Shown here: positions 1 through 64,000 of the stretch, piece by piece
How positions within the stretch are numbered: position 1 is the first letter of the stretch
How the letters are laid out: every line of letters begins with the position of its first letter
From: an uncultured Lachnospiraceae bacterium
GTDB taxonomy: Bacteria > Bacillota > Clostridia > Lachnospirales > Lachnospiraceae
Length of the DNA: 64,000 nucleotides
NCBI GenBank assembly: GCA_944380315.1
Contig: CALWHG010000005.1
Span: forward strand, 17,530 to 81,529
Direction of reading: 5' to 3'
Made by a program: the position numbers and the translations under genes
The notes under the pieces: generated by a model
The model's input: only the letters and a program-made list of their open reading frames with translations
Told to the model about the DNA's origin: nothing
Databases searched by the model: none

Positions 1-1431
1 GCTGTGTCCGTGATCATTTTCCTTGTATTGAATACGGCGGAAAACTATTATATTTCGGGCAGGTACAGCACTGCCACCGGAGAGCTCATCTCCGTGAACA
101 GACTGGAGAGCTCCGTAAATGATCTCAATGAGACCGTAAACATAGCTTACCTTTATCTTTCCTCTGAGGGCAGTCAGGAGTATGACTCTGCAAGGGGGAT
201 AGTGGAAAGGGAGCTCTCGGTCATAAATGAGCAGCTGGGCGATGACTATCTCAGGGAGCTTGAGGATGCTGAGCAGACGGTCATGACCTATATGGAGGCC
301 TGCGACTCCATCATGGAGGGGATCAGTGCCTATATCTCGGGAGAAGGCCGGGGTACGGAATCCTATGTGTCCCTTGAGGCCGAGTATGCAAGGCTGCAGC
401 GCCTCTATACCTATGTGGGAGTCACATTCCAGGACACCTATGCAGCCATGCTGGATCAGTTTGACATCATGGAGCAGGAGATAGGAAGGCTCCATCGCTA
501 TACGATCATATTTCAGGCCGTCTTTATAGCAGCGGTGGCGCTCATATGCGCATTTTACCTATTTACCGTCATCAAGGAGATCTCCCTTTCCATAAGGAAG
601 CTCATGAGGGGAGTTGACTCCATAAGGGACAACATATATCAGGCAGAGCCCATAGACATTTCCAGTAATGATGAGTTTGAGGAGCTGGCAGATGCCTTCA
701 ACAGGATGATGCATCTCATAAGGCTTCAGATGGATAAGATCAAGGAAAATGCCGATGTAAAGGAAAGGCTTGCCAAGCTGGAGGTGGAGAACCTCCGTAT
801 ATACAGTGAGCTTCAGAAGAGCCATCTCAATTTCCTTCAGGCCAGGATAAATCCCCATTTCCTCTTCAATACCCTGAACATGATCTCCTCTCTCGCAAGG
901 ATGGAGGACGCTGACCGGACTGCGGATCTGATGGAGACCACGGCTTCATTTCTCAGATACAATCTGGACAATATCTCAAAGACTGTCACCCTCCGCAAGG
1001 AGATGGACAATCTCAGGGACTATGTGGACATACAGCAGTGCAGGTATGGAGACAGGTACAGCTACAGCTTTGATATGGCGCCTGAGACAGAGGACTTTGA
1101 GATGCCCTGCATGATACTTCAGCCTCTGGTGGAAAATTCCATACAGCATGGCATGGCCATGATGCTGGAGGGCGGACAGGTCTGGATAAGGGCCTTTCAG
1201 ACAGAGACCGAGGTATGCCTTGAGGTCAGGGACAATGGCGTGGGCATGAGCGAGGAAAGGATACAGGAGATATATGAGGAGCTGGAGCGGAGCGATGCAT
1301 CCAGCAACCATATAGGCCTGCGCAACATATACCGCAGACTCAAGCTGTTTTATGGAGACAGGGTCGGATTCAGGATGGAGGATATGGCACCTGGACTCAA
1401 GATCACGATATTGATAAGCAAAGAAGGATGA
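1..1431 (+). CDS. Sensor histidine kinase, YesM/LytS type (5' end outside window)
   Basis: Membrane sensor kinase that phosphorylates the response regulator encoded 4 bp downstream. The frame is open to the first base, so the N-terminus is missing. Visible parts, numbering from the GTG at base 4: end of a first membrane segment (about 1-12), an extracytoplasmic region of about 150 residues, a second membrane helix (about 166-189), a HAMP-like linker, then the His_kinase domain with INPHFLFNTLN (phospho-acceptor His about 285). The HATPase domain has LQPLVENSIQHG (N box), DNGVGM (G1) and IGLRNIYRRL. In this family the partner is an AraC-type regulator, as here, and targets are usually sugar uptake genes. 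The stimulus cannot be told from the sequence, and any transporter target would lie upstream of the window. Confidence 0.93.
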   Translation, partial: AVSVIIFLVLNTAENYYISGRYSTATGELISVNRLESSVNDLNETVNIAYLYLSSEGSQEYDSARGIVERELSVINEQLGDDYLRELEDAEQTVMTYMEACDSIMEGISAYISGEGRGTESYVSLEAEYARLQRLYTYVGVTFQDTYAAMLDQFDIMEQEIGRLHRYTIIFQAVFIAAVALICAFYLFTVIKEISLSIRKLMRGVDSIRDNIYQAEPIDISSNDEFEELADAFNRMMHLIRLQMDKIKENADVKERLAKLEVENLRIYSELQKSHLNFLQARINPHFLFNTLNMISSLARMEDADRTADLMETTASFLRYNLDNISKTVTLRKEMDNLRDYVDIQQCRYGDRYSYSFDMAPETEDFEMPCMILQPLVENSIQHGMAMMLEGGQVWIRAFQTETEVCLEVRDNGVGMSEERIQEIYEELERSDASSNHIGLRNIYRRLKLFYGDRVGFRMEDMAPGLKITILISKEG

Positions 1432-1435
1432 AACT

Positions 1436-2677
1436 ATGGATCTTACTATGGTCATAGCAGATGATGAGCCTATAGTATTGAAAAGCCTTGAGGTGTTCGT
1501 AAAAAAGGAATTTCCGGAGGTCAGCATCCTTGGTACCGCCAAAAACGGCATAGAGCTTAAGGAGCTGCTGGAGTCCTTTGACCCGGATATGGCCATAGTC
1601 GATATCAGGATGCCCGGGCTTTCGGGCATAGAGGTCATAGAGCTCCTCCGGGATCGGGGACTTAAGACACGCTACATCATAAACACTGCATTCAGTGACT
1701 TTGAATATGCCAAGAAGGCACTGGACTTAAAGACTGACGGCTATCTCCTGAAGCCCGGCAAGCTGGAGGAGAAAAGAGAGGTCATAGGCAGGCTCATAGC
1801 CTCCATAAGGGAGGAACGGAAGGAAAGCACCAGGAAGAAATATCTGGATTCGGCCATAGATGTGGTCAATCCAGTGCTGGGCAGCGAGATACTCATGTCC
1901 ATATTTTCTGATAAGCCTGATGAGGAGCATTTCCGTCAGTACCTGAGCATCAACGCCATAGATTTTTCCGAGGGCTGCATACTCACCTATCTTCCCGGAA
2001 GGGACGTAAAGAGAAAGGACATAAACCGGGAGCTGAGTGCTGCCATGCAGGGCCTGTGTGATTTCCTGACCACGGTGACGAGCGAGGGCATAGTGGTCAT
2101 GCTGTTCATACCTCAGGAGTTCGATGATCCCGAGTCCGCCGTGGGCTGGAGAGATGAGATGGCTGAGCTCATACATGGCTGCATAGAAAAGCTTACGGAT
2201 GAGGACTGCCTTTATGGATCCGGTGGTATATATGGCAGCTTTTCGGATATGAGGCTTTCATATCAGGAGAGCGTAGCAGCGCTTGGGCCGGAAAAGACCG
2301 GGGCCATGGATCCCATGGAAGACGAGAGATATCTGGAATCTCGGAACAAGGATTATGTGCAGCAGGCAGAAGGCTTTATAAATGAAAACTATATGAGAGA
2401 TATATCGCTGTCAGACTGTGCCGGACATGTGGGCATAAGCTCCTATTATCTGAGTCATATATTCAAGGACCGTACGGGAAGCAATTTTGTGGAGTATCTT
2501 ACTGATGTGCGCATAAAGCATGCCATGGAGCTCTGTGCAGACCCCGGCCTTACAGTCAGGGACATAGCCGAACGGAGCGGATATCTCAATACCACATATT
2601 TCTGCAAGGTATTCAAGAAGCTGGTCGGAAGCACCATAGGTGAATATCGAAGGCAGCTGAAGACCGAAAATACATAA
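1436..2677 (+). CDS. Response regulator with AraC-type DNA-binding domain (YesN type)
   Basis: Cytoplasmic transcription factor, partner of the preceding kinase. The N-terminal receiver domain shows the acidic pair in ADDEP, the phospho-acceptor Asp56 in IVDIRMPG and the conserved Lys in LLKPGK (about 106). A central region of about 150 residues has no recognised motif. The last ~100 residues are two AraC helix-turn-helix motifs, around ISLSDCAGHVGISSYYLSHI and LTVRDIAERSGYLNTTYFCK, ending in the typical FKKLVGSTIGEYRR. The gene starts 4 bp after the kinase stop, so the two are co-transcribed. A direct target cannot be named from the window; the esterase gene 18 bp downstream is in the same transcript. 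Confidence 0.93.
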   Translation: MDLTMVIADDEPIVLKSLEVFVKKEFPEVSILGTAKNGIELKELLESFDPDMAIVDIRMPGLSGIEVIELLRDRGLKTRYIINTAFSDFEYAKKALDLKTDGYLLKPGKLEEKREVIGRLIASIREERKESTRKKYLDSAIDVVNPVLGSEILMSIFSDKPDEEHFRQYLSINAIDFSEGCILTYLPGRDVKRKDINRELSAAMQGLCDFLTTVTSEGIVVMLFIPQEFDDPESAVGWRDEMAELIHGCIEKLTDEDCLYGSGGIYGSFSDMRLSYQESVAALGPEKTGAMDPMEDERYLESRNKDYVQQAEGFINENYMRDISLSDCAGHVGISSYYLSHIFKDRTGSNFVEYLTDVRIKHAMELCADPGLTVRDIAERSGYLNTTYFCKVFKKLVGSTIGEYRRQLKTENT

Positions 2678-2695
2678 GAAAGAGGGTGTATCAAA

Positions 2696-3592
2696 ATGTC
2701 TCTTGCCAGTGACAAGATGAGAAAAGAATGGAAGGAAAATGATGCAAAAAGGGATGCGGGCCTGAGTACTCCTGCAGATGTGGAGCGCTTTGATGACATG
2801 GTCTACGGACCGGATCCTGCAGTGCACAGGCTGGATGTATACAGGCCTGCAGGCATGGAGGGCAAGCTTCCCGTCATAGTCAGTATCCATGGAGGCGGAT
2901 GGGTATACGGAGACAAGGAGCTTTATCAGTATTACTGCATGTCTCTCTGCCAGAGAGGCTTTGCCGTGGTGAACTTCACCTACAGGCTTGCTCCGGAAAA
3001 CAAGTTCCCCGCTCAGCTCGAGGACACCAACATGGTCATGGGCTGGGTCATGGAAAATGCTGAAAAGTATGGGCTTGATACGGACAATATATTCATGGTT
3101 GGAGATTCTGCAGGAGGACATCTGCTGGGGCTTTATACGGCCATGTGCACATCCCCTCAGTATGCGTCAAATTATGACTTCAAGGTACCTGAGGGCTTCG
3201 TGCCCAGAGCCATAGGTCTCAACTGCGGAGCCTACGAGGTACTCAGCGACAATCCTCATGAGAGCGATGAAAATACGGGAGATCTCATATGCGAGGATCT
3301 GCTTCCCGAGCATGGCTCCGATAAGGAAAAGGCCCTGATAAATGTGCCGGATCATGTAAATGCCGCCTGGCCCCCCGTATTCCTCATGACCTGCTGGGGA
3401 GACTTCTGCAAGGATCAGGCACCTGCACTGGAGGCCAAGCTTAAGGAGCATGGAGTAAGCTTTGTCTCTAAGGTATATGGCACTGAGGAGGCACCTCTCT
3501 ATCACGTCTTCCATGTGACCGTGCAGGATAAGGACGGACAGCACTGCAATGATGAGGAGTGCGGATTTTTCAAGGATCATATGAAAAGATAG
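2696..3592 (+). CDS. Alpha/beta hydrolase, HSL-type esterase/lipase
   Basis: Probable carboxylesterase of the hormone-sensitive-lipase-like group. It has the oxyanion-hole motif HGGGW (65-69) and the nucleophile elbow GDSAGG with Ser138; a late His in the C-terminal FHVTVQD region is the likely third member of the triad. At 298 residues it has normal family length, and no signal peptide is seen, so it should be cytoplasmic. A clear ribosome site (AGAGGG) precedes the ATG, 18 bp after the response regulator, so it is the third gene of the two-component operon. Deacetylation of an imported sugar or glycoside is a reasonable guess from that context. The substrate is unknown. Confidence 0.85.
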   Translation: MSLASDKMRKEWKENDAKRDAGLSTPADVERFDDMVYGPDPAVHRLDVYRPAGMEGKLPVIVSIHGGGWVYGDKELYQYYCMSLCQRGFAVVNFTYRLAPENKFPAQLEDTNMVMGWVMENAEKYGLDTDNIFMVGDSAGGHLLGLYTAMCTSPQYASNYDFKVPEGFVPRAIGLNCGAYEVLSDNPHESDENTGDLICEDLLPEHGSDKEKALINVPDHVNAAWPPVFLMTCWGDFCKDQAPALEAKLKEHGVSFVSKVYGTEEAPLYHVFHVTVQDKDGQHCNDEECGFFKDHMKR

Positions 3593-3633
3593 ATACATTC
3601 TGCTATAATGTCAGATATGACATGAGGCAGCCC

Positions 3634-3661
3634 GGGAGGTCTGTGAGGACCTCCCTTTTTT
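3634..3661 (+). terminator. Rho-independent terminator
   Basis: A perfect 8-bp stem (GGGAGGTC / GACCTCCC) with a 6-nt loop, followed by six T. It closes the two-component/esterase operon. Confidence 0.9.
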
Positions 3662-3707
3662 ATGAAAGGATGGAAAGGCTCCGGCGTAGGAACCGGCATT
3701 TTTGGAT

Positions 3708-4202
3708 ATGAAGCAGGGATATGAGAGGATATGGCATGAGATACCGGCGCTCTGGTCTCCGGACTCTGAGCTTCTGATGCTGGGGTCGCTGCCATCTCCA
3801 AAATCAAGAGAGACAGGCTTTTACTATGGACATCCGCGCAACAGGTTCTGGAGGGTCATGGCAGCGGTATTTGAGGAACCGATACCGGAGGATGTGGAGG
3901 CAAAGCGCTCGCTCATGCTCAGACACAGGATCGCCCTTTGGGACGTCATAGACAACTGCCTCATAAGGGGCGCCTCAGACAGCAGCATAAAAGATCCGGT
4001 ACCAAATGACATAGCAGGACTCATGAAAAAAACTCATATACGGCGGATCTTTACTACGGGAGCCCGGGCTGATGAGCTATACATGAAGCTCTGCTATCCC
4101 GACACGGGCTTGGCATCCATAAGGCTGCCATCCACCTCACCGGCAAACTGTGCCATGAAAGATCAGGAGATCATAAGGATATACAAGGAGAATATACTAT
4201 GA
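3708..4202 (+). CDS. DNA-deoxyinosine glycosylase (uracil-DNA glycosylase superfamily)
   Basis: Base-excision repair enzyme expected to remove hypoxanthine (deaminated adenine) from DNA. The segment LGSLPSPKSRETGFYYGHPR followed by NRFW is the signature of the hypoxanthine-DNA glycosylase branch of the UDG superfamily, and LPSTSPAN near the C-terminus is the second active-site loop. At about 165 residues the length is normal. The ATG at 3708 is given; a TTG two codons upstream is also in frame, and neither has a strong ribosome site. It stands alone between a terminator and a new promoter. Confidence 0.85.
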   Translation: MKQGYERIWHEIPALWSPDSELLMLGSLPSPKSRETGFYYGHPRNRFWRVMAAVFEEPIPEDVEAKRSLMLRHRIALWDVIDNCLIRGASDSSIKDPVPNDIAGLMKKTHIRRIFTTGARADELYMKLCYPDTGLASIRLPSTSPANCAMKDQEIIRIYKENIL

Positions 4203-4239
4203 GCTGCCCTGGGAGCCCTGACTCACATGCAGCCAGGTA

Positions 4240-4269
4240 TTGACAGGGCAGGGCTATAGTGAGTAAAAT
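4240..4269 (+). promoter_or_regulatory. Predicted sigma-A promoter for the cell-surface cassette
   Basis: TTGACA at 4240-4245 and TAAAAT at 4264-4269, separated by 18 bp, 35 bp before the start of the wall-binding protein gene. Confidence 0.7.
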
Positions 4270-4304
4270 TATATATCATTTTTAATCAAGTGGGGCGGCA
4301 AAAA

Positions 4305-5492
4305 ATGAGTAAAAGAAATGGGAAACATGTTTTCCGGGACAGGGCCGCAGCTTCTGCTGCAGCTTTGTTTTTGTGTATACTGATCTCAGCTTCATCTGCC
4401 AGAGCTGTCTATGCGGACGGCATGAGCACAGGTACATGGATGGAGGACAGCACCGGGAGCTGGTACCGTCATACGGATGGAAGCTATACGGCCGGCGGCT
4501 GGGAATATATCGATGGCAATATGTACTATTTCGACCGGGAGGGCTATCTCGTAAGGAACTGTCTGGTGGCTGACGGTGGCTATATGTATATAGTCGATCA
4601 GGATGGCAGGATGCTCAGGGATACGGAGCTCACCTTCAATGGAAGCGCTTATGTCATAGACGGAGAAGGACATGTCAGGACAAGGGCCCTTTATGAGGCC
4701 ATGTATGGCAGCAGCAACGCTGGCCAGGCAGCAGGCAGTCAGTCTGCAGGCGCTCAGCCTGCTCAGGTACAGGCTGGCTCAGGCTGGAGACAGGATGCAG
4801 TGGGAAGCTGGTTCGTAAAGGCAGACGGCTCCTATCCCGTTTCGGCCTGGGAAAACATAAATGAGGTCTGGTACTATTTTGACGAGCAGGGCTATATGGC
4901 TACTGACAGGATACAGGCATATCCCGATGGCACGCTCAGATATCTGGGCAGTGATGGCAGGCCGGTCACCGATACGGAGGTCAGCTATGACGGAGCAGAG
5001 TATACGGTGGATGCGGAAGGGATAGCCACTCCCAAGAAGGCCCCCAAGTCTGAGGAGGAGCTGGCAGCTGAGTCCTATGCGGCACAGATCGTCTCCGCCA
5101 TAACCAATGCTGGCATGACCAAGCCTCAGAAGGCAAATGCCATCTACAACTGGCTTCGGGCAAACATAAGGTATACCACCTCAGGCCCTCAGAGCGATGA
5201 GGCCTACTCTGCCCTTTTCGGCTTCCGCAGGAGGAGTGGTTGCTGCTATGAGTATTATGCCATGGCCCACTACATGCTGGAGGCTGCAGGCATGCCAAAC
5301 ATACCTGTGGTCAGGGCTACTGACAAGGGACATTACTGGAACCTGGTCAATGTGGACGGAGTATGGTATCACTTTGATGCCACACCCAGGAGGCTCGGAG
5401 GCAGATGGTGTCTCGTGACTACGGGATATCTCCAGACACATTCCTGGAGCTCACATAACTTTGACATATCCGCTTATCCGGCGACTCCCTGA
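4305..5492 (+). CDS. Secreted cell-wall-binding-repeat protein with transglutaminase-like domain
   Basis: Exported surface protein. The ATG at 4305 is chosen over an in-frame GTG at 4290 because GGGGCGG sits at the right distance. A signal peptide follows (hydrophobic about 13-28, ending SSARAVYA). Two blocks of choline/cell-wall-binding-type repeats (about 40-130 and 160-240) carry the pattern GSWYRHTDGSY, GGWEYIDGNMYYF and WYYFDEQGYM. They are separated by an Ala/Gln/Gly-rich linker. The C-terminal domain is transglutaminase/protease-like: SGCCYEYY (catalytic Cys probably 314), GHYWN (His) and HFDATP (Asp). It may cleave or cross-link a wall protein. It leads a run of four genes for surface modification. 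Confidence 0.87.
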   Translation: MSKRNGKHVFRDRAAASAAALFLCILISASSARAVYADGMSTGTWMEDSTGSWYRHTDGSYTAGGWEYIDGNMYYFDREGYLVRNCLVADGGYMYIVDQDGRMLRDTELTFNGSAYVIDGEGHVRTRALYEAMYGSSNAGQAAGSQSAGAQPAQVQAGSGWRQDAVGSWFVKADGSYPVSAWENINEVWYYFDEQGYMATDRIQAYPDGTLRYLGSDGRPVTDTEVSYDGAEYTVDAEGIATPKKAPKSEEELAAESYAAQIVSAITNAGMTKPQKANAIYNWLRANIRYTTSGPQSDEAYSALFGFRRRSGCCYEYYAMAHYMLEAAGMPNIPVVRATDKGHYWNLVNVDGVWYHFDATPRRLGGRWCLVTTGYLQTHSWSSHNFDISAYPATP

Positions 5493-5499
5493 CAGACAT

Positions 5500-6582
5500 A
5501 TGCAGACTGAAGACAGAAAACGTGCATATGCAGGGATCCTGGTCCGGGTGATCCTGCTCCTTGCGGCACTGTTTACAGTACAGCGCCTTGTGGAGCCCAA
5601 GTATACGGGCACGGTCATAGAGGGCAACTTCACGGCAGAGTATTACAGGGATGAGACGCCCCATGATCTGATCATCATAGGTAACTGTGAGTCCTATGAA
5701 AACATATCTCCCATGGTGCTCTGGCGGGACTTTGGCATAACCTCCTATATCAGGGGAAATGCCAACCAGCTTATACCTCAGTCATATCACATACTGAGAG
5801 AGACCCTGAGGTATGAGACGCCCAAGGCGGTCATACTCAACGTGCAGGCCATGACGGTGGCGGAGCAGAGCTCAGAGGAGTATAATCGTATGGTGTTTGA
5901 CGGCATGCGCTGGTCCAGGGACAAGCTGGATGGGATCCTGGCTTCAAGGCTTCCTGACGAGCACCTTATAGAGTATGTATTTCCCATACTCAGATACAAG
6001 GAACGCATCACGGAGCTTACGACGGATGACTTCAGGTATGCATTTTCTGAAAGGCCCATACAGAGCTACAACGGCTATTATCTGAGAGCCGATGTGAGGC
6101 CCTACGACCCGGATTCATTTCCCTATGAAAGACGCCGGGAGGATTATGCATTTTCCGAAAAGAACATGGAATATCTGGAGCTCATGACGGAGCTCTGCAG
6201 GGAAAATGGCGTGGAGCTCATACTCATGAAGGCCCCTTCAGCGTATCCCGTATGGGTGGAGCCCTATGAGGAGCAGATAGAGAGCTTTGCAAAGGAGCAT
6301 GGACTCATGTATCTCAACACTCTTGAGCATGAGGAGATAGGCATAGACCTCGATACGGATACCTATGACGGGGGACTGCATCTCAACGTATACGGTGCAG
6401 AAAAGATCTCCGGATGGCTGGGGCCCATACTGAGGGACAGCCTGGGGCTTGAGGATCACAGGGGCGACAGTGAGCTGAGCAGCATCTATGAGGCCAGGCT
6501 TCAGGCCTATGAGGCTGAGAAGGCTGCCCAGGAGCTTGAATTCAGTGAGACCGGATATATATCCAGATACAGAAATGAATGA
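5500..6582 (+). CDS. SGNH-fold membrane-anchored protein, partner of an MBOAT acyltransferase
   Basis: Single-span membrane protein with an extracytoplasmic SGNH/AlgJ-like domain. A membrane helix (VRVILLLAALFTVQ) near the N-terminus is followed by the block IIIGNCESYENISP, a variant of the first SGNH block with Cys where Ser is usual, and by DGGLHLN (Asp and His of the last block). Such proteins work with MBOAT O-acyltransferases to place acyl groups on surface polymers. A MBOAT gene is two genes downstream. Start choice is uncertain: an in-frame TTG at 5461 has a GGAG 11 nt upstream but would overlap the previous gene by 32 bp. The ATG used here has little ribosome site. Confidence 0.75.
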   Translation: MQTEDRKRAYAGILVRVILLLAALFTVQRLVEPKYTGTVIEGNFTAEYYRDETPHDLIIIGNCESYENISPMVLWRDFGITSYIRGNANQLIPQSYHILRETLRYETPKAVILNVQAMTVAEQSSEEYNRMVFDGMRWSRDKLDGILASRLPDEHLIEYVFPILRYKERITELTTDDFRYAFSERPIQSYNGYYLRADVRPYDPDSFPYERRREDYAFSEKNMEYLELMTELCRENGVELILMKAPSAYPVWVEPYEEQIESFAKEHGLMYLNTLEHEEIGIDLDTDTYDGGLHLNVYGAEKISGWLGPILRDSLGLEDHRGDSELSSIYEARLQAYEAEKAAQELEFSETGYISRYRNE

Positions 6583-6655
6583 TGGGACCGGACCGCCATG
6601 GCGGGGAAGGCTTTATATATCATCAGATAATCAGATTTTCAGGAGGATCTTTAGT

Positions 6656-7162
6656 ATGAAAATGATCAGAAGGATCGTGGCATTGACATTTGCAGGACTG
6701 CTTTGTGCTGCTTTTTCGTTTACTGCCCTTGGAGCTGCCAAGGAGGAGAAGACAGCCTACAGCTTTACCTATGCTGAGCAGCAGGTGACTCCGGGAGAGA
6801 CTGCATCAGCTGCCCTCAAAAAGCTTGGAGACTATCAGGATGACCAGGTGCTTGCAAACTGTGCAGATGACAGCGGCACTGCGACTGCCTATATCTACAG
6901 TGCCTTCGATCTGGTGACCCAGAAGATAGACGGCAAGGAGGTCGTAAAGGAGATAACCATCCATAAGGACGGGGCAGCAACAGAGGAGGGCCTCAAGGTA
7001 GGCGATACTCCTTCACAGGTAAAGAAGCTCTATCCCTCAGCTGTCGGCGATATGGGACTGTATACCGTAGAGCTTGGCTCTACCAGACTCGTCATAGACT
7101 GCGGCTTCAAGGATGACAAGGTGGTATCCATAACCTATGAGTATGTGACCGAGACAAAGTAA
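6656..7162 (+). CDS. Small secreted protein of unknown function
   Basis: I do not recognise a named family. The open frame extends further upstream, but AGGAGG at 6641-6646 and a clean signal peptide (RRIVALTFAGLLCAAFSFTA, then LGA) fix the start at this ATG. The mature part, about 145 residues, has two cysteines and is built of short beta-like stretches such as TAYIYSAFDLVTQ, GLYTVELG and VVSITYEY. LKVGDTPSQVKKLYPSA recalls the repeat units of small extracytoplasmic binding or inhibitor domains. It lies between the SGNH and MBOAT genes, one base from the latter. A role in the same surface acylation is likely but not shown. Confidence 0.75.
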   Translation: MKMIRRIVALTFAGLLCAAFSFTALGAAKEEKTAYSFTYAEQQVTPGETASAALKKLGDYQDDQVLANCADDSGTATAYIYSAFDLVTQKIDGKEVVKEITIHKDGAATEEGLKVGDTPSQVKKLYPSAVGDMGLYTVELGSTRLVIDCGFKDDKVVSITYEYVTETK

Positions 7163-7163
7163 A

Positions 7164-8621
7164 ATGGAATATATATCTTACAGCTTTATTGTATTTGTGG
7201 CGGCAGGGCTCCTGGTATGTGCCCTGCTTCCCGTAAGATACAGAAGATATGTACTGCTGTCGGGGAGCCTGCTTTTCGTAGGACTCTCCGGCGGCTTTTT
7301 TTCACTGGGATCCCTCCTTCTGGGCATAGGCTTAAGCTTCCTGGCGGGAAGGCTCATCGAAGCCTCAGGCAGCAGGACCATGAGACGATGGGTGCTTTTA
7401 CTGACGGTGCTGTTCCACCTGAGTCTGCTTTTCTGGTTTAAGTATCAGGATCTCTGGGAGTATACAAAGGAGCTCTACTGGTATCTGAGAGGAACCGAGT
7501 ATCTTCCTGAGCTTACTGAGCGGAGAGCTCCTCTTGGCATATCCTTCTATACCCTCATGCTCATAGGCTATGTGGCTGACATATACATGAGGAAGTACAG
7601 GGCAGAGACCTCCATTTCGACCTTTGCGCTTTATGGCTCGTATTTCGGGCATATAGTCCAGGGCCCCATAGATGCCTTCGATGAGGTGAGAGCGGACATG
7701 GAGGGGCCTGGCAGGCCGGGAGTTCAGGATATGGAGAGCGGAGCCCTGCTCATGCTGTATGGATTATTCAAGAAGCTGGTCATAGCCGAGAGGCTGGCAG
7801 TGCCGGTAAATGCCGTATTTTCCGATCCGGCCTCCTATCACTGGTCCGTGCTGCTCATATGTGCCTTTGGCTTCACCCTGCAGCTTTACATGGATTTTTC
7901 CGGCTGCGTGGATATGGTCACCGGTATCTCCCGCATGTTCGGCATCAGGCTGTCACAGAACTTCAGGCAGCCCTTCTTTTCCCAGAGCATAGCGGAGTTC
8001 TGGCGAAGGTGGCATATGACCCTGGGTGCATTTTTCAGAAAGTACGTGTACATCCCCCTGGGAGGGAACAGGCATGGGGTGCTCCGCAAGCATCTCAATA
8101 CCATAGTCGTGTTCCTGCTCAGCGGACTCTGGCACGGAGGCAACTGGACCTATATCATAGGCACCGGACTCCTGCACTGCGTATACATGATACTGGGACA
8201 ATGTCTCAGGCCTGTAAATACAGCTGTGCTGAGGCTGTTCCATATGGATCGGGATGCACTGCCCCTAAGGGTGCTCAGGAGCCTCTGGGTCTTCCTGCTG
8301 GTCACCATAGGCTTTGTGCTCTTCCGGTCGGAAAGCGTGGCCATGGCCATGACATACCTGGGAGGCATGGCAGGACTTCAGGCGGGCATCTACGAAGCAG
8401 CGGATCTTTCCGTGCTTGGCATAGGCACCCCCGATATCCTTATCATCCTGGCAGGACTGCTAACGGTATTTTATGTTTCCCTCAAAAGAGAGCTGGGCCA
8501 TCCGGTATGCAGCAGTGCCCGCAGGAGGGACCTTATAGGCGTGCTGATCTTTACGGTCATAGTCCTTGGCTTTTACGGAAGAGGCTATGATGCTTCGGCC
8601 TTCATATATGCAGCCTTCTGA
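7164..8621 (+). CDS. MBOAT family membrane O-acyltransferase (AlgI/DltB-like)
   Basis: Polytopic membrane enzyme, about 10-12 hydrophobic segments over 485 residues, that passes acyl groups across the membrane to an extracytoplasmic acceptor protein or polymer. Family marks are LQLYMDFSGCVDMVTGISRM, NFRQPFFSQSIAEFWRRWHM and the active-site segment SGLWHGGNWTYIIGTGLLH, with the conserved His. The gene follows the small secreted protein by one base. With the SGNH protein it forms the usual two-part surface O-acylation machine. The acceptor polymer cannot be told from the window. No D-alanine ligase or carrier gene is present, so it is not a complete dlt operon. Confidence 0.9.
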   Translation: MEYISYSFIVFVAAGLLVCALLPVRYRRYVLLSGSLLFVGLSGGFFSLGSLLLGIGLSFLAGRLIEASGSRTMRRWVLLLTVLFHLSLLFWFKYQDLWEYTKELYWYLRGTEYLPELTERRAPLGISFYTLMLIGYVADIYMRKYRAETSISTFALYGSYFGHIVQGPIDAFDEVRADMEGPGRPGVQDMESGALLMLYGLFKKLVIAERLAVPVNAVFSDPASYHWSVLLICAFGFTLQLYMDFSGCVDMVTGISRMFGIRLSQNFRQPFFSQSIAEFWRRWHMTLGAFFRKYVYIPLGGNRHGVLRKHLNTIVVFLLSGLWHGGNWTYIIGTGLLHCVYMILGQCLRPVNTAVLRLFHMDRDALPLRVLRSLWVFLLVTIGFVLFRSESVAMAMTYLGGMAGLQAGIYEAADLSVLGIGTPDILIILAGLLTVFYVSLKRELGHPVCSSARRRDLIGVLIFTVIVLGFYGRGYDASAFIYAAF

Positions 8622-8702
8622 GTCTGAGAGGGACAGCTGCGAAAGCGTGACAAGGCAGTGCGGAAAATGTTTATATTTTTTGAGTTTTTGCATGGTCTGT
8701 AA

Positions 8703-8730
8703 TTGATTTACGGTGAATTTATGTTAAAAT
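8703..8730 (+). promoter_or_regulatory. Predicted sigma-A promoter for the nfnAB-type pair
   Basis: TTGATT at 8703-8708 and TAAAAT at 8725-8730 with a 16-bp spacer. A TTTAGGAGG ribosome site follows at 8782-8790 before the ATG at 8801. Confidence 0.65.
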
Positions 8731-8800
8731 AGTGTCAAATGCGGTCCAAGGCGATGTAGAGGTTACGTTGGACCTTAATTCTTTAGGAGGAAGAGTCTGT

Positions 8801-9691
8801 ATGTATCGTATACTTGAAGCTGAAATGCTGGCAGACAAGATATACAAGATGGTGGTTGAAGCACCTTTTGTAGCCAGATCCTGCCAGCCTGGTGAGTTCC
8901 TGATCACGAAGCTTGACGATCGTGGAGAGAGGATCCCTCTTACGATCTGCGATTTCGACAGGGAAAAGGGCACGGTCACCATCATCTTCCAGGTGGTGGG
9001 AGCTTCTACCTATCGTATGGCTGAGCTCAAGGCCGGAGATGCCTTTGAGGATGTGGTAGGACCTCTTGGCAACCCCTCAGACTTTGTAAAGGAGCCTCTG
9101 GAGGAGGTAAAGAAGAGACGCTACTGCTTCATAGCAGGAGGCGTGGGAGCAGCTCCCGTATATCCTCAGGTCAAGTGGTTCAAGGAGCATGGCATAGACT
9201 GTGATGTCATCCTCGGCACCAGGACCTACAGCACCCTGATCATGGAGGAGGACCTTAAGGCGGTCGCCACCAATCTTTATGTATGTACCGATGACGGAAG
9301 CTATGGACATCCCGGCAATGTCACCGTCATGCTCAAGGAGCTCATAGAGGAGCAGAAGAAGCAGTATGACGTGGTAGTTGCCATAGGTCCCATGGTCATG
9401 ATGAAGTTCGTATGTCTGGCTACCAAGGAGTACGGCATACCTACCATAGTATCCATGAACCCCATCATGGTGGACGGCACCGGCATGTGCGGAGCCTGCA
9501 GGCTGCAGGTGGGCACAGAGACGAAGTTTGCCTGTGTTGACGGACCCGAGTTCGACGGACATCTGATCGACTGGTCCCTGGCCATGAAGCGTATGAATAC
9601 ATATAAGACCGAGGAGGGCAGAGCTATGCTCGCTGCCCAGGAGGGTGAGACGCACCACGGAGGATGCGGAAACTGCGGAGGTGACAGGTGA
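8801..9691 (+). CDS. nfnA: NfnA-type FAD/NAD-binding, [2Fe-2S] subunit
   Basis: Flavoprotein subunit that binds FAD and NAD(H) and one [2Fe-2S] cluster. It pairs with the next gene as NADH-dependent ferredoxin:NADP+ oxidoreductase (electron-bifurcating Nfn) or as an NADPH-dependent glutamate-synthase-like complex. It has ferredoxin-reductase-type FAD and NAD domains (IPLTICDF; FIAGGVGAAPVYPQ) and the C-terminal cluster loop MCGACRLQVGTETKFACVDG. The frame is open further upstream, but the ATG is placed by the AGGAGG at 8785-8790. Homologues are also annotated as sulfide dehydrogenase or dihydroorotate dehydrogenase electron-transfer subunit. The Nfn role is favoured because the two genes overlap by one base. 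Confidence 0.87.
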   Translation: MYRILEAEMLADKIYKMVVEAPFVARSCQPGEFLITKLDDRGERIPLTICDFDREKGTVTIIFQVVGASTYRMAELKAGDAFEDVVGPLGNPSDFVKEPLEEVKKRRYCFIAGGVGAAPVYPQVKWFKEHGIDCDVILGTRTYSTLIMEEDLKAVATNLYVCTDDGSYGHPGNVTVMLKELIEEQKKQYDVVVAIGPMVMMKFVCLATKEYGIPTIVSMNPIMVDGTGMCGACRLQVGTETKFACVDGPEFDGHLIDWSLAMKRMNTYKTEEGRAMLAAQEGETHHGGCGNCGGDR

Positions 9692-11082
9692 TGGCTGTAG
9701 ATGTATTGCATAAGGTACCGGTAAGAGAGCAGGATCCCAAGGTAAGGGCTACCAATTTTGAGGAGGTCTGCTACGGATACAATGAGGAGGAGGCAGTAGC
9801 TGAGGCCCAGAGATGTATAGACTGTAAAAAGCCCCAGTGTGTGGTAGGCTGCCCCGTAAGCATAGACATACCCGGCTTTATAAGAGAGGTCAAGGCCGGA
9901 AACTATGAGGAGGCTGCAAAGGTCATAGGACTTTCTTCCTCCCTTCCCGCCATCTGCGGACGTGTATGTCCCCAGGAGACCCAGTGTGAGGGCAAGTGCA
10001 TAAGAGGCATAAAGGGCGAGCCCGTATCCATAGGAAAGCTGGAGAGGTTCGTGGCTGACTGGTCTCATGAGCACAACATAGTGGCTGCCGAAAAGGGAGA
10101 GCCCAACGGAAAGAAGGTTGCAGTAGTAGGAGCAGGCCCTGCAGGACTCACCTGTGCGGGAGACCTGGCAAAGATGGGCTACGACGTGACCATATTCGAG
10201 GCCCTTCATCAGCCCGGAGGAGTACTGGTCTACGGTATACCCGAGTTCCGTCTTCCGAAGGAGAAGGTAGTGGCAAAGGAGGTCGAGCTCGTCAAGGAGC
10301 TGGGCGTCAAGATAGAGTGCAATGTCATCATAGGCAAGTCCATAACCATAGACCAGCTGTTTGATGAAGAGGGCTTCGATGCCGTATTTGTAGGCTCAGG
10401 TGCCGGACTTCCCAAGTTCATGGGCATACCCGGAGAAAATGCAAACGGTGTATTCTCCGCAAACGAGTTCCTTACCAGGAACAACCTGATGAAGGCCTTC
10501 AAGGGCTATGATACGCCTATCATGAGAGCCAGGAAGGTAGTAGTCGTAGGCGGCGGAAACGTGGCCATGGATGCTGCCCGTACCGCACTCCGCCTCGGAG
10601 CCGAGACTCATATAGTTTATCGTCGTTCTGAGGCAGAGCTTCCCGCCAGAGTCGAGGAGGTACACCACGCAAAGGAGGAGGGAGTCATCTTCGATCTTCT
10701 TCAGAATCCCGTGGAGATACTTACTGACGAGGAGGACAATGTCAGGGGCATAAGGCTCATAAAGATGGAGCTCGGAGAGCCTGATGCTTCAGGCCGCAGG
10801 AGACCCGTGGAGATACCCGGATCTGAATATGAGATAGAGTGTGATGCAGTGATCATGTCACTGGGCACCTCACCCAACCCTCTCATATCCAGCACCACCA
10901 AGGGCCTTGAGGTCAATAAGCACAGATGCATAGTGGCCGAGGAGGAGACCGGAAAGACCACCAAGGAGGGCGTATACGCCGGAGGTGATGCGGTCACCGG
11001 AGCAGCCACCGTCATACTTGCCATGGAGGCCGGAAAGAAGGGCGCAAAGGGCATAGACGAGTATCTTTCAAAGAAGGCCTGA
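9691..11082 (+). CDS. nfnB: NfnB-type NADPH oxidoreductase subunit (glutamate synthase small-subunit-like)
   Basis: Large subunit of the pair. The N-terminal domain carries two [4Fe-4S] cluster ligand sets, around CIDCKKPQCVVGCP and CGRVCPQETQCEGKC. Then come an FAD-binding GAGPAGLTCAGDLAKMGYDV motif and an NADP-binding GGGNVAMDAARTALRLGA motif, ending in the TKEGVYAGGDAVTGAATVI segment. The 464-residue length fits NfnB/GltA. The ATG shares one base with the TGA of nfnA (an upstream GTG is less likely), so translation is coupled. In fermenting clostridia this complex links NADH, ferredoxin and NADPH pools. Confidence 0.88.
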   Translation: MAVDVLHKVPVREQDPKVRATNFEEVCYGYNEEEAVAEAQRCIDCKKPQCVVGCPVSIDIPGFIREVKAGNYEEAAKVIGLSSSLPAICGRVCPQETQCEGKCIRGIKGEPVSIGKLERFVADWSHEHNIVAAEKGEPNGKKVAVVGAGPAGLTCAGDLAKMGYDVTIFEALHQPGGVLVYGIPEFRLPKEKVVAKEVELVKELGVKIECNVIIGKSITIDQLFDEEGFDAVFVGSGAGLPKFMGIPGENANGVFSANEFLTRNNLMKAFKGYDTPIMRARKVVVVGGGNVAMDAARTALRLGAETHIVYRRSEAELPARVEEVHHAKEEGVIFDLLQNPVEILTDEEDNVRGIRLIKMELGEPDASGRRRPVEIPGSEYEIECDAVIMSLGTSPNPLISSTTKGLEVNKHRCIVAEEETGKTTKEGVYAGGDAVTGAATVILAMEAGKKGAKGIDEYLSKKA

Positions 11083-11143
11083 TGGTCCGTGACGATCCAT
11101 ACTGATCAGATCTGAACATGATCCCCGCATGGGGAAACTTATT

Positions 11144-11171
11144 AAGGCGTCCCGCTTGTGCAGGACGCCTT
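11144..11171 (+). terminator. Terminator-like hairpin after nfnB
   Basis: A perfect 9-bp stem (AAGGCGTCC / GGACGCCTT) with a 10-nt loop. It is followed by AAATATATG rather than a T run, so it may be a weak terminator or an mRNA end-stabilising hairpin. Confidence 0.6.
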
Positions 11172-11181
11172 AAATATATGC

Positions 11182-11209
11182 TTACGGGAAGCAAAATCTA
11201 TGCTATAAT
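11182..11209 (+). promoter_or_regulatory. Predicted promoter of the CdaR-like regulator gene
   Basis: A perfect TATAAT at 11204-11209 with a weak TTACGG -35 box at 11182-11187 (16-bp spacer). Confidence 0.55.
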
Positions 11210-11284
11210 GAGCAGAAGAAGGTTAAGATAGTGCCATATGCCGTCTTTGGGGGCGGATGATATGGACTGAAAGAGGGGTGCAGC

Positions 11285-12376
11285 ATGCTATCGAATACGA
11301 CACTTAAGAACACTCTGGACGGCATAAAGGCTATAGCCGGTATCGATCTTTATCTGTTTGACACTGACGGTGCCTCCATCTGTTCGACTGAGCAGGCCGA
11401 TGAAAGATATGGTCTCTGGGCCAGGCAGTTTGCTCTTTCCGATGCGGACAGTCAGGACGTATCCGGCGTTTATCTCATAAAGGTAAAGGACAAGGGCATA
11501 CCTGTATATGTGCTGGCTGCGGATGGTGCAGGAGAGGGGACAGAGGTATTCCTTCGCCTGGCTGCATTCCAGATCCAGAACATGGTGAGCTCAGACAAGG
11601 ACAGGTTCGACAAGGACAACTTCCTCAAAAACGTCATACTGGACAATCTGCTCCAGATAGACATATATGAGCGTTCAAGGAAGTTCCATGTGGAAAATGA
11701 GATCAGACGTCTGGTCTATATCATAAATGTGGAGGACGACAGCGACAGCACGGTTATGGACATACTGAGGCCAGCATATGGCGAGGGGACCGGAGGCTAT
11801 GTCTTCAAGGTGGATGAGCAGCATATCATCTATATCCGCAATCTTCAGGATGAGGAGGATGATGTCTCCTTCAACACCGTGGCTGAGGCTGTGCTCCAGC
11901 TCATAGATACTGAGTGCGGACAGAAGGTCTGCATATCCTACGGCAATCCTGCTCCGGAGCTCAAGGATCTTTCCAGATCCTATAAGGAGGCAGGGCTGGC
12001 CATGGATGTGGGACGTATATTCTACAATGATCTAAGAATCATGGCCTACAGCAAGCTGGGTATAGGCAGGCTCATATATCAGCTGCCCATCACCCTTTGC
12101 CGCATGTTCATAAATGAGGTATTCGGCAAAAACGATCCTGATGACCTGGACGAGGAGACCCTCCAGACCATAGACCAGTTCTTTGAGGATTCCCTCAACA
12201 TATCGGAAGCCTCGAGGAACCTGTTCATACACAGGAATACTCTGGTGTACAGACTGGATAAGCTGGAGAAGACCCTGGGACTCAATATCAGGAACTTCGA
12301 CGATGCCATGACCCTTAAGCTGGCGCTCATGGTAGATACGTACATGAATTACATAGAAAAAAATCACGTAAGATGA
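11285..12376 (+). CDS. CdaR/PucR-type transcriptional regulator
   Basis: DNA-binding regulator. The C-terminal 60 residues are a PucR-type helix-turn-helix: RNLFIHRNTLVYRLDKLE, then LGLNIRNFDDAMTLKLAL. CdaR-family regulators of sugar-acid use have this module. The N-terminal ~110 residues look like a small ligand-binding domain (IDLYLFDTDGASICS), and the middle resembles the GGDEF-like part of the family (SYGNPAPELKDLSRSYKEAG). It is 363 residues, normal for the family. tyrS starts 15 bp downstream, so the two are probably co-transcribed, although a tyrosyl-tRNA synthetase is not an expected target. The ligand is unknown. Confidence 0.8.
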   Translation: MLSNTTLKNTLDGIKAIAGIDLYLFDTDGASICSTEQADERYGLWARQFALSDADSQDVSGVYLIKVKDKGIPVYVLAADGAGEGTEVFLRLAAFQIQNMVSSDKDRFDKDNFLKNVILDNLLQIDIYERSRKFHVENEIRRLVYIINVEDDSDSTVMDILRPAYGEGTGGYVFKVDEQHIIYIRNLQDEEDDVSFNTVAEAVLQLIDTECGQKVCISYGNPAPELKDLSRSYKEAGLAMDVGRIFYNDLRIMAYSKLGIGRLIYQLPITLCRMFINEVFGKNDPDDLDEETLQTIDQFFEDSLNISEASRNLFIHRNTLVYRLDKLEKTLGLNIRNFDDAMTLKLALMVDTYMNYIEKNHVR

Positions 12377-12391
12377 TGGAGGACATTAACG

Positions 12392-13618
12392 ATGGGTGTT
12401 TATGAGGAACTGATCGAGAGAGGTCTGATCGCTCAGGTCACGGATGAAAAGGAAGTCAGAGAGATGGTCAATGCCGGCAAGGCGACCTTCTATATTGGCT
12501 TCGATCCTACCGCTGACAGTCTCCATGTCGGACATTTTATGGCGCTCTGCCTCATGAAGAGGCTTCAGATGGCAGGCAACAAGCCCATAGCACTGGTGGG
12601 CGGAGGCACCGGCATGATCGGTGATCCCTCCGGCCGTACTGACATGAGACAGATGATGACCAAGGAGACCATAGCTCATAACTGTGACTGCTTCAGGCAT
12701 CAGATGGAGCGCTTCATACATTTTGGCGATGGCAAAAATGATGCCATCATGGTCAATAACGGTGACTGGCTCCTGGACCTCACGTATATAGAGTTCCTCA
12801 GGGAGATAGGCGCTCATTTCTCAGTCAATCATATGCTGGCAGCCAGGTGCTATGAGCAGCGTATGGAAAAGGGACTTACCTTCTTTGAGTTCAATTACAT
12901 GATCATGCAGGCCTATGACTTCTACAGGCTCTTCCTCGACTATGGCTGCAACATGCAGTTTGGAGGAGATGACCAGTGGTCAAACATGCTGGCCGGTACC
13001 GATCTTATAAGGAAGAAGCTTGGCAAGGATGCCCACGCCATGACCATCACTCTGCTCCTCAACTCTGAGGGAAAGAAGATGGGCAAGACCGCATCAGGTG
13101 CGGTATGGCTGGATCCCAACAAGACCTCTCCCTACGATTTCTATCAGTACTGGAGGAACGTGGATGACGCCGATGTCATAAAGTGCATCAAGATGCTCAC
13201 CTTCCTTCCCCTTGAGGAGATCAGGAAGATGGAGGACTGGGAGGGCTCAAAGCTCAACGAGGCCAAAGAGGTGTTGGCTTACGAGCTGACCAAGCTGGTT
13301 CACGGAGAGGAAGAGGCCGAGAAGGCCCAGTCCGCTGCCAGGGCCGTGTTCTCAGGCGGCGATTCCGAGCATATGCCTACCTATGAGGTAAAAGAGGAAG
13401 AGTTTAAGGACGGAGCGGTGGACATAGTGACCCTGCTGGTATCCTCGGGACTCTGCTCATCCAGAGGCGATGCAAGGAGGAACGTGGAGCAGGGCGGAGT
13501 GACCGCAGGCGACGAAAAGGTCACCGACCCCAGGAAGGAGTACTCCAGAGAGGCTCTCAGGGACGGACTGATCCTCCGCAGAGGTAAGAAGAACTTCATA
13601 AAGATAGTAAGTTTGTAA
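12392..13618 (+). CDS. tyrS: Tyrosyl-tRNA synthetase
   Basis: Charges tRNA-Tyr in the cytoplasm. The class I HIGH-type motif is seen as DSLHVGHF, the tyrosine-site segment as [12 protein letters not shown], and the KMSKS-type loop as GKKMGKT. The C-terminal ~80 residues form an S4 RNA-binding domain ([20 protein letters not shown]). The 408-residue length is normal. A GGAGG site precedes the ATG. The upstream gap is only 15 bp, so there is no room for a T-box leader here. Confidence 0.97.
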
Positions 13619-13629
13619 GGATTTTGTAA
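13613..13629 (+). promoter_or_regulatory. Candidate PHO-box-like direct repeat 1
   Basis: TTGTAA at 13613-13618 and again at 13624-13629, exactly 11 bp apart. Read on the - strand this is TTACAA-N5-TTACAA, close to the PhoP box pattern of Firmicutes. It overlaps the end of tyrS and lies 35 bp upstream of a TATCAT -10 candidate at 13664-13669. Confidence 0.45.
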
Positions 13630-13721
13630 GGTATTCCAAAGGCTGCTGTTAAAACTTATGTGGTATCATGATAAGACCATCAAGAGGGACCTTTATCCCC
13701 GAATATGTTTATGAGGTTTCG

Positions 13722-14297
13722 GTGAAAAGATCATTTTACATAAAATCCACATTGGCTGCAGCCCTTATGGCCAGCACCTTCATGGTTTCTGCCGCTTTTG
13801 CGGCGCCCTATGAAAAGTCAGTGCCGGGAGGCTTTCCCTTTGAGCTCGAGCTGGATACGGAGAGCTGCGAGAGGCTCTGCTATGCAGGACATCCCTCGTC
13901 AGGCGTAAGCTATGTCAAGGGCTATGCAGTATCGCCCCAGACAGCGCTCAGCATATCCGTGGCTTCAGGAGCTGATGCTACGGTAAGCATGGACGACCTT
14001 TCCATGGAGATATCCCTGATCTACGAAAACGAGAGCAACACGGCTTCCGCGGAGGAAACGGTCAGGGCATATGAGGAGGGAGACCTGGAGCCGGGTGCCT
14101 GGTATCCGCTGTTTGAGGAGACCAACATAGACAATCTGGCAGAGAGGGACAGGCTGTATAGCGGTTCCCTTTCCTCCATAAAGGTGGAGCTTGAGTATAA
14201 GGGCATGAGGAACGAGCGCAGCGACAAGACGGTCTATCTTCAGGTCTGCAGTCAGGAGGAGCTGAACGATCTGGTCAATGCCTCCGAGGGCTTCTGA
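13722..14297 (+). CDS. Secreted protein of unknown function
   Basis: Not assigned to a family. The frame is open from an ATG at 13668, but that ATG overlaps a probable -10 box (TATCAT). The GTG at 13722 instead has ATGAGG upstream and gives a typical signal peptide (basic start KRSFYIKS, hydrophobic LAAALMASTFMVSAAF, cut after AFA). The mature chain of about 165 residues is acidic with three cysteines. It lies between two sets of PHO-box-like repeats and ahead of a phosphate transporter gene. A link to phosphate starvation is possible, by position only. Confidence 0.65.
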   Translation: MKRSFYIKSTLAAALMASTFMVSAAFAAPYEKSVPGGFPFELELDTESCERLCYAGHPSSGVSYVKGYAVSPQTALSISVASGADATVSMDDLSMEISLIYENESNTASAEETVRAYEEGDLEPGAWYPLFEETNIDNLAERDRLYSGSLSSIKVELEYKGMRNERSDKTVYLQVCSQEELNDLVNASEGF

Positions 14298-14320
14298 GCC
14301 TGATGAAGGAGCCGCAATCT

Positions 14321-14348
14321 TTGTAAAATCTTAATGTGTTTTTTGTAA
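14321..14348 (+). promoter_or_regulatory. Candidate PHO-box-like direct repeat 2
   Basis: TTGTAA at 14321-14326 and 14343-14348, 22 bp (2 x 11) apart, with a degenerate unit between. The second copy runs into the 5' arm of the terminator. Confidence 0.35.
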
Positions 14349-14375
14349 AGACAGGGTTTTACCCTGTCTTTTTTT
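14347..14375 (+). terminator. Rho-independent terminator
   Basis: An 11-bp stem (AAAGACAGGGT / ACCCTGTCTTT) with a TTT loop and a T tract to 14375. It ends the tyrS/secreted-protein transcription unit. Confidence 0.92.
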
Positions 14376-14394
14376 ATGTTATATTTATGAAGAA

Positions 14395-14422
14395 TTGTAA
14401 ATAAATTGTAATGTCCCATAAT
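14395..14422 (+). promoter_or_regulatory. Promoter of the Na/Pi cotransporter gene with PHO-box-like repeat 3
   Basis: TTGTAA at 14395-14400 can serve as -35 and CATAAT at 14417-14422 as -10 (16-bp spacer). A second TTGTAA lies at 14406-14411, exactly 11 bp from the first. This is the same phased motif seen at 13613 and 14321, which fits control by a PhoP-type regulator. Confidence 0.55.
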
Positions 14423-14459
14423 AGGGCCTGAGGGCTTCGGGACATGACAGGAGAAAACG

Positions 14460-16148
14460 ATGGATCTTACATTAGTAGGCAATATTTTCTATCTTGTGGG
14501 TGGACTTGGACTTTTCCTCTACGGCATACATATCATGTCTGAGGGCCTTCAGAAGTCCACGGGCTCAAAGCTGAGCTACTATCTTGGCAAGGCCACCGAC
14601 AACAGGCTCATGGGAGTCCTGGTAGGCGCGCTGATCACAGCCATCATCCACTCCTCTTCAGCTGTCACGGTCATGGTAGTAGGACTTGTAAATGCAGGCA
14701 TGATGAACCTCATGCAGGCTACCGGAGTCATCATGGGTGCCAATATCGGTACCACGGTGACCTCCTGGTTCGTTTCCCTGGTCCAGATCGACCTGGGAGA
14801 TACCATGGAGATCTTCAGCCCCAGCTTCTTTGCTCCCCTGCTCCTTGGAGTCGGCGCTTACATGCTCCTTTTCCAGAGCAAAAAGGACAACCTTCTCGGA
14901 GAGGTCCTTACAGGTATAGGTATGCTCTTCGTGGGACTCAACATGATGTTTGAGGGCGTGGAGCCCTATACGGAGCTCCCCATATTCGGAGAGATCTTCA
15001 GGGTCCTGGGCGGCAATCCCATACTCGGCATACTGGCAGGTGCGGTCATCACTGCCATCATCCAGTCCTCGACTGCTTCCGTCACCATACTTCAGTCCCT
15101 TGCCATGGGCGGTATGGTGACAAAGGCTGCTGCAGTCTACATAACCCTTGGACAGAACATAGGTACCTGTGCGACTGCCCTCATATCCTCTGCAGGCACT
15201 AACACCACTGCAAAGAGGGCGGCAAACATACATATACTCTTCAATGTCATAGGAGCAGTCATCTTTGGAGTGCTCATGTTCATAGTGCAGCTCTTCATGC
15301 CTGACTTTGCAAACTCTCCCATGAGCGTGGTGGATATCTCCTTATTCCATACGGTTTACAACATACTTTCTACTGTCATCATGTATCCCATGGCAAACGT
15401 GCTGGTAAAGCTATCCGGCATGATGATAAGGGATACGGAGACCAGGGAGCAGGATGTAAAGAATTACCAGGGCGATGCCAAGGAGATGCAGAAGAGACTG
15501 GATCTCCGTATACTTGGCAGTACCCCTGCCATAGCCATACAGTCTGCTGACGATGAGCTCATAGTCATGGGTGAAAAGGCAGAGTCACAGGTAAGGCTGG
15601 CCATAGAGGCCATACTTGAAGGCAACAAGGAAAAGGCAGCCAAAGTAGAGTACGAGGAGGAGACCGTGGACCAGATGGCCAGCATCCTTACGGATTTCCT
15701 TATACAGGTAAACGGGCTCCAGCTTTCCGAGAAGCAGAAGCTGCATGTCAACAACATGTTCTATACCATCAGCGACTTCGAGAGAGTCGGAGACCATGCG
15801 GACAACCTGGCCGGCTTTGCGGATTATGTGATCAACAACGGCATAGTATTTTCTGAGACGGGAGTCAGGGATATAAAGAGAGCTGCGGAGACAGCCATCG
15901 ATACCTTCGCCCTTGCAGTGGAGTCCAAGCGCTCCGGCAGCCTTGAGGCAGTCAAGGAGTGCCGCAGCGATGAGGATGAGATGGATACCATAAACGATGA
16001 GCTGCGTGAGAAGCATATCGAGAGGCTCAGCCGCGGTGAATGCGAGCCTCAGGCCGGTGTCATCTTCCTTGACATACTCACGAACCTTGAGAGAGTCGGT
16101 GATCATGCGGTGAACGTAGCCGGCTATGTAAGGGATGAAAATACATAA
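14460..16148 (+). CDS. Na+/phosphate cotransporter (NptA-like) with C-terminal PhoU-like domain
   Basis: Membrane carrier for sodium-coupled phosphate uptake. The membrane part (about 1-320) contains the two family repeats, TAIIHSSSAVTVMVVGLVNA and TAIIQSSTASVTILQSLA, each with a QSS/HSS motif. The cytoplasmic C-terminal part (about 350-562) is PhoU-like, with paired FERVGDHADNLAGF and LERVGDHAVNVAGY motifs. The total of 562 residues is normal for the fused type. It is monocistronic with its own promoter, and GAPDH follows under a separate promoter. Confidence 0.93.
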   Translation: MDLTLVGNIFYLVGGLGLFLYGIHIMSEGLQKSTGSKLSYYLGKATDNRLMGVLVGALITAIIHSSSAVTVMVVGLVNAGMMNLMQATGVIMGANIGTTVTSWFVSLVQIDLGDTMEIFSPSFFAPLLLGVGAYMLLFQSKKDNLLGEVLTGIGMLFVGLNMMFEGVEPYTELPIFGEIFRVLGGNPILGILAGAVITAIIQSSTASVTILQSLAMGGMVTKAAAVYITLGQNIGTCATALISSAGTNTTAKRAANIHILFNVIGAVIFGVLMFIVQLFMPDFANSPMSVVDISLFHTVYNILSTVIMYPMANVLVKLSGMMIRDTETREQDVKNYQGDAKEMQKRLDLRILGSTPAIAIQSADDELIVMGEKAESQVRLAIEAILEGNKEKAAKVEYEEETVDQMASILTDFLIQVNGLQLSEKQKLHVNNMFYTISDFERVGDHADNLAGFADYVINNGIVFSETGVRDIKRAAETAIDTFALAVESKRSGSLEAVKECRSDEDEMDTINDELREKHIERLSRGECEPQAGVIFLDILTNLERVGDHAVNVAGYVRDENT

Positions 16149-16185
16149 AAAGTACAATCCTGACATTTCCTTAACGATAATTTAC

Positions 16186-16214
16186 TTGAAAAAAACTGTC
16201 GCTGAGGTTATGAT
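16186..16214 (+). promoter_or_regulatory. Predicted sigma-A promoter of gap
   Basis: TTGAAA at 16186-16191 and TATGAT at 16209-16214 with a 17-bp spacer. A TATAGGAGGATA ribosome site precedes the gap ATG. Confidence 0.7.
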
Positions 16215-16278
16215 TATTGGTGGTGCAAAACTTATTTAAAGCCAGATCAAAACAGTTCATGTATAGGAGGATAAAGAC

Positions 16279-17307
16279 ATGGCAGTTAAAGTAGCTATCA
16301 ATGGTTTTGGACGTATCGGACGTCTGGCATTCCGTCAGATGTTTGAGGATAAGGGAACTGAGATAGTAGCTATCAACGATCTTACTGATCCCAAGATGCT
16401 TGCTCATCTGCTCAAGTATGACTCTTCACAGGGCCGTTATGCTCTTGCAGACAAGGTTACCGCAGGCGAGGACAGCATAACGGTTGACGGCAAGACCATA
16501 AAGATCTACAAGGAGCCCGATGCTTCCAAGCTTCCCTGGGGAGAGCTGGGAGTAGACGTAGTGCTTGAGTGCACAGGCTTCTACACAAAAAAGGACAAGG
16601 CACAGGCTCATATCGATGCTGGTGCCAAGAAGGTAGTCATCTCTGCACCTGCAGGCAACGACCTTCCTACCATCGTTTACAACGTAAACCATGAGACTCT
16701 TACAGAGAACGACAGCATCATATCCGCTGCTTCCTGTACCACAAACTGCCTGGCTCCCATGGCTAAGGCCCTTAACGATTATGCTCCCATCCAGACCGGT
16801 ATCATGGCTACCATCCATGCTTATACAGGTGATCAGATGGTGCTTGACGGACCTCACAGGAAGGGTGACCTTCGCCGTGCAAGGGCTGCAGCAGTAAATA
16901 TCGTTCCCAACTCAACAGGCGCTGCAAAGGCTATCGGCCTTGTTATCCCTGAGCTTAACGGAAAGCTCATCGGTGCAGCTCAGCGTGTTCCTGTACCCAC
17001 AGGCTCCACCACCCTTCTCTTTGCAGTGGTAAAGGGCAAGGACATCACTGTTGACAGTGTAAATGCAGCCATGAAGGCAGCAGCAGCAAAGATGCCTGAG
17101 ACCTTCGGCTACAACGAGGATCCCATCGTATCTTCAGACGTTATCGGCATGACCTATGGTTCACTCTTCGATGCTACTCAGACCATGGTAGCAAAGATCG
17201 ACGACGATACCTATGAGGTTCAGGTAGTTTCATGGTATGACAACGAGAACTCCTACACCTCACAGATGGTAAGGACCATCAAGTACTTCGAGAAGTTCGT
17301 AAAGTAA
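16279..17307 (+). CDS. gap: Glyceraldehyde-3-phosphate dehydrogenase
   Basis: Glycolytic enzyme converting glyceraldehyde-3-phosphate to 1,3-bisphosphoglycerate with NAD. The NAD-binding start [16 protein letters not shown] and the active-site [15 protein letters not shown] (catalytic Cys, about 154) are intact, and [12 protein letters not shown] closes the protein. The 342-residue length is normal. Codon use is clearly different from most neighbours (ATC and CGT preferred over ATA and AGG), as expected for a highly expressed gene. A terminator separates it from pgk. Confidence 0.98.
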
Positions 17308-17322
17308 TATCATAAGCAAGAT

Positions 17323-17360
17323 AAAAAGGCTCTGCCCTGTAGTGGGGCCGAGCCTTTTTT
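17323..17360 (+). terminator. Rho-independent terminator after gap
   Basis: A long stem with AAAAAGGCTC pairing GAGCCTTTTT, extended by GCCC/GGGC, ending in a six-T run. Partial read-through into pgk is possible, because no strong promoter is seen in the 30 bp before pgk. Confidence 0.9.
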
Positions 17361-17391
17361 ACTAAGTATCTATATAAGAAAGGGATATATC

Positions 17392-18600
17392 ATGGCACTT
17401 AATAAAAAGACTGTGGACGACATAGACGTAAAGGGCAAGAGAGTCCTTGTAAGATGTGATTTCAATGTACCCTTAAAGGATGGCAAGATCACTGACGAGA
17501 ACAGGCTCGTGGCTTCCCTTCCCACCATAAAGAAGCTTCAGTCAGAGGGCGGCAGGCTCATACTCTGCTCTCATCTTGGCAAGCCCAAGAACGGTCCCGA
17601 GGACAAGTTTTCACTGGCTCCCGTGGCAAAGAGGCTTTCAGAGCTCCTTGGATGCGAGGTCAGGTTCGTTGTGGATCCTGAGGTCGTAGGCGCAAACGTA
17701 AGGGCTGCCGTAGAGACCATGAAGGACGGAGACATCATCCTTATAGAAAATACCCGCTTCAGGAAGGAAGAGACCAAGTGCGAGGATGCATTTTCAAAGG
17801 ATCTGGCTTCCATCTGCGATGTATTTGTGGATGATGCCTTCGGTACCGCTCACAGGGCTCACTGCTCAAATGTAGGCGTGGCCAAGTTCGCTCCCGTATC
17901 TGCAGTAGGATACCTGATGGAGAAGGAGATCCAGTTCCTCGGCAATGCCGTAGAGGATCCCAAGAGGCCCTTCGTTGCCATACTGGGCGGCGCAAAGGTA
18001 GCCGACAAGCTCAACGTCATCTCCAACCTTCTTGAGAAGTGCGATACACTCATCATCGGCGGCGGCATGGCTTATACCTTCGTAAAGGCCATGGGACACA
18101 ATGTAGGAAAGTCACTTGTGGATGATACCAAGCTCGACTACTGCAAGGAGATGATAGAGAAGGCTGAGAAGCTCGGCAAGAAGCTGCTGCTCCCCGTAGA
18201 TACAGCCATAGCTCCCGCATTCCCTGATCCCATCGATGCTGAGATCAAGGTGGACTATGTGGACATAGACAAGATGCCCGAGGATCAGATGGGACTGGAT
18301 ATCGGACCCAAGACCGTGGCAGAGTTCGAGGCAGCCATAAAGGGCGCCAAGACCGTAGTATGGAACGGACCCATGGGCGTGTTTGAGAATCCTCAGCTTG
18401 CAAAGGGTACCATAGCAGTGGCCAAGGCACTGGCAGAGACTGATGCCACCACCATCATCGGCGGCGGAGATTCAGCAGCAGCAGTAAACATCCTCGGCTT
18501 TGGAGACAAGATGACCCATATCTCCACCGGCGGCGGAGCCTCCCTGGAGTTCCTTGAGGGCAAGGAGATGCCCGGTGTAGCAGCCGTACAGGATAAGTAA
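17392..18600 (+). CDS. pgk: Phosphoglycerate kinase
   Basis: Transfers phosphate from 1,3-bisphosphoglycerate to ADP in glycolysis. Family motifs: [16 protein letters not shown] at the substrate site, the [10 protein letters not shown] loop, [14 protein letters not shown], and the nucleotide-binding [16 protein letters not shown] near the C-terminus. It is 402 residues, with no gaps. It lies 13 bp before tpiA in the same transcript, the usual gap-pgk-tpi order. Confidence 0.98.
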
Positions 18601-18613
18601 GGAAGGTCGGATC

Positions 18614-19363
18614 ATGAGAAGGAAGATCATAGCAGGAAACTGGAAGATGAACAAGACTCCCTCCGAGGCCATAAAGCTGGTGGAGGAGCTCAAGCCCCTG
18701 GTGGACAATGAGGCAGTGGACGTGGTATTCTGCGTCCCTGCCATAGACATAGTACCCGTAGTCAAGGCCTGTGAGGGCAGTACTATCCAGGTAGGCGCAG
18801 AGAACATGTATTTTGAGGAGAGTGGTGCATATACCGGAGAGATCTCTCCCGCCATGCTGGTGGATGCCGGAGTCAGGTATGTCATACTGGGACATTCTGA
18901 GAGGAGAGACTATTTCAAGGAGACCTCCGAGGATGTCAACAGGAAGATGAAGAAGGCCATAGAGCACGGTATCACTCCCATCATGTGCTGCGGCGAGAGC
19001 CTTGAGCAGAGAGAGCAGGGCATAACCCTTGACTGGATACGCCAGCAGGTGAAGGTGGGTTACCAGGGCATAGCTGCTGCGGATGCAGCAAAGACCGTCA
19101 TAGCCTATGAGCCCATCTGGGCCATCGGCACCGGCAGGACAGCCACCACGGAGCAGGCCGAGGAGGTATGCGGTGCCATAAGACAGTGCATAGCTGAGAT
19201 ATATGATGAGGCTACTGCAGAGTCCATACGCATACAGTACGGCGGATCCGTAAATGCAGCAAATGCGGCAGAGCTCTTTGCTCAGCCCGACATAGACGGA
19301 GGACTTGTGGGAGGAGCTTCCCTCAAGGCTGATTTTGGAAAGATAGTAAACTATGATAGATAA
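18614..19363 (+). CDS. tpiA: Triosephosphate isomerase
   Basis: Interconverts dihydroxyacetone phosphate and glyceraldehyde-3-phosphate. [10 protein letters not shown] (Lys), the catalytic His in ILGHSERR, the catalytic Glu in [14 protein letters not shown], and GGSVNAANA are all present. The 249-residue length is normal. The following ATPase gene starts inside its last codons, so the two are translationally coupled. Confidence 0.98.
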
Positions 19364-20960
19364 CGGCAAGATATATTTTGCAAAGACGGGAGATGACCTG
19401 TCGGAAAAAATATATCTGAGGCCGGACATGGCTAACAGGCACGGCTTCATCTGCGGAGCCACCGGTACAGGTAAGACCATAACCCTGAAGGTGCTGGCTG
19501 AGTCATTTTCAGATATGGGAGTGCCTGTGTTCCTGGCGGACGTAAAGGGCGACCTTTCCGGCATGATCACGCCGGGTGCAGACAGCGAGGACATGATAGA
19601 GAGGAAGCAGCGCTTCGGACTTACAGAGGACGGCTTTGCCTACAAGTCCTACCCTTCGGCCTTCTACGACATATACGGAGATAAGGGAGTCCCTCTTCGC
19701 ACGACCATATCGGAGATGGGACCTCAGCTCATGGCATCAGTGCTGGATCTCAACGATACACAGACGGATATACTGTCGGTAGTATATAAGATCGCCGATG
19801 ACCAGGAGCTGCTCCTGACGGATACCAAGGACCTCAAGGCCATGCTTGCATATGTTTCTGAAAATGCTTCTGACTTTGAGCTTGACTATGGCCACATAGC
19901 CAAGCAGTCGGTGGCAGCCATAGTCAGGGACGTGGTGGCTCTTGAGTCTGAGGGCGGTGATGTGTTCTTCGGGGAGCCGGCCTTCAACGTGGCTGATTTC
20001 TTCGTGACGGATACCTCCGGAAGGGGCACCATAAACATACTTGACAGCAGCAGCCTTATAAACAAGCCCAGGCTCTATTCGGCATTCATGCTGTATCTGC
20101 TTTCGGAGCTCTTTGAGATCATGCCCGAGGTGGGAGACATGGAGAAGCCCAGGATAGTATTCTTCTTTGATGAGGCCCACCTGCTCTTTGACAATGCCAG
20201 CGATGACCTGATGGAGAAGATCGAACAGATGATCAAGCTGATCCGCTCCAAGGGAGTGGGCGTATACTTGGTTACCCAGTCTCCCGGTGACATACCGGAT
20301 GGTGTCATGTCTCAGCTCGGCAACAAGGTCCAGCATGCCCTCAGGGCATATACCCCTGCGGAAAGAAAGGTGCTTAAGGCAGCAGCCCAGTCCTTCAGGG
20401 CAGAGGAGGGCTTTGATACTGAAAAGCTGCTGGGAGAGCTTGGTACAGGAGAGGCAGTAGTCTCTGTCCTGGATGAGGACGGCATACCTTCTCCTGCCTG
20501 CCATGCATTCATCCTTCCTCCTCAGTCCATGATGGGGAAGGCAGCGGATGCTGACAAGGAAAAGCTCATAAAGGCCTCAAACCTCTATATCAAGTACAAC
20601 ACTCCCGTGGATCCGGCCTCAGCCTATGAGTTCCTTGAGAGACGGAAGGCAGAGGAACAGAAGCAGGAGGAAGAGGAAAAGGCCCAGGAGGCAGCAGAGA
20701 AGGAGAGACTGAAGGCCGAAAAGGAAGCGGAGAAGGCAAGGCTCAAGGCTGAAAAGGAGGCCCAGAAGGAGGCTGAGCGTCAGCAGAAGGCCATGCTTAA
20801 AAACGTCAAGTCAGTGGCCACTACTGCAGGCGGTACCGTAGGCCGTGAGCTGGGCAACCTGCTTGGAGATACCATAGGCGGAAGCTTCGGAAAAAGGCTT
20901 GGAGGAAATCTCGGAGCCAGCCTCGGACGCAACATACTTGGTACACTTTTCAGACACTGA
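19353..20960 (+). CDS. HerA-like P-loop ATPase (DUF853 family)
   Basis: Cytoplasmic ATPase of the HerA/FtsK superclass, probably a DNA-processing motor; the exact role in this family is not established. Walker A is [14 protein letters not shown] (about 30-43) and Walker B is [12 protein letters not shown] (about 265-276). From about residue 425 a highly charged Lys/Glu coiled-coil stretch runs to about 480. A glycine-rich tail follows ([20 protein letters not shown] and onward) that looks like a glycine zipper and could contact membranes or oligomerise. It overlaps tpiA by 11 bp, so it is expressed with glycolysis genes though functionally unrelated. Confidence 0.85.
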
Positions 20961-20965
20961 TCCTG

Positions 20966-20994
20966 AAGGAGCGGCATTTACCGGCCGCTCCTTT
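20966..20994 (+). terminator. Probable Rho-independent terminator
   Basis: A perfect 10-bp stem (AAGGAGCGGC / GCCGCTCCTT) but a short T run. It ends the pgk-tpiA-ATPase transcript. Confidence 0.7.
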
Positions 20995-21020
20995 ACTAAC
21001 GGATAAAAGTATGATAAAAT
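20992..21020 (+). promoter_or_regulatory. Predicted promoter of the tRNA-Arg gene
   Basis: TAAAAT at 21015-21020, preceded by TATGA (extended -10 type), with a weak TTTACT at 20992-20997 and a 17-bp spacer. Confidence 0.5.
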
Positions 21021-21055
21021 CTACCCTATGCCATCCGGGGACAAGGGTGGCACGG

Positions 21056-21127
21056 GCTCTCATAGTATAATGGATAGAACGATGGCCTCCGGAGCCGTAG
21101 ATAGCGGTTCGATTCCGCTTGGGAGCA
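21056..21127 (+). tRNA. tRNA-Arg (anticodon CCG)
   Basis: A full cloverleaf can be drawn. Acceptor GCTCTCA pairs with TGGGAGC. The D arm contains AATGGATAG. The anticodon stem is ATGGC/GCCGT with loop CTCCGGA (anticodon CCG, reading CGG). The T arm is AGCGG-TTCGATT-CCGCT. The discriminator is A and CCA is not encoded. CGG is a minor Arg codon in most genes of this window, so this is a rare-codon tRNA. Confidence 0.93.
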
Positions 21128-21153
21128 GTAAAGGGCGTCTGAGCCCTGGTCAT

Positions 21154-21179
21154 GCCGTGACATACACGGTGGTCTTTTT
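21154..21179 (+). terminator. Terminator after tRNA-Arg
   Basis: A short stem (CCGTG / CACGG, extendable by a G-T pair) with a 5-nt loop, followed by GGTC and a five-T run. Confidence 0.6.
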
Positions 21180-21196
21180 AGTTATATGGAGGATAT

Positions 21197-22174
21197 ATGG
21201 ACCCAGCGGCCTTGGTGCTGATCGTCCTGATCGCGCTTACAGTCATCTTGCTTCTTCGCAGTGAGTGGGAAAAGAAGCATCTCAAGACGGAGTACTATAC
21301 CATAAAGAGCGAAAAGATACATATAGGTACCCGTTTCATATTTCTCAGTGACATGCATGGAGCAGAGTTCGGAGAGGACAACGAGGAGCTGCTCAGTGAG
21401 ATAAGGAGCCTGGATCCTGACTGCATACTCATAGGCGGTGACATGATCACCTGCGGAAAGAGATGCGAGGAGCCTCCCAGGACCTCAGCCTGCATACATC
21501 TGTGTCAGGAGCTCAGTGAATACTGGCCGGTCATATATGCGGAGGGCAACCATGAGGTAAGGTTCAGGAGACGCTTCCCCGAGGACTTTCAGATATTCAT
21601 AGAGCATCTGGAGCAGTACTCCTCTCTGGAGTATCTTATGGATGAGACCGAGACCTTCACAAAGGAGGATGAGCTCATAGATGAGAGAGACGAGTTCACC
21701 ATCTACGGACCAAGCCTTGAGGAGGATTATTTTCAGCCTTTAAGGCCAGGCTTTGGAAGGAAGCTGGTCATGCCGGAGGGATATCTTGAAGGAAAGCTGC
21801 TTACGGCGGAGGACATGTCCTGCAAAGTCTCTGATCGGAGGGACAGGGCCCCGAGGCACAGCTTCAACATCATGCTGCTTCACAGCCCCCTCTATCTCAG
21901 GGAGGCGGAGGCCCTTGGAGCTGATCTGGTGCTTTCCGGTCATTTTCACGGAGGGACCATAAGGCTTCCGGGCCTCGGAGGGCTCATGACACCACAGCTC
22001 CAGTTCCTGGTGAAGGAATGCGCCGGGGAGTTCAGCCATGGAAGGACCCGCATGATCGTGAACCGGGGACTTGGCACTCACAGCATAAAGCTCAGGCTAA
22101 ACGACAGGCCTGAGATCAGCGTCATAGATGTATTGCCAAAAGGAGACAGAGAGACGGATCCGGATCAGCTTTGA
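21197..22174 (+). CDS. Membrane-anchored metallophosphoesterase
   Basis: Calcineurin-like phosphoesterase with an N-terminal membrane helix (LVLIVLIALTVILLL). Metal-ligand motifs appear in family order: FLSDMHG, IGGDMITCG, YAEGNHEVRF and VLSGHFHGG. The layout (one helix, then catalytic domain, about 325 residues) matches YkuE/YaeI-type enzymes. The substrate is not known. It starts 18 bp after the tRNA terminator and shares one base with scpA, so it heads the scpA-scpB-dut operon. Confidence 0.88.
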   Translation: MDPAALVLIVLIALTVILLLRSEWEKKHLKTEYYTIKSEKIHIGTRFIFLSDMHGAEFGEDNEELLSEIRSLDPDCILIGGDMITCGKRCEEPPRTSACIHLCQELSEYWPVIYAEGNHEVRFRRRFPEDFQIFIEHLEQYSSLEYLMDETETFTKEDELIDERDEFTIYGPSLEEDYFQPLRPGFGRKLVMPEGYLEGKLLTAEDMSCKVSDRRDRAPRHSFNIMLLHSPLYLREAEALGADLVLSGHFHGGTIRLPGLGGLMTPQLQFLVKECAGEFSHGRTRMIVNRGLGTHSIKLRLNDRPEISVIDVLPKGDRETDPDQL

Positions 22175-22974
22175 TGGAAGAGATCAGATACAAGCTTGAA
22201 AAACTGAATTTTGACGGCCCGCTGGACCTGCTGCTCAGGCTTATCGAAAAGGACAAGCTGGATATATATGACATACCCATAGCGGATATCACGGCCCAGT
22301 ACCTGGAGTATATGGACAGCCTTCAGACGGAGGACCTGGAGCTTATGTCGGATTTCCTCGTCATGGCGGCCACATTGCTTGACATCAAGGCAAGGATGCT
22401 GCTTCCCAGGGATGAGGAGGAGCAGGATGAGGAGGAAGAGGACCCCAGGGATGAGCTGGTACGGAGGCTGCTCCTGTACAAGCAGTTCAAATATATGGCC
22501 TATGAGATGGAGCACATGGAGGATGAGGCCTCAAGGTTCATATACAGGGATGCGGAGCTTCCCAGAGAGGTGACGGACTATGTGCCTCCCGTGGATCTTT
22601 CAGAGCTCCTTTCCGGAGTGGATCTGGAGGGCCTGAAGACCATTTTCCAGGAGGTCATGAGACGGAAGGAGTACCGAAGGGACCAGAGACGTGAGAGCTT
22701 CGGAGTGATCAAGCGTGAGCGCATGCCCGTAAGGAGCCGTATAGGCTCACTGCTGAGCTACGCCAGGAGGCAGAGGCATTTTTCCTTCAGGAGCCTGCTG
22801 GAGGCGGAGCCCAGCCGGGAGGACGTGGTAGTGACCTTCCTGGCAGTCCTTGAGCTCATGAAGGTGGGAGCCATAGAGGTTAGGCAGCAGGAGACCTGCG
22901 GAGACATAGAGGTGACCTTTTCCGATCAGGTGGATGAGGGTCAGCTAGATCTTGGAGATATAGTCGATGACTGA
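22174..22974 (+). CDS. scpA: Segregation and condensation protein A
   Basis: Kleisin subunit of the SMC-ScpA-ScpB condensin that compacts and separates the chromosome. The N-terminal FDGPLDLLLRLIEKDKLDIY is the family signature. A very acidic stretch (RDEEEQDEEEEDPRDE, about 76-92) is followed by the helical middle, and the C-terminal winged-helix part contains VVVTFLAVLELMKVG. The ATG shares one base with the upstream stop, so the TTG one codon earlier is less likely. It overlaps scpB by 8 bp, the standard pairing. Confidence 0.95.
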   Translation: MEEIRYKLEKLNFDGPLDLLLRLIEKDKLDIYDIPIADITAQYLEYMDSLQTEDLELMSDFLVMAATLLDIKARMLLPRDEEEQDEEEEDPRDELVRRLLLYKQFKYMAYEMEHMEDEASRFIYRDAELPREVTDYVPPVDLSELLSGVDLEGLKTIFQEVMRRKEYRRDQRRESFGVIKRERMPVRSRIGSLLSYARRQRHFSFRSLLEAEPSREDVVVTFLAVLELMKVGAIEVRQQETCGDIEVTFSDQVDEGQLDLGDIVDD

Positions 22975-23596
22975 TAATGAGATCTATGGTCAGCTCGATC
23001 TGTCCGGAGAGGCAGCGGGAGCTGAGCTTACAAGATATGCAAATATAGCGGAGGCCATACTTTTTGCCTTTGGAAGAGCGGTATCATTGAATGAGATCGC
23101 GAAGTCCTGCGGCTGTGACCAAAAGACTGCCAAAGAGGCAGTGGATATTCTGCTTAATAAGTACGAAAACCAGGAGTCAGGTCTGTGCATCAAACAGTTT
23201 GACGGAAAGTATCAGCTGTGCACCAGGGCGGAGTATTATCCTAATCTGGCAAGCGTGCTGAAGCAGGAGCGGAAGCCGATCCTTACGGAGGTGGTCATGG
23301 AGACCCTGGCCATCATAGCCTACAGATCCCCCGTGACCAAGGCGGAGATAGAGAGGATCAGAGGCGTCAAGTCGGACCATGCGGTAAACAAGCTTATAGA
23401 ATACGGCCTGGTGGAGGAGACCGGGAGGCTCAATGCACCCGGAAGGCCGGCGGTATTTTCCCCCACTGATGAGTTTTACAGAAGGTTTGGCATATCCGGC
23501 AAGGAGGACATGCCCATGCCGGGACCTGAGCTTCAGGCCAGGATGGATGAGGAAGTGAAGGCGGAGCTTATGGAGCCTTCGGAGGTACAGGTTTGA
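22967..23596 (+). CDS. scpB: Segregation and condensation protein B
   Basis: Dimeric winged-helix partner of ScpA in the condensin complex. Two winged-helix domains are visible: one around ANIAEAILFAFGRAVSLNEI, and the other containing LTEVVMETLAIIAYRSPVTK with EIERIRGVKSDHAVNKLIEY, the family signature. The 209-residue length is normal. It overlaps scpA upstream and dut downstream. Confidence 0.95.
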   Translation: MTDNEIYGQLDLSGEAAGAELTRYANIAEAILFAFGRAVSLNEIAKSCGCDQKTAKEAVDILLNKYENQESGLCIKQFDGKYQLCTRAEYYPNLASVLKQERKPILTEVVMETLAIIAYRSPVTKAEIERIRGVKSDHAVNKLIEYGLVEETGRLNAPGRPAVFSPTDEFYRRFGISGKEDMPMPGPELQARMDEEVKAELMEPSEVQV

Positions 23597-24165
23597 GAAG
23601 AGTTGCAAGATTCCTGAAGGTGAGCAGGACACAGTGGATAAATGACTGGAAGGCTCTCTATGAGGGCTGCGGAAAGACTGCAGATGAGCTTGAGGCTGAG
23701 GCCGAAGCCATATATGAGGAGCTCCGCATACCCGTGAGGGCTACCAGGGGCTCTGCAGGCTATGACATCTTTTCTCCCATAGATTTCGAGCTTGGGCCCG
23801 GGGAGGAGATAAAGATAGCCACAGGCATGCGCTGCAGCATGGATGAGGATGTGGTGCTGCTGATCATGCCCAGGAGCTCTCTGGGCTTCAGGTATCGCTT
23901 CCAGCTCAACAATACGGTGGGAGTCATAGACAGCGATTATTATTATTCCGACAATGAGGGCCATATATTCATACGCTTCACAAATGACAGCAAGACCGGC
24001 GCGGTCATGCACATAACGAAGGGACAGGCTCTGGCCCAGGGCATATTTGTGACCTATGGCATCACTGAGGATGATGAGACGGAGATCGTCAGGAACGGGG
24101 GCATAGGCAGCACCGACAGTACTGACGGGAAAGGAGATCCTTCGGATCTGGTGTCCAGACTATGA
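23593..24165 (+). CDS. dut: dUTP diphosphatase (dUTPase)
   Basis: Hydrolyses dUTP to dUMP, keeping uracil out of DNA and supplying dTMP synthesis. All five trimeric-dUTPase motifs are present: TRGSAGYDIF (1), MPRSSLG (2), NNTVGVIDSDYYY (3), GQALAQGIF (4) and RNGGIGSTDST (5). About 45 extra residues precede motif 1, and motif 3 carries an extra SDYYYSDNEGH-type insertion, so it is longer (190) than the common 145-150. The start is a TTG overlapping the scpB stop, supported by GGAGG 9 bp upstream. Co-transcription with scpAB is evident. No phage genes are nearby. Confidence 0.92.
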   Translation: MRRVARFLKVSRTQWINDWKALYEGCGKTADELEAEAEAIYEELRIPVRATRGSAGYDIFSPIDFELGPGEEIKIATGMRCSMDEDVVLLIMPRSSLGFRYRFQLNNTVGVIDSDYYYSDNEGHIFIRFTNDSKTGAVMHITKGQALAQGIFVTYGITEDDETEIVRNGGIGSTDSTDGKGDPSDLVSRL

Positions 24166-24758
24166 AGAGAGGATATCTGACAGCGGCAGCCGTGCTCTGC
24201 CTTTCGCTGAGCATGGGCCTTTCAGGCTGCGGAGGCAGTGACAGGCTCATGGAGCTCAGGACTTCGGCCATAGAGCATTTCAATGCAGGAGATTATGCTT
24301 CTGCAGAGGAGCTTTTCGATCAGGCTCTCAAGGCGGATTATGGCCGGGTATCGGAGGTACAGCTGGATATACTGAGGTACAGGGGAGAATGTGAGCTGCG
24401 CCTTGGCAAATACGATGAGGCGGCAGATACCTATGAGGCCCTGCTGCATAACGCAGAGTCCGAGGAGGATACGGCCCTTTATGAGGAGCTCTGTACGGAG
24501 CTTGGCAGCCTGGATCAGCTGGCGGACATGGTGGACGGCATAGAGGCCGGAAGCTATCAGGAGGTCTATGATCAGGCCTCGGCCCTTGCGGAGCTTGATG
24601 GCTCCCTCATAGGCAAGCTTTCCTGGTTCAACAAGGCCGTGTGCGCTGAGCACCTTGGCAATTATGAGGAGGCATACGAGCTGTTCAATGAGTATCTGAA
24701 GGTCTATCCCGATGATCAGGAGGCCCAGAAGGAGGCTGCTTTTTTGCGCACCAGGTGA
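24162..24758 (+). CDS. Lipoprotein with tetratricopeptide-like repeats
   Basis: Surface lipoprotein. The N-terminus has a lipoprotein signal ending LSGCGG (lipobox Cys about 23). The rest is helical and matches TPR units: AIEHFNAGDYASAEELFDQA, YRGECELRLGKYDEAADTYE, and AVCAEHLGNYEEAYELFNEY. These repeats normally mediate protein-protein contacts. It overlaps dut by 4 bp and ends the operon. No specific partner can be named. Confidence 0.85.
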   Translation: MKRGYLTAAAVLCLSLSMGLSGCGGSDRLMELRTSAIEHFNAGDYASAEELFDQALKADYGRVSEVQLDILRYRGECELRLGKYDEAADTYEALLHNAESEEDTALYEELCTELGSLDQLADMVDGIEAGSYQEVYDQASALAELDGSLIGKLSWFNKAVCAEHLGNYEEAYELFNEYLKVYPDDQEAQKEAAFLRTR

Positions 24759-24795
24759 GCGGTTATGAAAATGCAGCCCGGATATAACAACAAGA

Positions 24796-24834
24796 TATTG
24801 TAAAGTACAATAAAAAAGCACAATATATATTGTG
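24796..24834 (+). promoter_or_regulatory. Pair of palindromes in the nrdD promoter, NrdR-like
   Basis: Two dyads lie upstream of nrdD: TATTGTA-AAG-TACAATA at 24796-24812, and the perfect 16-bp palindrome CACAATATATATTGTG at 24819-24834. The second resembles the NrdR box (ACAC-W-ATATAT-W-GTGT) but has two more central bases. It overlaps the predicted -35 of nrdD. With its flanking A and T runs it could also act as the terminator of the upstream operon. Confidence 0.5.
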
Positions 24835-24857
24835 TTTTTTTATTTTTATATTATAAT
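24830..24857 (+). promoter_or_regulatory. Predicted promoter of nrdD
   Basis: TTGTGT at 24830-24835, inside the right arm of the palindrome, and a perfect TATAAT at 24852-24857 with a 16-bp spacer. Confidence 0.65.
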
Positions 24858-24902
24858 TGGTCATGCACGATCGCAAATACACTGAAGAAAAGAGGACAAG
24901 TC

Positions 24903-27311
24903 ATGATACAGGTCATAAAGAGAGACGGGAAGATAGTCGATTTCAACCTGTCCAAGATAAGCGGAGCCATGGAAAAGGCCTTCAAGGCTACCGGCACCGA
25001 ATATACTAACGATATACTGGAGCTCCTTTCACTCCGTGTCACAGCCGCCTTTCAGGAGAAGATAGCTGACGGCAAGATAGGCGTGGAGGATATACAGGAC
25101 TGTGTGGAGCAGGTGCTCAACCAGGCCGGCTACACCGAGGTGGCAAAGGCATACATACTTTACCGCAAGCAGCATGAAAACATCAGAAATGTCTCTCAGA
25201 CCGTACTTGACTATAAGGATGTCATAGACAACTACCTTAAGATAAACGACTGGCGTGTAAAGGAGAACTCCACGGTCACCTATTCCGTGGGAGGACTGAT
25301 CCTTTCAAACTCAGGAGCAGTCACAGCCAACTACTGGCTTTCAGAGATATATGACAAGGAGATAGCCGATGCCCACAGAAATGCGGACATACATCTCCAC
25401 GATCTCAGCATGCTTACAGGCTACTGTGCAGGCTGGTCCCTGAAGCAGCTCATACAGGAGGGACTCGGAGGCATCCCCGGAAAGATCACCTCCTCTCCTG
25501 CAAAGCACCTTTCCACCCTCTGCAACCAGATGGTCAACTTCCTCGGCATCATGCAGAACGAGTGGGCAGGAGCTCAGGCCTTTTCTTCCTTCGATACCTA
25601 TCTTGCACCCTTCGTCAAGATAGACAACCTGAGCTACAAGGAAGTAAAGCAGTGCGTACAGTCCTTCGTATATGGCGTAAACACACCTTCCAGGTGGGGC
25701 ACCCAGGCGCCCTTCACGAACATAACCCTTGACTGGACAGTTCCTGCGGACCTTGCCGAGCAGTACTGCATCATAGGCGGGGAGACCGTAGACTTCAAGT
25801 ACAAGGATTGCAAGAGGGAGATGGACATGGTCAACAAGGCCTTCATCGAGATCATGATCGAGGGCGATGCAAACGGCCGCGGCTTCCAGTACCCCATCCC
25901 TACCTACAGCATAACCAAGGACTTTGACTGGTCAGATACCGAGAACAACAGGCTGCTCTTTGAGATGACTGCAAAGTATGGCACGCCCTACTTCTCAAAC
26001 TATATCAATTCCGACATGGAGCCCTCAGACGTACGTTCCATGTGCTGCAGGCTCAGGCTGGATCTCCGTGAGCTCCGTAAGAAGGGCGGCGGATACTTCG
26101 GCTCAGGCGAGAGCACAGGCTCCGTAGGAGTTGTGACCATCAATCTTCCCCGCATAGCTTATCTTGCAAAGGACGAGGCAGACTTCTACAAGAGGCTGGA
26201 CCACATGATGGATGTATCTGCCCGCTCACTCAAGATCAAGCGTGAGGTCATAACCAGGCTCCTGGAGCAGGGACTTTATCCTTATACAAAGAGATACCTG
26301 GGCACCTTCAACAACCACTTCTCCACCATAGGACTTGTGGGCATGAATGAGGCCGGACTCAACGCCAGCTGGATAGGCAAGGACATGACACATCCCGAGA
26401 CCCAGAAGTTCGCAAAGGAAGTGCTCAATCACATGAGGACCAGGCTTTCCGATTATCAGGAGATGTACGGAGACCTTTACAACCTGGAGGCTACTCCCGC
26501 AGAGTCCACTGCCTACAGGCTGGCAAAGCACGACAAGAAGCATTATCCTGACATCATCACGGCAAATGAGGCCAGTGGAGTTCCCTACTATACCAACTCC
26601 TCTCATCTGCCCGTAGGATATACCTCAGACATCTTCGATGCACTGGATGCACAGGACGAGCTTCAGACCCTTTATACCTCAGGCACCGTATTCCATGCGT
26701 TCCTGGGAGAGAAGCTTCCTGACTGGCAGGCGGCTGCCAAGCTGGTAAGGACCATAGCCGAGAACTACAGGCTGCCCTACTACACCATCAGCCCTACCTA
26801 TTCAGTATGCGCTGACCACGGATATATAGCAGGCGAGCATTTCACCTGTCCTACCTGCGGCAAGAAGGCAGAGGTCTACAGCCGTATCACCGGATACTAC
26901 AGGCCCATCCAGAACTGGAACGATGGAAAGACCCAGGAGTACAAGGACAGGAAGGAATATGACGTGACCTCCTCCTACGAGCACAGGCATAAGCTCCACA
27001 GGGAGGCAGAGGAGATAGTGGCTTCTGCAAGGGAAAAGGATGCCGAGACCGCTCAGAGCGGAAGCATGAAGGACGGCCTTTACCTTTTCACTACCAGCAC
27101 CTGTCCCAACTGCAAGGCTGCAAAGGAGCAGCTCAATGCAGCAGGAGTGGCATATCAGGTGGTGAATGCTGAGGAAAATGCTGACGCTGCAAGAAAGCTG
27201 CGCATCATGCAGGCTCCCACCCTCGTGAGGATGGATGCCGGCATCATAACCAAATATGCTGGACTCTCAGAGATCATAAAGTTTGTGGAGTCAGGTGTTA
27301 AAAAGCTCTGA
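24903..27311 (+). CDS. nrdD: Anaerobic ribonucleoside-triphosphate reductase with fused C-terminal redoxin
   Basis: Oxygen-sensitive class III ribonucleotide reductase making dNTPs for DNA synthesis. An ATP-cone starts the protein (MIQVIKRDGKIVDFNLSKIS). The catalytic barrel includes RSMCCRLRLDLRELRKKGGG. A metal-binding loop is CADHGYIAG...CPTCGKK, and the glycyl-radical site is SRITGYY (Gly664). Unusually, about 80 residues follow from residue 722: a glutaredoxin/thioredoxin-like domain, LYLFTTSTCPNCKAAKEQL with CPNC at 734-737, a cis-Pro motif QAPTLV and GLSEIIKFV. This suggests a thiol-reduced (not formate-reduced) enzyme carrying its own reductant. The activase gene nrdG is not in the window; nrdR is at 32.5 kb. 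Confidence 0.95.
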   Translation: MIQVIKRDGKIVDFNLSKISGAMEKAFKATGTEYTNDILELLSLRVTAAFQEKIADGKIGVEDIQDCVEQVLNQAGYTEVAKAYILYRKQHENIRNVSQTVLDYKDVIDNYLKINDWRVKENSTVTYSVGGLILSNSGAVTANYWLSEIYDKEIADAHRNADIHLHDLSMLTGYCAGWSLKQLIQEGLGGIPGKITSSPAKHLSTLCNQMVNFLGIMQNEWAGAQAFSSFDTYLAPFVKIDNLSYKEVKQCVQSFVYGVNTPSRWGTQAPFTNITLDWTVPADLAEQYCIIGGETVDFKYKDCKREMDMVNKAFIEIMIEGDANGRGFQYPIPTYSITKDFDWSDTENNRLLFEMTAKYGTPYFSNYINSDMEPSDVRSMCCRLRLDLRELRKKGGGYFGSGESTGSVGVVTINLPRIAYLAKDEADFYKRLDHMMDVSARSLKIKREVITRLLEQGLYPYTKRYLGTFNNHFSTIGLVGMNEAGLNASWIGKDMTHPETQKFAKEVLNHMRTRLSDYQEMYGDLYNLEATPAESTAYRLAKHDKKHYPDIITANEASGVPYYTNSSHLPVGYTSDIFDALDAQDELQTLYTSGTVFHAFLGEKLPDWQAAAKLVRTIAENYRLPYYTISPTYSVCADHGYIAGEHFTCPTCGKKAEVYSRITGYYRPIQNWNDGKTQEYKDRKEYDVTSSYEHRHKLHREAEEIVASAREKDAETAQSGSMKDGLYLFTTSTCPNCKAAKEQLNAAGVAYQVVNAEENADAARKLRIMQAPTLVRMDAGIITKYAGLSEIIKFVESGVKKL

Positions 27312-27333
27312 TGTATGATATGATCATCTTATG

Positions 27334-27368
27334 ACCGGTAGCCGATCGATATCGGCTGCCGGTTTTTT
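27334..27368 (+). terminator. Rho-independent terminator after nrdD
   Basis: A stem of about 13 bp (ACCGG-AGCCGAT / ATCGGCT-CCGGT with one mismatch) and a six-T run. Confidence 0.92.
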
Positions 27369-27407
27369 CTGAATGAAGAAGGAGGCGGGCAGGAGCCCGG
27401 ATAACAT

Positions 27408-28187
27408 ATGATACTGGCCATAGACATGGGAAATACCAACATAAAGATAGGCATGATATCCGATCGGGAGGGCAGCTCCATCAGAGAGGAGCGACTCATG
27501 ACCGACCGCAACAAGACCAGCATGGAGTATGCCCTCATGATCACCTCCATCCTGGATTTTTACGGCATCAGCAAGAGGGACTTTGAGGGCGCGATCATAT
27601 CCTCGGTGGTCCCTCCCCTTACAGGCGTGCTGGATACGGCGGTAAGGAAGGTGCTGGGGGTGGAGCCTCTCATAGTAAAGGGCAGCATGAAGCTGGACAT
27701 CAGCCTGGAAAAATTCCCCATACCTGACATACTGGGTGCGGATCTCATCATCGGTGCGGAGGCGGCATATAAGCTGTATGAGCCTCCGGTGGCGGTCATA
27801 AACATGGGTACTGCCACTACCATCACCGTCATAAGCAAGGAGGGGCGCTTTGAAGGCGGCCTCATACTTCCGGGCCTCAAGACCAGCATAGCCTCCCTGT
27901 CCCAGGGCACGGCCCAGCTGCCGGAGATAGATCTGAGCCGTCCAGGTGCCATCATAACCGTGGACACTACCGAGAGCATGCGCAGCGGCATCATATACGG
28001 CAATGCTGCTCAGCTGGACGGACTGCTCGGGCGCCTCGAGCAGGAGCTGGGGGAGAGCTGTACCGTGGTGGCCACAGGAGGGCTCTCAAGATTTGTCATA
28101 CCCTACTGCAGCCACAAGGTGATCATGGACGACAAGCTGCTCATGAAGGGCCTGCTCATGCTTTACAATGAAAACAGGGCTTCTTGA
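27408..28187 (+). CDS. coaX: Type III pantothenate kinase
   Basis: Phosphorylates pantothenate, the first step of coenzyme A synthesis. Motifs of the ASKHA fold: ILAIDMGNTNIKIGM (phosphate 1), GADLIIGAEAAYKLY, INMGTATTITVIS (phosphate 2) and GGLILPGLKTSIASLSQGTA. VVATGGLSRF is at the C-terminus. The 259-residue length is normal. It starts after the nrdD terminator with GAAGGAGG upstream. prfC follows after about 70 bp. Confidence 0.95.
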   Translation: MILAIDMGNTNIKIGMISDREGSSIREERLMTDRNKTSMEYALMITSILDFYGISKRDFEGAIISSVVPPLTGVLDTAVRKVLGVEPLIVKGSMKLDISLEKFPIPDILGADLIIGAEAAYKLYEPPVAVINMGTATTITVISKEGRFEGGLILPGLKTSIASLSQGTAQLPEIDLSRPGAIITVDTTESMRSGIIYGNAAQLDGLLGRLEQELGESCTVVATGGLSRFVIPYCSHKVIMDDKLLMKGLLMLYNENRAS

Positions 28188-28258
28188 TAAAGCTGTCTTT
28201 TTCTGGTAAACTTTACCCATTGCGTTTACAAAAAGGAACATAAGAGGACCACAAGAGG

Positions 28259-29860
28259 ATGGATCAGAAGGACAAGCTCAGAGAAGAGATACACAAAAGA
28301 CGTACATTTGCGATCATATCGCACCCCGATGCCGGAAAGACCACACTGACGGAGAAGCTGCTCCTCTATGGAGGAGCCATAAATCTGGCTGGTACCGTAA
28401 AGGGCAGGAAGGCCCAGAAGCATGCGGTATCGGACTGGATGGATATAGAGAAGGAGAGGGGCATATCGGTCACCTCATCTGCCATGCAGTTCCGCTACGG
28501 GGACAAGGTCATAAACATACTTGATACCCCCGGACACCAGGACTTTTCAGAGGATACCTACAGGACCCTCATGGCAGCAGACTCTGCGGTCATGGTCATA
28601 GACGGATCGAAGGGTGTCGAGGCACAGACCATAAAGCTCTTCAAGGTCTGTGTCATGAGGGGCATCCCCATCTTTACGTTCATGAACAAGTTCGACAGAG
28701 AGGCAAAGGATCCCTTTGAGCTTCTTTCGGATATAGAAGAGGTGCTGGGCATACATACCTGCCCCATCAACTGGCCCGTGGGCTGCGGCAAAAACTTCAA
28801 GGGAGTATATGAGAGACAGAGCCGCAAGGTCATAACCTTCAAGGCCGAGCAGGGAGGTGCAAAGGAGCTGGAGACTCACGAATACGAAATCGATGATCCT
28901 TCCCTTTCCGACGTGCTTGGCTTCCAGAATCACGACAAGCTGCTGGAGGACATAGAGCTTCTGGACGGAGCAGCTGATGAGTTTGATCTTGACAAGGTCA
29001 GGAGAGGCCAGCTGTCCCCCGTATTTTTCGGATCGGCCCTTACTAATTTCGGAGTGGAGCCCTTCCTTCAGCATTTCCTGGAGATGACCACCACGCCTCT
29101 GCCCCGCATGAGCGATCAGGGGCTCATAGACCCTGTGGACGAAGCGTTTTCAGCCTTCGTATTCAAGATCCAGGCAAATATGAACAAGGCCCACAGGGAC
29201 AGGATAGCATTCATGCGCATATGCTCAGGAGAGTTCGAGGCAGGCATGGAGGTCAATCATGTGCAGGGAGGAAGGAAGATAAGGCTGTCCATGCCGACCC
29301 AGATGATGGCTGACGAAAGACAGGTCATAGACAAGGCCTATGCCGGAGATATCATAGGAGTATTTGACCCGGGCATATACAGCATTGGAGATACCATATG
29401 CCTGTCGGATGCAAGGTTCCGCTATGAAGGCATACCTACCTTCGCTCCAGAGCATTTTGCCAGGGTGAGACAGATAGATACCATGAAAAGGAAACAGTTC
29501 CTGAAGGGTGTCATGCAGATCGCCCAGGAGGGAGCCATCCAGATATTCCAGGAATTCAACACCGGCATGGAGGAGATCATAGTAGGAGTAGTCGGAGTTT
29601 TGCAGTTTGAGGTGCTGACATACAGGCTCAAAAGCGAGTATAATGTAGATGTGAGCCTTGAGCAGCTGCCTTACGAATACATAAGGTGGATCGAGAACCC
29701 CACAGAGGTCAATGTGGACAAGCTTTCGGGCACCAGCGACATGAAGAAGGTGAAGGATCTCAAGGGAGAACCGCTGCTCCTCTTTGCTCACGAATGGAGC
29801 ATAAAGATGGTGCTGGACCGCAACGAGGGCCTGAGGCTCTCAGAGTTCGGAAAAGCGTGA
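28259..29860 (+). CDS. prfC: Peptide chain release factor 3
   Basis: GTPase that removes class I release factors from the ribosome after termination. G1 is ISHPDAGKTTLTEK, the switch region is ERGISVTSSAM, G3 is DTPGHQDF and G4 is FMNKFDRE. RF3-specific features are TVKGRKAQKHAVSDWM and VGVLQFEVLTYRLKSEYNVD near the C-terminus. The 533-residue length is normal. Confidence 0.96.
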   Translation: MDQKDKLREEIHKRRTFAIISHPDAGKTTLTEKLLLYGGAINLAGTVKGRKAQKHAVSDWMDIEKERGISVTSSAMQFRYGDKVINILDTPGHQDFSEDTYRTLMAADSAVMVIDGSKGVEAQTIKLFKVCVMRGIPIFTFMNKFDREAKDPFELLSDIEEVLGIHTCPINWPVGCGKNFKGVYERQSRKVITFKAEQGGAKELETHEYEIDDPSLSDVLGFQNHDKLLEDIELLDGAADEFDLDKVRRGQLSPVFFGSALTNFGVEPFLQHFLEMTTTPLPRMSDQGLIDPVDEAFSAFVFKIQANMNKAHRDRIAFMRICSGEFEAGMEVNHVQGGRKIRLSMPTQMMADERQVIDKAYAGDIIGVFDPGIYSIGDTICLSDARFRYEGIPTFAPEHFARVRQIDTMKRKQFLKGVMQIAQEGAIQIFQEFNTGMEEIIVGVVGVLQFEVLTYRLKSEYNVDVSLEQLPYEYIRWIENPTEVNVDKLSGTSDMKKVKDLKGEPLLLFAHEWSIKMVLDRNEGLRLSEFGKA

Positions 29861-29911
29861 TCATATAACCAATAATTAGGTATAAAGGCCAGAGGCCAGG
29901 GAGAAAAAGCT

Positions 29912-31315
29912 ATGGAACTGAAGGAAAGATTTATAAAGTTTATGGATGAGCATGAGGCTGAGATGATAGAGGATGTAAAGACCCTCTGCCGTATCAACTC
30001 AGTAAGGGGAGCCTATGAGGTCGGAAAGCCCTATGGAGAGGGCCCCTACAATGCTCTTATGACAGCCATGGGCATATGTGAAAGGTACGACATGTCCACC
30101 ACGAACTATGATGACTATGTGGTGACAGCCGATATGAATGACAAGGAGAGGGCTCTCGACATACTGGCTCACATGGATGTGGTAGCCGGAGGAGAGGGGT
30201 GGACCGTGACTACTCCCTTCGATCCCGTTGTCAGAGACGGAAGGATATACGGCAGAGGTACCTCTGATGACAAGGGTCCCGCAGTGGCAGCACTTTATGC
30301 CATGAGGGCAGTAAAGGAGCTTTCAGTGCCCGTGACTAAGGGCTGCAGGCTCATACTGGGCTCCGATGAGGAGAGCGGCATGAGTGACGTGAAGCATTAT
30401 TATTCTGTGGAGAAGGAGGCGCCCATGACCTTCAGTCCCGATTCCTCCTTCCCCGTGACAAATGTGGAAAAGGGACATTTCCGTATGAAGCTCAGTGCCT
30501 CATTTGATAAGGAGGAGGCTGAGGCGGCTCTCATCGAGCTTTCAAGCGGCGACACCATAAACATAGTACCCGGAAGGGGCTATGCCATAGTCCGCGGACT
30601 TGATGATGACCTTATAAGAGAGTATGCGGAAAAGGTCGAGAAGGAGACCGGAGTCAGCTTTACCGTATCAGGAACGACTGAGGGACTTCGCATAGACGCA
30701 GAGGGACAGTCTGCCCATGCTGCACATCCTGATGACGGAAAGAATGCGGCCCTTGCGCTGCTCCATCTCATCAACCTGCTGCCGCTTTCAGACTGCAGGC
30801 AGACAAGACTGCTCAAGAGCCTTGAGGAGCTTTTCCCCTACGGAGACAACAGAGGCAGGGCTCTCGGCATAGCTGTGGATGATGAGCTTTCAGGACCTAC
30901 TACCGTGTCCGGGGACATACTGAGAGCAGATGCTGCGTCCATAAGCCTTGAGGTGGATTCAAGGACTGCGGTGGCTGCAGATGAGGACAACACCGAAAAG
31001 CCTGCCAGAAAGAGGGTGGCTGAGGCCGGATTTGAGCTTGACTGCGCCATGAGGCCTCCTCATGTGGTGGATGGAGACTCTGATTTCGTAAAGACCCTGC
31101 TCCGCTGCTATGAGGACGTGACTGGACTCAAGGGGCATCTGGATTCCATGGGTGGAGGCACCTATGTCCACGATCTTAAAAACGGAGTTGCCTTCGGAGC
31201 CGTGGCAGAGGGTACGGATACCAATATGCACGGAGCCGATGAGTTCATGTCCATAAAGGAGCTCAAGGATGCCGCAGTCATATTTGCGCTGGCCATCAGC
31301 GAGCTCTGCAGATAA
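29912..31315 (+). CDS. M20 family dipeptidase (PepV/Sapep-like)
   Basis: Cytoplasmic zinc dipeptidase. Metal-site motifs: ILAHMDVVAGG (His and Asp of site 1), YGRGTSDDKGPAVAALYAMR (bridging Asp), the general-base pair in GSDEESGMSD, and the late His in MHGADEFMSIKEL. The lid domain contains AEGQSAHAAHPDDGKNAA. The 467-residue length is typical of PepV-type enzymes. It releases amino acids from dipeptides, often starting with beta-alanine or D-residues in this group. The exact specificity is not visible. Confidence 0.92.
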   Translation: MELKERFIKFMDEHEAEMIEDVKTLCRINSVRGAYEVGKPYGEGPYNALMTAMGICERYDMSTTNYDDYVVTADMNDKERALDILAHMDVVAGGEGWTVTTPFDPVVRDGRIYGRGTSDDKGPAVAALYAMRAVKELSVPVTKGCRLILGSDEESGMSDVKHYYSVEKEAPMTFSPDSSFPVTNVEKGHFRMKLSASFDKEEAEAALIELSSGDTINIVPGRGYAIVRGLDDDLIREYAEKVEKETGVSFTVSGTTEGLRIDAEGQSAHAAHPDDGKNAALALLHLINLLPLSDCRQTRLLKSLEELFPYGDNRGRALGIAVDDELSGPTTVSGDILRADAASISLEVDSRTAVAADEDNTEKPARKRVAEAGFELDCAMRPPHVVDGDSDFVKTLLRCYEDVTGLKGHLDSMGGGTYVHDLKNGVAFGAVAEGTDTNMHGADEFMSIKELKDAAVIFALAISELCR

Positions 31316-31324
31316 GGAGAGCCT

Positions 31325-31627
31325 ATGGGAAGAGCAAGGACCAACGGCATGACGGCAGCTGCCATAGTCATGAGCGCGCTTACGGTGCTGTTTGGCAGCA
31401 GCCTGCTCACGGCCTGCCTCTGCGGAGGACTTGGCATGACCTTCGCCATGCTTTCCAGGGATGAGGGCAGGCTGAGCATAGGAGCGAGGGTAGCCCTCAT
31501 CATAAGCGTGCTGGGAGTCGTGGCCTCGGTCATCATCACCGTATATATGGTAAAGTCACTGATAGAATCAGGGGCTCTGGAATACTATATGCATATACTT
31601 GAGGATGAGCTGAGGGGCTACTACTGA
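31325..31627 (+). CDS. Small membrane protein, DUF4190-like, unknown function
   Basis: 100 residues with two clear membrane helices (AAAIVMSALTVLFGSSLLTA and VALIISVLGVVASVIITVYM) joined by a short loop with Gly/Cys residues (CLCGGLGMTFAMLSRDEG). The last ~20 residues are acidic and probably outside the membrane. The general pattern resembles small two-helix DUF4190-type proteins. It starts 9 bp after the dipeptidase and precedes a DUF975 membrane protein, so the three are likely one transcript. No function is assigned. Confidence 0.75.
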   Translation: MGRARTNGMTAAAIVMSALTVLFGSSLLTACLCGGLGMTFAMLSRDEGRLSIGARVALIISVLGVVASVIITVYMVKSLIESGALEYYMHILEDELRGYY

Positions 31628-31661
31628 TGAGGCAGCATGGACACCGGAGGACGGATATAAG

Positions 31662-32459
31662 GTGAAGATAAAGGATTATAAGGCGGCGGCCAGGAGGCTG
31701 CTGCGTGGAAAATACGGCATACTCATAGCCTCACAGTTCGTACAGTACATGGTCAGCTATACGGTGCTGACAGTGGTGATGATCATATTTGGGTCTGCAT
31801 TTGCCTTTTTTACTACGGACAATGAGGTCATGAAGGTCGTAACTGCCATACTTCTGGCTGTAAGCATCATATTGGCAGTGCTGGTGAGCCTGTTTATGAT
31901 TCTTGGACTCAATAAGCAGTATCTCAATATGTGCCGAAGGGGCTATGTGACCTTCTCTGATCTGTTTTATGCCTTCAGGCCCGGGGCTCATCCCATGAGA
32001 TATGTATGGGTGTCCCTGTGCATGGGCCTTATGGTGGGCATACCGGGGCTTTTGCTGATATTCCTGGCGGTGCTTGGATCAGAGCTGGCTTTTGGCTCAG
32101 GGACAGTCGGCATGGTGGCAGGCAATCTGCTGTTTTATGCCTGGACCATATACATATGTGTAAGGTATGCATTTGCATCCTTCATAGTCATAGACAAGCC
32201 TGAAAAGACAGTCATGGAGGCCCTGAAGCGCTCATCAAGGCTGACAAGGAAAAGGAGGCTTAAGCTGATCTGGCTGTTTGCCATAAGCTTCCTGCCCTGG
32301 TGCATCCCCCTGGTACTTACTCTGGGACTTGCGGCGCTCTGGATAACGCCCTATATATACACTACGATATTCCTCTTTTATCTCAGGGCAGAGCAGGAGG
32401 AATATCCTGAGGAAAGCTATGGTTCGGCAAGCACTGAGGATAAGGAGGTAACCCAATGA
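31662..32459 (+). CDS. DUF975 family integral membrane protein
   Basis: About six membrane helices in 265 residues. The start MKIKDYKAAARRLLRGKYG and the middle YVTFSDLFYAFRPG fit the DUF975 family, whose role is unknown. KRSSRLTRKRRLKLIWLFAI is a basic cytoplasmic loop before the last helices. The start is a GTG with ATAAGG upstream. The C-terminal tail is acidic (EQEEYPEESYGSASTEDKEV). It overlaps nrdR by 4 bp, although the products are unrelated. Confidence 0.82.
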   Translation: MKIKDYKAAARRLLRGKYGILIASQFVQYMVSYTVLTVVMIIFGSAFAFFTTDNEVMKVVTAILLAVSIILAVLVSLFMILGLNKQYLNMCRRGYVTFSDLFYAFRPGAHPMRYVWVSLCMGLMVGIPGLLLIFLAVLGSELAFGSGTVGMVAGNLLFYAWTIYICVRYAFASFIVIDKPEKTVMEALKRSSRLTRKRRLKLIWLFAISFLPWCIPLVLTLGLAALWITPYIYTTIFLFYLRAEQEEYPEESYGSASTEDKEVTQ

Positions 32460-32971
32460 AATGCCCCTATTGCAATGCTGAGGATACTAAGGTCATAGAC
32501 TCAAGACCGGCAGATGACAATTCCTCCATAAGGAGGCGCAGGCAGTGTGAGGTCTGCGGGAAGCGGTTCACTACCTATGAGAAGCTGGAGACCATGCCTC
32601 TCATGGTCATAAAGAAGGATGATTCCAGGGAGCCCTACAACCGATCAAAGATAGAGGCGGGCATCATATGCTCATGCCACAAGAGGCCGGTCTCCACAAA
32701 GCAGATCTCAAGGCTCATAGATGAGATAGAAAATGAGCTCTTTGCCATGGAGGAAAAGGAGATACCTACCCATGTCATAGGCGAGAAGGTCATGACCAAG
32801 CTCAAGAAGCTGGACGAGGTGGCCTATGTACGCTTTGCATCGGTCTATCGGGAGTTCAAGGATGTCAATACCTTCATAGAGGAGATAGGAAAGCTCCTGA
32901 GCTCCGGAAGCCACGGAGGCGAGCTTGCCGGCACGAAGGGCAAAGACGGCTCCAGGGAGGATGTGGAGTGA
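32456..32971 (+). CDS. nrdR: Transcriptional repressor NrdR
   Basis: Zinc-finger/ATP-cone repressor of ribonucleotide reductase genes, sensing ATP and dATP. The zinc ribbon has CPYC and CEVCGKRF, with SSIRRRRQ between them. The ATP-cone follows (MVIKKDDSREPYNRSKIEAG). At 171 residues it is slightly longer than the usual ~150, with an added Gly/Lys-rich tail. A likely target, nrdD, lies 5 kb upstream with palindromes in its promoter. It is in a 4-bp-overlap chain with the DUF975 and yqeG genes. Confidence 0.95.
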   Translation: MKCPYCNAEDTKVIDSRPADDNSSIRRRRQCEVCGKRFTTYEKLETMPLMVIKKDDSREPYNRSKIEAGIICSCHKRPVSTKQISRLIDEIENELFAMEEKEIPTHVIGEKVMTKLKKLDEVAYVRFASVYREFKDVNTFIEEIGKLLSSGSHGGELAGTKGKDGSREDVE

Positions 32972-33495
32972 GTTCCAGTGCAGGCGGAGGCATTCGGAAG
33001 CTGTATCCTGGTGAGATGGCCGAAAGCGTATATGCCTATGATTTTGACGGGGCCCTTAAAAAGGGCATAAAGGGAGTGCTGTTTGACATAGACAATACCC
33101 TGGTTCCCCACGATGCGCCTGCCGATGACAGGGCCAGGGCACTGATGGAGGAGCTGAGGGCCAGGGGCCTGAGTCTTGGACTGGTGTCAAACAATCATGA
33201 GCCCAGAGTAAAGAGCTTTTCAGAGGCATGTGGAGGACTGGACTATGTCTTCCTTTCACACAAGCCGAAGCCGGATGCCTACCTGAGGCTGTGCCGCAAG
33301 CTAGGGCTCAGTGCCTCCCAGGTGATCTTTTTCGGAGACCAGCTCTTTACGGATATCTGGGGTGCAAACAACGCGGGCATACACAGTATACTGGTGGAGC
33401 CTATAGACAAAAGTACGGATATACCCCGCATAAAGCTTAAAAGACAGCTGGAAAAGCCCATCCTTTGTCTTTACAAAAAAAGGTTTTTCCTATAA
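32968..33495 (+). CDS. yqeG: YqeG family HAD-type phosphatase
   Basis: HAD-superfamily IIIA phosphatase. The nucleophile motif is FDIDNTLVPHDAP (DxDxT), motif II is LVSNNHE, the Lys is in SHKPKPDAYLR, and the final acidic motif is FFGDQLFTDIWGANNAG. The 175-residue length matches YqeG. In Firmicutes yqeG sits near ribosome-assembly and shikimate genes; its substrate is not settled. The start is a GTG overlapping the nrdR stop. An ATG 48 bp inside is less likely because YPGEMAESVYAYDF belongs to the conserved N-terminus. Confidence 0.9.
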   Translation: MSSSAGGGIRKLYPGEMAESVYAYDFDGALKKGIKGVLFDIDNTLVPHDAPADDRARALMEELRARGLSLGLVSNNHEPRVKSFSEACGGLDYVFLSHKPKPDAYLRLCRKLGLSASQVIFFGDQLFTDIWGANNAGIHSILVEPIDKSTDIPRIKLKRQLEKPILCLYKKRFFL

Positions 33496-33560
33496 TATAT
33501 TATATTGATTTTTTGCGTTTAGTAATATTTACATAAGTTCAACTGATTTGGAGGATCCAT

Positions 33561-34118
33561 ATGGTATCAGCAAGTGATTTCAGAAACGGTGTTACGGTAG
33601 AGATCGACGGACAGGTCATGCAGGTAGTCGAGTTCCAGCATGTAAAGCCTGGCAAGGGTGCAGCATTTGTAAGGACAAAGCTCAGGAATGTCATAAACGG
33701 TGGAGTTATAGAGACCTCCTTCAGACCTACTGAGAAGTTCCCTTCAGCTCGTATAGACAGGATCGACATGCAGTATCTTTACAAGGATGGCGATCAGTAC
33801 AACTTCATGAACATGGAGACCTATGATCAGATGTCTCTTTCCGAGGATCTTTGTGGAGATGCCATGAAGTTCGTCAAGGAAAATGATACCTGTAAGATCT
33901 GCTCCTACAACGGCTCCGTATTTTCAGTAGAGCCTCCAATGTTCGTAGAGCTTGAGGTAACTGAGACAGAGCCCGGCTTCAAGGGCGATACTGCTACAGG
34001 CGCATCCAAGCCTGCTACCGTAGAGACAGGCGCTCAGGTCAGCGTGCCTCTGTTCGTAAACATAGGAGACAAGATCAAGATCGATACACGTACAGGGGAG
34101 TATCTGTCGAGGGTATAA
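33561..34118 (+). CDS. efp: Elongation factor P
   Basis: Translation factor that relieves ribosome stalling at polyproline. The three beta-barrel domains are present: the KOW-like start ([20 protein letters not shown]), with the modifiable tip in [15 protein letters not shown] (Lys32), the middle domain, and the C-terminal signature around [20 protein letters not shown]. The 185-residue length is normal. GGAGG lies 11 bp before the ATG. argS begins at the very next base after its stop. Confidence 0.97.
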
Positions 34119-35891
34119 ATGGACAGGATCGCAGATATACTTAACAGCATATGCCGTGAGGCATTTTCCGATGCCGGCTATGATCCTGCCTATGGAAAGG
34201 CAGGAGTCAGCAACAGGCCTGACCTCTGTGAGTATCAGTGCAATGGGGCCATGGCCCTGGCCAAGACGGCACATAAGGCTCCGCTCATCATAGCGGAGGA
34301 GATCACGGAAAGATTAAAAGCATATCCTCAGTTTAGTAAAGTCGAGGCAGTACGCCCCGGCTTTATAAACATGGATCTGGATAAGGCCTTCCTTTCCTCC
34401 TATCTTGCGGATATGGACAGGGATGAGAGACTGGGGCTCCCTCTCCCGGAGGAGCCGGAGACCATCATAGTGGACTATGGCGGAGCCAATGTGGCCAAGC
34501 CTCTTCATATAGGACATCTCCGTTCGGCGATCATAGGTGAGTCGGTCAAGCGTATAGGCAGGGCCATGGGACATCATATGATAGGCGATGTACATCTGGG
34601 AGACTGGGGACTGCAGATGGGACTCATCATCGAGGAGCTCAGGGATCGGGGCATGGAGGACTTCACGCTCAGCGACCTGGAGGAGATATATCCTGCAGCC
34701 TCTGCAAGATCTAAGGAAAAGGATGAAAGCGGACAGCTGACTCCGGAGGCGGCAGCATTTCGCGACCGTGCACTGGAGGCTACGGCAGCCCTTCAGAATG
34801 GAGATCCTCAGTGCAGGAAGGTCTGGGAGCATATCATGGAGCTGTCCCTGGCGGATCTCAGACGCAACTATGACTCCCTGGGAGTAAGCTTTGAGCTCTG
34901 GAAGGGAGAGTCTGATGCCCAGAAGTACATACCGGACATGATAGCGGATATGGAGAGCAGAGGCATAGCCTATGAGTCAGAGGGTGCTCTGGTAGTGGAT
35001 ATAGCCGAGGAAGGCGACTCTAGGGAATATCCGCCCTGTCTCATCAGGAAGTCAGACGGTGCATCCCTTTATGCCACTACTGATCTTGCGACCATGGTGG
35101 AAAGGGAGCAGCTTTATCACCCTGATGCCTATATCTATATAGCGGATCTGCGCCAGAGCCTCCATTATCTCAGCTTCTTCAGGGTGGCGAGGAAGGCAGG
35201 CATAGTATCCCCTTCCGAAAAGCTCACCTTCCTGGGCTTCGGCACCATGAACGGCAAGGACGGCAAGCCCTTCAAGACCAGAGAGGGCGGAGTCATGAGG
35301 CTGTCGGCCCTCATAGAGGAGATAAACGAGAAGGTCTTTGAAAGGATAAGGCAGACCAGGACTACGGACGAGATATCCGATGAGGAGGCCGAGAGCATAG
35401 CAAGGACAGTGGGACTTGCAGCACTCAAGTACGGAGACCTGTCTAACCAGGCCTCAAAGGACTATATATTTGACATAGACCGGTTTACCAGTTTCGAGGG
35501 CAATACGGGCCCCTATATCCTCTATACCATAGTAAGGATAGGCAGTATACTCGAGAAGTATGAGAGCTCCGGAAGGGAGCCTCAGACGGACCCCAAGGAG
35601 CTGCTCGTGGCGGCCATGGAGGCGGCAGACTCAGGCAAGAGCCTGGCCCTTTCCCTTTCCAGATATCAGGAGGTCATAGCCTCCGCCTGGGAGGAGACGG
35701 CTCCCCACAAGATATGTCAGTATATATATGAGATATCAAATGAGTTCAACTCATTCTACCATGATGTAAAGATACTTTCTGAGCAGGATGAGCGTAAGCA
35801 GGAAAGCTATATAGCGCTGCTCAGACTTACGAGAAGGGTGCTGAAAAGCTGCATAGACATGCTTGGCTTCGAGGCTCCGGACAGGATGTAA
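34119..35891 (+). CDS. argS: Arginyl-tRNA synthetase
   Basis: Charges tRNA-Arg. The N-terminal additional domain (about 1-110) is followed by the class I motif in GANVAKPLHIGHLRSAIIGE, then QMGLIIEEL, and the active-site region GFGTMNGKDGKPFKTREGG, which replaces KMSKS as usual in this family. The C-terminal helical anticodon domain holds NTGPYILYTIVRI and the final ILSEQDERKQESYIALLR. The 590-residue length is slightly above average. It starts directly after efp with no gap, so the two are co-transcribed. Confidence 0.96.
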   Translation: MDRIADILNSICREAFSDAGYDPAYGKAGVSNRPDLCEYQCNGAMALAKTAHKAPLIIAEEITERLKAYPQFSKVEAVRPGFINMDLDKAFLSSYLADMDRDERLGLPLPEEPETIIVDYGGANVAKPLHIGHLRSAIIGESVKRIGRAMGHHMIGDVHLGDWGLQMGLIIEELRDRGMEDFTLSDLEEIYPAASARSKEKDESGQLTPEAAAFRDRALEATAALQNGDPQCRKVWEHIMELSLADLRRNYDSLGVSFELWKGESDAQKYIPDMIADMESRGIAYESEGALVVDIAEEGDSREYPPCLIRKSDGASLYATTDLATMVEREQLYHPDAYIYIADLRQSLHYLSFFRVARKAGIVSPSEKLTFLGFGTMNGKDGKPFKTREGGVMRLSALIEEINEKVFERIRQTRTTDEISDEEAESIARTVGLAALKYGDLSNQASKDYIFDIDRFTSFEGNTGPYILYTIVRIGSILEKYESSGREPQTDPKELLVAAMEAADSGKSLALSLSRYQEVIASAWEETAPHKICQYIYEISNEFNSFYHDVKILSEQDERKQESYIALLRLTRRVLKSCIDMLGFEAPDRM

Positions 35892-35903
35892 GGAGACATT
35901 TTA

Positions 35904-35940
35904 AGGATACTCTGTACACTTCGGTGTACGGAGTTATCTT
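35904..35940 (+). other. Strong UUCG-capped stem-loop between argS and hflX
   Basis: An 11-bp stem (ACTCTGTACAC / GTGTACGGAGT, one T-G pair) closed by a TTCG tetraloop and extended by a bulged lower helix. There is no T run after it, so it is not a usual terminator. It ends 10 bp before the hflX ATG and could limit read-through or ribosome access. Confidence 0.7.
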
Positions 35941-35950
35941 GCTTTAAGAG

Positions 35951-37234
35951 ATGATAGACAATACCACTCAGGAGATAAAAAAGGCGGTGCTCTGCGGAGT
36001 CATGCTGGACCGGGAGCAGGGCTTTCCCGAGCGCATGAAGGAGCTGGAGGGCCTTGCGGAGGCCTGCGGCTTCAGCTGCGTGGGCATGACTACCCAGAGG
36101 CTTTCAGCCTTGGAAAATGCCACATACATAGGGAGCGGCAAGATAGAGGAGCTCAAGGAGCTTTTGGAGGCCGAGGAGGCGGATACGGTCATATTCCTGG
36201 GCAGCCTGACCCCCTCACAGCTCAACAATCTCTGCAGCGACCTGGAGGTGGAGGTACTGGATAAGACCGATCTGATACTCCGCATATTTGGCGAAAGGGC
36301 CAGGACCGCAGAAGCGAGGATGCAGGTGGAATACGCCAGGCTCCAGTACATGCTTCCCAGGCTCAGGGGGCTGAGGAAGAACCTGTCAAGGCAGGGAGGT
36401 ACGGGAGGCTCCATGTCAAACAAGGGCTCAGGAGAAAAGCAGATAGAGCTGGATCGGCGAGTCATAGAAAAGCGGATGTCGGATCTTCGGAAGAGACTGG
36501 AGCAGCTGGAGAGCGGAAGGCAGACCCAGCGAAAGCGCAGGGCAGGCTCAGGTCTTCCGCTGGTATCCCTGGCAGGCTATACAAATGCGGGCAAGTCCAC
36601 GCTCCTCAATCAGATGATCGAACGCTTCGGGGCTGATGGACAGAAGAAGGTGGAGCAGAAGGACATGCTGTTCGTCACCCTCGATACCTCCACCAGGCGC
36701 ATAAGCCCCAGGGACCACAGAGATTTCCTGCTTTCAGATACGGTCGGCTTCATAGACGATCTGCCCCATGATCTTATAAAGGCCTTCAGGTCTACCCTGT
36801 CAGAGATATCGTCTTCTGATCTGATACTGCATGTGACCGACTGCTCTGATGAGGAGCATCTGAGGCATATGGAGGTCACAAGGGAGACCCTCAGGGAGAT
36901 AGAGGCCTCGGACATACCTGTTATATATGTCATGAACAAGGCAGACAGGGTATATCCGCTGGAAAGCCTCCCCATGATCATGGGAGATCGGATATTCATG
37001 TCCGCATCTGAGGGCATAGGTCTTGAGGAGCTATGCGGCATGATAGCCTCAAAGCTCTACGGAGACCTGATCAGCTGTGAGCTGCTCATACCCTATACGG
37101 ATACGGCGGCGGATCATTTCGTCACCGTACATGCGGAGGTGGAGCACAAGGAATATACATCTGAGGGCGTGAGGGTGAGCTGCCGCATAGGCAGGAGATA
37201 TCTGAAGCGCATAAAGGATCATATAATACTTTAA
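35951..37234 (+). CDS. hflX: Ribosome-associated GTPase HflX
   Basis: GTPase that splits stalled or stressed ribosomes. The N-terminal HflX domain (TYIGSGKIEELKELLEAEEA; FLGSLTPSQLNNLCSDLEV) is followed by the coiled linker QIELDRRVIEKRMSDLRKRL. The G domain has G1 AGYTNAGKSTLLNQM, G3 DTVGFIDDLPHDLIKAF and G4 MNKADR. The 427-residue length is normal. The ATG has only a weak ribosome site (TTAAGAG) and lies just behind a stable stem-loop, so translation may be low or conditional. Confidence 0.95.
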   Translation: MIDNTTQEIKKAVLCGVMLDREQGFPERMKELEGLAEACGFSCVGMTTQRLSALENATYIGSGKIEELKELLEAEEADTVIFLGSLTPSQLNNLCSDLEVEVLDKTDLILRIFGERARTAEARMQVEYARLQYMLPRLRGLRKNLSRQGGTGGSMSNKGSGEKQIELDRRVIEKRMSDLRKRLEQLESGRQTQRKRRAGSGLPLVSLAGYTNAGKSTLLNQMIERFGADGQKKVEQKDMLFVTLDTSTRRISPRDHRDFLLSDTVGFIDDLPHDLIKAFRSTLSEISSSDLILHVTDCSDEEHLRHMEVTRETLREIEASDIPVIYVMNKADRVYPLESLPMIMGDRIFMSASEGIGLEELCGMIASKLYGDLISCELLIPYTDTAADHFVTVHAEVEHKEYTSEGVRVSCRIGRRYLKRIKDHIIL

Positions 37235-37244
37235 ATGTGAGCGG

Positions 37245-37271
37245 GGCAGGGACCGGGATCCGGTGACTGCC
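37245..37271 (+). other. Stem-loop between hflX and the cvfB-like gene
   Basis: GGCAG / CTGCC and ACCGG / CCGGT helices are stacked around a GG/GA purine internal loop, with a GAT loop at the tip. There is no T run. It sits just upstream of the ribosome site of the next gene. Confidence 0.55.
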
Positions 37272-37305
37272 AGGCGGCATGGAGAGACATTTTACGGAGA
37301 TGCTT

Positions 37306-38430
37306 ATGAACGGAGATACTGAAAGAAAAGAAAGAAGGCTCTATCCCTTTGAGATCAAAAAGGAGGAACGGAGGTCCGGGACCGACGAAGAGAGGACCGG
37401 AGGGAAAAACAGCCGCAGGGGCGGCAATTCCCCCGTGTCCATAGTCAGACATTCCGGAAAGGCTCCCAGAGAGCGGGAGAGCTACAGGGACCGAGAGGGC
37501 CATAAGGATGGAAGAAGGCCCGGCAGGTACGGTCAGAGACCTGACGGGGAGCACGGCACGAGAGCGGGCGGAGGTCACAGGAGCTATGAGGACATGGCGG
37601 ATGACTTCAGTGAGGCTCTCAGGCTCAGGGTGTCTAAAAATACAGACATAGGCACCTTCCTTGAGCTTCCTGATGGAGAGAAGGTGCTGCTGCCTTTTTC
37701 TGAGCAGACTGAGAGGCCTGCTGAGGGAGATGAGGTCACAGTATATCTTTTCAGGGACAAGGGCAACAGGCTGACTGCCACCATGAGAAGGCCCATACTT
37801 TCCGTAGGGGACCTGGGCATACTGAGGGTATCTGACTCTACACGCATAGGAGCCTTCCTTGACAATGGAGTTCCCAAGGAGGTGCTGCTGCCCTTCAGGG
37901 AGCAGATAAGCTCTCCCAGGGCGGGAGATGAGGTGCTGGTATATGTCTACAGGGACAAGAGCGGCAGGATGGCTGCCACCATGAGGGTCTATAAGCACCT
38001 GAGCACCACTGACCTTTATAAGGAGGGAGACCGGGTATCCGGATTCGTCTATGAGGTCAATGAAAAGCTGGGCATCTTCGTGGCTGTGGACGACAGGTAT
38101 TTCGGCATGATACCCGCCTCAGAGGTATACAAAAGGTATCGCTATGGTGACAGGGTAGAGGCCCGGGTCATAAGAGTGAGAGAGGATGGAAAGCTCGATC
38201 TCAGCCCCAGAGAGAGGGCCTATGCAGCTATAAGCTCAGATGCTGAGCTCATACTGGAAAAGCTCAGGGAGGGGGATGGCTTCCTTCCCTATGCGGACAA
38301 GGCTGATGCCGCTCTCATAGAGCAGGTATACGGCATGAGCAAGAACCAGTTCAAGAGGGCCCTTGGCAATCTCTATAAGCGCAGGCTGGTGGATATAGAC
38401 AGGGAAAAGGACACGGTCAGGCTCCTGTGA
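37306..38430 (+). CDS. CvfB/YitL-like S1 RNA-binding protein with disordered N-terminal extension
   Basis: RNA-binding protein of the CvfB group, linked in Firmicutes to virulence-factor and mRNA control. After residue ~95 the family layout is clear. Tandem S1-like barrels include LRVSKNTDIGTFLELPDGEK and LRVSDSTRIGAFLDNGVPKE, a third S1 domain has GDRVSGFVYEVNEKLGIFVA, and a C-terminal winged helix contains YGMSKNQFKRALGNLYKRRL. The first ~95 residues are a charged, Gly/Arg-rich, probably disordered stretch absent from typical ~280-300-residue members. The start is chosen for GGAG 6 bp upstream; ATGs at 37279 and 37300 are also in frame. Confidence 0.87.
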   Translation: MNGDTERKERRLYPFEIKKEERRSGTDEERTGGKNSRRGGNSPVSIVRHSGKAPRERESYRDREGHKDGRRPGRYGQRPDGEHGTRAGGGHRSYEDMADDFSEALRLRVSKNTDIGTFLELPDGEKVLLPFSEQTERPAEGDEVTVYLFRDKGNRLTATMRRPILSVGDLGILRVSDSTRIGAFLDNGVPKEVLLPFREQISSPRAGDEVLVYVYRDKSGRMAATMRVYKHLSTTDLYKEGDRVSGFVYEVNEKLGIFVAVDDRYFGMIPASEVYKRYRYGDRVEARVIRVREDGKLDLSPRERAYAAISSDAELILEKLREGDGFLPYADKADAALIEQVYGMSKNQFKRALGNLYKRRLVDIDREKDTVRLL

Positions 38431-38444
38431 TCACAGGCTCAGGA

Positions 38445-38478
38445 GTTTATAAAGTTTTTATAAACCCCAGGCTTTTTT
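38445..38478 (+). terminator. Rho-independent terminator after the cvfB-like gene
   Basis: A perfect 9-bp stem (GTTTATAAA / TTTATAAAC) with a 3-nt loop, followed by CCCCAGGC and a six-T run. A 14-bp palindrome (CCTGTGATCACAGG, 38424-38437) overlaps the stop codon just upstream. Confidence 0.75.
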
Positions 38479-38551
38479 ATGATGATGTTCACATTCCATT
38501 CAAAAAGAAAGGCTATCATGATAATAGAAAGTATTTTGAACGGGGTGTTTC

Positions 38552-38998
38552 ATGAACATATTATTTTATCTGACGCCTAAGTGTGACTGCGCCTATATAG
38601 ATACTGCCGATACTCTCCGGCAGGCTATGGAAAAGATGGAGTATCACAGATATTCCGCCATACCCATACTGGATGAAAACGGATCCTATGCAGGAGTCCT
38701 GACAGAGGGGGACCTCCTCTGGAGCATCAAGAACAAATATGATCTGGACCTCAGGAAGGCCGAGGATGTACCCATAACCGAGGTGGACAGGCGGAGAGAC
38801 TATACTCCCGTATCCATCAGGTCATCCATGGAGGATCTGATAAATGTGGCCCTGGGACAAAACTTCGTCCCTGTGGTGGATGATGCGGATAAGTTCATAG
38901 GCATAGTGACCAGGAAGGACATAATCAAGTATTTCTCTGAGAAGCTGAGCAAGTCCGAGGCCATGGAAAGGACGGATGCTCAGTATCAGTATGCCTGA
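38552..38998 (+). CDS. CBS-domain protein
   Basis: 148 residues made almost entirely of a CBS pair. The first unit carries YHRYSAIPILDENGSYAGVL and TEGDLLW; the second carries NFVPVVDDADKFIGIVTRKD and IIKYF. CBS pairs bind adenine nucleotides such as AMP, ATP or cyclic dinucleotides and usually regulate a partner. No enzymatic or transport domain is attached and the partner is unknown. The gene has GGGGTG before its ATG and stands alone after a terminator. Confidence 0.88.
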   Translation: MNILFYLTPKCDCAYIDTADTLRQAMEKMEYHRYSAIPILDENGSYAGVLTEGDLLWSIKNKYDLDLRKAEDVPITEVDRRRDYTPVSIRSSMEDLINVALGQNFVPVVDDADKFIGIVTRKDIIKYFSEKLSKSEAMERTDAQYQYA

Positions 38999-39110
38999 TC
39001 AGAACTGTTTTTCATGTTTTTATTTTCATAATCTAACATGGATTATTTTCTGATCCGGCGAAATGGAGTATCTTAGACATATAAAGCTACCAAGGAGGAG
39101 TTTCGTAGAT

Positions 39111-39815
39111 ATGGAAAAAATATTCATTCCCTGCTCATACAACCCTGAGCTCAAGCTCGAGGTATACAAGGGACATTTTGCTTCTGACAGATTTCACTCA
39201 AATTATTATATAGACCTCATACCCATGAAGGTCCAGCTGGCCAAGGCAAAGCTGACTGCAGAGGCCATGGCTGACAAGTATGTGCACAGGGTAAAGACAG
39301 GTGCGCGCAAGGGCATAGGCAGCGAGTATGCAGCCCTTTCCTCAGACCTTGCCATGAGCACTCCCATCGATACCATCATCTGCATGGACGGATGTGAGGC
39401 CCTTGGTGCATACGTGGCTGACAAGCTTTCAGGATATGGTGTATCCACCAACAACGAGTTCGGTACCTACAACATCGTGACACCTGACTTCGATGATTCA
39501 GGAGCTCTGCTCGTCACCGATGACTTCCAGAAGATGCTGAAGGGCAAGAACATACTCATACTTCTTGCTACGGCCATGCAGGGCAAGACCCTCGGAAGGA
39601 TACTTTCCACCGTTTCCGAGTACGGCGGACATATCATAGGTATTTCAGTTATATTCTCCATGGTGGACAGCCTGGACGGATACCCTGTAAATGCTGTATT
39701 TTCAAGGGAGGACATCCCTGACTTCGAGCTTTCCGATGACAAGGGCTGTGAGCTCTGCGGAAAGAAGGTGCCTGTGGACGGTATCATAACCCGTTACGGA
39801 CTGAGAAAGATCTGA
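39111..39815 (+). CDS. Phosphoribosyltransferase-like protein (orotate PRTase-like)
   Basis: Type I PRTase fold protein of a family common in Lachnospiraceae and often labelled orotate phosphoribosyltransferase. Seen: FIPCSYNPELKLEVYKGHFA, a conserved DTIICMDGCEALGAYVADKL, and NILILLATAMQGKTLGRIL, which replaces the usual acidic PRPP loop. The C-terminal CELCGKKVPVDG is a small CxxC element. Because the acidic PRPP motif is not canonical, real orotate activity is uncertain. The ATG at 39111 has AAGGAGGAG upstream; an ATG at 39063 is in frame but has a poor site. Confidence 0.7.
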   Translation: MEKIFIPCSYNPELKLEVYKGHFASDRFHSNYYIDLIPMKVQLAKAKLTAEAMADKYVHRVKTGARKGIGSEYAALSSDLAMSTPIDTIICMDGCEALGAYVADKLSGYGVSTNNEFGTYNIVTPDFDDSGALLVTDDFQKMLKGKNILILLATAMQGKTLGRILSTVSEYGGHIIGISVIFSMVDSLDGYPVNAVFSREDIPDFELSDDKGCELCGKKVPVDGIITRYGLRKI

Positions 39816-39851
39816 TCGCCTGAGGAGGCTCGGGAGACCAGCATAGGACAG

Positions 39852-39897
39852 AAAAACAGCATCCCCGGAGGAATGACTTCCTTCCGGGGATGTTTTT
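39852..39897. terminator. Bidirectional terminator between convergent genes
   Basis: A 12-bp stem (CATCCCCGGAGG / CCTTCCGGGGATG with a G-T pair), with TTTTT on the + side and AAAAA before the left arm, which reads as a T run on the - strand. It serves both the phosphoribosyltransferase-like gene and the convergent crp-type gene. Confidence 0.88.
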
Positions 39898-39932
39898 AGT
39901 CTATATTTTATCGGACAATATTTTATCTGACA

Positions 39933-40607
39933 TCAATAATCCAGCACCAGGTCCTCATCTATGACTGCCCTGAGCTTTCCAAGATCGTTTATGATGGTCT
40001 TCCTGCCGCTCTTCGTTATGGCTCCCGTCTTTTTGAGTGCGCTCATGATCCTTGCCACGGTTATGCTGTGGACTCCGAGATAGTGGCTCAGCTCATCGTA
40101 GGTGAACAGAGGATCCAGCACAAGGCTTCCGGAATCATCCGGCTCGCTTTGCTCCATGATGAGCCAGCAGAGCCTTCCTGCAGCGGAGGTTTCTCTGCTG
40201 GTATAATAGTGATAAAGCACCTCCATGTAGGTGGTGAAGACTATGTTCATCATGAGATCCCGGAAGGGCTGCTCCTTGTGGAGCATGGCGAAGGTCTTGC
40301 GGTCTATGCGGTACAGCTCGCAGTCACTTTTGGCCAGTATGGTGAACATAGCAGGCTCATGTATGGAGGGCATGGGATCCACTCCCAGGAACTGCCTGAC
40401 CAGAGGAGCGAAGCCTACGCAGCTGGGACCTCTGAAGAACAGATAGATGAATTCGTCTCCCTTTTTGTTTGTGGAGGTCAGGGCAGCAAGGCCCTTATCC
40501 AGCACATACATATAGTCATCGTCAGAACCCTCTATGCCGTCGCTTATGATCTCACCGCGTCCCACCTGGATCCGTTTTCCGTATCTGCAAAGGTCGTGTA
40601 TATCCAT
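39933..40607 (-). CDS. Crp/Fnr family transcriptional regulator
   Basis: The only - strand gene here, divergent from the SLC13-type permease. The N-terminal half is a cyclic-nucleotide-binding-type beta barrel (VGRGEIISDGIEGSDDDYMY, then FFRGPSCVGFAPL). A dimer helix follows, then a C-terminal winged helix with FTYDELSHYLGVHSITVARI and MSALKKTGAI as the DNA-reading part. No cysteine cluster for an Fe-S sensor is evident, so it is more Crp/HcpR-like than FNR-like. The ATG at 40607 has GGGGAA upstream; the open frame continues 17 codons further. Inferred to control the sulfur genes through TAAC-N4-GTTAT sites. Confidence 0.88.
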   Translation of the reverse strand: MDIHDLCRYGKRIQVGRGEIISDGIEGSDDDYMYVLDKGLAALTSTNKKGDEFIYLFFRGPSCVGFAPLVRQFLGVDPMPSIHEPAMFTILAKSDCELYRIDRKTFAMLHKEQPFRDLMMNIVFTTYMEVLYHYYTSRETSAAGRLCWLIMEQSEPDDSGSLVLDPLFTYDELSHYLGVHSITVARIMSALKKTGAITKSGRKTIINDLGKLRAVIDEDLVLDY

Positions 40608-40684
40608 AAATATTCCCCATAATGTTATGCTCCAAGCATGAGACCATGTGACAGTCATGCCCTGTACCTTAACTCCTGAGGCTT

Positions 40685-40714
40685 ATTATAACATAAAATT
40701 ATCCTTTAAGTTAA
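40685..40714 (-). promoter_or_regulatory. Predicted promoter of the crp-type gene
   Basis: On the - strand: TTAACT (40714-40709) as -35 and a perfect TATAAT (40690-40685) as -10, 18-bp spacer. The -35 overlaps the dyad at 40711-40724, which would allow self-repression. Confidence 0.65.
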
Positions 40715-40724
40715 CCTAAGTTAT
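40711..40724 (+). promoter_or_regulatory. Candidate Crp/Fnr-type operator of the permease promoter
   Basis: TTAAC-CTAA-GTTAT, a 5-4-5 dyad as used by Crp/Fnr regulators. Its first base is exactly 36 bp before the -10 candidate TAAAAT (40747-40752), putting its centre at about -41.5. The same motif with the same spacing occurs before trxB. Confidence 0.65.
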
Positions 40725-40743
40725 TTTTAAACAGAGGGGACTC

Positions 40744-40802
40744 CGTTAAAATAATGACAAAAGATGTAGGTTTTTAAACAAAAGGATCGTTAAAATGCTG
40801 AC
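40744..40802 (+). repeat. Direct repeat in the permease leader
   Basis: CGTTAAAATAATGAC at 40744-40758 and CGTTAAAATGCTGAC at 40788-40802: 13 of 15 bases are identical, 44 bp apart. The first copy contains the predicted -10 box. Confidence 0.65.
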
Positions 40803-40804
40803 GA

Positions 40805-40848
40805 TCAAAGGGGAGGTGCGGCCTTTCGCACCATTTCGTGCGCTTTGA
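40805..40848 (+). promoter_or_regulatory. Structured 5' leader with mutually exclusive hairpins
   Basis: An outer stem (TCAAAG / CTTTGA) encloses GGTGCG-CGCACC (40815-40832). The CGCAC arm can instead pair with GTGCG at 40838-40842, excluding the first stem. The leader from the predicted start is about 125 nt. Its function is unknown; it matches no riboswitch class I recognise. Confidence 0.45.
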
Positions 40849-40886
40849 CGGTCCTTCAAAAAAAGAAATGAGGTATGTTAGAAGCT

Positions 40887-42344
40887 ATGTCTAAAGAAAA
40901 AGGCGGTCTTTCACTGACCATGATCAACACAATCATCGGTATAGCCATCATGTTCATCATCAGGCTATTCCCGCCCGTGGCTCCCATAACCGAGACAGGC
41001 ATGGAGGTGCTTGGTATATTTATCGGTACCCTCTGGCTCTGGACCACGGTAGACCCTACCTGGGCAAGTATCTTTTCCATATTCATGATAGGTGTCAGCA
41101 GCTACGATACCATGGGCAATGTCATCACTGCCGCATTTGGTAACCCTACCGTAGTACAGATGCTCTTCATGATGATCTTTTCCGGAGCACTCGTTAACCA
41201 GAGGATCACTCCTTACATAGGACGCTGGTTCCTTACAAAGAAGGTGGCAGAGGGCAAGCCCTGGCTGCTGACATTCTTCATATGCCTTGGAGCATATATA
41301 CTTTCAGTATTCCTCGGACCCTTCGCTCCCATATTCCTGTTCTGGCCCGTGCTTTATGAGATATTCCAGCAGCTGGGCTATACAAACAAGGACAAGTATC
41401 CCAAGATAGCAGTCATCATGGTAGTATTTTCCTCCATGCTGGGCTTCCCTGTACCCCCTTATCAGGGCAACACCCTTGCGCTGCTCACTAACTATCGTAC
41501 CATATCCCAGGGTACAGTCACCATCAACGATGGTATGTACTTTGCATGGGGCATAACCCTTGGCTTCATGCTCATGGTGCTGTCCATACTTTTCTGCAAG
41601 TATGTGTTCCGTCCCGATGTGAGCAGGCTCAAGAACCTGACCATAGAGGACCTTAACAGGAACCCTCTGCCTCCCATGACCATACATCAGAAGGTACTTT
41701 CCATCACCTTCGTGATCTATGTGCTCTGCATGCTGCTTCCCAGCTGGATACCCACGGCTCCCGGCATGGCAGTGCTCAAGGCCAACTCGACCGGACTCGC
41801 AGCCATATTCGTATCGCTGCTTTCAGCCCTTCAGATCAAGGGTAAGTCTGTTATCGATTTCCAGGCTACCATGAAGAACAACGTGGCATGGAGCACCTTC
41901 TTCCTCTGCACCTCAGCTATCCTTATAGGCAGCGTGCTTACCGCAGAGAATACAGGTATCTCAGGATTCCTCAACCAGCTCCTTGTGCCCATGTTCTCAA
42001 ACATGAATTCATTTACCTTCATCATATTCCTGATGGTAGTGCTCTGTGTGCTGACAAATGTCTGCAACTCACTGGTCATCGGTATGATACTTCAGCCCGT
42101 CATCCTGACCTACAGCCAGGCTACAGGCGTAAATGCAGCTCCCATAGTTGCCATGTCCATATTCTTCGTGCTTTCATGCGCCATGGAGACACCTGCTGCA
42201 TCACCCTTCGCAGCCATGCTCTTTGGTAACAAGGAGTGGCTCAAGTCCACCGACATCTATAAGTACTGCGGTATACTCATACTCTTTGAGTTTGCTCTCG
42301 TGCTCGTGATCGGTGTACCTTATGCAAACCTCCTTCTCGGTTGA
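40887..42344 (+). CDS. SLC13/DASS-type anion permease
   Basis: Membrane carrier with about 11-12 helices. The layout suits the divalent anion:sodium symporter superfamily: a first half with WTTVDPTWASIFSIFMIGVS and LVNQRITPYIGRWFLTKK, and a second half with FLCTSAILIGSVLTAENTGI, NVCNSLVIGMILQPVI and SCAMETPAASPFAAMLFGNK. Family substrates are dicarboxylates, citrate, sulfate and related anions. Because it lies between a Crp-type regulator and sulfur genes, uptake of sulfate, a sulfate ester or a sulfonate is inferred. An ATG at 40875 is also in frame. It has its own promoter with a candidate operator and leader. Confidence 0.85.
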   Translation: MSKEKGGLSLTMINTIIGIAIMFIIRLFPPVAPITETGMEVLGIFIGTLWLWTTVDPTWASIFSIFMIGVSSYDTMGNVITAAFGNPTVVQMLFMMIFSGALVNQRITPYIGRWFLTKKVAEGKPWLLTFFICLGAYILSVFLGPFAPIFLFWPVLYEIFQQLGYTNKDKYPKIAVIMVVFSSMLGFPVPPYQGNTLALLTNYRTISQGTVTINDGMYFAWGITLGFMLMVLSILFCKYVFRPDVSRLKNLTIEDLNRNPLPPMTIHQKVLSITFVIYVLCMLLPSWIPTAPGMAVLKANSTGLAAIFVSLLSALQIKGKSVIDFQATMKNNVAWSTFFLCTSAILIGSVLTAENTGISGFLNQLLVPMFSNMNSFTFIIFLMVVLCVLTNVCNSLVIGMILQPVILTYSQATGVNAAPIVAMSIFFVLSCAMETPAASPFAAMLFGNKEWLKSTDIYKYCGILILFEFALVLVIGVPYANLLLG

Positions 42345-42369
42345 GTTTGACGTATATTTTCAACAAAAT

Positions 42370-42383
42370 ATAACGAATGTTAT
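42370..42383 (+). promoter_or_regulatory. Candidate Crp/Fnr-type operator of the trxB promoter
   Basis: ATAAC-GAAT-GTTAT, a perfect 5-4-5 dyad. Its first base is exactly 36 bp before CATAAT (42406-42411), the same geometry as at 40711, giving a centre near -41.5. Confidence 0.65.
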
Positions 42384-42411
42384 TTAAAATTTACGGGAAA
42401 TTTGCCATAAT
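42383..42411 (+). promoter_or_regulatory. Predicted promoter of trxB-trxA-ASST-asrABC
   Basis: CATAAT at 42406-42411 as -10 and a poor TTTAAA at 42383-42388 as -35 (17-bp spacer). A weak -35 next to a centred dyad is typical of activator-dependent promoters. Confidence 0.6.
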
Positions 42412-42436
42412 ATATTTATATAGGCAGATTTCCCGT
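42393..42436 (+). repeat. 14-bp inverted repeat across the trxB transcription start
   Basis: ACGGGAAATTTGCC (42393-42406) and GGCAGATTTCCCGT (42423-42436) are inverted copies with 13 of 14 bases matching. The arms are 30 bp centre to centre around an AT-rich 16-bp spacer that holds most of the -10 box. There is no T run, so it is an operator candidate or a leader hairpin rather than a terminator. Confidence 0.7.
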
Positions 42437-42458
42437 GACCTTAAGTAGGGGAACTTGA

Positions 42459-42476
42459 GCCGCAGAGCCCTGCGGC
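42459..42476 (+). other. Hairpin just upstream of the trxB ribosome site
   Basis: A perfect 7-bp GC-rich stem (GCCGCAG / CTGCGGC) with an AGCC loop, 5 bp before GGAG and 16 bp before the ATG. Confidence 0.6.
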
Positions 42477-42492
42477 AGAATGGAGATGTGAC

Positions 42493-43416
42493 ATGAACGA
42501 GATATATGATGTGGTCATCATAGGCTCAGGCCCTGCAGGTATGACCGCAGCGGTCTATGCAGCCAGAGCCGACATGAAGGTACTTATGCTGGACAAGCTG
42601 GCCCCCGGCGGACAGATCATCAACACAAACGAGATCAACAATTATACCGGTATCCAGAGCATCAACGGCGCTGAGCTCGCCATGCAGATGTTTGAGCATA
42701 CCCAGGCTCTGGGCGTCGGCTTCGACTACCGCACCGTTACCCGCATAGAGGACTGCGGAAAGATAAAGAAGATACACTGCCTTGAGGATGACATGGTATA
42801 TGAGGCAAAGGCAGTCATCATAGCCACAGGTACAAGGCATCGTACCCTGGGACTTCCCACCGAGGATAAGTGGAAGGGCAACGGCATAAGTTGGTGTGCC
42901 ATCTGCGACGGAGAGCAGTACCGCGGCAAGGACGTGGTAGTCATAGGCGGAGGCAACTCTGCAGTAGAGGAGTCACTGTACCTGGTAGGCATAGTGAACA
43001 GCCTGACCATAGTCACCATGTTCGATCTGACCGCAGATCCCATGGTATGCGACAAGCTCAGGGCAAATCCCAAGGTGAAGATCTATGCATATCAGGATGT
43101 GCTTGATTTTACCGGAGAGGACAAGCTTACAGGCGTGCACTTCAAGAGCACCAAGACCGGCGAGGAGAACACGGTACAGTGCGACGGAGTATTTGAGTAT
43201 ATAGGCCTTGAGCCCACCACAGAGTTCGTGGAGGATCTGGGCATACTTGACCGTGGATACGTAGTGGTCAACAACAGGATGGAGACCTCAGTGCCCGGTA
43301 TCTACGCTGCCGGTGACTGCATAGTGAAGAACCTTCGTCAGGTCATCACTGCCTGCGGAGACGGAGCCATAGCAGCCGAGGAGGCATCTCATTACGTACA
43401 GAAGCTTGAGGGCTGA
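42493..43416 (+). CDS. trxB: Thioredoxin reductase
   Basis: NADPH-dependent flavoenzyme that reduces thioredoxin. The FAD motif VVIIGSGPAGMTAAVYAA, the redox pair in WCAICDG (Cys135, Cys138), the NADPH motif VVVIGGGNSAVEESLYL, and the C-terminal FAD segment PGIYAAGDCIVKNLRQVI are all present. The 307-residue length is normal. It is the first gene after the second candidate Crp-type operator and is followed 49 bp later by trxA. Its placement in front of a sulfotransferase and sulfite reductase suggests a dedicated reductant supply, although it could also be the general enzyme of the cell. Confidence 0.94.
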   Translation: MNEIYDVVIIGSGPAGMTAAVYAARADMKVLMLDKLAPGGQIINTNEINNYTGIQSINGAELAMQMFEHTQALGVGFDYRTVTRIEDCGKIKKIHCLEDDMVYEAKAVIIATGTRHRTLGLPTEDKWKGNGISWCAICDGEQYRGKDVVVIGGGNSAVEESLYLVGIVNSLTIVTMFDLTADPMVCDKLRANPKVKIYAYQDVLDFTGEDKLTGVHFKSTKTGEENTVQCDGVFEYIGLEPTTEFVEDLGILDRGYVVVNNRMETSVPGIYAAGDCIVKNLRQVITACGDGAIAAEEASHYVQKLEG

Positions 43417-43465
43417 CATAAGGCCCCGGCGGCACATAAACACAGCAAAGACAAAGGAGACAGAC

Positions 43466-43777
43466 ATGATCAAAGAGGTAAATGCGGAAGAGTATAAGGC
43501 TGAGGATAAGAGCGGCCTTGTACTTGTGGATTTTTACTCCAGCACCTGCGGACCCTGCAAGATGATGGCATTCGTGCTTCGTGATGTGGATCAGCAGCTC
43601 GGCGACAAGGTAAAGATCCTTAAGGTCAATTTTGATGAGAACAAGGAGCTGGTAGCAGAAAACGGGGTGACCGGCTATCCTACACTGGTGCTTTTAAAGG
43701 ACGGAGCTGAGGTAAAGCGCCTCGGCGGACTCCAGCAGAAGCCCGTAGTCATCAAGATGATCGAAGAGAACCTGTAA
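43466..43777 (+). CDS. trxA: Thioredoxin
   Basis: Small dithiol carrier protein. Active site CGPC (Cys28, Cys31) in VDFYSSTCGPCKMM, and the cis-Pro in GVTGYPTLVLLKDG. It is 103 residues. The frame opens earlier, but AAAGGAGACAGAC before this ATG marks the start. It lies between trxB and the aryl-sulfate sulfotransferase gene (36 bp). In sulfur metabolism thioredoxin reduces PAPS reductase or S-sulfonated thiols to release sulfite. No PAPS reductase is present here, which makes the pairing with a sulfotransferase notable. Confidence 0.94.
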   Translation: MIKEVNAEEYKAEDKSGLVLVDFYSSTCGPCKMMAFVLRDVDQQLGDKVKILKVNFDENKELVAENGVTGYPTLVLLKDGAEVKRLGGLQQKPVVIKMIEENL

Positions 43778-43813
43778 ATCCACCAAGTAAAATCATTTAA
43801 GGAGAAGAGAAAC

Positions 43814-45685
43814 ATGGCAGTAAAGTACACTTATCAAAAGTATCTTATCGACCAGCAGTATGAGGCCGAGGAAGCCATGCTGAAGGAGTTCCGTGAGGGC
43901 AACTACACACTTGAGAATCCTCTTGTGAAGTACAACCTTTACATGATCAACCCCCTTTCAGCAGTGGTATGCTTCAGGACTGAGGAAGAGGTAGCTGTGA
44001 CCGTACGTGTCCTTGGCAAGAAAGGACATCAGGGAGACATCTATCATACCTTCCCCAAGGCAAAGGAGCATGTGCTTCCCGTAGTAGGACTTTATTCAAA
44101 CTATGAGAACAAGGTAGAGCTTGAGGAGTACAGAGGACACAAGCATACCATCACCATCACTACTCCCGATGTATTTGACGGAGCAGACCCCATCATCTCC
44201 ATGCACACCACTCCGGAGTATCTTCAGGACAACGTGATCATGGTATCACCCGCAGGTGAGGACCTGACCGTAGCCTATGACTACAACGGTGACGCCAGGT
44301 TCCACATGACCATCCCCTGCGTATTTGACGTTAAGCGCGCAAAGAACGGCAACCTGCTCATGGGTACCAACAGGATACTTCGCCTGCCCTACTACATGAG
44401 CGGTGTATATGAGATGAGCCCTGTAGGAAAGATCTACAAGGAGTACAGACTTCCCGGCGGATATCATCACGATGAGTTCGAGCTTCCCGATGGCAACCTC
44501 CTGGTGCTGACTGATGATCTTCAGTCCGATACCGTAGAGGATAAGCTTGCTCTGGTAGACAGGAAGACCGGTAAGGTGCTCCGTACCTACGACTACAGGA
44601 AGATCCTTCCCGAGAAGGAGGCCGGCAGATCAGGAAGCTGGACCGATGAGGACTGGTTCCACAACAATGCCTGCTGGTATGATCCCAACACCAACAGCGT
44701 GACCCTTTCAGGACGTCATGTGGATGCCATGATCAACATCGATTTTGACAGTGGCGAGCTTAACTGGATCATCGGAGATCCTCACGGCTGGCCTGAGGAC
44801 TTCGTAAAGAAGTACTTCTTCACTCCCGTAGGTACCAACTTCGGATGGCAGTATGAGCAGCATGCCTGCGTCATCACTCCCAACGGAGACGTTATGTGCT
44901 TCGACAACCATCACTACGGAAGCAAGGATCCTGAGAAGTTCCTTCCTGCAAAGGACAACTACTCAAGAGGCGTGCGCTACCACATCAACACCAAGGATAT
45001 GACCATAGAGCAGGTATGGGAGTACGGCAAGGACCGCGGAGCTGAGTTCTTCAGCCCTTATATCTGTAACGTTGAGTACTACAACGAGGGACATTACCTT
45101 GTACACTCAGGCGGTATCGGATACATGCCCGATAATGTTACTCCCTGTGAGGGACTTCCTCCAGCATTCAGGAATGAGGGCGCTCACCTTTATGCTACCA
45201 CCGTTGAGATCGACAACGATGTGAAGAAGCTGGAGCTCAAGGTTCATGGCAACTTCTACCGCGCAGAGAAGCTTAAGCTCTACTCCGATGGCATCAATCT
45301 GGAGCTCGGAAGAGGTGAGGAGCTTGGTGAGATGGGCGTTACCAAGGAGTTCGACATAGAGGTACCCGCAGAGAAGACAGGCGAGATCCTTCCCGACATG
45401 CATGAGGCAGAGGTAGTTGAGGAGCCCGATCGCTTCACCTTCAACGCTACCTTCGAGAAGGGACAGATGGTGCAGCTCCTGGTTTGCCAGGGCGAGGAGA
45501 TCCACAGATACTTCATCTCCACTACCGCTCGTCAGCTCAAGGCTATGTGCGTAGCTACCTTCATGTCACCCGATGCCCGTCAGACCAGGACCTTCATCAA
45601 CAAGGAAGGCCTCAAGGGCACCTACGATCTTCGTGTCATCATCGATGACAAGGAGTACGAGACCGGCATCCAGGTCACCTGCTAA
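43814..45685 (+). CDS. Aryl-sulfate sulfotransferase, cytoplasmic type
   Basis: Enzyme that moves a sulfuryl group from an aryl sulfate ester to another acceptor through a sulfo-histidine, without PAPS. Beta-propeller type, 623 residues. Residues matching the E. coli AssT active site: His218/219 (GYHHDEF), His283 and Asn285 (WFHNNACWYD), Arg301 (LSGRHVD, 16 after the Asn as in AssT) and His350 in WQYEQHACV as probable nucleophile. No signal peptide is present, unlike periplasmic AssT. About 140 C-terminal residues form an extra domain ending in a terminal Cys. ATC and CGT codons dominate, as in gap, suggesting high expression. It lies between trxA and asrA, so its product may feed sulfite reduction (inferred). 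Confidence 0.87.
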   Translation: MAVKYTYQKYLIDQQYEAEEAMLKEFREGNYTLENPLVKYNLYMINPLSAVVCFRTEEEVAVTVRVLGKKGHQGDIYHTFPKAKEHVLPVVGLYSNYENKVELEEYRGHKHTITITTPDVFDGADPIISMHTTPEYLQDNVIMVSPAGEDLTVAYDYNGDARFHMTIPCVFDVKRAKNGNLLMGTNRILRLPYYMSGVYEMSPVGKIYKEYRLPGGYHHDEFELPDGNLLVLTDDLQSDTVEDKLALVDRKTGKVLRTYDYRKILPEKEAGRSGSWTDEDWFHNNACWYDPNTNSVTLSGRHVDAMINIDFDSGELNWIIGDPHGWPEDFVKKYFFTPVGTNFGWQYEQHACVITPNGDVMCFDNHHYGSKDPEKFLPAKDNYSRGVRYHINTKDMTIEQVWEYGKDRGAEFFSPYICNVEYYNEGHYLVHSGGIGYMPDNVTPCEGLPPAFRNEGAHLYATTVEIDNDVKKLELKVHGNFYRAEKLKLYSDGINLELGRGEELGEMGVTKEFDIEVPAEKTGEILPDMHEAEVVEEPDRFTFNATFEKGQMVQLLVCQGEEIHRYFISTTARQLKAMCVATFMSPDARQTRTFINKEGLKGTYDLRVIIDDKEYETGIQVTC

Positions 45686-45696
45686 ACATTCTAATC

Positions 45697-45730
45697 CATG
45701 GCTCCCGGAACACATCATCCGGGAGCCGTG
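45697..45730 (+). other. Stable intercistronic stem-loop between the sulfotransferase gene and asrA
   Basis: A 12-bp stem (CATGGCTCCCGG / CCGGGAGCCGTG, one T-G pair) with a 10-nt loop and no T run. It probably protects or separates mRNA parts and lowers asr levels relative to the upstream gene; it does not look like a full terminator. Confidence 0.7.
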
Positions 45731-45749
45731 AACTCAGGAGGATACGTTA

Positions 45750-46790
45750 ATGGGATACAGACTGAATAAAGAACAGTCCAACGCTCTGTTTGCCAAGCTG
45801 AGCGAAAAATATGACATCTATGCTCCGAAGCGCTTCCCCAAGCAGGGACGCTATTCCGACACTGATGTCATAAAGTATGACAAGGTGACTTCCTTCGATG
45901 AAGTGGAGTATACCGAGAAGTCCACATATCCGATGAAGGAGGTCCTGAACCCCGTTCATCAGACACTGTTTTATTTCAATGATGAGGACTATCATGAGGC
46001 CGTAAAGAATCTCAGGCCCATGCTCATCATCGGACGTGCCTGTGATATAAATGCACAGAAGATCCAGGAGAGGATATTCCTCGGCAATGGCTTCCATGAG
46101 GATGCATATTACAGGAGACGTCATGATATGGCCAAGTTCGTGCTCATGGAGTGCAACGGCGGTACCGATACCTGCTTCTGCGTATCCATGAACGCAAACA
46201 AGACCGACGACTATGTATTCGGACTCAAGTTCTCAGAGAACGGACTTGAGATCGAGTCCAAGGACGCGGAGTTCGAGCCCTACTTCAGCGAGTACGAGAA
46301 GGAAGATTTCAAGGTAAAGTTCGTTGAGGATAATCAGCTCACAGTTACTCCTCCCGTCATCCCTGACAAGGAGGTGCTCAACGCTCTCAAGAAGCATCCC
46401 ATGTGGAAGGAATATGATGCAAGATGCATCTCCTGCGGTGCCTGCACCATGGCCTGCTCCACCTGCACCTGCTTCACCACCAGAGACGTTGTATATACCG
46501 AAAATGCCGACAACGGTGAGAGACGCAGAGTATCTGCATCCTGCCAGGTAGCAGGCTTTGATCAGATGGCTGGTCAGAGAGAGATGCGTCCCACTGCCGG
46601 AGATCGTATGCGCTATAAGGTGCTCCATAAGTTCCATGCATATGATGCAAGGTTCCATGAGGGCCCCATGTGCGTAGGCTGCGGAAGATGTACGGATCAT
46701 TGCCCTCAGTTCATAGCTCTTTCAGCTACAGTCAACAAGATGTCCAAGGCAGTTGAAGAGATCATGAAGGAACAGGGAAAGGAGTGCTGA
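45750..46790 (+). CDS. asrA: Anaerobic sulfite reductase subunit A
   Basis: Electron-carrying iron-sulfur subunit of the AsrABC sulfite reductase, which makes sulfide from sulfite. Two [4Fe-4S] ligand sets are seen: Cys226-229-232-236 (CISCGACTMAC) and Cys308-311-314-318 (CVGCGRCTDHCP). The N-terminal ~200 residues are the DUF4445-free, AsrA-type region with LIIGRACDINAQ. The 346-residue length is normal. AGGAGG lies 10 bp before the ATG. asrB follows after one base. Confidence 0.95.
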   Translation: MGYRLNKEQSNALFAKLSEKYDIYAPKRFPKQGRYSDTDVIKYDKVTSFDEVEYTEKSTYPMKEVLNPVHQTLFYFNDEDYHEAVKNLRPMLIIGRACDINAQKIQERIFLGNGFHEDAYYRRRHDMAKFVLMECNGGTDTCFCVSMNANKTDDYVFGLKFSENGLEIESKDAEFEPYFSEYEKEDFKVKFVEDNQLTVTPPVIPDKEVLNALKKHPMWKEYDARCISCGACTMACSTCTCFTTRDVVYTENADNGERRRVSASCQVAGFDQMAGQREMRPTAGDRMRYKVLHKFHAYDARFHEGPMCVGCGRCTDHCPQFIALSATVNKMSKAVEEIMKEQGKEC

Positions 46791-46791
46791 T

Positions 46792-47586
46792 ATGATAAGG
46801 AACGAATTACAGCCTGCAGCATGCAGGATACTCAGTGTAAAGCATGAATCTGTGCATGAGTGGACCTTCCGCGTGGCTACAGACATAAAGGTAAGCCACG
46901 GTCAGTTCATGCAGCTTTCCATCCCCAGGGTAGGAGAGGCTCCCATCTCTGTTTCCATGCAGGGTGACGGATGGCTCGAGTTCACTCTTCGTCCTGTAGG
47001 AAAGGTCACAAACGAGATATTTGAGAAGAAGGCCGGCGAGTACCTCTTCCTGAGAGGACCCTATGGCAATGGATGGCCCAAGCACAGGATAGACGGCAAG
47101 CATCTGGTAGTCATCACCGGAGGCACAGGCCTTGCTCCCGTAAGGAGCCTTCTCAATCATTACTATGATCACATGGATGAGATAAAGGACATCCACCTCA
47201 TCAGCGGCTTCAAGAATGATGAGAGCATAGTATTTACAGAGGATCTGGCAAAGTGGAAGGAGAAGTTCACCACCATCTACGCCCTTGACAACGATCAGAA
47301 GGAGGGCTTCAGGACAGGTATGGTAACAGCCTTCGTTTCCGAGATACCCTGGAAGGATTTCGGAGAGGACTATACCGTACTTGTGGTAGGACCCCCGCCC
47401 ATGATGAAGTTTACCGGACTTGAGCTCCTTAAGAACGGAGTCAAGGAGGAAAACATCTGGATGAGCTTCGAGAGGAAGATGTCCTGCGCCATAGGTAAGT
47501 GCGGACACTGCCGTATCGATGAGGTATATGTATGTCTTGACGGACCGGTATTCATGTATACCGTTGCCAAGGATCTCGTAGATTAA
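46792..47586 (+). CDS. asrB: Anaerobic sulfite reductase subunit B
   Basis: Flavin subunit that takes electrons from NADH for AsrAC. It has the ferredoxin-reductase fold: an FAD domain around FMQLSIPRVGEAPISVSM, the NAD site VVITGGTGLAPVRSL, and a C-terminal cluster loop with MSCAIGKCGHCRIDEVYVCL. At 264 residues it matches AsrB. It resembles NfnA at 8.8 kb but belongs to the sulfite reductase operon by position, one base after asrA and 11 bp before asrC. Confidence 0.95.
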   Translation: MIRNELQPAACRILSVKHESVHEWTFRVATDIKVSHGQFMQLSIPRVGEAPISVSMQGDGWLEFTLRPVGKVTNEIFEKKAGEYLFLRGPYGNGWPKHRIDGKHLVVITGGTGLAPVRSLLNHYYDHMDEIKDIHLISGFKNDESIVFTEDLAKWKEKFTTIYALDNDQKEGFRTGMVTAFVSEIPWKDFGEDYTVLVVGPPPMMKFTGLELLKNGVKEENIWMSFERKMSCAIGKCGHCRIDEVYVCLDGPVFMYTVAKDLVD

Positions 47587-47597
47587 GGAGGGCGCAT

Positions 47598-48677
47598 ATG
47601 AACAACGATATAAATGTAAAAGCGCTGCAGAGGAACTGCTTCCGTCAGTCCAAGGTGCCCGGAGAGTTCATGCTTCAGATGCGTGTTCCCGGAGGTGTCA
47701 TCCCCGCAAAGTATCTTGAGGTGGCTACACATATCGCTGAGACCTGGGGCGACGGCAATTTCCATATAGGAACCAGACAGACCCTGGATTTCCCCGGCAT
47801 CAAGTATGAGAGCATACCTGCCGTAAATGCCTATATCCAGGAGTATATAGAGGGCGTTGAGACTGAGCTTTCAGGCGTAGACATGAACCAGATAGCTCAC
47901 GAGCCTCATGAGTGGGATCCCAAGTCAGGATATCCCACCATCGGTGCGAGAAATGTTACCGCCTGCATAGGAAACGTACACTGCATATGCGGAAACATCA
48001 ACACCCAGGAGATGGCAAGGAAGGTGGAGCAGCTCATATTCCCTTCCAACTATCACATCAAGGTCAATGTGGCAGGCTGCCCCAACGACTGCATCAAGGC
48101 AAACATGTGTGACTTCGGTATCATAGGAGTCGCTAAGATAGACTTCCATCCTGACCGCTGCATAGGCTGCGGAGCATGTGTAAGACAGTGTAAGGCTGCT
48201 TCCACAAGAGTCCTTATGTCAGGCCCCAACGGCCTTCCCATCAAGGATGACTGCTGCTGCGTAGGCTGTGGAGAGTGCGTAAGGGTATGTCCCGCAAGCG
48301 CATGGACCAGGAACCCTAAGAAGTTCTACAGAGTTATCCTCGGCGGACGTACCGGACGTCAGACCCCCAGAGCAGGAAAGATGTTCCTCAACTGGGCTAC
48401 AGAGGAGGTCGTACTTGGAGTACTCAAGAACTGGCAGAAGTTCTCAGCATGGGCACTTGATTACAAGCCTGTATATCTCCATGGCGGACATCTTATCGAC
48501 CGTGCAGGATATCACAAGTTCAAGGAGATCATCCTTGAGGGCGTTGAGCTCAATCCTGAGTGCCAGGTAGCAGAGCAGATGTTCTGGGCTGAGACCGAGT
48601 GGCGTTCCAACTTCAATGTCAAGTTCCCTGAGGATCACCTGACCGCAGGTCCCGGATCCAACAACGGAGGACATTGA
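47598..48677 (+). CDS. asrC: Anaerobic sulfite reductase subunit C (siroheme catalytic subunit)
   Basis: Catalytic subunit, reducing sulfite to sulfide by six electrons at a siroheme-[4Fe-4S] centre. The coupled-centre ligands are Cys123-x5-Cys129 (TACIGNVHC) and Cys161-x3-Cys165 (GCPNDC). Two ferredoxin-type clusters follow: Cys188-191-194-198 (CIGCGACVRQC) and Cys221-224-227-231 (CVGCGECVRVC). The substrate-binding GDGNFHIGTRQTLDFPG is intact. It is 359 residues. Last gene of the transcript. Siroheme is supplied by the genes at 49.4-52.4 kb. Confidence 0.96.
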   Translation: MNNDINVKALQRNCFRQSKVPGEFMLQMRVPGGVIPAKYLEVATHIAETWGDGNFHIGTRQTLDFPGIKYESIPAVNAYIQEYIEGVETELSGVDMNQIAHEPHEWDPKSGYPTIGARNVTACIGNVHCICGNINTQEMARKVEQLIFPSNYHIKVNVAGCPNDCIKANMCDFGIIGVAKIDFHPDRCIGCGACVRQCKAASTRVLMSGPNGLPIKDDCCCVGCGECVRVCPASAWTRNPKKFYRVILGGRTGRQTPRAGKMFLNWATEEVVLGVLKNWQKFSAWALDYKPVYLHGGHLIDRAGYHKFKEIILEGVELNPECQVAEQMFWAETEWRSNFNVKFPEDHLTAGPGSNNGGH

Positions 48678-48723
48678 CTTAAGGAGCCCCATGGGCTAAA
48701 CTGAATCAGGAGTCTGAATAAGC

Positions 48724-48791
48724 AGGCTGCCGTGAGCAGCCTGAGCATTTAAAAGCGAGACTGTCAGGCTTTAGGCCTGGCAGTCTTTTTT
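48724..48791 (+). terminator. Hairpin plus Rho-independent terminator after asrC
   Basis: A first perfect stem AGGCTGC / GCAGCCT (48724-48742, loop CGTGA). Then AGACTGTCAGG / CCTGGCAGTCT (48758-48786, one G-T pair) with a T run to 48791. It separates the asr operon from bioY. Confidence 0.9.
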
Positions 48792-48819
48792 GATAGATGA
48801 CCGGAGGCAACATAAGTTT

Positions 48820-49404
48820 ATGGCTGTACATACAGAAAGCCGGCTGAGGACACAAAGGCTAGTGCTCTGCGGCTTCTTTGCGGCTCTCATGGCTGTGGGA
48901 GCTTTCATAAAGATAGTCATACCCCTGGGCATATGGCAGGTCACCCTTTCCCTGCAGCTGTTTTTTGCACTGCTTTCGGGCATGCTGCTTGGATCGGGTC
49001 CGGGCTTGCTCAGTGTGGCAGTCTATCTCATCATAGGACTTACGGGTGTGCCCATATTTGCGCACGGAGGAGGGCTCACATATATCATGAAGCCCACCTT
49101 CGGGTTCCTCATAGGCTTTGCTGCCGCTGCCTATGTTTCAGGCAGGGTGCTGGAGCTTCTGAAAAGACGGAGCATGGCCTGGCTCATACTGGCAGGAGCC
49201 CTGGGAGAGCTGGCCTATTATGTTTGTGGCCTTGTGTATTATTTTCTTATGTTCAACTATGTGCTGACCAGCGGACAGACTATAGGGGTCGCTGAGCTCA
49301 TGAGCGTATGGTTCCTGAGTACGGTGCTGCCGGACTTCCTTCTGGTGGTGCTTGCTTCAGTAGTCGCTGTAAGGCTCACGCCGAGATTCAGGGAGATCAT
49401 GTAA
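48820..49404 (+). CDS. bioY: BioY family biotin transporter substrate-binding component
   Basis: Membrane S component (about six helices, 195 residues) that binds biotin, working alone or with an ECF energising module. The conserved core is QVTLSLQLFFALLSGMLLG, VYLIIGLTGVPIFAHGGG and KPTFGFLIGFAAAAYVSG. The ATG at 48820 has GGAGG about 13 bp upstream, slightly far. No ECF ATPase genes are in the window. It starts after the asr terminator and ends one base before the hemC fusion, so it is probably co-transcribed with siroheme genes, which is functionally unexpected. Confidence 0.92.
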   Translation: MAVHTESRLRTQRLVLCGFFAALMAVGAFIKIVIPLGIWQVTLSLQLFFALLSGMLLGSGPGLLSVAVYLIIGLTGVPIFAHGGGLTYIMKPTFGFLIGFAAAAYVSGRVLELLKRRSMAWLILAGALGELAYYVCGLVYYFLMFNYVLTSGQTIGVAELMSVWFLSTVLPDFLLVVLASVVAVRLTPRFREIM

Positions 49405-49405
49405 A

Positions 49406-51766
49406 GTGAAAAAGCTTATACTGGCAACGAGAGGGAGCCTGCTGGCGCTTAAGCAGGCAAATATAGTGAAGGAGCTCCTTGAGCAGAGGGGCGTGGAGAC
49501 AGAGATACTTGAGACCACGACCAAGGGAGACAAGGACCGTATCCATGCCCTGGTGCGCATGGGAGGTAACGGAGTATTTATCCGGGAGATAGAGGAGAGG
49601 CTCCTTACCCATGAGGCAGACATAGCCGTACACAGCGGAAAGGATCTGCCCTACGAGCTTGCAAAGGGCCTCCTCATAGCCTGTACGCCTCCGGCAGCTG
49701 ATCCCCGGGACTGTCTTATACTCAGGAAGGGGCACAGCCTTACGAAGGATTCGGTCATAGGCACAGGAAGCCCCAGAAGGATGAGTGAGTACAGAGCCAT
49801 ATACGGTGATGCCATATTCAAGCACATCAGGGGCAATGTCACCACTCGACTGAGGAAGCTCAGGGAGGGAGAGTATGACGGCATCATACTGGCCAGGGCT
49901 GGTCTTGACCGTATAGGAGCGGACCTTTCAGATCTGGAGCAGAGGATATTTGATCCGGAGGAATTTATGCCTTCTCCCTGCCAGGGCATCATAGCAGTGG
50001 AATGCAGGGAGGATGACATAGAGGTAAGAGAGCTGCTCTCAGGCATATCTGACAGGGAGACCTGGCAGCGCTTCAGTGCGGAGAGAGCCCTGTTCTGCTC
50101 ACTCAAGGCGGACTGCACCTCACCCATAGGAGTACACAGCAAGGTGGAAGGAACAAGGCTCAGCCTCTCTGCCATGCTGGATGGGAGGCGTGCCTATGCA
50201 TCCGGAGGCCTGGAGGAGCTTGATCGGATCTGTGGAGACATAAGAAAGCAGCTCCTTTTGGGCAACGTGACACTGGTGGGCGGAGGCTGCGGCCCCGGGC
50301 TCCTTACGGAGAAGGGGGTAAGAGCCATAGAGGAGGCAGATGCCATAGTATATGATGACCTCCTTGGTGAGGGCTTCATGTCCCATGTGAGCCGGGGAGC
50401 TGAGCTCATATATGTGGGAAAACGTGCCGGCCGCCACAGCATGTCTCAGGAGGATATAAATGTTCTCCTCATAAGGCTTGCCTCTGAAGGAAAAAGGGTC
50501 ATAAGGCTCAAGGGAGGTGATAGCTTCGTCTTTGGACGAGGTGGCGAGGAGGTGCTGGCACTTTCTGATGCAGGCATCCCCTATGAGGTGATCCCGGGCA
50601 TAAGCTCAGCCATAGCAGTGCCTGAGCACCTTGGCATACCGGTGACTCACAGAGGCATGGCAAGGTCATTTACGGTCATAACTGGACATACCAGGGATGA
50701 TACAGAAGAAAATTGGGATGCTTTGGCTGGACTTTCGGGTACACTCGTATTTTTGATGGGGTTATCCAGGCTTGAGCATATAGCTTCTGAGCTTATGGAC
50801 CATGGCAAGTCACCCGATACACCAGTGAGCATATTGTCCGAGGGCTTCTCTCCCACAGAGAGAAGGATAGACGGTACCCTTTCTACCATAGTGGAGACAG
50901 CGGACAGGGAGAAGCCTGCGACCCCTGCCATCATAGTAGTGGGAGAGGTGGCAGCCCTTCATATGGAGGGCACGCTTGAGCAGCCTGCCCTTTTAGGAGT
51001 CAGGGTCATGGTCACTGGCTCTGAGCGGTTTACTGAGACATTTTCCCGTGAGCTTCGCAGGCGTGGAGGCCGCGCTGTCATACGTAATACCATAAGCATC
51101 AGGCCCATGCCGGAAAATATACCTGATCGGCCTGAGGACTATGACTGGATAGTATTTACCAGCCGAAACGGCATAGAGGTATTTTTCCAGTGGCTTGGAA
51201 GCAGGAGGGCTGATATAAGGTCTCTGTCCCGCAGCAGGTTTGCCTGCGTGGGAAGCTCCACCGGAGATGAGCTGGCATCCCATGGCATATATGCAGATTT
51301 CGTACCATCGGAGTTTACGGCAGAGAGGCTCGGAGCCGAGCTTCCTGGGCATGTGGCTCCCGGAGAGCGGGTGCTGATACTCAGGGCCCAGGAGGGCTCG
51401 CGGGACCTTGATCTGGGACTGAGCAATGCAGGAGTGGACTTTGAAGCAAGGAGCATCTATCGCACGGAGGAAGCTGGGCAGGGCGAGGCAACAGGTATAT
51501 ATCCCGGATCTGAGCCCGACTGCGACTACATAGTCTTTGCCAGTGGCTCTGGCGTAAGGAGCTTTTTCAATGGCTATGAGGAGCATGGAGCTGAGCTGGC
51601 AGCCAAGGCACTCGGATGCATGGTGCCTGTGTGCATAGGCCAGGCCACGGCTTCAGAGCTTGAAAAGAGAGGCATAGGAGGTTATCTGTCTGCCAGTGAG
51701 CATACGGCAGCCGGCATACTGTCTGTCATAGAGGATGATATAAGGAAAAGGAAGGTAAAGGGCTGA
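49406..51766 (+). CDS. Trifunctional HemC-CobA-HemD tetrapyrrole protein
   Basis: Three enzymes in one chain, taking porphobilinogen to precorrin-2. HemC (about 1-285): RGSLLALKQANIV, HSGKDLP (catalytic Asp80; usually HSMKD), GSPRR, and the cofactor Cys237 in KADCTSPIG. CobA/SUMT (about 286-525): TLVGGGCGPGLLT, RLKGGDSFVFGRGGEE and TVITGHT. HemD (about 529-786): GVRVMVTGSER, DWIVFTSRNGIEVFF and YIVFASGSGVRSFF. CobA-HemD fusions are common in clostridia; the added HemC is rarer. The start is a GTG with GGGAG 10 bp upstream. With SirC downstream this gives siroheme. hemA, hemL and hemB are not in the window. Confidence 0.93.
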   Translation: MKKLILATRGSLLALKQANIVKELLEQRGVETEILETTTKGDKDRIHALVRMGGNGVFIREIEERLLTHEADIAVHSGKDLPYELAKGLLIACTPPAADPRDCLILRKGHSLTKDSVIGTGSPRRMSEYRAIYGDAIFKHIRGNVTTRLRKLREGEYDGIILARAGLDRIGADLSDLEQRIFDPEEFMPSPCQGIIAVECREDDIEVRELLSGISDRETWQRFSAERALFCSLKADCTSPIGVHSKVEGTRLSLSAMLDGRRAYASGGLEELDRICGDIRKQLLLGNVTLVGGGCGPGLLTEKGVRAIEEADAIVYDDLLGEGFMSHVSRGAELIYVGKRAGRHSMSQEDINVLLIRLASEGKRVIRLKGGDSFVFGRGGEEVLALSDAGIPYEVIPGISSAIAVPEHLGIPVTHRGMARSFTVITGHTRDDTEENWDALAGLSGTLVFLMGLSRLEHIASELMDHGKSPDTPVSILSEGFSPTERRIDGTLSTIVETADREKPATPAIIVVGEVAALHMEGTLEQPALLGVRVMVTGSERFTETFSRELRRRGGRAVIRNTISIRPMPENIPDRPEDYDWIVFTSRNGIEVFFQWLGSRRADIRSLSRSRFACVGSSTGDELASHGIYADFVPSEFTAERLGAELPGHVAPGERVLILRAQEGSRDLDLGLSNAGVDFEARSIYRTEEAGQGEATGIYPGSEPDCDYIVFASGSGVRSFFNGYEEHGAELAAKALGCMVPVCIGQATASELEKRGIGGYLSASEHTAAGILSVIEDDIRKRKVKG

Positions 51767-51808
51767 CCGGTATATCCGGACAGTAGGCCCTGGGAGGAGG
51801 ACTCACTT

Positions 51809-52429
51809 ATGGCATATTTTCCGATCATGGTGGATCTGGAAGGAAAAAAGGTGCTGATCATAGGCGGAGGAGAGACGGCTGCGAGAAAGGCAGAGATGAT
51901 GCTCGAATTTGGAGCCAGGGTCACCGTAGTGACAAAGGAGCTTCGGGCAGCCATGCCTGAAGCTGTAAATGTCATAAACCGGGCCTTCCGTCCGGAGGAC
52001 ATAAGCTGTCCGGGAACAGGCGATGATACCGCAGCCGGAGATACAGGAGCAGAGGAGACTTTTGGGGAGGAGCCGTTTCTCATCATAGCCGCCACGGACG
52101 ATCGTAAGGTAAACGAGGAGGTGGCCAGACTTGCCATGGAGCGGCACATACCCATAAATGTGGTGGATGATGAGCCCCTCTGCAGCTTTACATTTCCAGC
52201 TGTCATAAGGGATAGGGACGTGGTAGTGTCTGTCAGCAGTGGAGGCAAGAGCCCGCTGGTGACCCAGCATGTGAAAAAACAGCTCCTGGCTGCCATGCCT
52301 CCCCATATTGGAGAGATCAATGATGAGATGGGGGAGCTGAGGAAGCGGATCCGGGAGACAGTGCCTGGCCAGAAGGAAAGGAAGCAGATATATAAGGAGG
52401 AGCTAGAGAGGCTCCTTAACCGAGAATAA
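51809..52429 (+). CDS. Precorrin-2 dehydrogenase (SirC/CysG N-terminal type), likely also sirohydrochlorin ferrochelatase
   Basis: Last steps of siroheme synthesis: NAD-dependent oxidation of precorrin-2, and in bifunctional members iron insertion. A Rossmann start, KVLIIGGGETAARKAEMML, is followed by LIIAATDDRKVNEEVARLA, SFTFPAVIRDRDVVVSVSSG and GKSPLVTQHVKKQLL. An acidic, probably disordered insert of about 22 residues (near 70-92, PGTGDDTAAGDTGAEETFGE) interrupts the usual loop. It is 206 residues. Supplies the AsrC cofactor (inferred from context). Confidence 0.9.
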   Translation: MAYFPIMVDLEGKKVLIIGGGETAARKAEMMLEFGARVTVVTKELRAAMPEAVNVINRAFRPEDISCPGTGDDTAAGDTGAEETFGEEPFLIIAATDDRKVNEEVARLAMERHIPINVVDDEPLCSFTFPAVIRDRDVVVSVSSGGKSPLVTQHVKKQLLAAMPPHIGEINDEMGELRKRIRETVPGQKERKQIYKEELERLLNRE

Positions 52430-52436
52430 ATAGAGA

Positions 52437-52483
52437 GGAGTGGTCTGACAGCCTGATAGGCGAAAGGGCTGCTCCTATTTTTA
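52437..52483 (+). terminator. Probable terminator after sirC
   Basis: Nested stems CAGCC / GGGCTG and AGGAG / CTCCT, followed by ATTTTTA. Imperfect but well placed. Confidence 0.5.
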
Positions 52484-52490
52484 GGGCGGG

Positions 52491-52554
52491 AACAAAATTG
52501 CTCAAAAAATAGAATGTTTTTCGAAATTATAACAATATTGTTCTAAAAATAGAG
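52491..52554 (+). repeat. 40-bp-spaced AT-rich direct repeat with palindrome
   Basis: AACAAAATTGCTCAAAAAAT (+AGAA, 52491-52514) and AACAATATTGTTCTAAAAAT (+AGAG, 52531-52554) match at 19 of 24 bases and are exactly 40 bp apart. The second begins with the perfect palindrome AACAATATTGTT. This is probably the remaining control region of the broken gene that follows. Confidence 0.65.
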
Positions 52555-52559
52555 CATAG

Positions 52560-52868
52560 ATTGAATTTTGGCTGGAAAATATAGTGTATTTTGAGCTTAT
52601 TAGACGTGGATACAGAGTCATGATAGGAAGATCCGGAGATTCAGAGATCGACTTTGTGGCTGAAAAGCAGGGATCTATCAGATATTTTCAGGTGACTGCG
52701 GACATGAGAGCAAAGGATACCTTTGAACGGGAGATGAGGCCGCTTAAAAATATCAGGGATAATTATGAAAAAACAGTGCTTACGGCTGATATGCTTATGG
52801 TTGGTGATTATGAGGGCATAAGGGTCAGGAATCTTCTTGATTGGCTCCTGGCTTCTGAAGAGGGCTGA
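52560..52868 (+). pseudogene. C-terminal remnant of a DUF4143-type ATPase gene
   Basis: The reading frame LENIVYFELIRRGYRVMIGR, then SEIDFVAEKQGSIRYFQVTA, MRPLKNIRDNYEKTVLTADM and GIRVRNLLDWLL, is the end of AAA+/DUF4143 proteins (normally about 400 residues). Only about 100 codons remain. The ATPase domain is absent, and an in-frame TAG lies directly upstream. The homologous reading continues upstream of the first possible start (GTG at 52584), which shows truncation rather than a small gene. An internal deletion joining the old promoter region to the 3' end is the simplest explanation. Confidence 0.8.
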
Positions 52869-52901
52869 TCCCGGATCAAGTCAGGATTTGACAAAAAACA
52901 G

Positions 52902-52930
52902 TTGACATTTCGCGCCCATTATATTAATAT
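52902..52930 (+). promoter_or_regulatory. Predicted promoter of tRNA-Gln
   Basis: A perfect TTGACA at 52902-52907 and TAATAT at 52925-52930, 17-bp spacer. A second TTGACA lies at 52888-52893. Confidence 0.7.
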
Positions 52931-52950
52931 ATTCAGAGTCTGAAAAACAT

Positions 52951-53022
52951 AGCGCCATCGCCAAATGGTAAGGCAACGGACTCTGACTCCGTCATTTCAA
53001 GGTTCGAATCCTTGTGGCGCTG
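52951..53022 (+). tRNA. tRNA-Gln (anticodon CTG)
   Basis: A full cloverleaf: acceptor AGCGCCA/TGGCGCT, D arm GCC-AAATGGTAA-GGC, anticodon arm ACGGA-CTCTGAC-TCCGT (anticodon CTG, reading CAG), T arm CAAGG-TTCGAAT-CCTTG. The discriminator is G and CCA is not encoded. Confidence 0.95.
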
Positions 53023-53030
53023 CTTCCGAG

Positions 53031-53054
53031 GGACAGCTGAGGCTGTCCTTTTTT
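53031..53054 (+). terminator. Terminator after tRNA-Gln
   Basis: A perfect 7-bp stem (GGACAGC / GCTGTCC) with a TGAG loop and a six-T run. Confidence 0.92.
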
Positions 53055-53192
53055 GTTGTGCTTAAGCACCTGGTTTACACAAGCTTTACCATAATATGAC
53101 ATTTTCCGGATAGCTGCTTTTTTTGCCTGGGGATAATATCTACTCGAAATGTTCACATGCGATGAATAAATATCCTACAGGAGGAAAAGTAT

Positions 53193-54335
53193 ATGAAAAG
53201 ATCCATGTTATGTGTAACGGCTCTCATGGCAGCCATGGCCCTTTCGGCCTGCTCCCAGAGTGCTGCTGAGACAGAGGCAGCTACTACCGCAGCCACAGAA
53301 GCAGCTACCGCGGCGGAGACCGAGGCAGCAGCAGAGACTGAGGCAGCAGCAGAGACCGAGGCAGCAGAGGCTTCAGCCGATGGCGAGTCCGAGGCCCCGG
53401 TGCAGACAGAGCCCCTGCTCGTATATCTCAATGACTTCGATGCGGTCATCCCCGACATGTTCAAGGAGGCTACAGGCTATGAGGTGGAGGTGGTAGTAGG
53501 AAACGGTGCCGAGACCATGTCCAGGATAGAGGCCGAGAGCAGCAACCCCCAGTGGGACGTGGTATGGATAGATTCCATGTATGACGTATATAACCTTGAT
53601 CTGGACGGCCAGCTCCTGACAGGACTTGAGCCTGAAAATGCCTCCGGACTTACAGACTTTGCAAAGGCTCTGGTGCCTGAGGACAAGTGCTTTTATCCCA
53701 CAGGTGCTCATGCAGCAGGAGTGATCGTCTACAGGACTGACGTTTATGACGAGACCACTGCTCCCAGGACCTTTGAGGAGCTTACTGATGAAAGGTTCAA
53801 GGATCAGGTGGGCATGGCTGATCCCGGAGTGGCAGCTCCCGCTTATCCCCTTGCCGCATATTTTATGGATACCATGGGCATGGAGGGTGGACAGGAGTAT
53901 TTCACCACCATGTTTGAAAACGGCCTCAAGGTATATCCCAAGAACCCTCAGGTAGTACAGGCTCTTGCAGGCGGCGAGATATCTGCAGCCATCATGCAGG
54001 AGAGCAATGCCTACGAGATGGTACATAGCGGCGAGCCTGTGGCTATAGTATGGCCCGAGGACGGCGCACCTGCCTCCACCAGAGTGGCAGCCATCTGCGC
54101 TCAGACGGATCAGCCTGAGATCGCAAAGCTGTTCGTAAACTTCCTTCTTGACCCTGAGACTCAGCAGGAGCTCATAAATCTTGGAGATGAGGGCTATTTC
54201 GAGCCTTCAGTAGAGGGCGTGACCATGAAGGAGGACCGCGATCCAAATGCCAAGCTGGTAGCAGCCGACATAGTATTTGGAGCTGAAAATGAGGGCGATA
54301 TCAAGGCCTGGTTCGCAGACATGTCCGCGATGTAA
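53193..54335 (+). CDS. ABC transporter substrate-binding lipoprotein (family 1)
   Basis: Extracellular ligand-binding lipoprotein of an importer. The lipobox is LSACSQ (Cys about 20). A low-complexity Ala/Glu/Thr linker (about 25-66) tethers the domain. The folded part starts LLVYLNDFDAVIPDMFKEAT and contains NPQWDVVWIDSMYDVYNL, GVIVYRTDVYDETTAPRTFE and IVWPEDGAPASTRVAAI. This fits the iron(III)/aminoethylphosphonate/thiamine group of binding proteins. The tyrosine pair of classical iron binders is not obvious, so the ligand is left open. AGGAGG precedes the ATG. Confidence 0.87.
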   Translation: MKRSMLCVTALMAAMALSACSQSAAETEAATTAATEAATAAETEAAAETEAAAETEAAEASADGESEAPVQTEPLLVYLNDFDAVIPDMFKEATGYEVEVVVGNGAETMSRIEAESSNPQWDVVWIDSMYDVYNLDLDGQLLTGLEPENASGLTDFAKALVPEDKCFYPTGAHAAGVIVYRTDVYDETTAPRTFEELTDERFKDQVGMADPGVAAPAYPLAAYFMDTMGMEGGQEYFTTMFENGLKVYPKNPQVVQALAGGEISAAIMQESNAYEMVHSGEPVAIVWPEDGAPASTRVAAICAQTDQPEIAKLFVNFLLDPETQQELINLGDEGYFEPSVEGVTMKEDRDPNAKLVAADIVFGAENEGDIKAWFADMSAM

Positions 54336-54376
54336 GCCGCCTGTCTTAAGGACGGTCCGGATCTGAAGGTACAGAT

Positions 54377-56074
54377 ATGAAAAACAGAGAAAATATCGGA
54401 GGCTCCGGCATACTCCTGATCCTGATCATATTAGTACTGTTGCCACTGGTGACAGTACTTTTTCAGGTCGTATGCCCGGGCCTTGAGCTTTCCGAGTTCG
54501 ATCTCGGAAATCTGGCACTGGTGCTGGATGTATTTAAAAGGCCCCTGTGGGAGAAGGCCTTCATAAATTCTGCCACGCTGAGCCTGGCCACTACGGCCAT
54601 AGGCATCATACTTGCAGGACTGCTTGCAAATCTGAGAGTCAATTATGAATTTCCCTTTGGAAAGCTGCTGGATATAGTGAGCTGGATACTCATGATCATC
54701 CCCTCCTTCATACTTGCTCAGGGCTGGGTGTATTTTGCTTCGGGAAATGGCATAGCGAAGGCCTGGCTTGGCATAAGCGGGATGAACGATTTCCTGTTCA
54801 GCTTTCCGGGGCTCGTGACGGTCATGGTGCTCTGCAAATATCCCATGGCCTATGTAGCCATAAAGGCGGCCCTCGAGTGGTATCCGGCAGAGCTGGTGCA
54901 TGCGGCCAGGATGAACGGGGCATCTCCCGTAAGGGCCTGGCTGGACGTACAGTTCCCGCTTTGCCTGCCTACTTATTTTTCGGCTGCCATGCTCATATTT
55001 ATGGATACGGTGGGCGACTATGGCATGTCCTCCACCATCACTGCCGTATATTCATTTCCCACATTGCCCTATACCATATACAGCGCCATATGCTCATCCC
55101 CAGTAAGATTTGACATGGCTGGAGTGCTGTCCCTCTATCTGGTGGTCATGATAGTCATAGCCATGATACTACAGCACTATGTCATGGGCAGGAAGCGCTT
55201 CGATTACCTGGGCAATGGTACCATGCGCACCATGGCAAGGAAGCCCCGCGGCCTGCTTTCGGCCTTTATAAATGTATTTACCGGTCTTTTCTGCCTGGTG
55301 GCCCTGGGAGTGCCCGTGGGATCAAACTTCATCATGTCATTTTCCGATTCCTTCAGCATAGAGAGGTTTGAGTTTACCCTTGAAAATTATAAAAGGGTGC
55401 TGCAGCCAGACGGAGAGCTGATAGTGGGCATACAGCATTCCCTTTCACTGGCGGTCATAGCTGCGCTCATAGGCATAGTACTGGGCTTTGCGGTGGCATA
55501 TATACTTACGTATTCGGATTTCAAGCTGAAGAGATTTATAGACACCATCACCCTCATAGCCATGGCGGTGCCCGGAGTAGTGCTTGGTATAGGCTACATT
55601 TTCGTATGGAACCAGAAATGGCTCCAGCCCCTTGGCCTGAATCTATATGGCAAGCCCTCCATCCTTGTACTGGCGGCGGTGGCATCGGCAGTGCCCCTCA
55701 TAAACAGGGTACTGGTTGGAGGCATGGCCAAGGTGCCAAAGGAGCTCCTGACGGCATCCCAGGTACAGGGAGCCAGTTTCGTGCACAGGATCAGGACCAT
55801 ACTGCTGCCTTTGCTTCACAACAGCATGGTGTCGGGAGTATTGGCTGCCTTTGGAGGAAGTGTATTCAACCTGGCTATCACCACCATACTTTATCCTCCT
55901 AACTACAGCACACTGCCCGTATATATCAGCGATTCCTACAATGATCTCAACTTCGGATATGCGGCGGCAGCCACCATAGTGGGAGGAGCCTGTATAGTGA
56001 CCATCATGCTCATACTTGAGTTCGTATTGAATATAGGAAACAGAAAGAGGAATGAATATGCAGCCAATACTTGA
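54377..56074 (+). CDS. ABC transporter permease, fused double domain (FbpB-like)
   Basis: Membrane part of the importer, 565 residues with about 12 helices. It is made of two BPD_transp-type halves, each with an EAA-type loop for the ATPase: LVHAARMNGASPVRAWLDVQ in the first half and LLTASQVQGASFVHRIRTIL in the second. This fused arrangement is usual for iron(III)- and aminoethylphosphonate-type systems. It begins 41 bp after the binding-protein gene, and its end overlaps the ATPase gene by 23 bp. Confidence 0.9.
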   Translation: MKNRENIGGSGILLILIILVLLPLVTVLFQVVCPGLELSEFDLGNLALVLDVFKRPLWEKAFINSATLSLATTAIGIILAGLLANLRVNYEFPFGKLLDIVSWILMIIPSFILAQGWVYFASGNGIAKAWLGISGMNDFLFSFPGLVTVMVLCKYPMAYVAIKAALEWYPAELVHAARMNGASPVRAWLDVQFPLCLPTYFSAAMLIFMDTVGDYGMSSTITAVYSFPTLPYTIYSAICSSPVRFDMAGVLSLYLVVMIVIAMILQHYVMGRKRFDYLGNGTMRTMARKPRGLLSAFINVFTGLFCLVALGVPVGSNFIMSFSDSFSIERFEFTLENYKRVLQPDGELIVGIQHSLSLAVIAALIGIVLGFAVAYILTYSDFKLKRFIDTITLIAMAVPGVVLGIGYIFVWNQKWLQPLGLNLYGKPSILVLAAVASAVPLINRVLVGGMAKVPKELLTASQVQGASFVHRIRTILLPLLHNSMVSGVLAAFGGSVFNLAITTILYPPNYSTLPVYISDSYNDLNFGYAAAATIVGGACIVTIMLILEFVLNIGNRKRNEYAANT

Positions 56075-57170
56075 GATAAAGGGCCTTAAGAAGACATATG
56101 GAAAGACACAGGTGCTCAAGGGCATAGATCTGAGTGTCAGGGAGGGTGAGATCATAAGCGTGCTCGGTCCCTCAGGCTGTGGAAAATCCACCCTGCTCCG
56201 CATCATAGCGGGCATACTTGAGCCCTCGGAGGGCAGCGTGTGCATAAGGGGAGAGGAGGTCTCAGGCAGACACAGGAACTTGCCTACGGAAAAAAGGGGC
56301 ATAAACATGGTGTTCCAGGACTTTGCCCTATGGCCTCATCTTAAGGTAGAGGAAAATATACTGTATGGACTGAAGCTGAGAAAGACTCCGAAGGAGGAGT
56401 GTGACGCAAGGCTCAGGGAGATGACGGAGCTCCTCCATCTTGACGGGCTGCTTGGGAGATATCCGGCTGAGCTGTCCGGGGGACAGCAGCAGCGTGTGGC
56501 CATAGCCCGTGCCCTTATAACGAAGCCCGCCATAGTGCTCCTTGATGAGCCCCTCTGCAATCTTGACATACAGCTGCGCATAGAGATGCGTACTGAGATG
56601 GCCTACCTTTTCAGAAAGCTTGGGACCACCGTATTCCATGTGACTCATGATCCCTCGGAGGCCTTTGCCATGGCTGACCGTATCATCATCATGAGCGGAG
56701 GCTATATCGATCAGGCCGCAAGCCCGGTGGAGTGCTATATGAAGCCTCAGACCGCTCTGGTGGCAGGACTCCTGGGAGCCGGAAACGATCTCAGGTCCGT
56801 GAAGCTCCTGGATGCGGCAGAGGGAGCTGCAGGTAAGGCGACAGATGCCGGGACCTCAGTCAGGGACTGCAGGATATCGGTCGGAGAGGATGATATGGAA
56901 GGCGTGTATTTTGGTGGTTCAGGAGGAGGTGCCGGATGCATGGCCAGATTCCGCCCTGAGGATGCCCGCTGGGAGGGAAGCATGAGAGCTGGAAATGCAT
57001 TTTCCGTAAGGGTGCTCATGTCCACCTTTGAGGGAGGCTGCTTCAGGATAAGGGTGGCTGACCGGGCAGGAGATGAGTTCAATATCCTGAACGACAGTGC
57101 CGTAGCCGAGGGTACGGAGGGCTATGTAAGCGTACCCAAGGAAAAGCTCTATGTCTATGACAGGGTGTGA
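56052..57170 (+). CDS. ABC transporter ATP-binding protein (FbpC/PotA-like)
   Basis: ATPase that drives the importer. Walker A is GPSGCGKSTLLR, the signature is LSGGQQQRVAIARAL, Walker B is AIVLLDEPLCNLD, and the switch His is in FHVTHDPSEAFAMADR. The C-terminal ~120 residues form a TOBE-type domain (FRPEDARWEGSMRAGNAFSV). A Gly/Ala-rich loop (about 255-305) enlarges the linker before it. It is 372 residues and overlaps the permease gene, so the three genes form one operon. Confidence 0.93.
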   Translation: MNMQPILEIKGLKKTYGKTQVLKGIDLSVREGEIISVLGPSGCGKSTLLRIIAGILEPSEGSVCIRGEEVSGRHRNLPTEKRGINMVFQDFALWPHLKVEENILYGLKLRKTPKEECDARLREMTELLHLDGLLGRYPAELSGGQQQRVAIARALITKPAIVLLDEPLCNLDIQLRIEMRTEMAYLFRKLGTTVFHVTHDPSEAFAMADRIIIMSGGYIDQAASPVECYMKPQTALVAGLLGAGNDLRSVKLLDAAEGAAGKATDAGTSVRDCRISVGEDDMEGVYFGGSGGGAGCMARFRPEDARWEGSMRAGNAFSVRVLMSTFEGGCFRIRVADRAGDEFNILNDSAVAEGTEGYVSVPKEKLYVYDRV

Positions 57171-57213
57171 AGCAACATTTTAAACTAGTTAATATTGTTT
57201 ATAAATAAAGAAA

Positions 57214-57257
57214 GACCCATTCTGCATTTTGTTTCACTGCAGGATGGGTCGATTTTT
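57214..57257 (+). terminator. Rho-independent terminator of the ABC operon
   Basis: A 13-base arm pair, GACCCATTCTGCA / TGCAGGATGGGTC (one mismatch), with an 11-nt loop and TTTTT at 57253-57257. Confidence 0.88.
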
Positions 57258-57332
57258 ACCTTTTCTTTTCATGTAAAATATTATAAGATTTTCCTGACGG
57301 GAGCTTTCCCGGATCTTTAAGGAGGAAATGCC

Positions 57333-58409
57333 ATGAAATGGAAAAAATACACCATAAATACTACCACTGAGGCTGAGGACATCATCAGCTCCATGCTCAG
57401 CGACCTGGGCATAGAGGGAGTCCAGATAGAGGACAATGTGCCTCTTTCGGAGGACGACACAAAGGGCATGTTCATAGACGTGCTGCCGGAGCTCCCTCCC
57501 GATGACGGTACTTCCAGGGTCAGCTTTTTCCTAAGAGAGGCCGGAGATGAGGGCGTGGTCCCGGTGTCGAAGGCTCAGGCAGGAGTCAGTGATACTGAGG
57601 ACAATTCCTATACCTTTTCAGACAGAGTCTGGGAGGTGGCTGAGATAGAGAAGCTCCTCAAGGACATAGAGGCGGAGCTTTCAGACATGCGGGCCCATGT
57701 GGATATAGGAGAGGGCACCATAGTCAGCTCTGAGACCGAGGACGCGGATTGGATGAACAACTGGAAGCAGTATTTCAGGCCCTTTACGGTAGAGAACATC
57801 CTCATCAAGCCCGTATGGGAGGACATACCTGAGGAGTATGCCGCTGATGTGGAGGAAGGCAGGCTCAGGCTCATAAACATAAATCCGGGCACCGCCTTTG
57901 GCACCGGCTCCCACGAGACTACCAAGCTCTGCATCAGTCAGCTCTACAGATATGTGACGGGAGCAGAAAGGGTGCTGGATCTGGGTACCGGCACCGGCAT
58001 ACTGGGCATAGCCGCCCTCAAGGAGGGCGTAGGCAAGGTCATGGCCACAGACGTGGATGACAACTGCGTGTCAGCCGTGGAGGAAAATCTGGAGCTCAAC
58101 GATATATGGGAGGATGACTTCAGGCTGGTCATAGGAAATGTGCTGGAGGATGAGGAGCTCGCGGAGGAGATAGGCTTTGAGCGCTATGACATGGTGGTGG
58201 CAAACATACTTGCCCCGGTCATCATAAGTCTGGCAAAGCCCGGAGCCGCAGACAGGTTCATAAAGCGTGGAGGCATATTTATCACCTCCGGCATCATAGA
58301 TACTAAGGAGGACGAGGTCCTTAAGGCCTTTGAGGCAAATAAGAACTGGGAGGTGGTGGAGGTCAACCACCTTGGAGAATGGGTCAATGTGACCGCAGTG
58401 AGGCTGTGA
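57333..58409 (+). CDS. prmA: Ribosomal protein L11 methyltransferase
   Basis: Uses S-adenosylmethionine to methylate L11. The N-terminal substrate domain ends with WMNNWKQYFRPF. The catalytic domain has FGTGSHETTKLCI, the SAM motif VLDLGTGTGILGIAALKEG, and VVANILAPVIISLA. At 358 residues it is about 40 longer than usual because of an enlarged, acidic N-terminal region (VQIEDNVPLSEDDTKGMFID). GGAGG precedes the ATG. nnr follows after one base. Confidence 0.93.
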   Translation: MKWKKYTINTTTEAEDIISSMLSDLGIEGVQIEDNVPLSEDDTKGMFIDVLPELPPDDGTSRVSFFLREAGDEGVVPVSKAQAGVSDTEDNSYTFSDRVWEVAEIEKLLKDIEAELSDMRAHVDIGEGTIVSSETEDADWMNNWKQYFRPFTVENILIKPVWEDIPEEYAADVEEGRLRLININPGTAFGTGSHETTKLCISQLYRYVTGAERVLDLGTGTGILGIAALKEGVGKVMATDVDDNCVSAVEENLELNDIWEDDFRLVIGNVLEDEELAEEIGFERYDMVVANILAPVIISLAKPGAADRFIKRGGIFITSGIIDTKEDEVLKAFEANKNWEVVEVNHLGEWVNVTAVRL

Positions 58410-58410
58410 T

Positions 58411-60027
58411 ATGTCAGTACTGGTCAGCGGAGCATTTGCAAAAAGGATAGACAGGTATGCCATAGAGGAGCTTGGCATACCTTCTCTTGAGCTTATGGCA
58501 AGAGCTGCAGAAGGCCTTGCGGCGGAGACAGAGAGACTTGCAGATAAGCATTTTCCCGATAAGAAAAGGCAGGATGTCAGTATCCTGTTCCTTTGCGGCA
58601 CCGGCAACAACGGAGCGGACGGGCTGAATGCGGCTCATATATTGTCGGGACATGGCTTCAGGGAGATACGCATAGGCGTGCTTGGTGACAGGCGGAGATG
58701 CACGGAGGAATTCCGCTTTCACGAGAGGGCACTTGAGGAAGCCGGCATGGCCCTGACATGGATAGACAGCGTAAGCGGAGACGAGGCGGGGACACCTGAT
58801 ATAGTAGTGGATGCTCTCTTTGGCATAGGCCTCAGCAGGCCCGTGGAGGGGCGCTTCCTTGAACTCATAGGGCTCATCAATGAGCTGAGGGACAGGGGAT
58901 CCCTGATCATATCAGCAGATGTGCCTTCGGGCCTCGACAGTGATCTCGGCCACAACATGTGCGGGGCTTCTATGCCCGTCAGGGCTCATGAGACGGTGAC
59001 CTTCGGCTTTGATAAGACAGGCCTCTGGCTCGGCATGGGACCCTCCGTCAGAGGGGAGCTCTGTCAGGTGGACATAGGATATGAACCGGATATATGCAGC
59101 AGGATCCCGCATGATATTTACGACGTAATAGAAACTACTGACATAGAACAGGAAGACATCAAATATAAGCTAAGGAAACGAGGTCCCAATGCCAACAAAT
59201 CCACCTATGGAAAGCTGCTTATCATAGGGGGCTCCAGGGGTATGGCAGGTGCGGCGTATCTTTCCGGCCTTGCGGCATACAGGAGCGGCATGGGCATGGT
59301 GCGCTATCTTGGACCGGAGTGCAACAGGAGCATACTTCAGACTCTGCTGCCTGAGGCCATGTATGATTCCTGTGATGAGGTCTCCCGGGAGAGCATCCTG
59401 AAGGTCATGAGGCCTGCCTTTGACTGGGCCGATCACTTTGTGCTGGGGCCTGGCCTTTCCAGATCTAAGGAGGCTGAGCTGATGGTGAGGACATTTGCTG
59501 AGCTATGGTCAGAGGCTCAGAAGAAGCTGCTTGTGCTGGATGCTGACGGGCTCAATTTCCTGGCTGCCCATGAGGAGCTTTCTGGCATGCTGCTGGGACC
59601 CAGGACGGTCATCACGCCTCATGTAGGGGAGATGGCGAGGCTGGTGCCTGAGAGCATAGCTGACATAAAGGCTGATCCCCTGAGGATCGCCCGGGACTAT
59701 GCCCTGACCCATCATGTAAATGTCATACTGAAGGACGCAGTGACGGTGACTGCGGATGCAGAGGGAAAGCTCCATATAAATACGGAGGGCTCCGCAGCGC
59801 TTTCCAAGGCAGGCTCCGGAGACGTGCTGACCGGAGCTGTGGCCGGAGTATGTGCAGTACTGGGAGATGATATTTCCAAAGCCCTGCCTGCTGCCGTATG
59901 CCTTCATGGCCTGGCGGGCCGTCTCGGGGCAGAAGGCATCTCTGAGCACGGAAGCCTTGCCAGGGATACGGCGGATGCTCTTCCCCGGGCATTTTTGACT
60001 TTCCAAGAGGAGTCTTTGGTTATATAA
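58411..60027 (+). CDS. nnr: Bifunctional NAD(P)H-hydrate epimerase / ADP-dependent dehydratase
   Basis: Repairs damaged hydrated NADH and NADPH. The N-terminal YjeF_N epimerase domain (about 1-215) has CGTGNNGADGLNAAHIL and DALFGIGLSRPVEG. The C-terminal ribokinase-like dehydratase domain (about 235-538) has GKLLIIGGSRGMAGAAYLSG, VITPHVGEMARL and SKAGSGDVLTGAVAGVCA. The 538-residue length fits the fused enzyme. It starts one base after prmA. Confidence 0.95.
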   Translation: MSVLVSGAFAKRIDRYAIEELGIPSLELMARAAEGLAAETERLADKHFPDKKRQDVSILFLCGTGNNGADGLNAAHILSGHGFREIRIGVLGDRRRCTEEFRFHERALEEAGMALTWIDSVSGDEAGTPDIVVDALFGIGLSRPVEGRFLELIGLINELRDRGSLIISADVPSGLDSDLGHNMCGASMPVRAHETVTFGFDKTGLWLGMGPSVRGELCQVDIGYEPDICSRIPHDIYDVIETTDIEQEDIKYKLRKRGPNANKSTYGKLLIIGGSRGMAGAAYLSGLAAYRSGMGMVRYLGPECNRSILQTLLPEAMYDSCDEVSRESILKVMRPAFDWADHFVLGPGLSRSKEAELMVRTFAELWSEAQKKLLVLDADGLNFLAAHEELSGMLLGPRTVITPHVGEMARLVPESIADIKADPLRIARDYALTHHVNVILKDAVTVTADAEGKLHINTEGSAALSKAGSGDVLTGAVAGVCAVLGDDISKALPAAVCLHGLAGRLGAEGISEHGSLARDTADALPRAFLTFQEESLVI

Positions 60028-60073
60028 TAGAGCACATCTATATTTTCATATAAAAGATAAAAAGGAGGTAGCT

Positions 60074-61153
60074 ATGAGCAGAGTCTATAATTTCAGTGCA
60101 GGACCTGCAGTGCTTCCGGAGTCAGTGCTCCGTGAGGCAGCAGATGAGATGCTCGATTACCGCGGATGCGGCATGAGTGTGATGGAGATGAGCCATCGAT
60201 CTAAGGATTTTGAAGATATCCTTCATGATGCAGAGTCTACCCTTCGTGAGCTCATGGGTATCTCCGATGATTATCAGGTGCTTTTCCTTCAGGGAGGAGC
60301 ATCACAGCAGTTTGCGGCAGTCCCCATGAACCTTATGCGGAACAGAGTGGCAGACTACATCATCACCGGACAGTGGGCCAAGAAGGCGGCTCAGGAGGCG
60401 GAGCTCTACGGAAAGGTGAACCGCATAGCCTCCTCCGCGGACAGGACATTTTCATATATTCCTGACTGTAGCGACCTGCCCGTATCGGCGGATGCGGACT
60501 ATGTCTACATCTGCCAGAACAACACGATATACGGCACCAGATTCCCTGAGCTTCCCGATACCAAGGGCAAGCTCCTGGTGGCGGATGTATCCTCCATGTT
60601 CCTTTCCGAGCCTGTCAATGTGGAGCGCTATGGAGTCATTTACGCAGGAGTACAGAAGAATGCAGGCCCTGCAGGGCTTGTGGTGTCCATCATAAGGAAG
60701 GACCTGATCACCGACGACGTGCTTCCGGGCACTCCCACCATGCTGAAGTGGAAGACCCAGGCAGATGCGGATTCCCTCTACAATACGCCCAACTGCTATG
60801 CCATATATATCTGTGGCAAGGTATTTCACTGGGTAAAGGATATGGGCGGCCTTGCTGCCATGAAGGAGAGGAATGAGAAAAAGGCGGCACTTCTGTATGA
60901 TTTCCTTGACAGCTCCAGCCTTTTCAGGGGCACTGTGGAGAAGGGCTCACGCTCCATCATGAATGTGCCCTTCGTCACAGGAGATGAGGCCATGGACAAG
61001 GAGTTCATAGCCGAGGCTGACAGGGCTGGCTTCAAGAACCTGAAGGGACACAGGACTGTGGGAGGCATGAGGGCCTCCATATACAACGCCATGCCCTATG
61101 AGGGTGTGGAGGCGCTGGTAAGGTTCATGAAGGACTTTGAGGCAAGGCACTGA
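60074..61153 (+). CDS. serC: Phosphoserine aminotransferase
   Basis: Pyridoxal-phosphate enzyme making 3-phosphoserine in serine synthesis. Start YNFSAGPAVLPESVLREAAD, substrate loop MSHRSKDFEDIL, QGGASQQFAAVPMNLM, and the cofactor Lys in YAGVQKNAGPAGLVVSI. VGGMRASIYNAMPYEGVEAL is at the end. The 359-residue length is normal. AAAGGAGG lies before the ATG. serA follows after 11 bp. Confidence 0.97.
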   Translation: MSRVYNFSAGPAVLPESVLREAADEMLDYRGCGMSVMEMSHRSKDFEDILHDAESTLRELMGISDDYQVLFLQGGASQQFAAVPMNLMRNRVADYIITGQWAKKAAQEAELYGKVNRIASSADRTFSYIPDCSDLPVSADADYVYICQNNTIYGTRFPELPDTKGKLLVADVSSMFLSEPVNVERYGVIYAGVQKNAGPAGLVVSIIRKDLITDDVLPGTPTMLKWKTQADADSLYNTPNCYAIYICGKVFHWVKDMGGLAAMKERNEKKAALLYDFLDSSSLFRGTVEKGSRSIMNVPFVTGDEAMDKEFIAEADRAGFKNLKGHRTVGGMRASIYNAMPYEGVEALVRFMKDFEARH

Positions 61154-61164
61154 GGGGGAGAGTC

Positions 61165-62334
61165 ATGAAGGACAGAAGGATATATTGCTTTAACAAGATA
61201 AGCCCCGTGGGCACAGCTCTCTTCAGGGAGGGCTATGAGCTTACAGAGGAGCTTTCAGAGGCCCATGGCATACTTGTGCGCTCAGCGGATCTGTTTTCGG
61301 TAGACATGCCCGAGTCTCTCAGAGCCATAGCGAGAGCGGGTGCGGGAGTCAACAACATCCCCATAGATGCCTGCTCTGAAAAGGGCATAGTAGTATTCAA
61401 TACTCCCGGAGCCAATGCAAATGCGGTCAAGGAGCTGGTCATAGCGGCCATGCTCCTGTGCTCAAGAGACATAAAGGGAGGCATGCAGTGGGTAGAGGCC
61501 CACGCTTCGGATCCGGATATAGCAAAGTCAGTGGAGAAGGCAAAGAAGGATTTTGCCGGCCATGAGATCCAGGGCAAGAAGCTGGGAGTCATAGGACTGG
61601 GCGCCATAGGCGTGCTCGTGGCAAATATAGCTGTCTCTCTCGGCATGGAGGTATACGGCTATGATCCCTACATCTCCATAGGCTCAGCCTGGAGCCTCAA
61701 AAGGGAGGTAAGGCATTCAGAAAAGCTTTCAGAGCTCTATGAAAACTGCGACTTCATAACCGTCCATGTGCCGGCCACCAAGGACACCCGGGGCATGATA
61801 GACAGGGCCGCCATAGCTCAGATGAAGGACGGAGTCAATGTGCTGAATTTTGCCAGGGCTGAGCTCGTAAATGAGGCCGATATGGCGGAGGCTCTTGAGT
61901 CGGGAAAGGTCCACAGGTATATCACGGACTTTGCGGATCCTGCCACCGTAGCCATGAAAAATGCCATAGTCATACCTCATCTGGGAGCCTCCACGGAGGA
62001 GTCGGAGGAGAACTGTGCAGCCATGGCCGTAAGGGAGCTTCAGGATTATCTGGATAACGGCAACATCACCCATTCCGTCAATTTCCCGGATCTGGATGCG
62101 GGCGTATGCCAGACCACATCAAGGATAGCCTGCCTGCATCTCAACATACCCAACATGCTGGGACAGATCACGGCAGTCATGGGTGAGGAAGATATAAACA
62201 TAGCCACACTTTACAACAAGAGCCGTGACAGATATGCCTATACGCTTATGGATATAGAAAACAGGATCACGGATGAGGCCCTTGAAAGGCTGAGAGGCAG
62301 CAAGGGCATGCTCAGAGTACGCATAGTAAAATAA
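61165..62334 (+). CDS. serA: D-3-phosphoglycerate dehydrogenase
   Basis: First enzyme of serine synthesis, NAD-linked. Substrate domain RAIARAGAGVNNIPIDACSE, NAD motif GVIGLGAIGVLVANIAVSLG, Arg/Glu/His catalytic set (NFARAELVNE; IPHLGASTEES), and a C-terminal ACT-type domain (HLNIPNMLGQITAVMGEEDI) that may bind serine for feedback. The 389-residue length is the short type. It is in an operon with serC and a DUF1015 gene. Confidence 0.96.
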   Translation: MKDRRIYCFNKISPVGTALFREGYELTEELSEAHGILVRSADLFSVDMPESLRAIARAGAGVNNIPIDACSEKGIVVFNTPGANANAVKELVIAAMLLCSRDIKGGMQWVEAHASDPDIAKSVEKAKKDFAGHEIQGKKLGVIGLGAIGVLVANIAVSLGMEVYGYDPYISIGSAWSLKREVRHSEKLSELYENCDFITVHVPATKDTRGMIDRAAIAQMKDGVNVLNFARAELVNEADMAEALESGKVHRYITDFADPATVAMKNAIVIPHLGASTEESEENCAAMAVRELQDYLDNGNITHSVNFPDLDAGVCQTTSRIACLHLNIPNMLGQITAVMGEEDINIATLYNKSRDRYAYTLMDIENRITDEALERLRGSKGMLRVRIVK

Positions 62335-62344
62335 AGGGAGGCTT

Positions 62345-63670
62345 ATGGCGGATATAAGACCATTTAAGGCCGTAAGGCCTGCGGCAGGGCTTGCAGAAAA
62401 GGTGGCAGCTCTGCCCTATGATGTATATTCCAGGGAAGAGGCGGCAGCATACGTAAAGGACCGCCCTCTGAGCTTTCTTAACATAGACAGGCCGGAGACC
62501 GCATTTCCTCCGGAAAGCGACATGTATGCGGATGAGGTCTATGATCATGCTGCAGAGCTTTATGAAAAGGAAAAGGCAGAGGGAGTGTTCATCCAGGATG
62601 AGCTGCCCTGCTACTATGTCTATGAGCTCTGCATGGACGGACGCAGACAGACCGGCATAGCTGCCCTTTCCTCTGTGGACGACTATCTTAACGGGATATG
62701 CAGGAAGCATGAAAATACGGTGGAGGAGAAGGAGCTTGACCGCATAAGGCATGTGGACAGGCTGTCTGCCCAGACTGGCCCCATCTTCCTGAGCTATCAC
62801 GATGATCCCTGCATAGATGCGGTAGTAAGCTGCATAAAGGCGGGAGAGCCTCTCTACGCCTTCGTTTCTGAGGACGGCATAGGGCACAGGCTCTGGAGAG
62901 TGTCTGATGGAGAAACGGTCGGAAGGCTTTCAGAGCTTTTTTCAGAGCTTCACTGTACCTATATAGCAGACGGACACCACAGGGCAGCTTCTGCGGTAAA
63001 GGTGGCCCTCAGAAGGAGAGCGCAGGAGGAAAGCAGGGACGGAGGAGCCCGGGAGGGCTGGCACGAGCATGACGGCTTCCTTAGCGTGCTTTTTCCGGAT
63101 ACGGAGCTTCGCATATATGATTACAACAGGGTAGTGTCTGACCTTGGAGGCCTTGACAGAGACAGCTTCCTTGCAAGGCTGTCATCGGACTTTGAGATAA
63201 TAGAGACAGGCGAGAGGCCTGAGCCCTTTGGCACCGGCACCGCAGGGGAGGAGCTTGGGGAGTCGGAGCTTGATGCTCTCATGAGGCCCGAAAGGAAATA
63301 TGAGATCGGCATGTATCTCGGAGGGAGCTTCTACAGGCTGAGGCTTAAGGAGGAGCGCATCCGGGAGGCTGAGAGAGATCCCAGGACAAGACTTGACGTG
63401 TCGGTGCTGCAGGACCTGGTGCTGGGCCCCATACTTGGCATAGAGGATCCCAGGACTGATCCTCGCATAAGCTTCGTGGGCGGTATCAGGGGCCTTTCAG
63501 AGCTTGTCAGGAGAGTGGACGGAGAAACGGGTGAGGCTGTGGCCTTTGCCATGCATCCCACCTCCATGGAGGAGCTTTTTGCAGTGGCCGATGCTGGCCT
63601 GCTCATGCCTCCGAAGTCCACCTGGTTCGAGCCCAAGCTCCGCAGTGGGCTGCTTATACATGAGTTTTAA
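62345..63670 (+). CDS. DUF1015 family protein
   Basis: Cytoplasmic protein of unknown function commonly encoded right after serC-serA in clostridia, as here (10 bp gap). Conserved parts: MADIRPFKAVRPAAGLAEKV, LPYDVYSREEA, SFLNIDRPE, YIADGHHRAASAVKVAL with a His pair that could bind metal or phosphate, and FAMHPTSMEELFAVADAG, then MPPKSTWFEPKLRSGL. It is 441 residues. Linkage suggests a part in serine metabolism, but no reaction is established. Confidence 0.9.
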   Translation: MADIRPFKAVRPAAGLAEKVAALPYDVYSREEAAAYVKDRPLSFLNIDRPETAFPPESDMYADEVYDHAAELYEKEKAEGVFIQDELPCYYVYELCMDGRRQTGIAALSSVDDYLNGICRKHENTVEEKELDRIRHVDRLSAQTGPIFLSYHDDPCIDAVVSCIKAGEPLYAFVSEDGIGHRLWRVSDGETVGRLSELFSELHCTYIADGHHRAASAVKVALRRRAQEESRDGGAREGWHEHDGFLSVLFPDTELRIYDYNRVVSDLGGLDRDSFLARLSSDFEIIETGERPEPFGTGTAGEELGESELDALMRPERKYEIGMYLGGSFYRLRLKEERIREAERDPRTRLDVSVLQDLVLGPILGIEDPRTDPRISFVGGIRGLSELVRRVDGETGEAVAFAMHPTSMEELFAVADAGLLMPPKSTWFEPKLRSGLLIHEF

Positions 63671-63673
63671 GAT

Positions 63674-64000
63674 ATGCATCATTTTTTTGTAGACAGATCA
63701 TCCATAGAGGGTGATATCATAAGGATAGAGGGAGAGGACAGACACCATGCGGTGGATGTGCTCAGAGTGAGGACCGGAGAGGAGCTGCTGGTGAGCGATG
63801 GAGAGGGTACGGACTATGTCTGTACCGTCACTGATCCGGGTCAGGAGGAGCTGATCCTCAGCGAGATCGATGTCGCCCGTCTGTCTGCCGAACGGGTCCG
63901 CACCAGCACCTTCCCCGCGCGGCAGGACGACGGTATCCAGCGGGTGGAGTTCAGCTGGACCCTCTGTGATACCGAGCTGACCCGCAGCTTCCCCGTCCAC
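63674..64000 (+). CDS. RsmE-type 16S rRNA (uracil-N3)-methyltransferase, N-terminal part; 3' part looks foreign
   Basis: The first ~65 codons read MHHFFVDRSSIEGDIIRIEG and onward, with RHHAVDVLRVRTGEELLVSD: the N-terminal PUA-like domain of RsmE, which methylates U1498 of 16S rRNA. From about base 63868 the frame stays open, but the product (DVARLSAERVRTSTFPARQD and on) no longer resembles RsmE. Codon use also changes: six Arg codons in a row are CGN, none AGG/AGA, and no ATA. The frame is cut by the window end. The start follows the DUF1015 stop by 3 bp. Confidence 0.6.
   Translation, partial: MHHFFVDRSSIEGDIIRIEGEDRHHAVDVLRVRTGEELLVSDGEGTDYVCTVTDPGQEELILSEIDVARLSAERVRTSTFPARQDDGIQRVEFSWTLCDTELTRSFPVH

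Follow-up and report, generated by a model that had tools for sequence, protein, structure and literature searches.

Gene content of the locus

The window analysed here is a stretch of 64,000 nucleotides from an uncultured Lachnospiraceae bacterium, and the genome from which it comes is 95% complete. The following features were assigned.

39063–39815, + strand: phosphoribosyltransferase-like protein, function unknown, probable regulon member (weak PDB matches)
39933–40658, − strand: Crp/Fnr-family regulator, divergent from the permease (PF13545, PF00027)
40711–40724, + strand: operator-like palindrome, 1 mismatch to ATAAC-N4-GTTAT, between regulator and permease
40875–42344, + strand: DASS/SLC13-like anion permease, proposed aryl-sulfate importer (PF03600, PF00939)
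42370–42383, + strand: exact operator-like palindrome before trxB
42493–43416, + strand: TrxB-type flavoprotein, the genome's second copy (TIGR01292)
43466–43777, + strand: TrxA-type thioredoxin, TCGPC active site (PF00085)
43814–45685, + strand: arylsulfate sulfotransferase (ASST), no signal peptide (PF05935, PF17425)
45697–45730, + strand: inverted repeat with 13-nt arms and no T run, between ASST and asrA
45750–46790, + strand: asrA (TIGR02910)
46792–47586, + strand: asrB (TIGR02911)
47598–48677, + strand: asrC, siroheme sulfite reductase subunit, longer low-scoring subtype (TIGR02912)
48757–48787, + strand: intrinsic-terminator-like site after asrC (14 pairs and a T tail)
48790–49404, + strand: BioY-family protein, probably unrelated (PF02632)
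49406–51766, + strand: HemC-CobA-HemD fusion, siroheme precursor synthesis
51809–52429, + strand: SirC-type (CysG N-terminal) siroheme synthesis protein (TIGR01470 over cut-off)

Profile matches yielded the genes and strands given in the initial annotation, namely the regulator, permease, trxB, trxA, ASST and asrABC, with HemC-CobA-HemD and SirC following the terminator-like site and the BioY gene. The gap between ASST and asrA is 64 bases, and no T-tailed terminator-like site was found in the gaps from trxB to asrC, one weak match lying inside the ASST gene. This absence, together with the palindromes before the permease and trxB, fits the two transcripts proposed earlier. The siroheme genes had been placed in one cluster with asrABC; they do lie downstream, but they are probably on a separate transcript from asrC, since the terminator-like site and the BioY gene lie between.

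The AsrABC test was met, with three subunits in order and over curated cut-offs (AsrA, 393.4 bits against TIGR02910, cut-off 323; AsrB, 331.9 bits against TIGR02911, cut-off 288.6; AsrC, 366 bits against TIGR02912, cut-off 324), as was the test for siroheme supply, with HemC-CobA-HemD and SirC downstream of asrABC. Other sources of sulfite had been described as absent from the window, and for four families this could be extended to the entire genome, which is 95% complete: no ATP-sulfurylase (PF01747), PAPS-reductase-family (PF01507), glycyl-radical (PF02901) or Xsc gene was found there, while SuyAB and CuyA were outside the search. Neither the test for assimilatory APS/PAPS reduction nor that for sulfonate-to-sulfite conversion (glycyl-radical lyase or Xsc) was met in this genome.

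The sulfotransferase and its thioredoxin pair

ASST matched PF05935 with an E value of 7.9e-100, passing the cut-off, and also matched PF17425, and no hydrophobic stretch was detected at its N-terminus. A Foldseek search with its AlphaFold2 model (pLDDT 94.1) returned E. coli ASST entries as all of the top nine chains (TM 0.57–0.59 by query), and the 3ELQ fold test was met. H219, H283, N285, R301 and H350 align with His252, His356, Asn358, Arg374 and His436 of the E. coli enzyme, residue names being taken from PMC13426309, of which only a part was available, as holds for every statement attributed to it below; E. coli Thr501 is not kept (I417 instead). Sulfuryl transfer between phenols in vitro has been reported for ASST relatives, and in-vitro aryl sulfotransferase activity for ASTs of Hungatella effluvii and Desulfosporosinus sp. 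HMP52 (PMC13426309). Both organisms are among the loci studied here (L004 and L054); which of their ASSTs was assayed is not known.

We consider it very improbable that ASST is an aryl sulfatase, with free sulfate exported through the permease and none of the sulfur reaching sulfide. An early AST, its name not given, did act as an aryl sulfatase without acceptor, and free sulfate was seen (PMC13426309), but the ATP-sulfurylase and PAPS-reductase family genes that could use this sulfate were not found in the genome, and neither asrABC nor a thioredoxin pair of its own would then have a purpose in the cluster.

The TrxB protein scored slightly below the TIGR01292 cut-off (328 versus 343 bits), and TrxA slightly below that of TIGR01068 (89.6 versus 96.8 bits). 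TrxA did not meet the TrxA test (TIGR01068 cut-off plus WCGPC) and still belongs to the thioredoxin family by PF00085, where it was over the cut-off. Its TCGPC active site recurred in 49/49 linked TrxA copies of relatives, and the genome's own housekeeping copy has WCGPC. Following the NTR definition in the accessible portion of PMC10880999 (GxGxxA plus HRRxxxR), cluster TrxB did not meet the NTR test: GxGxxA is present, as in 55 of 59 linked relatives, but the HRRxxxR NAD(P)H motif is absent, as from all 59 linked TrxB proteins. The genome's housekeeping TrxB, encoded elsewhere, has HRR. Judged from these motifs, which differ from those of the housekeeping copies, the TrxB/TrxA pair is dedicated to the cluster. 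No job had been assigned to the two genes in the initial annotation. We think that they are the reductant turning the transferred sulfuryl group into sulfite.

An unlikely though possible variant is that a small thiol, such as cysteine or CoA, accepts the sulfuryl group and that TrxA/TrxB only split the S-sulfo thiol into sulfite and disulfide, with the same outcome and physiology and a different direct acceptor. The acceptor range of such ASTs is broad, phenols, sugars and amines serving in vitro (PMC13426309), so a thiol is not required for turnover. Confident TrxA-ASST docking was not obtained, because the fusion model reached a pTM of 0.79 against 0.92 for ASST alone, and some ASST loci lack a thioredoxin. 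Four Desulfosporosinus loci and L050 have a CoA-disulfide-reductase-like gene (531 bits, TIGR03385 cut-off 579) close to ASST, a possible hint at another thiol. These five are its only such loci, however, none of them Lachnospiraceae-type, and the choice of two different thioredoxins beside ASST also speaks against a small thiol.

It appears improbable that the pair only keeps ASST reduced and active as a cytoplasmic counterpart of DsbL/DsbI, with ASST moving or hydrolysing aryl sulfates and AsrABC handling sulfite from elsewhere. Trx reduces whereas DsbL/DsbI oxidise, the two cysteines that we take to be the disulfide of E. coli ASST are without counterpart in the alignment, and the sulfite reductases and exporters of ASST genomes would be left unexplained. 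A redox partner encoded with an ASST has a precedent (PMC13426309), and C418 and C579 are conserved in ASST, the candidate pocket cysteine C418 being replaced by serine in 6 of 61; relatives are nevertheless active as recombinant proteins (PMC13426309).

Conservation, regulation and sulfite fates

Failure of the gene set to be conserved in relatives had been named as a refutation of the original reading, and it did not occur: trxB-trxA-ASST were consecutive in 46 of 69 related loci, perm-trxB-trxA-ASST stood in a row in 38/69, and ASST immediately preceded asrA in 18/69. The gene order is fixed across families, and the neighbourhood is conserved far beyond chance. A thioredoxin was present in the locus in 53 of 62 genomes, and in 6 of 12 genomes of an even phylum sample (own genome not counted). 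In Desulfosporosinus and its kin, ASST is paired with a different thioredoxin (TRX2, CHxC), one copy of which (L063) lacks the first active-site cysteine. On the ASST tree, the TRXA label requires 7 changes and the TRX2 label 3, which indicates repeated gain or loss of the ASST-thioredoxin link. Of the 67 loci whose ASST is full-length, 13 had no thioredoxin nearby, six of these being second loci in genomes with a linked one; there was none in any of 5 Niameybacter loci either, one of which is counted among those 13. The same was true of all 13 distant ASSTs of the order (0/13), and 8 of the 9 inspected had a secretion-type N-terminus.

AsrC was found in 38 of 51 ASST genomes versus 36 of 246 genomes in the order. 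Seven of the 13 ASST genomes without AsrC have DsrA, and two more carry a YeiH-family exporter gene directly after ASST; a gut Peptococcaceae genome (G286) has ASST and DsrA and no ATP-sulfurylase. In many ASST genomes asrABC lies at another place, and 34 of the order's 36 genomes with AsrC are without an ASST of this clade, which indicates that AsrABC has other uses.

The regulator exceeded the cut-offs of HTH_Crp_2 and cNMP_binding, and in 19 of 69 loci it is encoded divergently from the permease. The palindrome ATAAC-N4-GTTAT marks permease promoters (31/60 regions versus 28/808 other regions). Promoter-like hexamers stand at 42383–42411. With a start expected 7 bases past the −10 hexamer, the centre of the exact copy before trxB is inferred to be about 41.5 bases upstream of that start. 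In relatives, just 4 of 59 trxB regions contained the palindrome, with 1 mismatch each and none exact, and the operator was missing from asrA regions, 2 of 35 having a 1-mismatch site. In L163, another ASST-asrABC unit, which has no thioredoxin, an exact operator precedes ASST.

The phosphoribosyltransferase-like protein had no Pfam or NCBIfam match; its weak PDB matches were mostly PRTases, including PurR, and the best (E 5e-4) was named 'putative lipoprotein'. Its family occurs near ASST in 18 loci, and the gene is a probable regulon member, with a 1-mismatch palindrome in 8 of 17 upstream regions of relatives (0 exact) and a 2-mismatch site only, at 39033, in the window. The permease was above the Pfam cut-offs for CitMHS and Na_sulph_symp but scored 65.9 bits against the NCBIfam DASS model TIGR00785 (cut-off 198.6); the DASS symporter test was not met, and the subfamily assignment is loose because the score is far under the cut-off.

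Separate functions in one stress regulon, with ASST and the permease for phenols, asrABC for dietary or host sulfite and trx for redox stress, would accommodate the remote location of asrABC in many ASST genomes, the lack of the operator upstream of it and the AsrC genomes without this ASST. We regard such an arrangement as improbable too, given the fixed gene order, the position of ASST directly before asrA here, the L163 unit and the enrichment of AsrC in ASST genomes.

Proposed route and comparison with known systems

The cluster is probably a sulfate-ester reduction pathway in which permease, ASST, TrxA/TrxB and AsrABC lead to sulfide, for which there is no biochemistry. The sulfate-ester-to-sulfide interpretation offered initially is supported on genomic evidence alone; the substrate of the permease and a flux to sulfide have not been shown.

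In the proposed pathway, the DASS-like permease, whose substrate is unknown, would import an aromatic sulfate ester, such as a phenol sulfate from the host or the diet (an inferred identity). Cytoplasmic ASST would take the sulfuryl group onto catalytic H350, a residue assigned by alignment, and free the phenol; such chemistry at the catalytic histidine is known for the family. The group would then pass to a thiol, in the simplest case the first cysteine of cluster TrxA, giving an inferred S-sulfo (Bunte salt) intermediate, from which the second cysteine is presumed to expel sulfite and leave oxidised TrxA; sulfite release by thioredoxin's second cysteine is also the last step of APS/PAPS reduction. 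Cluster TrxB, its electron donor being open, would re-reduce TrxA, and AsrABC would convert sulfite to sulfide, serving as electron sink and sulfur source. Activation would cost no ATP because the ester is already activated. As inferred from the sites, the Crp-type regulator may control permease and trx-ASST expression at ATAAC-N4-GTTAT. In genomes without AsrABC, DsrAB may reduce the sulfite, or a YeiH/TauE-type carrier may export it.

A more tentative proposal, which we hold to be quite possible without leaning towards it, is that ASST with its own TrxA/TrxB forms an ATP-independent aryl-sulfate reductase, passing the sulfuryl group straight to a thioredoxin cysteine and releasing sulfite. 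Besides APS and PAPS reduction, biology would then have a third way to take sulfate-level sulfur to sulfite; PAPS-independent ASTs would gain the natural role long sought for them, and host phenol sulfates could end up as gut hydrogen sulfide. If true, the same module would serve sulfate reducers (Desulfosporosinus, with DsrA and ATP-sulfurylase), the Peptococcaceae genome that has DsrA and lacks ATP-sulfurylase, and sulfite-exporting bacteria.

According to a July 2026 review, more than 40 years have passed without the identification of a natural substrate for any bacterial PAPS-independent AST, and what these enzymes do is poorly understood (PMC13426309). The neighbourhood offers this family a testable job, with thioredoxin proposed as the missing acceptor. 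The route looks like an undescribed aryl-sulfate-to-sulfide path in anaerobic, mostly gut, bacteria; through it, phenol sulfates of host or dietary origin would be connected with sulfide in anaerobes that seemingly cannot use sulfate. Gene surveys that look for sat, dsr, taurine or isethionate pathways would miss this additional source of sulfide, the carriers concerned being Hungatella, Enterocloster and other Lachnospiraceae and Erysipelotrichaceae-type gut bacteria.

The proposed S-sulfo thiol and sulfite release by thioredoxin resemble the chemistry of APS/PAPS reductase, but the donor here is an aryl sulfate ester, and the genome search turned up neither an ATP-sulfurylase nor a member of the PAPS-reductase family. 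Sulfonate-to-sulfide pathways (isethionate lyase, Xsc) likewise lead from an organic sulfur compound through sulfite to sulfide, but they split C-S bonds, and PF02901 and Xsc were not found in the genome. The glycine-reductase thioredoxin of clostridia serves one reductive pathway. It too has an altered active site (GCEPC motif, PMC10880999), whereas cluster TrxA has TCGPC and another partner; 'sulfite' and 'aryl' gave no match in the main text of that source. E. coli CFT073 AssT with DsbL/DsbI shares the fold, the active site and a co-encoded thioredoxin-fold partner, but it is periplasmic with an oxidising partner, while ASST here has no signal peptide and a reducing one. The Firmicutes 'Cluster II' PAPS-independent ASTs (DhAST, DsAST and HefAST) are of the same family and have the same catalytic residues as ASST; they are known as in-vitro sulfation catalysts of poorly understood physiological role (PMC13426309), whereas the ASST described here is tied to a thioredoxin, a sulfite reductase and a permease.

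Gene content of the cluster and the sulfotransferase

Profile matches and coordinates indicated that the genes named in the initial annotation are real and stand in the order described there, with a Crp-type regulator (minus strand) followed by a permease, trxB, trxA, an arylsulfate sulfotransferase (ASST) and asrABC (plus strand). The features cited by position in this analysis are as follows.

39063-39815, phosphoribosyltransferase-like protein
43814-45685, plus strand, ASST without a signal peptide
47598-48677, plus strand, AsrC
48757-48787, terminator-like site downstream of asrC

The ASST matched PF05935 with an E value of 7.9e-100, and AsrA, AsrB and AsrC each exceeded the NCBIfam cut-off. 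TrxB and TrxA scored slightly under the curated thioredoxin models. For the permease, two Pfam models were over the cut-off, although its score was far under that of the DASS model. The intergenic gaps from trxB to asrC are 49, 36, 64, 1 and 11 bases. The terminator-like site has the longest stem among 14 such matches in the region (8.4 expected), and beyond it lie BioY, HemC-CobA-HemD and SirC.

Enzymes of the ASST family work by ping-pong transfer through a sulfated histidine, and only aryl sulfates served as donors in one study, according to PMC13426309. Catalytic residue names were taken from the same source and placed on the window ASST by alignment. In the 70 aligned rows, 61 form one clade and the other 9 are ASSTs of the same order with 20-35% identity. 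The catalytic positions H219, H283, R301 and H350 are conserved in all 61 clade rows. The window ASST lacks a hydrophobic N-terminus and N-terminal hydropathy never exceeds 1.2 within the clade; 8 of the 9 distant rows begin with a hydrophobic stretch like that of secreted proteins. The AlphaFold2 model of the ASST (pLDDT 94.1, pTM 0.92) had E. coli arylsulfate sulfotransferase chains as its top nine PDB matches, with Cpz4 next.

Two cysteines mark the clade. C579 is present in 61/61 clade rows and in none of the 9 distant relatives (a gap in 7), its position relative to the active site not being shown; C418 occurs in 55/61 clade rows, with Ser in the other 6, and again in 0/9 distant relatives. 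Since C418 adjoins the residue that aligns with E. coli Thr501, a role as an obligatory S-sulfocysteine relay was attractive, and it was rejected on account of the six Ser-bearing members, including those at loci L018 and L120, which have a linked thioredoxin. We also dropped the idea that Val579 of DhAST, a change of which altered acceptor use according to PMC13426309, is the residue beside C579, as the numbering did not match in the relatives checked.

Conserved neighbourhood, thioredoxin partners and a shared palindrome

A scan of 84,980 species genomes yielded 69 loci in 62 genomes after merging of duplicates by record title, a set biased to near relatives because exact peptide patterns were used. 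The initial annotation had proposed a search for a conserved neighbourhood of the sulfotransferase with trxA/trxB and asrABC, and such a neighbourhood was found: trxB-trxA-ASST are consecutive in 46/69 loci, preceded by the permease in 38/69; in 19/69 the permease stands divergently to a Crp-type gene, and in 18/69 asrA directly follows the ASST. A thioredoxin lies within the locus in 53 of the 62 genomes. When only ASSTs of at least 500 residues were counted (which leaves out fragments L068 and L070), 54/67 loci had a thioredoxin on the same strand no more than three genes away.

A more even sample of 398 genomes of the phylum, partly overlapping the main set, contained 13 genomes with an ASST at E ≤1e-100; with the own genome excluded and fragments L131 and L137 dropped, the ASST was thioredoxin-linked in 6/12 genomes and 7/17 full-length loci. 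The control consisted of 13 distant ASST genes in 10 loci of the order, and none of them has a thioredoxin beside it; some of these loci sit on short contigs, and L083 and L143 were left out because their ASST was shorter than 500 residues or was not seen. The difference from this control was significant for both 7/17 (Fisher, p = 0.010) and 54/67 (p = 3e-8), without correction for relatedness. Of the 67 loci of the main set, 13 have no thioredoxin, and six of these are second loci in genomes that have a linked one. Two groups count against the link: Niameybacter, with a thioredoxin at none of five ASST loci (one of them among these 13), and the gut Peptococcaceae, whose loci have none either.

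Separately, at L004, L007, L009 and other Lachnospiraceae loci the first ASST is followed, ahead of asrA, by a tandem second ASST about 50% identical to it, and a shorter, distant PF05935/PF14269 protein (L069:12070-13515) lies beside the ASST at Peptococcaceae and some Desulfosporosinus-type loci.

The linked thioredoxin pair is distinct from the housekeeping one. All 49 linked TrxA copies carry TCGPC (L044 and L174 are one place counted twice), and the housekeeping TrxA of the own genome carries WCGPC; HRRxxxR is absent from 59/59 linked TrxB proteins and present in the housekeeping TrxB. In clostridia, a GCEPC thioredoxin serves glycine reductase. This motif is a clostridial precedent for an odd thioredoxin motif (PMC10880999). 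In Desulfosporosinus and kin, a different thioredoxin (PF00085; CHVC or CHIC in 12/13 copies) stands beside the ASST, usually accompanied by a longer TrxB-type gene. One copy of this type, L063:9552-9881, lacks the first CxxC cysteine; it belongs to a locus where Desulfosporosinus sp. SRJS8 has a second ASST. Each of the 62 thioredoxin copies found is no more than two genes away from an ASST; as only the surroundings of ASST or AsrC were retrieved, this is little evidence on thioredoxins elsewhere in these genomes. On an ASST tree of 119 rows (114 different), the label for the TCGPC type requires 7 changes (6 forced by well-supported branches) and that for the other type 3 (2 forced). Thus, ASST and thioredoxin became partners, or ceased to be, on repeated occasions.

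The regulator-permease intergenic regions share the palindrome ATAAC-N4-GTTAT, exact in 11/20 (one region is empty and some come from close relatives); across 100 mononucleotide shuffles, no palindrome reached more than 2 regions. With no more than one mismatch, it occurs upstream of 31/60 permease genes (p = 3e-24) and 8/17 phosphoribosyltransferase-like genes (p = 1e-7), compared with 28/808 other genes, and upstream of 4/59 trxB, 2/35 asrA and 4/102 ASST genes. For the permeases the test is in part circular, since as many as 19 of the regions counted had served to derive the motif; independent evidence comes from the phosphoribosyltransferase-like genes, whose eight sites have one mismatch, and from permeases without a divergent regulator. 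The phosphoribosyltransferase-like protein, which has no Pfam or NCBIfam match and neighbours the ASST cluster in 18 loci, is probably a regulon member of unknown function. An ASST-asrABC unit without thioredoxin (L163) carries the exact palindrome.

Counted over both strands, the 64-kb window holds two copies of this palindrome, one with a single mismatch before the permease and one exact before trxB. This number alone is not significant, since at least two occurred in 20/100 shuffles of the window; both sit at the two expected promoters. By the spacing rule for class II Crp/Fnr promoters, the trxB palindrome is placed as in that class, centred about 41.5 bases upstream of the start expected for the transcript, a position that is itself inferred.

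Sulfite sources and sinks

The own genome (95% complete) contains no ATP-sulfurylase, no PF01507 protein, no glycyl-radical enzyme and, at E ≤1e-100, no Xsc; this absence covers the tested families only, and sulfolactate and cysteate lyases fall outside it. Among 51 ASST genomes (the own genome plus 50 of the 62), ATP-sulfurylase was found in 7, all Desulfosporosinus by record title, Xsc over the cut-off in 3 and PF01507 matches in 29. As the PF01507 family is too broad to prove a PAPS reductase, only its absence from the own genome was used.

AsrC exceeded the cut-off in 38/51 ASST genomes versus 36/246 genomes of the order (p = 1e-16 with the own genome left out, relatedness not corrected), and an ASST of this clade is missing from 34 of those 36. 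Seven of the 13 ASST genomes without AsrC over the cut-off have DsrA, with an adjacent weaker match in each that is presumably DsrB. One of the seven is the gut Peptococcaceae genome G286, which has no ATP-sulfurylase; ASST and DsrA also occur together in the gut Peptococcaceae genomes G689 and G690 (the three genomes hold loci L055, L060 and L064). Genomes G282 and G283 have a more distant match in the AsrC search (108-111 bits), identified by Pfam in G282 as a nitrite/sulfite-reductase family protein. In two further genomes, with neither AsrC over the cut-off nor DsrA, a YeiH-family gene directly follows trxB-trxA-ASST (Eubacteriaceae L046:12073-13080 and Hutsoniella sourekii L048:11966-12964; over the Pfam and under the NCBIfam cut-off). 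YeiH of Hyphomicrobium was proposed as a sulfite exporter from its induction, according to PMC12423496 and PMC11582611. At L127:3417-9089, a TauE-family gene precedes the ASST. Neither AsrC over the cut-off nor DsrA was found in ASST genomes G261 and G295, whose completeness is not given.

Two side observations concern the Asr proteins. AsrC falls into two subtypes: in the order, scores of 450-585 bits are found for most AsrC proteins, and those of ASST genomes are longer and mostly score about 350-390 bits; the lower-scoring subtype is that of the window and occurs also in three genomes without this ASST (L156-L158). L127 has AsrA/AsrB-like electron-transfer proteins near the ASST that score far under AsrA and AsrB of other loci.

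Proposed sulfuryl transfer and relation to known systems

The analysis established the identity of the genes, the catalytic residues, the missing signal peptide, the conservation of the neighbourhood, a dedicated thioredoxin pair and the absence of the tested sulfite sources. The mechanism is inferred, and the inference rests on sulfite as the common currency of the partners that recur with this ASST: thioredoxin, AsrABC, a co-occurring DsrA and the YeiH or TauE carriers. An aryl-sulfate ester would be imported via the permease, a thiol would accept the sulfuryl group from the ASST, the second cysteine of TrxA would release sulfite, and AsrABC would reduce it.

The accepting thiol could possibly be a small one instead. 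A read-through TrxA-ASST fusion model gave no support for docking (pTM 0.79 versus 0.92 for the ASST alone), a result of limited weight, as the natural linker of 13 residues restricts how the two domains can meet and the model came without an inter-domain error estimate. A small acceptor is kept possible by CoA-disulfide-reductase-like genes near the ASST at five loci, including L050:9131-10759, L054:2259-3908 and L059:13172-14824, which perhaps encode a second thiol partner; these genes shifted the odds slightly from transfer to TrxA toward a small thiol, and slightly lowered those of a novel route.

For transfer through TrxA to AsrABC, no description of the pathway was found in the titles and abstract starts of the papers retrieved from the open-access literature, which does not show its absence from print. 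The natural role of these enzymes is poorly understood according to a 2026 review (PMC13426309), and a 2026 review of gut sulfide (PMC13232883) had no match for sulfate ester, sulfatase or aryl. The component families are already known, and it is the pathway as a whole that would be new.
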